A stretch of DNA of 27,703 nt, from the IMG/VR virus record IMGVR_UViG_3300009503_000100, positions 1 to 27,703 of that record; one strand, 5' to 3'. Origin of the DNA: a virus. The notes under the pieces were generated by a model, which worked only from the letters and a program-made list of their open reading frames with translations, was not told the DNA's origin and made no database searches. Below, in pieces: positions 1 to 27,703 of this stretch; within the stretch, counting starts at the first letter, position 1; each line of letters opens with the position of its first letter. Position numbers and translations under genes: made by a program.

Positions 1-187
1 TATTCGTTTTATTTTCATTTTTCTTTTCAACTTCTCCTTGGATTCCTGTTTCATAGTCCCGCCTGAAAAAATGAAGAAGCGAACGAATATGCAGAATTAG
101 ACCGAGCACTCGGAGGGTGGTTCGTGATAGCCATCGCGCTACACGTCGGCGAGTGCAAGGCGACCAGTTTTCTGCTCCGCCTGCTTC
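1..187 (-). other. left edge, no secure gene; possible start of another small gene
   Basis: No gene here is secure. On the minus strand an ATG at 54 opens a lysine-rich frame (MKQESKEKLKRKMKIK...) that runs off the window edge, preceded by a G-rich stretch (CAGGCGGGACT) that may act as a weak ribosome site. The frame that follows the 37-residue gene (stop at 188-190) also stays open to the edge but has no ATG. A short dyad, CCGAG-CA-CTCGG, sits at 102-113 and is too small to interpret. Confidence 0.2.
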
Positions 188-301
188 TCATTCCTCACAC
201 ATCGCATAGACTACGTCCCTGCTGCGCATGATATACCACTGTCCGCTTCGCAGCGCTTCTACCACGTCAGCGATGCATACGTCTGTTATGTTCACTCTCA
301 T
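188..301 (-). CDS. 37-aa protein of unknown function
   Basis: The short frame begins MRVNITDVCIADVVEALRSG and ends at TGA (188-190). Its ATG lies 2 nt after the stop codon of the upstream 76-residue gene, so translation is probably coupled to it; no separate Shine-Dalgarno site is visible. The composition (alternating hydrophobic and charged residues, a predicted helix VVEALRSG, then a beta-like WYIMRSRDVVYAM) looks protein-like, not random. I do not recognise a family. It belongs to the run of small early-type genes at the left end. Confidence 0.45.
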   Translation of the reverse strand: MRVNITDVCIADVVEALRSGQWYIMRSRDVVYAMCEE

Positions 302-303
302 AC

Positions 304-534
304 TTAACCATGCACCACCACCTCTTCTTTTTCTATTACCTCGCTGTCAATTTCGTTTTCTTCACACCACGCGAGCGCTTCCCCTTTCGTTAGAGATATA
401 ATGCGTTGAGTATAGAGAAAATATTCGCCTTTTTCTGTTCTATACAACGTTTCGCTTACGTCATCCTCCCAGTCGCTCGCTATCTCCTGCGCTTTTTCTG
501 TGTCGTATATCTTTCCGTCTATTATCCCTTTCAT
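304..534 (-). CDS. small acidic YDT-family protein (paralogue of the gene at 24992-25303)
   Basis: A 76-residue acidic protein of unknown function. Near its N-terminus it carries DGKIYDTEKAQEIAS, then a beta-rich stretch (TLYRTEKGEYFLYT) and TKGEALAWCEENEID. The 103-residue protein at 24992-25303 has the same layout (GEKVYDTAKAKKIAK, an E..MY...NEFFMV stretch, then an R-E-D-M-E-E-W segment), so the two are paralogues at opposite ends of the window. The ATG at 534 has AGGGGG about 5 nt upstream, overlapping the stop of the preceding gene 10 nt away. Small proteins with this YDT..KA..IA pattern occur in many phage and archaeal genomes without an assigned role. Confidence 0.75.
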   Translation of the reverse strand: MKGIIDGKIYDTEKAQEIASDWEDDVSETLYRTEKGEYFLYTQRIISLTKGEALAWCEENEIDSEVIEKEEVVVHG

Positions 535-544
535 TTATACCCCC

Positions 545-856
545 TTATTTTTTCTTTTTTTCTTCGTGAGTGTAGTCGAGGAGCTCCAGCTCTATCTCGT
601 CCTCTTCCTTGTATATCCTCTTTTTCTCCTCATAGTCCGCTATCGCTTCCTCACGTGTTTGGAATAGCGTGAACACATAACTTCCGTTGCACCAACCGCC
701 GATTTCGTAGAGCCCGTCGTGGTCGTCCCAATCTATTTCATATCCTCGGAACCTCTCTTCTGCTTCACGCATCTCGTCCAACTCCTCCTTGTCTTCTATC
801 CTCCAGATCTGATACTCGCCGCTTCCCTCAACTGCGACGTAGCAAGGCAGCCGCAT
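545..856 (-). CDS. small acidic protein, N-terminus probably displaced by a frame disruption
   Basis: A 103-residue protein rich in Glu and Asp (net strongly negative) and ending in a lysine tail (HEEKKKK). I recognise no family; a DNA-mimic or host-takeover role is possible for such proteins but is only a guess. The ATG at 856 has no ribosome site. The reading frame stays open upstream to 901, encoding NDEKNGFKCKVRCEY before MRLPCYVAVEG, while a strong site (GGAGGTGATTAAA) precedes an ATG at 900 that is in another frame. The two frames would join if the A7 run at 888-894 had one more A, or by a -1 slip there. The gene lies in the small-gene operon read from the promoter near 1.07 kb. Confidence 0.65.
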   Translation of the reverse strand: MRLPCYVAVEGSGEYQIWRIEDKEELDEMREAEERFRGYEIDWDDHDGLYEIGGWCNGSYVFTLFQTREEAIADYEEKKRIYKEEDEIELELLDYTHEEKKKK

Positions 857-912
857 ATACTCGCATCTGACTTTGCATTTGAACCCATTTTTTTCGTCAT
901 TTTAATCACCTC
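857..912 (-). promoter_or_regulatory. strong ribosome binding site and displaced start for the 103-aa gene
   Basis: GGAGGTGA lies at 906-912, immediately followed by TTAAA and an ATG at 900. Read as is, that ATG gives only a 34-residue peptide (MTKKMGSNAKSDASICGCLA...). Switching to the -1 frame at the A7 run (888-894) gives MTKKNGFKCKVRCEYMRLP..., which continues into the 103-residue protein. This is why I think the true start is at 900. Confidence 0.5.
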
Positions 913-913
913 C

Positions 914-1021
914 TCATTTTTCGCATTCGGAAGAACATTTTGCTCCTGCAGCGATGAGACGCTTCACACTGTCTATATCTTTGCGTCTTACTGCTTTAAT
1001 CAACTCTACTCTTTCCTCCAT
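914..1021 (-). CDS. 35-aa microprotein resembling one ankyrin repeat
   Basis: Begins MEERVELIKAVRRKDIDSVK and continues RLIAAGAKCSSECEK. The spacing of L..AV...DID.VK.LIA.GA matches the two-helix core of a single ankyrin repeat (usual consensus A...GD...V..LL..GA), which is known to mediate protein contacts. GGAGG at 1030-1034 stands 8 nt before the chosen ATG at 1021; an in-frame ATG at 1027 is too close to that site. The TGA overlaps the ribosome site of the next gene, so the two are probably co-translated. It is the first gene after the AT-rich promoter. One repeat alone is unlikely to be a stable ankyrin fold, so the assignment is tentative. Confidence 0.6.
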   Translation of the reverse strand: MEERVELIKAVRRKDIDSVKRLIAAGAKCSSECEK

Positions 1022-1034
1022 TTTCATCCCCTCC

Positions 1035-1095
1035 GAGGCTTTCGCCCCGCCATATATTTATATATATACATACATGTATATATACCTTACGGTTG
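1035..1095 (-). promoter_or_regulatory. AT-rich promoter with leader hairpin for the left small-gene operon
   Basis: Between the methyltransferase stop (1113) and the first small gene the minus strand reads GTATATATACATGTATGTAT then ATATATAAATATATGG, giving overlapping TATA-box candidates at about 1055-1085 and a short palindrome ATACATGTAT. The leader then contains GGGGC-GAAA-GCCTC (1035-1048), a 5-bp stem with one G-U pair and a GNRA-type tetraloop directly before the ribosome site GGAGG. The position fits a promoter for the genes at 1021 and leftward. The hairpin may tune translation. Confidence 0.5.
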
Positions 1096-1112
1096 CGTAA
1101 CTAAAACGGAAT

Positions 1113-1655
1113 TTAGCCTAAAATGATGAATGGTCTCGCTGCCTGCCCATATTTCTTTTTTTTGTTCAATAGGTCTCTAGAGTTCTGTATATTTAATAGC
1201 CTGTTTTTAGTTACCTCTATTGCTTCCTTCGAATTGTCCACCGCAATCCAGCGTCGCCCCAACTTCTCCGCAACCGCTGCGGTTGTCCCAGAACCGCTAA
1301 AGAAGTCGGCGACGATGTCACCAGGATTAGAGGAGGCAAGGATGATGCGGCGGAGTAATTCCTCGTTTTTTGCTGTTTTGAAACCATACTCAAATGAGTA
1401 TGCTTGTAGGTCTGTCCAGTCCGAATCCAAGTAACTAACACGAGACGCCGATAATAGGTACTCAGGCCTCCCCGTATGCGGGGATAACCTCATTTTACCT
1501 TCATTAATGAGTTGGTCTATTGTCTCCTGTTTATAGCTCCACCTACGGCGTGGTGGCGGGTACAACTCACGCCCGAAAAATATTCTCGGTGTTCGGTCTC
1601 GTTCGGAATGCGATGGCGCCGTCGCACTTCCCCATTCCTGTCTGTCGACTTCCAT
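1113..1655 (-). CDS. beta-class DNA N6-adenine/N4-cytosine methyltransferase, N-terminally truncated
   Basis: The 180 residues match the C-terminal half of Mod/MTase proteins of the N4/N6 class. [14 protein letters not shown] (28-41) and a TGRPEYLL segment are the usual linker. A motif X-like stretch ([20 protein letters not shown]) is followed by motif [12 protein letters not shown] (115-125), which binds S-adenosylmethionine, and a motif II-like WIAVD (136-140). The catalytic motif IV (DPPY-like), which lies N-terminal in this class, is absent, and family members are usually twice as long. A stop codon directly precedes the ATG at 1655 and there is no ribosome site. The -1 frame ([11 protein letters not shown]...) is also open over the first 140 nt, so a frameshift or deletion is possible. 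The neighbour upstream is nuclease-like, so this may be the remnant of a restriction or self-protection pair. Confidence 0.7.
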
Positions 1656-1689
1656 TCATTCATATTCATCATAGTCAGCGCAACGTTTC

Positions 1690-2016
1690 TTACAATCGGA
1701 CGCTCTCCCAAGCTGTTTTGCGTCCTTTCTTTTGGTAGCAGTCAAGGAGATAAGTTGCGTGTATACGTTGCGGGTCATATGCGCTAATCCACTCTCTACA
1801 TTTCCGCATCTTCTCTGCTCTGTGTTCTTTGCTGCCCACCTGCACAAAGACCCACTCGCTTCCACGCACGAGCCAAAAATCCCATGCGCTCGCAACGTCT
1901 ATATTCTGAAACTTAATTCGCAGCGAACGCTGAAGCAATGTGTAGCCCTGCCCCTCATAGAAACGTATTCGTTCTCGCTCTTTTACCGCCCCTTTCACAA
2001 GAGCAGCAGTGGTCAT
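1690..2016 (-). CDS. PD-(D/E)XK-like protein lacking the catalytic lysine
   Basis: A 108-residue protein from the ATG at 2016, chosen because it falls 13 nt after the upstream stop; an earlier TTG at 2058 would overlap the upstream gene. It shows the layout of small restriction-endonuclease-fold proteins of phages: a glutamate-rich first helix (VKERERIRFYEGQGYTLLQR), then a strand AWDFWLVRGSEWVFVQVGS with D46 and Q59, then R..K.REW and a C-terminal IHATYLLDCYQKKG. Active members read D...(E/Q)xK; here the lysine position is Gly (QVG), with K63 two residues later. It may be inactive, use a migrated lysine, or be a binding protein. The neighbouring truncated methyltransferase suggests an association with DNA modification. 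Confidence 0.55.
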   Translation of the reverse strand: MTTAALVKGAVKERERIRFYEGQGYTLLQRSLRIKFQNIDVASAWDFWLVRGSEWVFVQVGSKEHRAEKMRKCREWISAYDPQRIHATYLLDCYQKKGRKTAWESVRL

Positions 2017-2029
2017 AACCGTCAGCGAT

Positions 2030-2380
2030 TTACACAACAGGCTCAATGACTTCTTCAATATCCGTTCTGATTTCGTGCCAGCCTCCGAAGCTACCGTCTT
2101 TCGTTTTCACTTTGTTGAACCACAGAAGTTTTTTTGCGTCAATAAGATAAACTACTGCATTTTTAGGCGTTGCGTTGCTGATGTATTTTGTAAAAATGAC
2201 GTTGGGATGGTATTTTAAGAAAGAGAAAGCGTTCAAATCACTCGCCAAATCGTTGCGTGTAATTGGTATTATTCCTACCTTACACAGCCACGCCTTGACA
2301 GGGTTGCGTCGCTGCTCTTCATTCCAAACTCTTTCACACCACGTCTGCATGTAGTTAATTTGCCATGCTTCAATTTTCAT
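2030..2380 (-). CDS. 116-aa protein of unknown function
   Basis: I recognise no family. The protein begins MKIEAWQINYMQTWCERVWN and contains an N-terminal helix rich in Trp, a central segment (YHPNVIFTKYISNATPKNAV) and a beta-rich C-terminal half (VVYLIDAKKLLWFNKVKTKDGSFGGWHEIRT). No signal peptide, membrane segment or cysteine motif is seen. GGTGAG lies 3-4 nt before the ATG at 2380, and a TATA-like element about 35 nt further up suggests its own promoter. It is the first gene of a short transcription unit with the nuclease-like and methyltransferase-like genes. Confidence 0.65.
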   Translation of the reverse strand: MKIEAWQINYMQTWCERVWNEEQRRNPVKAWLCKVGIIPITRNDLASDLNAFSFLKYHPNVIFTKYISNATPKNAVVYLIDAKKLLWFNKVKTKDGSFGGWHEIRTDIEEVIEPVV

Positions 2381-2412
2381 AAACTCACCAAATTTGCTAT
2401 TGAACGCAGGTC

Positions 2413-2427
2413 ATTTATATATTTTTC
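2413..2427 (-). promoter_or_regulatory. TATA-box promoter candidate
   Basis: The minus strand reads AAAAATATATAAATG at the end of the holin-like gene, about 35-45 nt before the ATG at 2380. That distance leaves room for a start site about 25 nt downstream of the box and a short leader holding the GGTGAG ribosome site. It would separate the accessory genes from the late tail/lysis operon. Confidence 0.45.
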
Positions 2428-2686
2428 ATTGCTTCCAACCTAATATCTTCGCAATAGCGATTACAACGTCGGTGCTCACCCACGCACCAGCAAGTGCCTC
2501 AACATCTGAAGCAGGGTATAGCACGTTAATCGCTGCTCCACATATCCCAGCAAGCGCAACAGTCAACGCAAAATATTTTGAATCAAATTCAAACGTTTCG
2601 TCCGTGCGCTTCTGCTTCACAACACCCATCACACCACGTGCAAATCCCACTATCAGGCCTGACACAAAGCCCATGCTTATATCCAT
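2426..2686 (-). CDS. holin-like small membrane protein
   Basis: An 86-residue protein starting at the ATG at 2686, which has GGAGG and an 8-nt spacer; a GTG 9 nt upstream is less likely. It has a glycine-rich hydrophobic helix near the N-terminus (MGFVSGLIVGFARGVMGVV), a basic/acidic loop (KQKRTDETFEFDSK), a second hydrophobic helix (YFALTVALAGICGAAINVLY) and an amphipathic C-terminal segment. Two membrane helices, small size and a place after the receptor-binding protein beside an XhlA-like gene are what holins show in phages. There is no sequence signature for holins in general, so a structural or entry role in the membrane cannot be excluded. Confidence 0.55.
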   Translation of the reverse strand: MDISMGFVSGLIVGFARGVMGVVKQKRTDETFEFDSKYFALTVALAGICGAAINVLYPASDVEALAGAWVSTDVVIAIAKILGWKQ

Positions 2687-2687
2687 T

Positions 2688-2897
2688 TCAAACACCTCCA
2701 GTTTTCAAAGTAAAAGCAGCACGTATTACTTCGGAAATTACAACCCCCACAACAAATAGAAGAAGCCAATTCAATTTACCTTCTATTCCCTCCACCTTCT
2801 TTTCTAAATCTTCTAATCGTGTTTCCACTCTTGCGATGCGTTCGCAGAGCGAACGTTTCCATTCTTCGTTTTTTTCGTATTCTATCCTATCCATCAT
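2688..2897 (-). CDS. XhlA-like coiled-coil protein with C-terminal membrane anchor
   Basis: A 69-residue protein with the layout of the XhlA/haemolysin family of phage lysis cassettes: a short charged N-terminus, a heptad coiled coil (RIARVETRLEDLEKKVEGIE) and one C-terminal transmembrane helix (LNWLLLFVVGVVISEVIRAA). XhlA is known to act with a holin at the cytoplasmic membrane. The ATG at 2897 has a GTGA-type site 5 nt upstream; a GTG at 2906 overlapping the previous TGA is an alternative. The next gene is holin-like and begins as this one ends. I see no endolysin gene, so how the pair would lyse an archaeal cell is open. Confidence 0.6.
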   Translation of the reverse strand: MMDRIEYEKNEEWKRSLCERIARVETRLEDLEKKVEGIEGKLNWLLLFVVGVVISEVIRAAFTLKTGGV

Positions 2898-2902
2898 GTT
2901 AA

Positions 2903-4180
2903 TCACAATACAGTTACTACCCCAGTCATTGGCTTATACCAAACTACGTATCCATTTTCACCATTTTGCCCTGCGCCATACCCTGCGCCGCCGCTCCCAC
3001 CGCTGACATTAATCGTTCCAGAGTTAATCAAGGTATCACAGATTAAAAACACTATTCCTCCGCCTCCTCCGCCGCCCCCACCACCATCATTAGCCGTGCC
3101 TGCTCCACCGTTACCACCTTTTGCGGTTATTATGCCTGTCGAAGTGATTTCTATTGTAGGAGCGCACATAACGATCAAACCACCTCCCGCTCCTCCACCG
3201 CCCCCAGTTTGCGATGTTCCCCACCCCGCTCCTCCACCCCCGCCAACACTTATTCGTATTGAATCCCAACCTGATCCACTCGTTCCGCGTAATGCCTTTG
3301 CTGCAGGTTGTAGGATGTAAACAGGTAATATTTTTTTGAAGAGATAATGAAATAAAGGGGCGGCGTCTGATACAATACCTCCGCTATAACTATATCTGCT
3401 TCCACCATTGCCCCCTTTTGCACCAACATAATTAGTAATTGTTATACCCTCCCCAGGAGCATTATTCCCTCCATTGCCTCCTCTAATTGACCAGGGTAAA
3501 TAGGCATTGTCAGCATCTGGAGGTATTGTTCCTCCAGCACCACCGCTTGCGCCGTTTGCTCCGTTCCCTCCATCTGCACTTATCGTTCCATTGATTGTTA
3601 TTTTTTCCGATGCGTGGATTACATAACTGTATGGTTTCAGTGTAACTCCAGAATTTACAGTCAAATTTCGTGCGAATATATTGTTGCTTAACGTCGTATC
3701 TGTAGAATAAGTAATATCACCATCGTAACCCAATCCATAGAGAAATGCAGACAGGGGATTGTGAAGAGGGACATATACCCTCTCGTCCCTTATATCGCTA
3801 TCGTATATCGCCGTTGCTCCTGCTTGAACGTATATCATGGCAAGCAAAATACTATTCGCAGGGATGTCGGGCATAGCAGGCGTTGAGGACGCAGTGCCCG
3901 CAGTATAATTTACGTTGCCCGAACTATCAACTGTTATAATGTCTATTCGTGGATTGCTTGGGTCTGCTGCGTTAATTGTTTTCGTTGTTGCCGCTATTGT
4001 TAATTTTGAGGAGCCTATCCAAACCGTTCCGCTTGCAACATCAACGCTCATATTAGGTGTTGAATGTTGAGTAACAGCACACCCACTCTCTACGCCGTCA
4101 AGTTTGCAGCCACGCACGATGTTGTAAATTTCGGGAGCATGTGCTATATTTCCTTCCTTAAATGCGATATCAACAGTCAT
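2903..4180 (-). CDS. glycine-rich tail fibre / receptor-binding protein
   Basis: A 425-residue protein, last of the tail cluster. Its first about 140 residues resemble the N-terminal attachment domain of phage tail fibres, with a V(A/S)SGTVWIGSSK strand, RIDIITVDSSGNV and a closing SDIRDERVYVP. A beta stretch follows (NNIFARNLTVNSGVTLKP). The second half is a run of glycine islands (GGNGANGASGGAGG; GGGGGAGGG; a stretch of ten glycines) interspersed with short hydrophobic strands, as in polyglycine-II adhesins such as T4 gp38. The ATG at 4180 has AGGTGG 5 nt upstream. It probably contacts the host surface; the receptor is unknown. Confidence 0.7.
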   Translation of the reverse strand: MTVDIAFKEGNIAHAPEIYNIVRGCKLDGVESGCAVTQHSTPNMSVDVASGTVWIGSSKLTIAATTKTINAADPSNPRIDIITVDSSGNVNYTAGTASSTPAMPDIPANSILLAMIYVQAGATAIYDSDIRDERVYVPLHNPLSAFLYGLGYDGDITYSTDTTLSNNIFARNLTVNSGVTLKPYSYVIHASEKITINGTISADGGNGANGASGGAGGTIPPDADNAYLPWSIRGGNGGNNAPGEGITITNYVGAKGGNGGSRYSYSGGIVSDAAPLFHYLFKKILPVYILQPAAKALRGTSGSGWDSIRISVGGGGGAGWGTSQTGGGGGAGGGLIVMCAPTIEITSTGIITAKGGNGGAGTANDGGGGGGGGGGIVFLICDTLINSGTINVSGGSGGAGYGAGQNGENGYVVWYKPMTGVVTVL

Positions 4181-4189
4181 TCTTACCAC

Positions 4190-5632
4190 CTAATATGTTT
4201 TTGTATATTCTGTTGTCCATGCGCTGCAACGGTCTCCCCACTTCGTAGTTTTCCAAACTGCGTTGTTGGGATGTCCCCAAATAAAACTATCATTTATGTT
4301 TCGTGTTAATATATCTATCTGCGCCCGCTTGAACGCAAAGTCTTCGTTGCATTGAACAACATAACGCACCATGTCCGTTTCGGTTCCCATCTCTTCTTCT
4401 ATACGTTTAATCCTGCTGTCTGTGTTGCTTTGCCAGTCAGTGAGTCGCATGAGTTTATCGCCTAAAATAAACGTATCGGTGATGTCAGGATATCGGTATT
4501 CTACGGAGTTAATTTGCATTGTTTTGTTTTGATTATATACATTATCTATAACTTGCACTATATTTCCAACAACATAGGGAGTAGTTGGCGTTTGGTTAAA
4601 GCCGTGGTATCCTACTTCTAAACGATTGAAGGGCTGCGAATAACGAACGATTAGTTTATTCCCTAACTCTTCTGCGTCGTTCATTTCCATATAATCCGCT
4701 ACGACCATAGTCTTCTCGTGCAACCCATACGTGTTAATACTCTCGTCATTCGTGAAGATTAGCGGAACGTTAACGTAGTAGTTATATTTTACATCGATAC
4801 TTGCGCCGTTTGCTGGTGCGGTTATAAAAACTATTTTCTTTTGCTGCGGGTAGAAATAGTAATCAGCATTCGTTGTTGTGCTTTCTGTTCCACCTTTTTG
4901 GATTGCTCCATTAACCCAAACGCTAACATTGTTCGGTCTATACGTTAACGAATATGTTGTTGTTGAACCATCGCCAGTAAATGTTTCTTCCGTCCCAACC
5001 TCTTTCTTCTGCGCATAGAGAATCAATTTGTTGACTAACTCGGATGTTTCGGTGCTCCACTTTGGCATGCCTCCACAATTTGCTCCGCTACTCCCAATTA
5101 CCAGTGGTGTAGAATTAGAACGATAGCCGAGGGGCTCAAAATAGACGTAACCATCAAAAGAATTGTAATAGAACTGCCAGTCCAAAATTTCTGCCAGCTT
5201 GCACATACGGTCAAATGCACTTATGTTTGCGCATCTAAATTCTTTTATTGTCGTTGAATTTGATTGTATTGTATCATTCGTATATTGAAGCCCACTCTTA
5301 TCGCATAAATCTTTGAAGATATATGTCACAGTTTGGTTAACGTAATTTTCTGCAACGTTTGTATTTAGCGCCTTAACAAGCATATCCGATGCTGTTATCA
5401 CTTTCAATATTCCTTCTTCCTCAATATTTGTGATTATTCCGTTAAAGATTCGCCCGTGCCTGTTGCTGTAGATTTCTATTGATTGCGAAGGAGCAAGCGT
5501 TATTGTATCTGTTATATTTTTTCTTACTTTCACTTCTGCAGTCGCTGCTGTGCGGTTATATTCTGCTCTAACTTTGTATTTCACTACATAATTTGTTATA
5601 TCTGTATTTGCAATTTCAATTCGCCAAGCCAT
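4190..5632 (-). CDS. baseplate hub / tail-associated protein (gp27/XkdQ-like)
   Basis: A 480-residue protein that follows the tape measure and Dit-like genes, where the hub sits in siphoviruses. The N-terminus (MAWRIEIANTDITNYVVKYK) and the RHGRIFNGIITNIEEEG strand fit the first barrel of the gp27/late-control-D fold, and the segment KEFRCANISAFDRMCKLAEI with EILDWQFYYNSFDGYVYFEP fits its second domain. A self-contained insert near 215-285 (TFTGDGSTTTYSLTYRPNNV...APANGASIDVKYNY) is a beta module often found in phage structural proteins. The C-terminus has an RIKRIEEEMG coiled coil. The stop is followed 10 nt later by the fibre gene. The assignment rests on pattern and position. Confidence 0.6.
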   Translation of the reverse strand: MAWRIEIANTDITNYVVKYKVRAEYNRTAATAEVKVRKNITDTITLAPSQSIEIYSNRHGRIFNGIITNIEEEGILKVITASDMLVKALNTNVAENYVNQTVTYIFKDLCDKSGLQYTNDTIQSNSTTIKEFRCANISAFDRMCKLAEILDWQFYYNSFDGYVYFEPLGYRSNSTPLVIGSSGANCGGMPKWSTETSELVNKLILYAQKKEVGTEETFTGDGSTTTYSLTYRPNNVSVWVNGAIQKGGTESTTTNADYYFYPQQKKIVFITAPANGASIDVKYNYYVNVPLIFTNDESINTYGLHEKTMVVADYMEMNDAEELGNKLIVRYSQPFNRLEVGYHGFNQTPTTPYVVGNIVQVIDNVYNQNKTMQINSVEYRYPDITDTFILGDKLMRLTDWQSNTDSRIKRIEEEMGTETDMVRYVVQCNEDFAFKRAQIDILTRNINDSFIWGHPNNAVWKTTKWGDRCSAWTTEYTKTY

Positions 5633-5635
5633 TTA

Positions 5636-6010
5636 TTACACCGAAGTCTTCACCATCGTTAAATCATATTCTAATTTTTCTTTTGTTCCTTCTGCAGTCA
5701 ATGAATAACTGAAACGCTCAACCTTAACACTTATCGTTCCGAATGTATCACTTGTGAAGTTTAATGTTGTCGTTTGCGCCGTATCCGTATCTATCAAATT
5801 TAGCATGGCGCTAACGAATGAAGTTATATTGCTGTTTCCTTTGATTATTCCGTGAATTGAAATCTTCGTTGTCTTCGGCATTAGCGGTAATGCATACGTT
5901 CCCTGTGAAGAATTTAATAGTGGTATTCCTGTTATTTCAAGCCCAGCGTCAAATTCATAATTTTCGCTTACAACAACACCCAAATCAATACTATTAAGAG
6001 TGTAAGCCAT
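5636..6010 (-). CDS. distal tail (Dit-like) protein
   Basis: A 124-residue, mostly beta protein beginning MAYTLNSIDLGVVVSENYEF. The segments LMPKTTKISIHGIIKGNSNI and TISVKVERFSYSLTAEG are typical of small tail-tube-like proteins, and the place between tape measure and hub is that of the distal tail protein, which closes the tube and opens the baseplate. The ATG at 6010 overlaps the stop of the tape measure region, and GGTGA lies very close to it. A tail-tube-like initiator is an equally good name. No transmembrane segment or cysteine motif is present. Confidence 0.5.
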   Translation of the reverse strand: MAYTLNSIDLGVVVSENYEFDAGLEITGIPLLNSSQGTYALPLMPKTTKISIHGIIKGNSNITSFVSAMLNLIDTDTAQTTTLNFTSDTFGTISVKVERFSYSLTAEGTKEKLEYDLTMVKTSV

Positions 6011-6012
6011 AA

Positions 6013-7560
6013 TCACCACGCCCCGTATATATTTTTGCCCCTAAATTCATTATGTAACTTTTCCGAAATCGTTTTAACGAGGCGGTCAACGTCAACGTCG
6101 CTATTAACATCCAAATTAAACGTGTTGCTCATTATAACCGTAGCACCTATTGGAGCGCCAGCGCGATTAACGTATTCGCCAGCGTGTAATTTATAGTAAC
6201 CCGTCGTTGGGATATAACCACCTATTTGGCGTGGAATAAACGAGCTCACAGCACTAACCGCTCCACTTACAATGCCGCCAACAGTTCCGATAACACCACT
6301 GCTTGCCCCCGATACCGCTTGCTCCATCCGTTGTTTTAATGAAGCAAAAAATTGAACTATATTGTCAATGCCGATTTGCATGTTAGTTAAACCTTGGATA
6401 AATCGTGAAACATTCGTTGTGAACCATGAATAAAGGCTATTAATTGCATCAACGAATTTCAACGCGTTTTCAACAAACCAATTTGCGATAGCGGATATAT
6501 TCGGAAGTAATATCGTGCTCCATATGTTGCCTATATTTTCTGCGATTATCGCGAATGCATCCTGTAAAATCAACCATACGTTTTCTAAACCTATTCCAAC
6601 TTTTTCAACGACGTAATTCAACGCATCTTGTAGAGTTAACCATACATTCTCTAAACCTATTCCTATTTTTTCAATAATATAGTTCAGTCCACTTGCAATT
6701 TGGTCAAACACTCCCTGCGCTTTTGTTTGGATTTCTTGTTGTGTTTCGGGCGGTATAATCGCATCCACTACTTTTTTTGCTTCCTCCTTTGCTGCCTCAA
6801 TCGTTAATGAAATTTTGGATGTATCTAATTTTGATAAATCTAATTTTGATAAATCCAGCACCGATAAATCAAATTTGGATAAATCAAATATTTTAGACCA
6901 ATCAATTTCCGCTGTTGATATCTTAAATTCTGGTGTAATACCCCCAAGAGAAGTTTTAATTGCGGTTACAAGCCCGTCTAAATCCAGCGCTTTAGCAAAA
7001 TTTTCTGGTATCTGTTTTTCCCATATATCTTTTGATGCTTTAATGCCTTCTGCTAATTCCCAATACCCACCTATCAACTCCTTAATACCTTCGCTGATTA
7101 TATCTGTTTTACCAGTCACTAATCCAACGATTACTTTAACGAACCCCATCAACAGTTTGACTAATGGAACGATAACTGGTAAGAGCACCTTAATCAAGAT
7201 AATAGATAATACGGCGGCGATAATCATTAATGGAGCAAGAACGAAGCGCAATAATTTAAATAATGGCTCAACTACCGTGTTCAGAAAGTCCTTTAAGAAC
7301 ATTACGAACTCTTCTAAAATCTTGCTCAAGAACTCAAGAACGAATACCCCTGTAGTAAGTAGAAAAAGTATTTCCAGGACAGGCTTAAACAATTCTGATA
7401 ATCTATCCAATAATTCAAGAATACCCCCCTTGAATGCATCCTTTAACTTGCTTGTCATTGTCGATATTCCACCGCCTGGTTTATCAGCGAATGCTACACT
7501 AACCTTTCTCTGCAATTCTTCAATACCCGTTAATTTTAGACGAACCGCCAATTCTTCCAT
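6013..7560 (-). CDS. tape measure protein
   Basis: A 515-residue protein with long helices, two hydrophobic stretches (about residues 60-85 and 105-150), and a C-terminal domain typical of tape measures: GGYIPTTGYYKLHAGEYVNR, then a beta stretch and DVDVDRLVKTISEKLHNEF. Tape measures fill the tail tube and set its length, at roughly 1.5 Angstrom per residue, which would imply a short tail of about 75 nm here. Internal repeats are present: five FDLSK/LDLSK-type pentads (about 225-249) and two tandem 22-residue units (about 293-336). It directly follows the chaperone frames (TGATG overlap at 7558-7562), as in siphovirus tail operons. A GTG at 7563 is an alternative start. Confidence 0.85.
   Translation of the reverse strand: MEELAVRLKLTGIEELQRKVSVAFADKPGGGISTMTSKLKDAFKGGILELLDRLSELFKPVLEILFLLTTGVFVLEFLSKILEEFVMFLKDFLNTVVEPLFKLLRFVLAPLMIIAAVLSIILIKVLLPVIVPLVKLLMGFVKVIVGLVTGKTDIISEGIKELIGGYWELAEGIKASKDIWEKQIPENFAKALDLDGLVTAIKTSLGGITPEFKISTAEIDWSKIFDLSKFDLSVLDLSKLDLSKLDTSKISLTIEAAKEEAKKVVDAIIPPETQQEIQTKAQGVFDQIASGLNYIIEKIGIGLENVWLTLQDALNYVVEKVGIGLENVWLILQDAFAIIAENIGNIWSTILLPNISAIANWFVENALKFVDAINSLYSWFTTNVSRFIQGLTNMQIGIDNIVQFFASLKQRMEQAVSGASSGVIGTVGGIVSGAVSAVSSFIPRQIGGYIPTTGYYKLHAGEYVNRAGAPIGATVIMSNTFNLDVNSDVDVDRLVKTISEKLHNEFRGKNIYGAW
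6553..6684 (-). repeat. tandem 66-bp repeat inside the tape measure gene
   Basis: Two adjacent units of 66 bp encode NYIIEKIGIGLENVWLTLQD.. and NYVVEKVGIGLENVWLILQD... The nucleotide copies share blocks such as TCTAAACCTATTCC and differ mostly in synonymous or conservative positions, so this is a diverged in-frame duplication. Such duplications lengthen the protein, and in a tape measure the tail, by a fixed step. Confidence 0.85.
6814..6888 (-). repeat. five 15-bp units encoding FDLSK/LDLSK pentads
   Basis: Five consecutive 15-bp units encode FDLSK, FDLSV, LDLSK, LDLSK and LDTSK within the tape measure. On the plus strand the block ATAAATCTAATTTTG recurs. The pentad is short for a coiled coil and may form a flexible or beta-solenoid spacer. 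Confidence 0.85.
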
Positions 7561-7727
7561 CACAACTTACCCCGCATTAATTTTCTTTGCATCTTATCCA
7601 TATCACCCACTTGTCTATAGATTTCTACCGTTCTATTAACCAAATACATCGCAATATCAACGTCTAAATTATCCACCTGTTCGGGCGTGAATCCGAACTC
7701 TCTTGCCATCAGGAAGTAAATATCCAT
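7560..7727 (-). CDS. tail assembly chaperone, T-like frame (reached by -1 frameshift or own start)
   Basis: The 55-residue frame from the ATG at 7727 reads MDIYFLMAREFGFTPEQVDN and so on to LMRGKL; its TGA overlaps the tape measure ATG. It lies where phage lambda encodes the T part of gpG-T. The same frame is open upstream through 7763, and a canonical slippery heptamer in the preceding gene would fuse 98 residues of that gene to 67 residues of this frame, making a 165-residue G-T product. The internal ATG has no Shine-Dalgarno site (GCAGGCGC precedes it), which favours the frameshift route. In known phages both G and G-T bind the tape measure during tail assembly. Confidence 0.75.
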   Translation of the reverse strand: MDIYFLMAREFGFTPEQVDNLDVDIAMYLVNRTVEIYRQVGDMDKMQRKLMRGKL

Positions 7728-7735
7728 GCGCCTGC

Positions 7736-8056
7736 TTACGTTGTTGTCTCTGCGCCCGTCGTAAAACCCATTAGCGTCATTGTTGCGTTCACTAATTCCA
7801 TAATTGAAGCGTCTGCTTCCATGTTCAATATATTTTCTGTGTTCGTTGGAAACGGTGCCTCTTCAAGGCATTTAGGAAGCACACCTATAATCAATTTTCC
7901 GAGTTTAATGCTAACTTCCTTACCCTGCATTACCATGCACTCGTCAAGAAGAAATGCAAAGTCTTTGAGTTTCGGTTTCCGTATAACGAATTTTGCAGGT
8001 TTGCCTTGGTATGTAGTTTCCACTATCGCTTTTCCATTTTCTATTTTCCACGCCAT
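7736..8056 (-). CDS. tail assembly chaperone, G-like frame
   Basis: A 106-residue protein starting at an ATG with a strong GAGGTGA and a 4-nt spacer (a GTG 24 nt upstream is less likely). It begins MAWKIENGKAIVETTYQGKP and has the size and place of tail assembly chaperones: after the tail tube gene and before the tape measure. Near its end, residues MTLMGF contain the G GGT TTT slippery site, and termination follows at GAETTT. Known chaperones of this type are made in excess of the frameshifted form and coat the tape measure until the tube polymerises. The family is weakly conserved, so synteny and the slip site carry most of the argument. Confidence 0.75.
   Translation of the reverse strand: MAWKIENGKAIVETTYQGKPAKFVIRKPKLKDFAFLLDECMVMQGKEVSIKLGKLIIGVLPKCLEEAPFPTNTENILNMEADASIMELVNATMTLMGFTTGAETTT
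7763..7769 (-). promoter_or_regulatory. -1 programmed frameshift site G GGT TTT
   Basis: In the zero frame the codons are ATG GGT TTT ACG, so the heptamer G GGT TTT fits the X XXY YYZ rule exactly (X = G, Y = T). Both tRNAs can re-pair in the -1 frame (GGG TTT). The -1 frame is then open across the zero-frame stop at 7736-7738 into the T-like frame. The site is 9 codons before that stop, as expected for tail chaperone frameshifts. Confidence 0.75.
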
Positions 8057-8101
8057 AAAATCACCTCTAAACTTACTCACTAATTTAATTTAGACGTGTA
8101 T

Positions 8102-9079
8102 TTAGAAGGGATTTGTCGCCGTGTTGTTGATTGCTTCTGCAAGTGTCCACGTCCTGGCTTTCAATGCAACGTCTGCACTTACCATTTCGCCAGCGCTGAC
8201 AGGGGTCGCATAACTATCCAACACCACGCCACCAAATGTTAGATGTAGCTTCCTGTTATCCGTTCCTGTTTTTCCGTTATCAATTAATAAATCCAGCGTG
8301 GTTTCTTCTATTGTTGACTGCGGCGAAGTTGCAGACGTTGAACCATACGTTCGTTTCAAAAGATTTGCGTCTTCAACAGGAACGCTTAAACGTATTTCGT
8401 AACCCACGTTGCCTTGGAAATGATTTGAAGCGATACGAGAACCCAACGATGTTAACAACGTGCTATTCCTTGTTATGGTTATGCTTGCTTCTTGAACGTC
8501 CGACAATGTCGTGCCATCTGGTAATTCCACTGACGCCATACCGAAGTGAAACGCAGGTTCTGTTTCTGTTGCTATCGTTCCAAGCGAAGAAGAAAACGCT
8601 TCGTCTGCATAAGCGAAGTCTAATGAAACCGTGACAGGCGCCTCTTTCCTGCATGTTATCGCTGCTGAATTCAATATGCACCCTTTAAGCGTCCTTATAA
8701 TATCGCTTGTTAAGTCATGTCCAACTTCAACAACAACGCTTGGAATTGCTGAAGTAGGTTTAAGCGTGCTTCCATCCACCCATACATGCGTATACGGTCC
8801 AGTCCCCGAGACTGTCGAGGTAGTCCCTGCAACTATTGAAAGCCACCATGGATTAGCCAACGTAAATTCTGCTGTCAATGTTCCTTTAAATGCCCCTGGG
8901 TATGATACCTGCGCTTGGTTATCGCCCAACCCATAGCCCAACGCCATAGCGTTTTCAATTCCGAACGTTGTTATCTTTTGCTCATGTCCAAATACAAGCG
9001 CTGGCGTCCCGCCCGATTTGAAGGACGTTTCTTTTCCGTATTTCGCATAAGTATTTACACCAGTCCCAACAATTGCCAT
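8102..9079 (-). CDS. major tail tube protein
   Basis: A 325-residue beta-rich protein without hydrophobic helices, located between the tail completion genes and the chaperones, as the tube gene is in siphoviruses. It begins MAIVGTGVNTYAKYGKETSF; strands such as GAFKGTLTAEFTLANPWWLS and AITCRKEAPVTVSLDFAYAD fit the tube fold of long tail tube proteins seen in archaeal and Gram-positive phages. Tube proteins form stacked hexameric rings through which DNA passes. GGTGGTGA stands 4 nt before the ATG. The base composition is richer in GC than the small neighbours, as for other high-copy structural genes here. The size is above average for a tube protein, so an outer Ig-like domain is possible. Confidence 0.7.
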   Translation of the reverse strand: MAIVGTGVNTYAKYGKETSFKSGGTPALVFGHEQKITTFGIENAMALGYGLGDNQAQVSYPGAFKGTLTAEFTLANPWWLSIVAGTTSTVSGTGPYTHVWVDGSTLKPTSAIPSVVVEVGHDLTSDIIRTLKGCILNSAAITCRKEAPVTVSLDFAYADEAFSSSLGTIATETEPAFHFGMASVELPDGTTLSDVQEASITITRNSTLLTSLGSRIASNHFQGNVGYEIRLSVPVEDANLLKRTYGSTSATSPQSTIEETTLDLLIDNGKTGTDNRKLHLTFGGVVLDSYATPVSAGEMVSADVALKARTWTLAEAINNTATNPF

Positions 9080-9094
9080 ACCATCACCACCTAC

Positions 9095-9247
9095 TCACTT
9101 TGATAATTCTTCATTAATCCTGTTTCGCACTAAATAAAAACGTAATGGAGAAAGCGCTTTCAATTCGTTTGCGAACGTCGGGTTTTTCTCTTGAAGCTGT
9201 TTTAATATTCGCGCTCTTTGCGCCCAGTAATCCATCACTTCACTCAT
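9095..9247 (-). CDS. 50-aa helical protein between tail genes
   Basis: The frame reads MSEVMDYWAQRARILKQLQE and continues KNPTFANELKALSPLRFYLVRNRINEELSK. Its ATG overlaps the stop of the upstream gene as ATGA, which strongly suggests translational coupling, and it ends 15 nt before the tail tube gene, so the gap is used. The sequence is helical and charged, with no membrane segment. I recognise no family; a small tail assembly factor or minor tail component is likely from position only. Confidence 0.6.
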   Translation of the reverse strand: MSEVMDYWAQRARILKQLQEKNPTFANELKALSPLRFYLVRNRINEELSK

Positions 9248-9624
9248 ACACTGCTGCACCTATGTTTCATTATAATCGTAATTTCTTTAGCATTCGTTTT
9301 TGAAATCGCAGTGAAGACATCCCGCCCGAGCATTACGTTATCGCTGTTGAATTCGCCGCATTCGCTTAGGTTGTACCCGTTCGCTTGCAATGAAGAAATG
9401 AAATATTTTGTTGTTAATGTATTTGTTGAGGAATCTACGAGCGGTCCACCTAATATAGATATACCTGTCAAAACCGCATTCTCTAATGCTGTATCTGTTT
9501 CCGCTGGTGTTGTTGTCCCTGTCCCAACGCTCAATGTTTGAATAGGGTTTGCAGTGCTGTTTGAATAGATGCGTTTTAAGATTAATTGCTTACCCGCATT
9601 CGTTATCACTCCACCTGTTGCCAT
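9244..9624 (-). CDS. conserved phage tail-region protein of unknown function
   Basis: A 126-residue protein beginning MATGGVITNAGKQLILKRIY. The pattern NAGK..IL.R.Y, then LSVGTGTTTPAETDTALENA, then a GRDVFTAISKT.A.EI motif is shared with a family of phage proteins usually labelled putative tail or tail-fibre protein; its biochemical role is not established. The ATG overlaps the preceding stop (TAATG) and has GGAGG 7 nt upstream. It sits between the tail terminator candidate and the tail tube. A role at the tail surface or at the head-tail junction is plausible. Confidence 0.55.
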   Translation of the reverse strand: MATGGVITNAGKQLILKRIYSNSTANPIQTLSVGTGTTTPAETDTALENAVLTGISILGGPLVDSSTNTLTTKYFISSLQANGYNLSECGEFNSDNVMLGRDVFTAISKTNAKEITIIMKHRCSSV

Positions 9625-10070
9625 TACAACGCCTCCACGAACTTAACAACTGAAATGTCTATAACGAAGCGCCAAAGTCTTATCGTTCTATCACTTAAAT
9701 CCCTTATCGTTGTGATTTTCATATAGTCTGCGTTTAATCCGTTGTAATCTTTTCTATCTGCGTATATTATACGTTTAACTTCATTCAACAATTTATTTGC
9801 GTGTTGCCGTCCAGCATCTACTGTGTCCTTATACGTCGTTCTGATGTCCACTGTTAACGTATCCTCTGCGGATATTGCAGGGTAGCCGATTCCCGTCGGT
9901 GTTTCTGTTCTTGAGACTTGATATATTGTTATTAAATCTCTTTTAAGCGCTATGTTCCAGTCCATAACTTTCAATTTGTAAATCGGAATAATATTCGGTG
10001 TAATCCCGTCGGTGTTATTTGCATTCCAATTCGTTTCTAATAACTCCGCTAAATATTCAACGTAATCCAT
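9624..10070 (-). CDS. tail terminator / tail completion protein candidate
   Basis: A 148-residue alpha/beta protein starting at the ATG at 10070 (MDYVEYLAELLETNWN); a TTG 9 nt upstream is an alternative. The N-terminal helix, a central TLTVDIRTTYKDTVDAGRQH strand-helix and a C-terminal IRLWRFVIDISVVKF strand are what small tail terminator (gpU-like) proteins show. It lies directly after an HK97-gp10-like gene, which it overlaps by 14 nt, and before the tail tube genes. Terminators cap the tail tube and join it to the connector. The assignment depends on position and size. Confidence 0.5.
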   Translation of the reverse strand: MDYVEYLAELLETNWNANNTDGITPNIIPIYKLKVMDWNIALKRDLITIYQVSRTETPTGIGYPAISAEDTLTVDIRTTYKDTVDAGRQHANKLLNEVKRIIYADRKDYNGLNADYMKITTIRDLSDRTIRLWRFVIDISVVKFVEAL

Positions 10071-10467
10071 ACTTACCAACTACCCATTTAATCGCAGGTC
10101 TCAAAAAAGGTTGTGCGTCTGTTCCTTCTTGTTCTATCTTCTTTGCGATTGCATAGGCTGCACTTACTTGTTCCTTTTTACCACGAACGCTTAATTTTCT
10201 TCTTACCCAACGCAAAAGATGTTTCGCTGCGACAGGATGTGGAGACGTTCCAAATTCTATACACGAAGCATAAGGAGCAGTATACACAACTTCATATTCG
10301 GTATTCGAAACTTTGCGAAGAATTCCGCTGTTCAAAAGAAAACCCATGTCTGGTGTTCCGTTTTGTATCATATTTTCGTTTGCTTTTGCTAATAATTCGC
10401 TTGAAACTTTGCGAAGTATTTTGTCCTGCAATTTTTCTATATCCCCTTTAGCGAATTCAATTTGCAT
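10057..10467 (-). CDS. HK97 gp10-like head-tail joining / tail completion protein
   Basis: A 136-residue protein with the hallmark of the HK97 gp10 family: a helical N-terminus, then YTAPYASCIEFGTSPHPVAA and a C-terminal QEGTDAQPFLRPAIKWVV. In known phages this protein belongs to the head-tail joining set. GGAGG lies 8 nt before the ATG at 10467, which is preferred over a TTG at 10482. It overlaps the connector gene by a couple of codons only if the TTG is used; with the ATG the genes just touch. Order in the operon (connector, gp10-like, terminator, tube) is that of standard siphoviruses. Confidence 0.75.
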   Translation of the reverse strand: MQIEFAKGDIEKLQDKILRKVSSELLAKANENMIQNGTPDMGFLLNSGILRKVSNTEYEVVYTAPYASCIEFGTSPHPVAAKHLLRWVRRKLSVRGKKEQVSAAYAIAKKIEQEGTDAQPFLRPAIKWVVGKYGLR

Positions 10468-10468
10468 T

Positions 10469-11302
10469 TTATAAGCCTCCAATATTCACAAATTCTTTAT
10501 AAGCGCTTAAAATTTTTTCTGCTCTTGTTTCGTAGTCCTCAGCCAACGCTTGATAGTTAATTGTATTCACGCCCTCGGGGAATGTTAAATTCCTATAACT
10601 CGTTCGTAATAACTCCGCTGCGGTTAGTAATATTGTTGCTTGTTCTATATCTGTTGGAATTTGCCAAATTGTATTGCCTGCTAAATGAGACGCTGCCGTC
10701 GTTCCGTTTGCGCCCCTCGTGCAATTCGTAAATGATGTTGCAGTTTTGCTTTCGTATATGATATCTTCTTCACCTATACGAATAACTCCTGAATTTTGAT
10801 ATTCCACTGTTGATGCTGTTGGGATAGTCGTGTCTAATGCTGTAATATCACTGCTCAACGTTTCGCTTGCGCCCCCGTAGCGATACGAAATCACAACGTC
10901 AAACGGAACTCTAAAATAGGTAAATATATAAAGAATTCCACGCTCATAATCCAACCAATAATCTTTATCCCTTCCTTCTGTTTTCGTTGTTAGATAATTT
11001 TCCCATTGCGAACCATCGAATATCAATAATTCATCGCCGTTATTAATACTCAACTGCTTAACGTTGCGGTGCATGAGAAATATGGAATATCCTGTCGCTC
11101 GTTTGTAAACGCTGTTCGTGTTTGGGTGTTCTCTGTATACTCGTTTAATGCGCCACGTGTGCCTCGTGTAATTATCTATGTAGTCCTCTTTACCTCGTAT
11201 TATCGCTTCAACGTCCGCTTTTGTTGGTGTTGTGCTGGCGCTGAAATCGTCTATCTGAAGGAATTTCGCAACTTTCGTTGGCGTTGTATATATCGTTGCC
11301 AT
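10469..11302 (-). CDS. head-tail connector (gp6-like adaptor) with inserted surface module
   Basis: A 277-residue protein. Its ends match adaptor proteins that bind the portal: an N-terminal TTPTKVAKFLQIDDF with a helix ADVEAIIRGKEDYIDNYTRH, and a C-terminal helical part (EQATILLTAAELLRTSYRNL). Such adaptors usually have 95-180 residues. The extra length comes from a beta module at about 150-214 (GVIRIGEEDIIYESKTATSF and NCTRGANGTTAASHLAG), a pattern otherwise common in phage fibre proteins. GAGGGAG stands about 5 nt before the ATG. The module may decorate the neck. Good confidence for the adaptor, less for the function of the module. Confidence 0.65.
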   Translation of the reverse strand: MATIYTTPTKVAKFLQIDDFSASTTPTKADVEAIIRGKEDYIDNYTRHTWRIKRVYREHPNTNSVYKRATGYSIFLMHRNVKQLSINNGDELLIFDGSQWENYLTTKTEGRDKDYWLDYERGILYIFTYFRVPFDVVISYRYGGASETLSSDITALDTTIPTASTVEYQNSGVIRIGEEDIIYESKTATSFTNCTRGANGTTAASHLAGNTIWQIPTDIEQATILLTAAELLRTSYRNLTFPEGVNTINYQALAEDYETRAEKILSAYKEFVNIGGL

Positions 11303-11304
11303 GT

Positions 11305-11424
11305 CTACTCCCTCAACATTTCCTCAACTTCACGCTCTGATAAACCTTCTACATCTTCCCAACGCATTTTTTTCTTTCGCATTAATTCAATTCGTTTTTT
11401 ACTTATCCTTAATAAATCAAACAT
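11305..11424 (-). CDS. 39-aa charged helical protein
   Basis: The frame reads MFDLLRISKKRIELMRKKKM and continues RWEDVEGLSEREVEEMLRE. GGTGAT precedes the ATG with a 5-nt spacer, the ATG overlaps the fibre gene stop as TGATG, and the stop falls just before the connector's ATG, so the frame fills the only gap between these genes. It has a basic first half and an acidic second half, both helical. I recognise no family. It may be a small assembly factor for the fibre or connector. Confidence 0.65.
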   Translation of the reverse strand: MFDLLRISKKRIELMRKKKMRWEDVEGLSEREVEEMLRE

Positions 11425-13754
11425 CACAAATCACCACATACTATATCGTCGTATAAAGCGTCCTGCTTCGTTCTGATATCGTACGGGCTCAATTCCAAAG
11501 GCTGCCCGCCAACTGAGATATCACCATAATAACCTGGTTCATGAACATGTGTCCCAGTGTTTGCAAAATCTTTACAATATATTGTATAATCCGTTTGGAC
11601 TCTGATTTCTCCTTCATTCGTTATTTTTTTAACTCCTACATTATCTACATCCACAACTATCTTTGTTGTGCCATTTACAGGATTCAAAAAGTATAGATTT
11701 ACGCCATTGTCCAGATTAAACGAAGAAGAGAGCGGGTAATTCGCAAACGTTGTCCATGAGGGCATATCCCCGAAGATAACTTCATTTGGAATAGGATATG
11801 ATTGTGAATTTTTACATTTAATTTTGCTGTTGCTGTCATAGAGATGCATTTGGGTTTTGGGCGTTACGCTGTTTTGGAACTCTAAATAATTTGCAGTTAA
11901 TGAATAACCTGGGTTAATTTGAATTTTATCAAATTTATGTTGTCCATTATCTATAATCGTTAGATCCCCTACTAAGTTAACCGTGTTCGTATGGTTAAAT
12001 ATCGCCGCTCCTTCTAAAGTAATATTCCCTTTTGCGTTCCACATCGTGCTTGCAATTGAAACATTCGCAGCCGTCCCAATGGAGAACGTTGAATTAGTTG
12101 TTAACGTTGAAGCTGAAGTGATATTAACTGTGCCATCCGCAGAAAATGTTGAACAATTGATTGAATATCCATTGCTATTAAATATTGTGTTCGCAGTAAT
12201 CACTAATCCGCTCGGTGAAATATTTGCCCCCAAAGTATATGTGGAATTAAATGAATTAGTCATGATATCTGGTTGCTTGACTGTTAGAATACCTGTGCAA
12301 TTTGAACCTTTGAAACCTGCGTCTGGGTCTTCACTGTTAAATTGCCCGTAAACATCAAAATCGCCGTTGGATTTTTTGTTAACGAACCAACGATTATTAC
12401 CTCCACCATAAAATTTAACTGATTTGTTATAAATGGTATTTTCGAATTGTAATTTTCCATTAAGGTAAAAATATATACTTATTTGAGCCCCTGTAGCGCT
12501 TGTAATAATACTATCCTTGATTGTAATCGGAACTGTGCAATTATACATATGGATAGAGGGGTCGCCAGTCGTATACGTCGTGAATGAATTATTTTCAATT
12601 ACTATTTGATTGTATCCTGCAACTTGTGCAGGGTATCCAAATGCAAAAGCAGCGTAATAACTCTTCATATTTACATATTTGAGATATATAGAAGAGTTAT
12701 TCCCAGCTACGTTAAGTCCACCCCAGATAGTATTTTTTCCGAGTTGGAGAGGATTTGCGCTTGTCCCTTCAAAATAGATTTTTCCATAAATTACTTGAGC
12801 GCTACCAGACGAACCTCCATCAATTACTGCGCCAGGCGTGGTACATTTCCATGTATCTTGTCCATTAATATACACCCACCCAACTTTCACGTTATCTATA
12901 ATTTCCCACGTATAATTGTTGTTTCCACCGACAGTAGAAATGTTAAACTGAAAATCAAGATTTTTTGTTTTGAGCACGACGTTTTGGGCATCCGCACCAA
13001 AATACCAATTACTACCCGTGCATGGTGTCCTTGTTGTTGAAAGATAACCTTGCACCGTAAATATTGCGTTTGCTTCATTTGTTCTGAATGCGTTTGAGCA
13101 TGAATTGCTAAATGAACCCGCATTACCAGAGTGCCCGATTGTCAACTCAACCCCATTCGCTAATGTTTTCCAACCCGCACCCGAAAAAGTTAATACATTT
13201 TGGACGTTAGTACTATTGTTGAATTTTGTTTGATAACTTCCTTGCGCTGTCAAATTCCAAAATGTCATAGACCCTGAAATATCAATATTATTTGAGGCGG
13301 CGTTGAGTGTGATTGTTCCATTATTGTGGTTAAACGTTCCACCAACATAATAACTTAGATTTCCTGAAATTGTGCATGAACCCGAACTATTTGGAGCGTT
13401 GAAAGTTCCATCGGAAAATATAGATAGAGCCCCGCACGATAATATATACGCTGTATTTGCTGTTCCAAGCGTTCCATGTATTTCAAGAGAGGTAGCTGCC
13501 GTTATTGTTCCAGTGCTCGTTTGAACTACTCCACCACTCGCTACAGTGAACGTTGGCGAATTAATAGAATATGTTGATATGTTTAATACTCCGTTAATCC
13601 AAATTGAATTCACAGCAACGTTAACGTCGAGTAAAATAGTATCTCCTACTTGAATAATAACGTCATCCGAAGAAGTAGGAACTGCGCCACCCTGCCAAGA
13701 ACTACCACTACTCCAATTCCCGCCCCCCGTTCCGTTTGAGTAGATTGTTGCCAT
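11424..13754 (-). CDS. large beta-helix fibre protein of the head-neck region
   Basis: A 776-residue, Ser/Thr/Asn/Gly-rich protein that begins MATIYSNGTGGGNWSSGSSW. Repeating short strands (for example NSIWINGVLNISTYSINSPT, GTITAATSLEIHG, NLVGDLTIIDNGQ) point to a right-handed beta-helix, the fold of tail spikes and adhesins. A later part includes GQFNSEDPDAGFKGSNCTG and a compact C-terminus (PGYYGDISVGGQPLELSPYD). It has no signal peptide. Its place between the capsid decoration genes and the connector, not after the tail genes, suggests a head or neck fibre. The upstream ribosome site is weak (GGTAATGCGAT). Confidence 0.6.
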   Translation of the reverse strand: MATIYSNGTGGGNWSSGSSWQGGAVPTSSDDVIIQVGDTILLDVNVAVNSIWINGVLNISTYSINSPTFTVASGGVVQTSTGTITAATSLEIHGTLGTANTAYILSCGALSIFSDGTFNAPNSSGSCTISGNLSYYVGGTFNHNNGTITLNAASNNIDISGSMTFWNLTAQGSYQTKFNNSTNVQNVLTFSGAGWKTLANGVELTIGHSGNAGSFSNSCSNAFRTNEANAIFTVQGYLSTTRTPCTGSNWYFGADAQNVVLKTKNLDFQFNISTVGGNNNYTWEIIDNVKVGWVYINGQDTWKCTTPGAVIDGGSSGSAQVIYGKIYFEGTSANPLQLGKNTIWGGLNVAGNNSSIYLKYVNMKSYYAAFAFGYPAQVAGYNQIVIENNSFTTYTTGDPSIHMYNCTVPITIKDSIITSATGAQISIYFYLNGKLQFENTIYNKSVKFYGGGNNRWFVNKKSNGDFDVYGQFNSEDPDAGFKGSNCTGILTVKQPDIMTNSFNSTYTLGANISPSGLVITANTIFNSNGYSINCSTFSADGTVNITSASTLTTNSTFSIGTAANVSIASTMWNAKGNITLEGAAIFNHTNTVNLVGDLTIIDNGQHKFDKIQINPGYSLTANYLEFQNSVTPKTQMHLYDSNSKIKCKNSQSYPIPNEVIFGDMPSWTTFANYPLSSSFNLDNGVNLYFLNPVNGTTKIVVDVDNVGVKKITNEGEIRVQTDYTIYCKDFANTGTHVHEPGYYGDISVGGQPLELSPYDIRTKQDALYDDIVCGDL

Positions 13755-13766
13755 ATCGCATTACCA

Positions 13767-14129
13767 TCAAGCCTTTGCGTAGTAGAGATATGCATTGATT
13801 GTAGTAGTCCCCGATGTAGTCGCAGCAGATAATTTAATGAAACGATACGTCCCAACCCATGAGATTATATATTTCCCAGATGCTGCGATAGTCGTTCCGC
13901 TGCCGTTGTCCAACTCAAACCACTCACTGCCATCCGCGGAAATTCTTGGATACACAACAACACTATTTGCACCCGTATTTTTAATTGCAAAGAAACCCGT
14001 CGCTCCTCTTATTTCTGTTGCACTGATAACATCTGAAACAGAGGTGGTTACCGTAGCGTTTGAATTGGTCTTCGTGCCGTGGTAGCGCATCACTGCGCCT
14101 ATTTTTTCTGTCTTTTCTACTTCTGCCAT
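13767..14129 (-). CDS. head decoration / small beta-sandwich protein candidate
   Basis: A 120-residue protein: a charged N-terminus (MAEVEKTEKIGAVMRYHG), then a beta-sandwich-like domain with ISATEIRGATGFFAIKNTGA, ISADGSEWFELDNGSGTTI and GTYRFIKLSAATTSGTT. Short single-domain beta proteins next to the capsid gene often decorate the capsid lattice or support fibres. GGTG stands 7 nt before the ATG and the gene ends 13 nt before the beta-helix fibre gene, so it may anchor that fibre. The role is inferred from position. Confidence 0.5.
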   Translation of the reverse strand: MAEVEKTEKIGAVMRYHGTKTNSNATVTTSVSDVISATEIRGATGFFAIKNTGANSVVVYPRISADGSEWFELDNGSGTTIAASGKYIISWVGTYRFIKLSAATTSGTTTINAYLYYAKA

Positions 14130-14139
14130 TTGCTAGCAC

Positions 14140-14484
14140 CTACAGATAACCGAATGCTACGAAACGAACGTCAGTTAATGAAGATAAATCAGCTGCGTTC
14201 GGAACTTCAACGAGCGCACCACCACTTGTTGAAGTGTAATATGCTTTTACTTTTCTGTTCGTATAATCATATTGAAATACATAGCCCGAATTTGCTTCAA
14301 ACAGGACTAAATAAGGGTCTTTGCCATTGAACTGCCCCCTCAAATCAAAACTTTCACCGCCCGTTGGATATGAATTGTCAAAAGCGATACTACCAGCAAC
14401 AAAACCACCACGTGAAGCGATATGAGCCAAAAATTTATTATCTGTTTTGTATGTCTGACTTCTATACGTTATCGTTAACGCCAT
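14140..14484 (-). CDS. capsid-associated protein following the major capsid gene
   Basis: A 114-residue protein of a type commonly found directly downstream of phage major capsid genes: ASRGGFVAGSIAFDNSYPTG near the middle, a YQYD strand with NRKVKAYYTSTSGG, and a closing DLSSLTDVRFVAFGYL. The role in phages is not fixed; decoration or head completion is the usual suggestion. GAGGTGA lies 4 nt before the ATG. The terminator-like hairpin separates it from the capsid gene, so it is probably made at a lower level. Confidence 0.6.
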   Translation of the reverse strand: MALTITYRSQTYKTDNKFLAHIASRGGFVAGSIAFDNSYPTGGESFDLRGQFNGKDPYLVLFEANSGYVFQYDYTNRKVKAYYTSTSGGALVEVPNAADLSSLTDVRFVAFGYL

Positions 14485-14507
14485 TTTTTCACCTCATATA
14501 AAATTTT

Positions 14508-14534
14508 AAAAATGAGGAGGCGTTGACCTCCTCA
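14508..14534 (-). terminator. hairpin terminator after the major capsid gene
   Basis: The minus strand reads TGAGGAGG-TCAACG-CCTCCTCA (14513-14534), a perfect 8-bp stem with 6-nt loop, followed by TTTTT. It begins 6 nt after the capsid stop codon. Stem plus U-tract resembles an intrinsic terminator; archaeal termination mainly needs the U-tract. Partial read-through or RNA processing here would favour capsid over downstream products. Confidence 0.6.
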
Positions 14535-14540
14535 ATTAAT

Positions 14541-15734
14541 TTACTTCTTCAAGTCTCTTGCTTTGCCTTGTGCTTTGAAGTGCCTGCAAGTCAACTCGCC
14601 CGCAGTCCTATACATTATCTTATCGCTTAACTTGTTGACGCCGAATGGTGTTCCGCTGGTAATCCCTGCCTCAAAGAACTGAGTTGGCTTGAGGACTTTG
14701 AAGCAAAGCCTTGGGTAGTCGTCGCCTTCTGGATTGGAGGTGTCAAGCAGATAAAGTCTTGAAATACCGCCTGAACTCTGAGCGTCCTGAACAACGTTCT
14801 TTGAAATTATCAGAGGTATGCCGTAAAGCGTCGCAACGTTAATTCCAACGCCAATCCCATCCTGCGTTTGAATTCCGTTCACGCCGATTTTTGCAGTCGT
14901 CTGCCCCAGCACGGAATACCGAACTTGGATGTCATAGAGCCCTGTTATTGCGCTGTAGGTATCCCAGCCCGTGAGCCACAGCGTCGGTTGCCCGCCGTTC
15001 TGCTGCACGTTAACAAGAACGTCCCTAATTATTTCGTCGGTCAATGAACGCAGTGTTGAGGAGTTATGATTGACATATGCGTCTGCAAATGAAGCGCCGC
15101 CGTCCCTGTCAAGTCCATAGATGTCCAAATCGCCCGCGGAGTAAGATGTAATCTCGTCGTTTTCTCTGCAATTGGATAATTCGGAATACGAAGCAACTAC
15201 ACGGTCAATACTATCAAATTGGTCTCCTGCAAGCGTTCCGTTTTGAGTTGTCAATGCAACGTTAATATCTTCTGCATGCTCTATACCTGCGTAAGCAACT
15301 AATTGCGCATAATCTGGACCAACGTCGTCTTCGCTCTGTTCTGCAAGCGCACGCTCCAATTCGCTCAACTCGTAGACGCTTGCGTTAGTCTTCGGTGTAG
15401 TCTTGAATACTGAAATCGTTGGCTTAACGCTGTCTGGAAGCGTTGCCGCTTCTGCACGCCCACCGAACGGCATCGTTGCAGACCGTGCAGTGATTACACG
15501 ATGTCCAGCCCTTGCCCACGGTACTTTAGGCAGAACTCCAAAGACGTTTGCCTCGTGATTGAGAATGCTCCAAACCTTGGCGCCATACACAGCGTTATAG
15601 ACGCCCGTTGTTCCAATTGTTATCGGTGCGTCTGCTTTCGCAATTGTTTCAGTCTCATTCAACATTGCGCCAATACCGCCGTAGTAATAGCGCTCCATAT
15701 CTTGAATTGTTTTAAATTCAAATGCGTTTCCCAT
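14541..15734 (-). CDS. major capsid protein, HK97 fold
   Basis: A 397-residue protein in the canonical place after the protease/scaffold. The N-terminus (MGNAFEFKTIQDMERYYYGG) is helical like an HK97 N-arm; the body has long insertion-free beta/alpha segments, for example IGTTGVYNAVYGAKVWSILN, SIDRVVASYSELSN, GGQPTLWLTGWDTYSAITGL and GITSGTPFGVNKLSDKIMYR. I see no obvious cleavage site, but the protease upstream suggests N-terminal processing. GAGGTGA stands 6 nt before the ATG, and the codon usage is more GC-rich than the neighbours, as expected for the most abundant protein. A hairpin terminator follows. Confidence 0.85.
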   Translation of the reverse strand: MGNAFEFKTIQDMERYYYGGIGAMLNETETIAKADAPITIGTTGVYNAVYGAKVWSILNHEANVFGVLPKVPWARAGHRVITARSATMPFGGRAEAATLPDSVKPTISVFKTTPKTNASVYELSELERALAEQSEDDVGPDYAQLVAYAGIEHAEDINVALTTQNGTLAGDQFDSIDRVVASYSELSNCRENDEITSYSAGDLDIYGLDRDGGASFADAYVNHNSSTLRSLTDEIIRDVLVNVQQNGGQPTLWLTGWDTYSAITGLYDIQVRYSVLGQTTAKIGVNGIQTQDGIGVGINVATLYGIPLIISKNVVQDAQSSGGISRLYLLDTSNPEGDDYPRLCFKVLKPTQFFEAGITSGTPFGVNKLSDKIMYRTAGELTCRHFKAQGKARDLKK

Positions 15735-15748
15735 TATTATTCACCTCA

Positions 15749-16213
15749 TTAAAAATTTCTTTTCTTGTTGACCAACTCAGTCAACTCACGCCACGATGGG
15801 TTCTTTGAGCCCCGCAGCATATCAAGAACAATATTATCCTCGCTTTCATTGTTGTAAATTATTTTATCTTGAACTGGTCTTGGTGTTGTATCAACTTTCA
15901 CGATGGGATAATTCTGTTTAACAACTTCTTCTTGTTTCTTTTCAATTTTTTCGGGAGGCTTTGTTTTCTTTGCTTTCGTGCTCTCCTCAACTTCTTCGTC
16001 TTCACCCAGCATCGCAATCAATTTATTAAGCGCACCTTCAATTTTCGTCAAACGCTCTATTAACTCATCCGAGAAACGTGGCTCTTCTTGTTTTTCTTTT
16101 TCTCCCCTCGGTTTCTTTTCCTCAGGGGGCTTCTCTTCAACAGGCTTTGGCAACTCGGGCTCTTTCTTTGTTTCGGTTGCCTTCGCCTCTTCTTTTTTCA
16201 TTTCATTATTCAT
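15749..16213 (-). CDS. nested capsid scaffold protein from an internal in-frame start
   Basis: Inside the protease gene, GGTGGTGA is followed 4 nt later by an in-frame ATG at 16213, the same arrangement that starts the tail tube, decoration, helicase and other genes here. Translation gives a 154-residue protein (MNNEMKKEEAKATETKKEPE...) that is the charged coiled-coil scaffold without the protease. Known lambdoid phages make a scaffold this way (Nu3 inside C). Separate scaffold in excess over protease fits procapsid assembly. The site falls exactly at the boundary between the folded part and the low-complexity part, which would be unlikely by chance. Confidence 0.65.
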   Translation of the reverse strand: MNNEMKKEEAKATETKKEPELPKPVEEKPPEEKKPRGEKEKQEEPRFSDELIERLTKIEGALNKLIAMLGEDEEVEESTKAKKTKPPEKIEKKQEEVVKQNYPIVKVDTTPRPVQDKIIYNNESEDNIVLDMLRGSKNPSWRELTELVNKKRNF

Positions 16214-17083
16214 TATATCACCACCATACAGAATACTTTTAATTGTTTGCATTTTTTCATGTATGATTTTAAAATCTATTGGCGCGTTATCAGGGTCTTC
16301 CTTCTTTGTGCCCATACCCCATTCGTGGAACCACATTGAACCACAAACTGCAGCAGCTTGCTCATCTGTATAACTCGGCATTCCTTCCTTAACACGTCGT
16401 ATGCATTTATTCCACCACTGTTTCGGCGGTCTCGCGTCCTCGGGTTTATCCACGTCTTCCGATTCTTTATTTGCCTTGCCTTCTACTCTATGCATTATCG
16501 CTGCACAATATGCTTGCGGGTCGTCCTTATCCTTATTTTGATTTACGCAGTCTTCAAAATTCTTATACCCTGCGAAGGGTTTTTGAACGTCGGTATTTTC
16601 AGATTTTGCCACGAAATTCACCTGCTCATTAAGAGCATAAGGATTAGCAGGTTCACGCACCGTTGAAAATTCGTATAATTCAAGGTTTCTTAATTCGCTG
16701 ACTTGCTCACCGTCTATTGTTTTCTGTAATTTCTTTTTTCTGCTGCCTCCAAAACTTATTCCCCGTCGTATTCCTTGCTTAATCTCATTCCAAACTTGGT
16801 CATCTAAATCGTAATGGTCAAAAACTTTTGCTGTTATAAAAAGCCCTTCTTTCTTCGTTTCTGGATGCTCTTTGAATGCATAATTGATTACTTTGCCAAC
16901 AACTTTATTTGTGTGTTGGTCAATTAGTGGAGCGCCACGTTCAATATAGACAGGCATAAGGCGCTTAACCTCTTCCATAGGTATTATTTCGCCTACTTTG
17001 TCTTTTGCTTCAACTGTCGCCCACGCTGTAAAAATTCGTTCGTTATCATTGAGAATTTCGTTAACAGGATATTGTTCTACCAT
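15749..17083 (-). CDS. prohead protease fused to scaffold
   Basis: A 444-residue fusion starting at an ATG with GGAG 7 nt upstream (a TTG at 17104 is an alternative). Residues 1-150 are an XkdF/HK97-type prohead protease: IFTAWATVEAKDKVGEIIPM, GAPLIDQHTNKVVG with the likely catalytic His57, GIRRGISFGGSRKKK with the likely Ser110, and LYEFSTVREPANPYAL. Next comes a Cys-containing module with FEDCVNQNKDKDDPQAYCAA and a second related copy (WWNKCIRRV...AAAVCGSMWFHEWG), a pattern seen beside phage proteases. From about 290 the protein is a Lys/Glu/Pro-rich scaffold with a helix RFSDELIERLTKIEGALNKL. An internal start at residue 291 makes the scaffold alone. Confidence 0.8.
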   Translation of the reverse strand: MVEQYPVNEILNDNERIFTAWATVEAKDKVGEIIPMEEVKRLMPVYIERGAPLIDQHTNKVVGKVINYAFKEHPETKKEGLFITAKVFDHYDLDDQVWNEIKQGIRRGISFGGSRKKKLQKTIDGEQVSELRNLELYEFSTVREPANPYALNEQVNFVAKSENTDVQKPFAGYKNFEDCVNQNKDKDDPQAYCAAIMHRVEGKANKESEDVDKPEDARPPKQWWNKCIRRVKEGMPSYTDEQAAAVCGSMWFHEWGMGTKKEDPDNAPIDFKIIHEKMQTIKSILYGGDIMNNEMKKEEAKATETKKEPELPKPVEEKPPEEKKPRGEKEKQEEPRFSDELIERLTKIEGALNKLIAMLGEDEEVEESTKAKKTKPPEKIEKKQEEVVKQNYPIVKVDTTPRPVQDKIIYNNESEDNIVLDMLRGSKNPSWRELTELVNKKRNF

Positions 17084-17129
17084 GCTAAACTCCAACGCTT
17101 GCAAAATTTATAAACGTATTTGAGAAACT

Positions 17130-18401
17130 TTAGAGATAACCCCACTCTTCTAATTGTTCTAATTGTGTTATGAAATTATCGCCGATATCATTTCTGTATT
17201 GAATGCGTGGCAGCACAATATCATTAATGCTCTCATAAACTCGCTTTTGGACTAATTCAAATACACTCCCTGCAGATGCAACTGTTCCAATGTAACCTAA
17301 CGTTCCTGCTGTCTGCAGTATATCGTTCGCTTGTTTGACTTCATGCGGGTGGAATGAAACATAACGCAGGAAAGAAATTGGAATTCCAGAGGGGTCTATG
17401 GATTCTATCCTGTGCGGATAAGGTGGAATTGTAATCAAAACACCTAATGAATACGTAGGGTGAGGCTCGAAATATTCATTAGAAATTAAGCGATTGAGTA
17501 AATCTTTTGCACCGTATCCATTGTGTTTGAAAAATTCTAATTCAATACTCGTTGAATTATAACCAAAACGTGGAGTAAATTCCAAAAAATGATAGCCGTC
17601 TTCGTTTGCGATTCCGTTGATATTAAATGAACCAACATATCCTGCTTTTTTGAGTAATGGGATTAATTTTTTAAACGTTGAATTGAATAAATCGGTTGGC
17701 TCTTCAAACCAACGCATCGCTTCGCCTTCTTGCCCCGTAAGAACGCCAACGTTGCCAGCAAGATTATATTTATACTCGTGGTCTATGTAATATGGCATGA
17801 CCCAACTGCTGCCGTCAAAATATCCCGTAATCCCAACTTCTATCCCTTGGATAAATTCTTGCAAAATAAATGAAACGTCGCCCCATTCTTTTTGCCAAAT
17901 CTTTTTGTAATAATACAAAATTTCTATTACATCCTCACCGCTTTTTATCTTTCCACAATACACCAAATCTTTTATGTTTCCAGCGTTGCCGTTGAATTTT
18001 ACAACGTAGCGTTTCGGATTTTCTTTAATGAAATTTATCGCTTCTTCAAAATCGTTAAATTCGTAATCCTTCGGAATGAGCAAATCCATATATTCCTTCG
18101 CAACTTGAGCGCCAAAATCTCTTTTAGCTTCTAAGTTGTCACATAGTTCCGCTCCACCAACGATAACGTAACCATCCTCTTTTAATTCGCTTGCTCGTGT
18201 TCCAAAGCCCGTGTCCTCAAATACGATTACGTCTGCCCAGTCTTTGTCTTTTTCCCAGTCCTCACTCTTGTTAATTATCCCTTCGCCGATTTCGTGCTGC
18301 TCTGGGTCTTGGATATACCATTTAACATCCACACCGTCCTTCTTTAGACTGTTGCAAAAGTCAAGCGCTAAAGCGTCTTTCCCAACAATTAGAACTTTCA
18401 T
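17130..18401 (-). CDS. ATP-grasp ligase, PurD-like, embedded in the capsid operon
   Basis: A 423-residue protein with the full layout of glycinamide ribonucleotide synthetase (PurD) enzymes: a Rossmann-like N-terminus MKVLIVGKDALALDFCNSLK, an ATP-grasp part with RYVVKFNGNAGNIKD (K135), ILQEFIQGIEVGITGYFDG (E182, E188), IDHEYKYNLAGNVGVLTG and FLEFTPRFGYNS (E274). The usual EFN of the metal site reads EFT here. ATP-grasp enzymes join a carboxylate to an amine through an acyl phosphate. The ATG overlaps the portal stop (ATGA) and the protease follows closely, so it is made with the head proteins. No other purine gene is present, so modification of a capsid component or of a small molecule is more likely than purine synthesis. 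Confidence 0.8.
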   Translation of the reverse strand: MKVLIVGKDALALDFCNSLKKDGVDVKWYIQDPEQHEIGEGIINKSEDWEKDKDWADVIVFEDTGFGTRASELKEDGYVIVGGAELCDNLEAKRDFGAQVAKEYMDLLIPKDYEFNDFEEAINFIKENPKRYVVKFNGNAGNIKDLVYCGKIKSGEDVIEILYYYKKIWQKEWGDVSFILQEFIQGIEVGITGYFDGSSWVMPYYIDHEYKYNLAGNVGVLTGQEGEAMRWFEEPTDLFNSTFKKLIPLLKKAGYVGSFNINGIANEDGYHFLEFTPRFGYNSTSIELEFFKHNGYGAKDLLNRLISNEYFEPHPTYSLGVLITIPPYPHRIESIDPSGIPISFLRYVSFHPHEVKQANDILQTAGTLGYIGTVASAGSVFELVQKRVYESINDIVLPRIQYRNDIGDNFITQLEQLEEWGYL

Positions 18402-20485
18402 TCAACCACCACAACAGCGGTATGTCTGCAGTTCGGATGTGGCGTCCATTCCCTGGCTTCTATTCCTTCACGTTCTGCTTCTTCTTTGATTATGCGTTTA
18501 AGCATGTCTAAATCAACGCCGTTTCGTGTTCGTTGTTTAATCCGCTTGCAGATGTTTGTTGTTCGGTGGTCTTGCGGTCCAACCCACCGATATTTGCGCT
18601 CACCCTCGGGGTCTAAATCTCTATACGCCAACTCCCTTAATTTGCTGTATAATTCGTGGCTTTCTGTTCGTGCTATCCGTTCTGCTTCTTCTTCGCTAAC
18701 GTTTCCTTCTTTTTTGATTTTTTCTATCAATTCATTAAGTGAAACTTTCCTAAGCAACCAATCGAGAAACTTTGATTTGATTCGTTCTGATGCTGTTTTA
18801 CTCATAGTCTTGAAACGTGGAAATAATGAACGCTTGAGTTTGCGTTTATCTTCTTTTCTTAGGCGCGGAATAAATTCCTTATTAATCTCTTTTCCTGCGA
18901 ACGAATACAACAACTCTATTTTATCCTCGTCGTTCATATCCTCTTTGATTAAATCAGTTGAACGCTCTAACGAAGCAATTGGAGCACCATCTTCGCCAAA
19001 ATATTTGAATTGTTGTGGTTCCACTGCTTGCGTCTGCTCTTGCGCTGTTGTCTCTTCTGTTTTTCGTTTAACTGCAACTAAATTACCTTCCTCGTCTATG
19101 TTGATATCAAATCCAAGTGCTTGCATGTTAATTGCGTTCGTTATCTTTGCGCTCTTAATCTCTTCCTCTCTTAACTCGTCTCTCATTTCAACGCTCTTTA
19201 ACACGTATTCGTAATCTGTTATTCCGATTTGATTTAATAACCATCTAAAAACTTTTTGATTATAGATTTCCTGCCCTGACCTAACTGCTCGTGAGGTGAC
19301 GGTAATCTGCAAGCGTTCTTGATTTAGTCCGCCCGATGTTTCAACGTCTGCTTGGAAGATAGGCATAACGCCGTAAAGCCCACCAATTACCCGCCTAAAT
19401 TCATTTCTTACTTCTGTGAATTGCATCTCCTCTAACGAATGTGATAAGTCTATGAATTCCGCAAGCGCCCGTCCTTCATTTTCAACAACGATGGGGGTTA
19501 TTGCGTGTGGATTATTGCGTGCAGTTTCAAGCGCTGCAAGATATGCCTTTTGAAAACTTTCCGCATTCTTAGAAGCAATAAATAGAAGTCCCCTCGGTGT
19601 TCGCTGTAGTTGGTAATATAATCTGATATACCTATCCTGCGCTAAAAGCGTTGAAAGTTTGAGCCACAACGTCAACGTAGGTGGGAAGCCATATAGCAAC
19701 GTTGAATATTTATTAACGTGCAAGACCTCGCCTTTGATATAATAATGCCACGCTTCCTTAACTCTTGTTTTGTAATAGGCTCTAAAGAGTGGTAACCCAC
19801 AAATTCTGCATTTAGTCCCATCCTGCGGCGTGTCTCTGTGTTGGATACAGACTTTGATTTCTTTTCCGTTGACGTCGTATCCCATGCGCCCAGTTTTATC
19901 TGCAATGATGCGCATGCTCAACGGGTCGCCTCTGATTATCTCAACAACTTTTGAGTCTACAATTTGGTTATTTTGCAACTCGTATTCCTTGCGCACGATG
20001 AAGTATCCGATATCCATAATGTTGAGGTCGTCCTCAACTGATTTGCAGACATCAAGCAATGTCTGCTCGTTCTCATTGACTTTCTCCACCAACTGCTCAA
20101 GTGTGATTTTCTGCTGAATGTTTGGTTCTCGTAATTGCCCACCGCAGATATCGCAACGCATATCTTTATCCTCATGCTGAAATTCCTTCCCGCACTGTGT
20201 GCATTTTACAACAAATTTTTCTTTAACCTCTGCGCCGTTTCTAAAAATCTCAACACGTAGAGCGTTGATAATTGTTCGCAACACGTCGGAGTAATAAGCC
20301 ATCTCGTAAAGCATGCGTGGATTGACAGGGTAATTAGGCAGCGCATCGGAACCTGCAAGCGATAAAATTTGGTTAACCTGTGGCCGTGCTGCAATTTGTT
20401 CAAAATTATTTATCTGCGCTTGCTTTAGTATATTACTAAAATCGTTCGCTTTCAAAATTTCAATATTCAAAAAAGGGATGCGCAT
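18398..20485 (-). CDS. portal protein with zinc ribbons and C-terminal MuF-like domain
   Basis: A 695-residue protein. The first about 500 residues are a portal (DNA entry ring): SLAGSDALPNYPVNPRMLYE, HVNKYSTLLYGFPPTLTLWL, RRVIGGLYGVMPIFQADVET and GLNQERLQITVTSRAVRSGQ. Two metal-binding pairs interrupt it: C95/C98 with C111/C114, and C213/H216 with C226/C229. Such zinc ribbons are typical of portals in archaeal and thermophilic viruses. After about 590 comes a MuF-like (gp7/gp30) head morphogenesis domain with ARTESHELYSKLRELAYRD and a final WTPHPNCRHTAVVVVE. It lies between the zinc-finger gene and the ATP-grasp gene and overlaps the latter by 4 nt. A TATA-like element (20511-20520) before it may give a second promoter. 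Confidence 0.85.
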   Translation of the reverse strand: MRIPFLNIEILKANDFSNILKQAQINNFEQIAARPQVNQILSLAGSDALPNYPVNPRMLYEMAYYSDVLRTIINALRVEIFRNGAEVKEKFVVKCTQCGKEFQHEDKDMRCDICGGQLREPNIQQKITLEQLVEKVNENEQTLLDVCKSVEDDLNIMDIGYFIVRKEYELQNNQIVDSKVVEIIRGDPLSMRIIADKTGRMGYDVNGKEIKVCIQHRDTPQDGTKCRICGLPLFRAYYKTRVKEAWHYYIKGEVLHVNKYSTLLYGFPPTLTLWLKLSTLLAQDRYIRLYYQLQRTPRGLLFIASKNAESFQKAYLAALETARNNPHAITPIVVENEGRALAEFIDLSHSLEEMQFTEVRNEFRRVIGGLYGVMPIFQADVETSGGLNQERLQITVTSRAVRSGQEIYNQKVFRWLLNQIGITDYEYVLKSVEMRDELREEEIKSAKITNAINMQALGFDINIDEEGNLVAVKRKTEETTAQEQTQAVEPQQFKYFGEDGAPIASLERSTDLIKEDMNDEDKIELLYSFAGKEINKEFIPRLRKEDKRKLKRSLFPRFKTMSKTASERIKSKFLDWLLRKVSLNELIEKIKKEGNVSEEEAERIARTESHELYSKLRELAYRDLDPEGERKYRWVGPQDHRTTNICKRIKQRTRNGVDLDMLKRIIKEEAEREGIEAREWTPHPNCRHTAVVVVE

Positions 20486-20507
20486 TCATTTCACTTCTTT
20501 TTAATGA

Positions 20508-20879
20508 TTAATATTTAAATGTATTTGAGAATTGTTTTGAGAATTTTGATATACAATGACTGCAAATATAAGGATTAACGAAATATAATTTGGGTGTTAA
20601 ACGCCCGCATACATCACATTCACGAGGATGTAGATAATTTTTTGCAATTCTAAAACGTATAGGTAAACGCTCCAACAAACGTTTTTCAACGCAGCGCTTA
20701 CATAATCCCAGTTCAACAGGGACTAAACGCTCTTCATAGCGTCCACAAATACCACAAACACCTGCGGTTAATTGATTTGCTTTTTTGATTTTGACCGCTT
20801 GATTATATGACAGCCACGATGGAATTTTGTAGTTATTTTCTAAATCTCTTCTAATTTCACCTATCGTTGCAATATTCAT
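20508..20879 (-). CDS. double zinc-finger protein between terminase and portal
   Basis: A 123-residue protein with four Cys pairs: C42GIC45, C60KRC63, C88DVC91 and C106SHC109, enough for two zinc sites of ribbon or treble-clef type. The N-terminal 35 residues are helical (EIRRDLENNYKIPSWLSYNQ) and the C-terminus is short and aromatic. GGTGA stands 4 nt before the ATG, which also overlaps the preceding stop as ATGA. The place between terminase and portal suggests a role in packaging or a nucleic acid-binding adaptor; I do not recognise a named family. Confidence 0.7.
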   Translation of the reverse strand: MNIATIGEIRRDLENNYKIPSWLSYNQAVKIKKANQLTAGVCGICGRYEERLVPVELGLCKRCVEKRLLERLPIRFRIAKNYLHPRECDVCGRLTPKLYFVNPYICSHCISKFSKQFSNTFKY

Positions 20880-21106
20880 TGTTTCACCTTATCTGTGTTT
20901 CGTAATTGCGCCCACTCAATCATGAAACGTTGCCATAACGCATTGATATTCTCTTCACCGTATGTTTGAAGACCATCATATAATTCATTAACGATATTGC
21001 GCCATGCTTTGAAATCTGTTACGTCCGCGTTTGGATGCAATGCCCATTTTTCTTTTGCGAATTCCTTAACGAATATAATTCCTTCAATGTATCCATATCT
21101 TTTCAT
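20876..21106 (-). CDS. 76-aa protein of unknown function following the large terminase
   Basis: The protein begins MKRYGYIEGIIFVKEFAKEK and continues with helices (AWRNIVNELYDGLQTYGEEN, LWQRFMIEWAQLRN). It starts directly after the terminase stop (TAAATG) and its own stop overlaps the next gene by ATGA, so it is translated with its neighbours. No cysteine pairs, membrane segments or known motifs are visible. A packaging accessory role is suggested by position only. Confidence 0.65.
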   Translation of the reverse strand: MKRYGYIEGIIFVKEFAKEKWALHPNADVTDFKAWRNIVNELYDGLQTYGEENINALWQRFMIEWAQLRNTDKVKQ

Positions 21107-22540
21107 TTATACACTCCCCATCAACGCAGATATATCGGGCAGCACTAACGCCCGTCCTGTGTTTGTCATGCCATAAAATGCAAGCGCTAATGAAGAAACA
21201 TAATCGTCATGCGCCCCGTCAACGTCGGGGTGGTGGCAGCGCAACAAATTACCAGAATACTCTTTGTTTAAATCCAGCATTTGTTGTTCAAATCGTTTCA
21301 CTTCTCGTGTTTTCTGTGCTTCCTGCCCATATGGATATTTTATACGTTTTTTTAATAATGCGTTTTGAAGTTGTAAGAAAACTTCGTGATGCGATTGTGG
21401 AGTCCATTTGAAGCCCTCGATGCTGTAACGTGTTCTGTTTTTGAACATATCTACAACGGGGTCGCCAACGCCCACCGCATCAATGATTACGCGCTTAACG
21501 TTGTAGTTCGCTAAAAAGTTTTTGGTAATTTCAACTTGTGCTTCGTAGTCCTCCCCTTTCAACTCTAACCAATTCAGGATATTAAATTGGTTCCCAATGT
21601 TTTTAAGAAGTGTAACTACGGTGCTGTCAACGTCTCTTGCGATATCGATTCCTGCAACGATTTCGCTATCTTGTGCTTTGTCCTCTTTCACGATTTCGTA
21701 ATTTTCTCGTAATTCAAATAATTGCTGGGCTGTTATGAATTTACTAACCCCAAATATCCATTTCAAATTGTATTGACTTTGGAACTCGTCGCTATCCTCA
21801 CCAATACGTTCCTTAACTTCTTCAATATATTTTGTATAATTAGGATTGTATTTAGCAGCGGTCGTATACGGTAGAATAAAAACCCTTTGATTGCGTGTTA
21901 TACCGTCGCAAAAATAGCGGTATTGTGAACCAAGCGCGGGCGTTCCTATCAGAACACGTGTTGCGTTTGTTGAGGAGCCCATAGGAATTATGTCTTCTTT
22001 GATTTTTTTATCGGGGATATCTTGGCATTCTTCAAGGATAATCAAATCAAATGTATATCCTTTGATAGTTGTGTCAGGAGACGCAGTCAAACATGCAACG
22101 CTGCTAATTTTTTTCTTTGTGTTTGTTATTGTAATTTCGTTTGCATTATACGTCGTGAAATCGTAACCAAATTTTCGGAGTTGTGGTAATGCTTTATCGT
22201 ATGCATCTTTTAAACGTTGAAATGTAATTCTGCTTTGGTCAAATTTCGGAGCGAATATACCAACCTGAAAAACTTTATTTTCCAAAACAGGGTAAAACAA
22301 AGATAGAAAGAAAGTTGTTTGCGCAATTGTGGTTGACTTCCCCGATTGGCGAGCTAACTCCATATAGATTTCGCCGCCTTCGTTCTCTACAACGCTCTTA
22401 ATTATCGCATCGCTAATTTGGCGTTGGTATTCGTAGAGGCAGCAATTAGTCAATTTAAGCAGCATGTAGTCTCTTAATTCACATAACAGTTTCACTTTTT
22501 GCTCGTTGTTCAAACCGCTGTATAAAAGTTGCGAGTTCAT
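21107..22540 (-). CDS. terL: large terminase subunit (ATPase-nuclease)
   Basis: A 477-residue protein from the ATG at 22540, or slightly more if a TTG upstream is used. Motifs in order (numbering from 22540): Walker A ARQSGKST (63-70), Walker B LIILEEC (166-172), a coupling GTPALGS stretch (199-205), and an RNase H-like nuclease with D299 (VAGIDIARDVDST), D354 (VIIDAVGVGDP) and D445-D446 (AHDDYVSSLALA). It cuts concatemeric DNA and drives it into the procapsid through the portal. It overlaps the small terminase end by 62 nt. A palindrome (GAGGTGCCACCTC on the plus strand) lies just before the start and could mask the ribosome site. Confidence 0.92.
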   Translation of the reverse strand: MNSQLLYSGLNNEQKVKLLCELRDYMLLKLTNCCLYEYQRQISDAIIKSVVENEGGEIYMELARQSGKSTTIAQTTFFLSLFYPVLENKVFQVGIFAPKFDQSRITFQRLKDAYDKALPQLRKFGYDFTTYNANEITITNTKKKISSVACLTASPDTTIKGYTFDLIILEECQDIPDKKIKEDIIPMGSSTNATRVLIGTPALGSQYRYFCDGITRNQRVFILPYTTAAKYNPNYTKYIEEVKERIGEDSDEFQSQYNLKWIFGVSKFITAQQLFELRENYEIVKEDKAQDSEIVAGIDIARDVDSTVVTLLKNIGNQFNILNWLELKGEDYEAQVEITKNFLANYNVKRVIIDAVGVGDPVVDMFKNRTRYSIEGFKWTPQSHHEVFLQLQNALLKKRIKYPYGQEAQKTREVKRFEQQMLDLNKEYSGNLLRCHHPDVDGAHDDYVSSLALAFYGMTNTGRALVLPDISALMGSV

Positions 22541-22937
22541 TGTCAAGAGGTGCCACCTCAACTTTATTCAATATACTTATTTTTTCACCTTTTAATGCGG
22601 GTAATTTATCTAAGCGTTGTAACGTCTCAATTAAACGCTCCTCCATGTCGTCTATTTGCTTTAGAATTTTGCGGCGCTCTTTGTCGTTCTCTGCGCGTGC
22701 ATACATTGCCCAAAGTTCTCTGATGCGCTTCAACTTTCCTTCCTCGTAACGGTGGATGTAAGCGTCTATTTCATTTTCTAATTGTTTAGCGCGTTCCTTT
22801 CCTGCTACTTGAACATCTTTCCACACTGTTGAGTAAGCAAGGTCTAATGTGTCTGCTATCTGTTGAAGCGTGAAACCTAACGTTCTTAGTTCAATGATTT
22901 TTTTACGCCGTGCCAGCGTCAACAGCGTGCTCTTCAT
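22479..22937 (-). CDS. terS: small terminase subunit
   Basis: A 152-residue protein that precedes terL. The N-terminal helix-turn-helix (LARRKKIIELRTLGFTLQQI, ADTLDLAYSTVWKDVQ) is the DNA-recognition domain of small terminases; a long helical middle (YEEGKLKRIRELWAMYARAE and KILKQIDDMEERLIETLQRL) should form the oligomerisation core, and the tail (FIQRFEQRAKSETVM) may contact the large subunit. Small terminase selects viral DNA for packaging. The gene overlaps the ParB-like remnant by 35 nt and terL by 62 nt. No strong ribosome site precedes the ATG at 22937, so the start is uncertain; a TTG 12 nt downstream is possible. Confidence 0.8.
   Translation of the reverse strand: MKSTLLTLARRKKIIELRTLGFTLQQIADTLDLAYSTVWKDVQVAGKERAKQLENEIDAYIHRYEEGKLKRIRELWAMYARAENDKERRKILKQIDDMEERLIETLQRLDKLPALKGEKISILNKVEVAPLDNELATFIQRFEQRAKSETVM
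22547..22559 (-). promoter_or_regulatory. palindrome overlapping the terL ribosome site
   Basis: The minus strand reads GAGGTGGCACCTC. GAGGT and ACCTC form a 5-bp stem with a GGC loop, which pairs the only nearby Shine-Dalgarno sequence (GAGGTG) with its own complement. It lies within the small terminase coding region 7-19 nt before the terL start codons. Ribosomes finishing the small terminase could open it, which would couple the two products. Confidence 0.35.
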
Positions 22938-23396
22938 AGAAACGAACCAACGTCAAAAATTTATCTGAAAATTTATTTGATTTTATGCTTAATAAAACTT
23001 TATCTATCTCCTCCGCTTGTTCTTTCTTTGTTATTATAAAAGAGTAGGTTTTAGAAAATTGTTCAACATCTGCAGGGATTTCTGGTGGCGCATCTGGGAG
23101 TTGACGCAAGATATCGTAGCCTTTCATTTCTGCCTCCTGCAAATTTAATAAATCTTCAAGTTGCTGCAACGTAAATGAGTTCTGCAAATCGCTTAACAGG
23201 TTAGCGAACTTAAGAGGGTCAAGTGCGCCTCTAATTTTGTTTAGATTTACTGTTAAAATTTTTGCTTCGTTGTAAGGTCTATGAACCCAACTCGCTTGAT
23301 TTCACGCTTGAGGTGTTCATAATCTGATTCTTGCATTTCGTTTGGGTTCCACGTGTTCGTTTTTAACTCACTTATTTTTATAACGTCATATTTCAT
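22903..23396 (-). pseudogene. ParB-like nuclease gene, broken: catalytic core deleted and frame shifted
   Basis: From the ATG at 23396 (ATGA overlap with the upstream gene) a 47-residue frame reads MKYDVIKISELKTNTWNPNE and continues to KRVGFIDLTTKQKF, then stops at 23253-23255. This is the N-terminal part of ParB/Srx-fold proteins of phages. In another frame (open from 23301 down, without an ATG) the remainder follows: YNEAKILTVNLNKIRGALDP, LLSDLQNSFTLQQLEDLLNL and a C-terminal KKEQAEEIDKVLLSIK. The part that normally lies between, with the catalytic DG.HR motif, about 40-50 residues, is missing. Phage ParB-like proteins often precede the terminase genes. It could be a decayed gene, an assembly gap, or two separately made pieces (a TTG at 23187 could start the second). 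Confidence 0.65.
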
Positions 23397-23872
23397 TGCA
23401 TCCCCTCGTTTCCATTATTCACATTTACACCTGCTCCTGCGGTTTGCGTCTCTTGTGTCTGCTGCGCTTGAGGAACTGCAAATTTACGCACGCCGATATG
23501 TAGTTTGAGCAACTTGTCTTTATCTATCTCATTTTTTCTAATTAAATCTCTTAGATGCCCGCGGACGCAGACCTCAGAAAGTCCAATCTCCCCTGCGAGT
23601 TGTATTAGTGAAAACGGAGTATTAGTTATTATCTTATTAAGCAGGGCTTGTTTAATCCGTGCTTGTCGTTCGGAATACCGTCCCCTAATACGTTCGCCAC
23701 GCCCGAACGTTTTAATTCCTTTTTTCCTCAGGAATGTTAAAACAGATGGAGCAGTGCAGCCGTAGCGCTGCCCTAATTCTGCTAACGTTGCACCTGCAAG
23801 ATATTCATTAATAATCTGCTGCTGTTGCTCAAGCGAGTATTTCTTCTCGAACGCATGCACATACCTATACAT
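23393..23872 (-). CDS. DNA-binding protein with two helix-turn-helix domains
   Basis: A 159-residue protein from the ATG at 23872, which has GAGGTGA 4 nt upstream (a GTG at 23917 lies within the upstream gene and is less likely). The first HTH (LEQQQQIINEYLAGATLAEL, GQRYGCTAPSVLTFLRKKGI) resembles resolvase/transposase-type HTH; a basic linker (GRGERIRGRYSERQARIKQA) follows; the second, winged-helix-like HTH reads PFSLIQLAGEIGLSEVCVRG. The C-terminus is Gln/Asn-rich and disordered. Such proteins are regulators or recognition factors. It lies before the ParB-like and terminase genes and is overlapped by the former (ATGA), so it may control late genes or bind the packaging site. Confidence 0.7.
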   Translation of the reverse strand: MYRYVHAFEKKYSLEQQQQIINEYLAGATLAELGQRYGCTAPSVLTFLRKKGIKTFGRGERIRGRYSERQARIKQALLNKIITNTPFSLIQLAGEIGLSEVCVRGHLRDLIRKNEIDKDKLLKLHIGVRKFAVPQAQQTQETQTAGAGVNVNNGNEGMQ

Positions 23873-23892
23873 TCCGTCACCTCGTAAATTTT

Positions 23893-24024
23893 TTAATCGG
23901 CGTGTTTCTTGCGCCACCTAACAATTTCTTCATCAGTTGTGTAATCCTCGTCGTCGTTTCTATACATCTCATATTCTTCATTCCATTCTCCTTCGGTTAA
24001 ACGTTTTGTTTTTTTATCTTTCAT
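23893..24024 (-). CDS. 43-aa acidic protein
   Basis: The frame reads MKDKKTKRLTEGEWNEEYEM and continues YRNDDEDYTTDEEIVRWRKKHAD. GAGGTG lies 5 nt before the ATG. The gene fills the space between the 93-residue gene (9 nt upstream) and the HTH protein, whose ribosome site follows shortly after the stop. It has a basic start, a strongly acidic middle (NDDEDYTTDEE) and a basic end. I recognise no family. The codon pattern and position support a real gene. Confidence 0.65.
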   Translation of the reverse strand: MKDKKTKRLTEGEWNEEYEMYRNDDEDYTTDEEIVRWRKKHAD

Positions 24025-24033
24025 TTGAACACC

Positions 24034-24315
24034 TCAGGGACTCGCTGCAACGTCCTGGGAAGGTTTGACTTTTGCGCGGTCATTGATAAAGAGGTTGAAG
24101 GCTTCGGTTACGCCGTCCTTACGTTTGATAACCACGTGGTAATACGCTCTGTGGCGCTTCGTGATGCGCTCCCACGCAGCGATACGCTCGCCTTTCTCTG
24201 TGCGCCCTGTAAAATCAGGTTGCGTCGGCGCAGGTTTGGTTGCAGCGCCTAAAGTTGTTTGTGTTTGTTTTTGTTGTGGCTGGAAGTTGACTTTTTGTAT
24301 ATTCACATTTGCCAT
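24034..24315 (-). CDS. 93-aa protein of unknown function, first gene of the regulatory operon
   Basis: The N-terminal third is Gln/Thr/Pro-rich and probably disordered (VNFQPQQKQTQTTLGAATKP); the rest is a small basic domain (ERIAAWERITKRHRAYYHVV, IKRKDGVTEAFNLFINDRAK), perhaps a beta hairpin with a helix. GAGGTGA stands 4 nt before the ATG at 24315 and a good BRE/TATA promoter lies upstream. The location after the control region and before DNA-binding proteins is compatible with nucleic acid binding, but no known motif supports it. Confidence 0.7.
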   Translation of the reverse strand: MANVNIQKVNFQPQQKQTQTTLGAATKPAPTQPDFTGRTEKGERIAAWERITKRHRAYYHVVIKRKDGVTEAFNLFINDRAKVKPSQDVAASP

Positions 24316-24344
24316 GTACTCACCTCGTGTCGCTTTATATACAC

Positions 24345-24365
24345 ATATAACTATATAAACCTTTC
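24345..24365 (-). promoter_or_regulatory. BRE and TATA-box promoter of the regulatory/packaging operon
   Basis: The minus strand reads CCGAAAGGTTTATATAG: a BRE-like purine block CGAAAG followed by TTTATATA, centred about 37 nt before the ATG at 24315. With a start site about 25 nt downstream the leader would be some 12 nt and hold the GAGGTGA site. This is the best archaeal promoter in the window and probably serves the genes leftward into packaging. Confidence 0.65.
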
Positions 24366-24407
24366 GGTCAGGTTAGATTTATATAAGTTAATATGTTTTA
24401 TTTATAA

Positions 24408-24596
24408 ATGTTATTGGAACACAAAGTTTATAAACTTTTCTTCTTCTCTGGAGTTTCCTCCACAACCTTCACAGAAAGAAAGGCTGCTGAACCCAAACAA
24501 GTTGGAATGCGATTAAACGCACAGAAGCGAACTTTAAACCTACGAACGCTGCGCGCCCGCTCTTCCCTTCCTCCTCCCTGCGCCAAACAACCTTAA
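24408..24596 (+). CDS. possible leaderless plus-strand gene (uncertain)
   Basis: A 62-residue frame beginning MLLEHKVYKLFFFSGVSSTT. A TATA-like element TTTATATA at 24378-24385 is spaced so that transcription would begin almost at the ATG, as in archaeal leaderless mRNAs, and it would be the only plus-strand gene. Against it: the sequence resembles no family I know, its C-terminal third is low-complexity, and the minus strand has a comparably plausible 52-residue frame over the same bases (TTG at 24586, stop at 24428, ending KVVEETPEKKKSL) with an upstream TATA near 24620. At most one of the two is likely to be real. Confidence 0.2.
   Translation: MLLEHKVYKLFFFSGVSSTTFTERKAAEPKQVGMRLNAQKRTLNLRTLRARSSLPPPCAKQP
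24423..24438. promoter_or_regulatory. 16-bp perfect palindrome, operator candidate
   Basis: AAAGTTTATAAACTTT reads the same on both strands and encloses a TATA-like core. It lies about 65-75 nt upstream of the BRE/TATA promoter at 24345-24365. A related palindrome ATTTATAAAT occurs at 24400-24409 and again at 24960-24969. A dimeric repressor, such as the HTH protein at 23393-23872, could bind here; that link is a guess. Confidence 0.4.
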
Positions 24597-24991
24597 CGGC
24601 CAAATAAAAAGGCGGCGTATATATTCGAATTTTTTCGACTTTTTAATTTTGAAACGGAAGGTATATAAATTTGGGGGGGCAATTCTTAGTTAAAATCCCT
24701 TCCCAAAATCTTTTTTTACGTCTTACCAAAAACATTATTAGGATAGTAAGAAAAATTGCCCCCCTTTTTTTCACGCCGAAGACTTGTAATTTTAACGTCG
24801 TAAAAAAAATTGCCCCCCCATGTTTTACGGCGTTAAAACCTCTTTTTTTAAAATGCCTTTCACTGAAAACAAAATTAGTGTTAAGGTTTTTTGTTATTCC
24901 GTAGTTATGGAATTTTTTTAGTGTTTTTAAAATTGCCCCCCTCAAAATTGCCCCCCAACATTTATAAATCTTATCCTAAAACAAAATTAGT
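24597..24991. other. AT-rich intergenic region with repeats; no convincing gene
   Basis: About 395 nt with no gene I can support. The sequence is rich in A and T runs broken by C6-C7 or G7 blocks. It holds the AATTGCCCCCC repeats, a 14-bp direct repeat (AAAACAAAATTAGT at 24866-24879 and 24978-24991), and TATA-like elements near 24620 and at 24662-24670 (GGAAGGTATATAAAT on the plus strand). It lies between the helicase-side genes and the regulatory operon and is best read as a control or origin region. Confidence 0.5.
24673..24956. repeat. five AATTGCCCCCC elements (iteron-like)
   Basis: On the plus strand AATTGCCCCCC (C6 or C7) occurs at 24754-24764, 24808-24819, 24931-24941 and 24946-24956, and in inverted orientation at 24673-24684 (GGGGGGGCAATT). 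The first and second copies can pair as an inverted repeat; the last two are tandem with a 15-bp period. The surroundings are T- and A-rich. Repeated G/C-blocks in an AT-rich region next to primase and helicase genes are what replication origins and multi-copy regulator sites look like. Confidence 0.7.
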
Positions 24992-25303
24992 TTAAACTCT
25001 GCGGCTGGCATCTATTTTTTCCCTAAGGTTCCTCCAAACATTAATTAATCCTTGCCGCCACTCTTCCATGTCTTCCCTTGTTAATATATAAGGTGTGTTA
25101 TGATTTCGCTTTGTGCATGAATATCCATTGCTTTTAGCTACCTTCTCATAGTCTATAACCATAAAGAACTCGTTTTCGTCTTGCTGATACATCGTTTCTG
25201 ACCACACTAAAAAGTTCGGGTCTCCAGTTTCGTAGATTATTAATTTTGCTATTTTCTTTGCTTTTGCCGTGTCATATACTTTTTCGCCAGTAGCCAATTT
25301 CAT
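24992..25303 (-). CDS. YDT-family small protein, paralogue of the gene at 304-534
   Basis: A 103-residue protein of unknown function. The N-terminus TGEKVYDTAKAKKIAKL and the later ETMYQQDENEFFMVIDYEK and REDMEEWRQGLINVW parallel the 76-residue protein at the left end, so both belong to one family with a conserved YDT..KA..IA motif and a beta hairpin. A Cys/His-containing insertion (NGYSCTKRNHNTPYI) is unique to this copy. GAGGTGA, which contains the helicase stop, stands 4 nt before the ATG, so it is translated with the helicase. Its stop ends the replication operon. Confidence 0.75.
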   Translation of the reverse strand: MKLATGEKVYDTAKAKKIAKLIIYETGDPNFLVWSETMYQQDENEFFMVIDYEKVAKSNGYSCTKRNHNTPYILTREDMEEWRQGLINVWRNLREKIDASRRV

Positions 25304-25307
25304 TTTC

Positions 25308-26873
25308 TCACCTCACACCTGTTTTGAACGCTACACCGATATAGTAATAATATCCTCTGTTTTTTTTCAATTCAAAGCCTTTGTTGCGTTCTAAATCTTC
25401 ATAGAATTGGTTGCGTCCAACCGCACCAGGAAGGCGTTTCATTGTATACCAACGAGTATACGCTTCATAGAGCTCTTGCTTTTGAATTTTAAAGGTGGGG
25501 TCAGGCATTTCTTGCCGCTCGTCCAAATACCTAAATTCCAGACACTCGTCTATAAACAGCTGTATTACATCCGAGCTGCGTCCATATGCCTCCATCGTTT
25601 GGAGCGCTTCTTTAATCCCTACTGTTTTATTTTCTCTTTTTACCATCAAATAGTGTTTCATTAACAACGTCGCGAGGTAATCGTAATCCTCATCAGTGAT
25701 TTTAGAAAGAAGCGTAGGGTCTGCTTTATATTCATGCGGGTTTTGAGGGTCAGGGTCACTTACAAAGATGTTGGGACAGTGGAAGAGTTTGACACGCCGC
25801 CAAAACGCAAAGTCGGCGGTATCTATCGCAGGCGGGACGTTGACAGCGAATATATGCGTCGTGAAAATGTCAGTTTGGTAGCGTGGTTTAAATTTTTCTT
25901 CTACAGTTATCCGCCCTCCTCCTGTGACACGTTTAATAACCGCTAAATCTCCTGTTTGTTCTGTTTGCATCTCCTCCGAGACGAGATTAAAGAGTTTGCC
26001 GTTAAGTTCATTCAACGCAAAACGGTTAGTCAAAATATCCGTGAAACTTACGCTTGCACAATTCTGTTCGCCGAAGCAATTCCTCAAAAGTTCAAGTAAA
26101 ACAGTCTTCCCATTTGCGCCAATGCCTTCCAAGAATATTACCTTAATTTGTGTTTCATTACTTGCAGCAAGTCCTGCCCCAACTGCTTCTAAAAACTCTT
26201 CCTTACCGTCGCCGAGGATTTGCGTTAATATCGTATCTATCTTCTCATTTGGTTTAAGTGTCATTGAAATATGGCGTGGGATAAGGACGTGTGGGTAAAA
26301 CGTCTTCTCAGTGTCCTTATAGAATTGGAAGATGTTGCCGTCAGCGTAACCGTTGGCGAAGTATATCCGCGTTCCTGATTTATCCGCGACTCGCCCAAGC
26401 CTATATAAAATATGTTTCATGAAGTAGACCGTATCTTTGACTGCGGTGGGTGTCAATGATGTTTTTTTAAACCAACTGTTCATAACATAATGTGTGACTA
26501 TATGCTCTACTTCCAACTGTTTATATTCTTTGTATACTCCTCGATCGTTTTTAATTGCTTTAATTGCAGCGGTTTCCATCTCTTCGCCGTTAAGAACAAG
26601 ATAAAGGTGGGTGTCCTCAGCACGTTTAAGTTCTTCCATAACATATAACGCCATAGCCCCATACGAGCGTGAGCGGACAACAAAGTCGTGGAGTTGGTCT
26701 AACGTCACCGCGTCTATGTTGTTTAAATATTCTTTAAGTTCTTTGTTTGTTTCTATCCATTCTGCCGTCACCATCCTTTCTTTTGAAACGTCTTCGGCGA
26801 CGTCTTTGCGTCTGCTTTCATTGCGCAGCTTTGCGCCGATAGTGGGGTCTATTTTGTAAACCTCCTCAGGCAT
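25308..26873 (-). CDS. D5-like SF3 replicative helicase
   Basis: A 521-residue protein with a superfamily 3 AAA+ core: Walker A EGIGANGKTVLL (249-260), Walker B FNLVSEEM (295-302), motif C THIFAVNVPPAIDT (339-352) and an arginine pair FWRRV (358-361). The preceding about 200 residues correspond to the D5 N-terminal domain (YGDG/FANGYADGNIF...LIPRHISMTLKPNEKIDTIL), and the C-terminus (AYTRWYTMKRLPGAVGRNQF then FELKKNRGYYYYIGVAF) is a winged helix. It unwinds DNA as a hexamer and normally works with a primase, encoded 5 nt upstream. GGGTGA lies 4 nt before the ATG. A Zn-free, stand-alone helicase beside a separate primase is common in archaeal viruses. Confidence 0.88.
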   Translation of the reverse strand: MPEEVYKIDPTIGAKLRNESRRKDVAEDVSKERMVTAEWIETNKELKEYLNNIDAVTLDQLHDFVVRSRSYGAMALYVMEELKRAEDTHLYLVLNGEEMETAAIKAIKNDRGVYKEYKQLEVEHIVTHYVMNSWFKKTSLTPTAVKDTVYFMKHILYRLGRVADKSGTRIYFANGYADGNIFQFYKDTEKTFYPHVLIPRHISMTLKPNEKIDTILTQILGDGKEEFLEAVGAGLAASNETQIKVIFLEGIGANGKTVLLELLRNCFGEQNCASVSFTDILTNRFALNELNGKLFNLVSEEMQTEQTGDLAVIKRVTGGGRITVEEKFKPRYQTDIFTTHIFAVNVPPAIDTADFAFWRRVKLFHCPNIFVSDPDPQNPHEYKADPTLLSKITDEDYDYLATLLMKHYLMVKRENKTVGIKEALQTMEAYGRSSDVIQLFIDECLEFRYLDERQEMPDPTFKIQKQELYEAYTRWYTMKRLPGAVGRNQFYEDLERNKGFELKKNRGYYYYIGVAFKTGVR

Positions 26874-26877
26874 TTAA

Positions 26878-27636
26878 TCACCCTCTCGTTGAAAAGTCTT
26901 TAAACCAATTCCCTAATTTGCGCTGTTGTTCAAACAGCCTGTTTTCAATAAAGTAATTAAAATCTTTTTGGATGCCCTCGTATGAATAGAATTCCACAAC
27001 GTCAGGATACATTACACAATCAGGAACTCTTATCTCCTTCCGCTCGAAGTCTACAACAACGGCGGTTTTTTTCTTCTTTGTTTTTTCATTCACGCCTCCG
27101 AATTCACGAATTAGATGATTCTTATTAAACACACTGCCGTCCACCATCGCATTATACCGTTTGTCCAGATTCGCAAGCCACGGTTTGAACTTCAAAGAAA
27201 AGACGTAATTTCTAAAGAGACGCAGGATGTCCGTATTCGCCGCTATGATTCCTGCGATATCCGCGCCGAATGTTATATTTCTGTAGTCGAGCAGGATATG
27301 GATATGGAAGGACTTATTCCCTGAGTGGGCACTCAGGAATGGGACACCATCTTGTTTTAACCGTTCGCAGATTTTGAACGTTAAAAACAGGTTGTCCTCA
27401 AAATTCGGTCGGTCGCATTCTATCACTATCTCGTTAGCAAGAATCACACGGTGATTAACAGGCAATTGATACGTCAAAATCGCCTCAGGAAGTCGCAGCC
27501 TCTCGGTGTTGACTTCTCTGCACACAACAACAGGCGCGCATGACGGAGAAAAAGCACACTGCAATCTAAGCAGCCACTGACGTTGTGCTTCGGCGGTGGG
27601 ATGCTCTTCATACCAATACTTCCACGTGTCATGCAT
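26878..27636 (-). CDS. archaeo-eukaryotic primase (AEP, PriS-like)
   Basis: A 252-residue protein with AEP motifs: motif I EIVIECDRPNFED (E73, D75 as metal ligands), motif II SAHSGNKSFHIHILLDY (105-117, the S-G-x-x-S-F-H-x-H nucleotide-binding pattern) and a later VFNKNHLIREFGG (169-181), in which the basic residue contacts phosphate. PriS-like AEPs make RNA/DNA primers. The length equals the catalytic core only; no zinc knuckle is evident. AAGGTGA lies 4 nt before the ATG at 27636. It is the first gene of the replication operon and ends 4 nt before the helicase start. An operator-like palindrome stands 42-60 nt upstream. Confidence 0.82.
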   Translation of the reverse strand: MHDTWKYWYEEHPTAEAQRQWLLRLQCAFSPSCAPVVVCREVNTERLRLPEAILTYQLPVNHRVILANEIVIECDRPNFEDNLFLTFKICERLKQDGVPFLSAHSGNKSFHIHILLDYRNITFGADIAGIIAANTDILRLFRNYVFSLKFKPWLANLDKRYNAMVDGSVFNKNHLIREFGGVNEKTKKKKTAVVVDFERKEIRVPDCVMYPDVVEFYSYEGIQKDFNYFIENRLFEQQRKLGNWFKDFSTRG

Positions 27637-27677
27637 ATTATCACCTTTTAGAGAGGGTGTATAGTGTTTTTGCGGGC

Positions 27678-27695
27678 ATAGCTTTAAAAAGCTAT
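27678..27695 (-). promoter_or_regulatory. palindrome with TATA-like core upstream of the primase
   Basis: ATAGCTTT-AA-AAAGCTAT is a perfect 8-bp inverted repeat. On the minus strand its centre, CTTTTTAAAG, can serve as a TATA box about 45-55 nt before the primase ATG. An operator that overlaps the box would allow repression of the replication operon. Confidence 0.45.
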
Positions 27696-27703
27696 CTTAC
27701 TAA

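Follow-up and report, generated by a model that had tools for sequence, protein, structure and literature searches.

A predicted ATP-grasp ligase descended from a purine biosynthesis enzyme among the virion genes of uncultured tailed viruses

The window, i.e. the whole stretch of DNA that was analyzed, is a virus record of 27703 bases. On its minus strand (18401-17130), an ORF of 423 codons plus the stop lies between the genes for the portal and the prohead protease and encodes a member of a distinct family of PurD paralogues for which the name PLP is introduced here. In the direction of transcription, the gene order is terminase, two small ORFs, portal with a MuF-like C-terminus, PLP, protease/scaffold and capsid. 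The ATG of the PLP gene (18401-18399) overlaps the TGA that ends the portal ORF (20485..18398), the two together forming ATGA, which likely reflects translational coupling, and the prohead protease ORF starts 25 bases past the PLP stop. The main features are the following:

17130..18401, minus strand: PLP, PurD-paralogue ATP-grasp ligase (predicted), 423 aa; matches to GARS_A, GARS_C and purD, AlphaFold model, family alignment and tree
18398..18401, minus strand: ATGA, overlap of the portal stop and the PLP start; read from the sequence
17562..17582, minus strand: PLP residues 274-280, EFTPRFG, with the putative metal ligand Glu274, Thr276 (Asn in PurD) and the putative carboxylate-binding Arg278; residue mapping, PurD roles from PMC8880213
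18398..20485, minus strand: portal with a C-terminal Mu F-like domain and a zinc-ribbon insert (residues ~88-120); phrog_18178 E=8e-46, Phage_Mu_F E=5e-5, related to the HCTV-5 portal
15749..17104, minus strand: prohead protease (S78) with a long C-terminal, probably scaffold, part; Peptidase_S78 PF04586, phrog_617/80
14541..15734, minus strand: major capsid protein; phrog_24667 E=8e-55, 33% identity to the capsid proteins of HCTV-5 and other Haloarcula viruses
21107..22561, minus strand: terminase large subunit; phrog_2 E=2e-32, Terminase_6C

An earlier reading of this DNA, made from the sequence only, had described a full-length ATP-grasp, PurD-like enzyme of 423 amino acids that starts inside the portal stop codon and is followed by a protease/scaffold gene; all of this holds, with the minus strand, which that reading did not give, now added, and with the next ORF (17104..15749) matching Peptidase_S78 (PF04586) at 26.3 bits, above the Pfam cut-off of 21. 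The assignment to an archaeal virus is supported as well: in the phage collection, all the records that match the window portal (17/17) or the window capsid (9/9) are archaeal viruses, namely, Haloarcula and Halorubrum viruses and viruses of Methanofastidiosa and Methanomassiliicoccales. As also stated in the sequence-only reading, no further purine (pur) genes are seen among the window ORFs in ORF and profile scans that covered the small ORFs in part.

Just upstream of the portal, the window encodes a small protein (20508-20879) with two zinc-ribbon-like CxxC pairs and no clear family match. A zinc-ribbon insert is common to both portals that directly precede PLP, the one in the window and the one in contig L081 (1369-3630, residues 187-219); the presence of these inserts next to PLP may be a coincidence. 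The idea of a LysW-like carrier, which comes from the zinc ribbon of the L081 portal (E=0.0023), was rejected because the score is under the cut-off and zinc ribbons are common, and also because no LysW-like acidic C-terminus is seen in the neighboring zinc protein.

The modeled fold of PLP is that of PurD, end to end. The AlphaFold model, for which a 44-row family alignment was the input, has a pLDDT of 93.2 and a pTM of 0.91, and its top structural match is the GAR synthetase 2yw2 (Z 31.8 over 388 residues, 21% identity), with PurK and PurT ranking after the GAR synthetases (Z about 23), so that structure prediction bears out the resemblance to PurD that was originally recognized from the sequence. 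By sequence, too, PLP matches a PurD in the PDB (E=2e-12). The family models place PLP outside the range of the genuine enzymes: the NCBIfam purD model yields E=1.2e-16 and 60.6 bits, below the curated equivalog cut-off of 288, the Pfam GARS_A model is just above its cut-off (E=1e-6, 29.1 bits, cut-off 27), and GARS_C falls below. The fold match, together with the ATP and Mg residues, assigns the window PLP to the ATP-grasp superfamily. No Pfam or NCBIfam match to the RimK, GshB or Amidoligase families is detected at E<=0.1, matches in BFVD are weak, and this viral structure library contains no close match to PLP (best TM 0.42 on the query).

The GGREHA loop of the PurD N domain is thought to serve phosphoribosylamine, the structure of the PurD-PRA complex not having been solved. 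In the Aquifex PurD, ATP is contacted by K103, K143, E185, E192 and K214, glycine by D212, R287 and E292, and Mg by E100 (PMC8880213). The equivalents in the window PLP, by alignment, are R94, K135, Q181, E188 and K211 for ATP, E209, R278 and S283 for glycine, and E91 for Mg; these roles are carried over from PurD at about 20% identity and are supported by the fold match. Residues E91, R94, K135, E209, K211, E274, T276 and R278 are invariant in 87/87 PLP rows (66 viral and 21 cellular). Among the glycine contacts, the arginine is kept, the aspartate is replaced with glutamate, and the equivalent of Glu292 is lost, this position being occupied by S, T, A, G or L across the PLP rows. The G.GGREH motif is present in 6/6 PurDs, and GGRE is found in none of the 87 PLP rows, the window protein included. 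The RFGDPE-type signature (PROSITE PS00184, as quoted in PMC3261824) likewise matches 0/87 PLP rows, although only one of the three control PurDs matched it as written; the window has RFGYNSTS at this position and lacks the Asp and Glu of the motif that are invariant in 6/6 PurDs. The replacement of EFN by EFT (residues 274-276), noted in the sequence-only reading as an altered metal site, is real but is no clue to a viral function because it occurs in all PLP rows, including 21/21 cellular ones. The GGMG loop of PurD, in contrast, differs between the viral and the cellular members: it reads GEMG in 21/21 cellular rows, and the second position is C in 41/66 viral rows and Q in the window and in L163 (the respective tripeptides being TGE in cells, TGC in most viral copies and TGQ in the window). 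This difference could mark a change of substrate. Judging from these alignments, ATP and Mg handling and the carboxylate-binding arginine appear to be kept, and the acidic glycine contacts and the GGREHA loop appear to be changed or lost. We infer that neither glycine nor phosphoribosylamine would be the PLP substrate.

The family is not limited to viruses. A scan of genome contigs detected 41 cellular relatives of PLP (29-39% identical), which come from DPANN archaea, one Bathyarchaeota MAG and, among bacteria, Patescibacteria, Planctomycetota, Acidobacteria, Bacteroidota, Pseudomonadota and Myxococcota. In 16 genomes that were compared with the purD model (cut-off 288), true PurD scores 461-565 bits, compared with 82-110 bits for the paralogues. 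True PurD is found beside the paralogue in nine of these genomes, and the paralogue is found alone in the other seven, including all six small DPANN and Patescibacteria genomes, a pattern that, given the incompleteness of MAGs, is suggestive of the lack of a true PurD in these small genomes. The distribution of PLP in cells is patchy, as only about two dozen of the 116 sampled genomes of one DPANN phylum carry a strong match.

In the maximum likelihood tree, PurD and PLP are separated with a branch support of 100/100, and the grouping of cellular and viral PLPs to the exclusion of PurD has a support of 100 in a larger, 90-row tree also. The window PLP is a long branch without a resolved position in the first tree and, with L163 added, pairs with the latter (100); the second tree omits L082, a very long branch. 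Most of the diversity in the 90-row tree is viral: 44 viral rows form one clade, freshwater podoviruses form another, the window and L163 are a pair (100), and there are several other groups. The cellular rows belong to one mixed clade. Some viral PLPs (L164, L166, L167, L170, L208, L171 and L173) lie inside this cellular clade and share 41-56% identity with cellular copies, e.g. those of Bathyarchaeota and Moranbacteria, a placement that would indicate separate transfers between cells and viruses.

No head genes are found near the cellular PLP relatives, in either archaea or bacteria. At eight loci of Bacteroidota/Balneolota (L098, L100, L101, L103, L106, L107, L110 and L111), a GNAT acetyltransferase gene directly follows the cellular PLP; the two possibly make up a two-step pathway that could reveal the substrate. 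A GNAT as a general partner of PLP was rejected because it is a conserved neighbor only in Bacteroidota and their kin and because the GNAT-like genes of podoviruses may be T7 gp13-like.

Among viruses, a single pattern scan of IMG/VR yielded 298 PLP relatives, distributed over several viral clades; 80 of them were retained (earlier scans had produced 75 and 9). Single-sequence scans of IMG/VR with PLP and with the portal recovered only the overlapping contig G001, and family alignments were required to find more. In the phage collection, there is one credible PLP, an unannotated gene of MW202796 with 30% identity over the whole length; other ‘phage’ records with purD matches were not counted as they look like pieces of bacterial chromosomes (Salmonella, Acinetobacter, wastewater/VLP contigs). 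Long PLP ‘fusions’ in L089, L093 and L108 were rejected as domains because they look like GC-rich readthrough frames. The dN/dS values in the seven podovirus-clade pairs with usable dS are 0.05-0.11, which is indicative of strong purifying selection. Text searches of the literature, the coverage of which is partial, with many subscription papers outside it, found no description of the PLP family, so an earlier description is possible. In L082 (1580-7697), a diverged PLP adjoins an S66 LD-carboxypeptidase (MccF-like), and an ATP-grasp gene resembling D-Ala-D-Ala ligases lies a few kilobases farther along; this neighborhood may have to do with peptide chemistry.

The genomic setting of the viral PLPs is recurrent. 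In L163, the order portal-PLP-protease-capsid is kept, with 37, 48 and 37% identity to the window for portal, PLP and capsid, respectively, along with an additional small ORF before PLP and two genes between PLP and the protease that resemble the tail-completion and decoration-like ORFs of the window. In L081, the stop of the gene in the portal position (called by position and local similarity to L224/L234, without a PHROG match) overlaps the PLP start exactly as it does in the window, and genes in the scaffold position and for the capsid follow. Elsewhere, the order is terminase-PLP-portal (L185, L192, L212 and L236, the last being the same as contig L048) or terminase-PLP-one gene-portal (L022, L177, L179, the same as contig L012, L196 and L204), and in the podoviruses MW202796 and L080, PLP lies between large late genes and a tail-fibre-like/lysis region. 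In PHROG scans, the neighbors of PLP belong mainly to the terminase, portal, scaffold, capsid, head-tail adaptor, tape-measure and internal-virion families, with a minority of endolysins and endonuclease VII. By local search, the examined flank contains terminase, portal or capsid at 21 of the 67 non-redundant viral loci, the other 46 being unclassified rather than negative, and a portal lies no more than two genes away from PLP at 12 of the 67. Thus, the link of PLP to late genes is recurrent and frequent, although not universal, and the partner gene is not fixed.

The slot between portal and protease, where the sequence-only reading suggested looking for the same gene in other archaeal viruses, contains PLP in L163 but not in the related haloarchaeal virus HCTV-5, where the annotated interval includes an ADP-ribosyltransferase, a gpF-like gene and others, with no ATP-grasp. 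In vir519, a Methanofastidiosa virus, what lies between portal and capsid is a neck protein gene and a single hypothetical gene. Given these contents, the interval is a variable slot that is able to take modifying enzymes.

Several known systems resemble PLP in part. PurD itself (TIGR00877; PDB 2yw2, 2xcl, 1gso) shares with it the whole-length fold (Z ~30-32), the ATP and Mg residues and the carboxylate-binding arginine; PLP differs in the absence of the GGREHA loop and RFGDPE, the change of D212 to Glu, the loss of E292, the EFT in place of EFN and an extra conserved C-terminal end in many members. Sets of ATP-grasp, amidoligase and GATase genes in phages were reportedly noticed by Iyer et al. 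in 2009. Those of the LUZ24-like phages (PMC3890496) resemble PLP as phage-borne ATP-grasp ligases with putative peptide or amide targets; compared by description, the set of UFV-P2 is in the early region, with an ATP-grasp protein of 291 aa, whereas PLP is a complete PurD-fold paralogue, mostly in the late region. The R2K/CDC123-clade ATP-grasp enzymes of tailed phages, predicted to be protein-modifying (PMC4431377), represent a different ATP-grasp clade, to which the BFVD matches of PLP are weak. The ‘extra’ haloarchaeal PurD-like proteins rrnAC0307 and Hlac_1553, which a 2011 survey judged not to be GAR synthetases (PMC3261824), are likened to PLP by description rather than by sequence: the N-terminal loop is divergent and the Asp of RFGDPE is changed, but these are two cellular cases, with no viral copies noted. 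The head-adjacent ADP-ribosyltransferases and MuF effectors of phages (PMC9503650) are also modifying enzymes encoded beside the portal or the terminase, with a different chemistry.

PLP is thus best explained as a non-purine ATP-grasp ligase that is expressed late, a reading that we consider highly probable. From its residues and modeled fold, it is predicted to be an active carboxylate-amine ligase of a PurD-paralogue family that left purine synthesis. ATP would phosphorylate a carboxylate different from glycine or larger than it, and an amine other than phosphoribosylamine would attack the acyl phosphate to yield an amide. PLP would be produced along with the portal in the late phase of infection, and this is when the amide would form, on a substrate unrelated to purine synthesis. 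As for the target, we lean slightly toward a widely available host-derived substrate, i.e. a metabolite, an envelope component or a conserved host protein, given that the family is also retained by cells that have no head genes and that the genes next to the viral copies differ; this is a guess, weaker than the rest of the interpretation.

Roughly half of the weight given to a host-derived target goes to PLP as a packaged or ejected effector. Under this tentative proposal, PLP would be packaged in the head near the portal and would modify a host molecule when the next infection begins, by analogy with what has been proposed for MuF-linked enzymes and phage ADP-ribosyltransferases. The MuF-like domain of the window portal and the ADP-ribosyltransferase and gpF-like gene of HCTV-5 fit such a role, and effectors encoded next to head genes have been described before (PMC9503650, PMC5512222); however, at 423 aa, PLP has the length of PurD, with no fusion to a MuF or virion domain and no packaging signal seen.

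That PLP adds an amino acid or another carboxylate to a virion protein such as the portal or the capsid while the head is assembled, a target close to the one suggested in the sequence-only reading, is unlikely. The ATGA coupling to the portal, the retention of the portal-PLP order in L163 with different genes downstream, the overlapping portal-PLP-scaffold-capsid arrangement of L081, the adjacency of PLP and portal in the L048 group and the large late or internal-virion-like proteins next to podovirus PLPs all point in this direction, but the portal and capsid families differ among the PLP viruses, leaving no common protein target, and the cellular homologues have no head genes. Of the capsid-modifying ligase originally envisaged, then, the non-purine ATP-grasp ligase stands, and the capsid-specific chemistry does not; the neighbors, which vary with the virus clade (portal, internal virion protein, tail fibre or lysis genes), point to no single virion target. 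Equally doubtful, if not slightly more so, is a virus-dominated family that would modify a virion protein (portal, internal or tail) by ATP-driven amide formation, with the choice of substrate tuned by the loop at the GGMG position.

A true GAR synthetase, borrowed as an auxiliary metabolic gene for purine supply, would have the same fold and ATP site, and general models do name PLP purD-like, but this origin is extremely improbable given the score far from equivalog range (60.6 bits against 288), the altered glycine and N-loop residues, the co-occurrence of true PurD with the paralogue, the identical verdict on the extra haloarchaeal proteins (PMC3261824) and the lack of an accompanying pur gene among the window ORFs that were scanned. 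The sequence-only reading had likewise set its proposal against a borrowed metabolic gene, and the location of PLP outside the PurD cluster, the altered substrate residues and the ties of its relatives to head and virion genes in many other viruses agree with that choice.

PLP is a conserved family with a predicted intact ATP site and an orphan substrate; many uncultured tailed viruses encode it in their late region, and, apart from the unannotated copy in MW202796, it is missing from the named phage records. Viruses appear to have adopted a ligase descended from a purine enzyme, its relatives being encoded amid virion genes in many uncultured tailed viruses that are not related to one another. 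In databases, the mislabeling of PLP as purD or purine metabolism will continue, in viruses as well as in DPANN and Patescibacteria genomes. If its substrate belongs to the virion or the host, PLP would give tailed viruses a novel means of modifying proteins or metabolites and, should virion protein modification prove true, would constitute a new step of head or virion maturation in archaeal and bacterial tailed viruses. Assayable paralogues are carried by cultivable Flavobacteriaceae, Comamonadaceae and Roseomonas.

The window virus is also found within a 33 kb contig (L011, IMGVR_UViG_3300027863_000112), which is 100% identical over window positions 12328-27703 and joins it to a second, tailless-looking element (L011 1-17660) that encodes many membrane proteins, an integrase, and paralogues of the primase and helicase. 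The junction is a repeat of ~290 bases (94%) at the start of the primase gene, the window segments concerned being 27412-27703 and 23524-24579. The contig is either a chimeric assembly or reflects replication genes truly shared by a tailed virus and an element of another kind.
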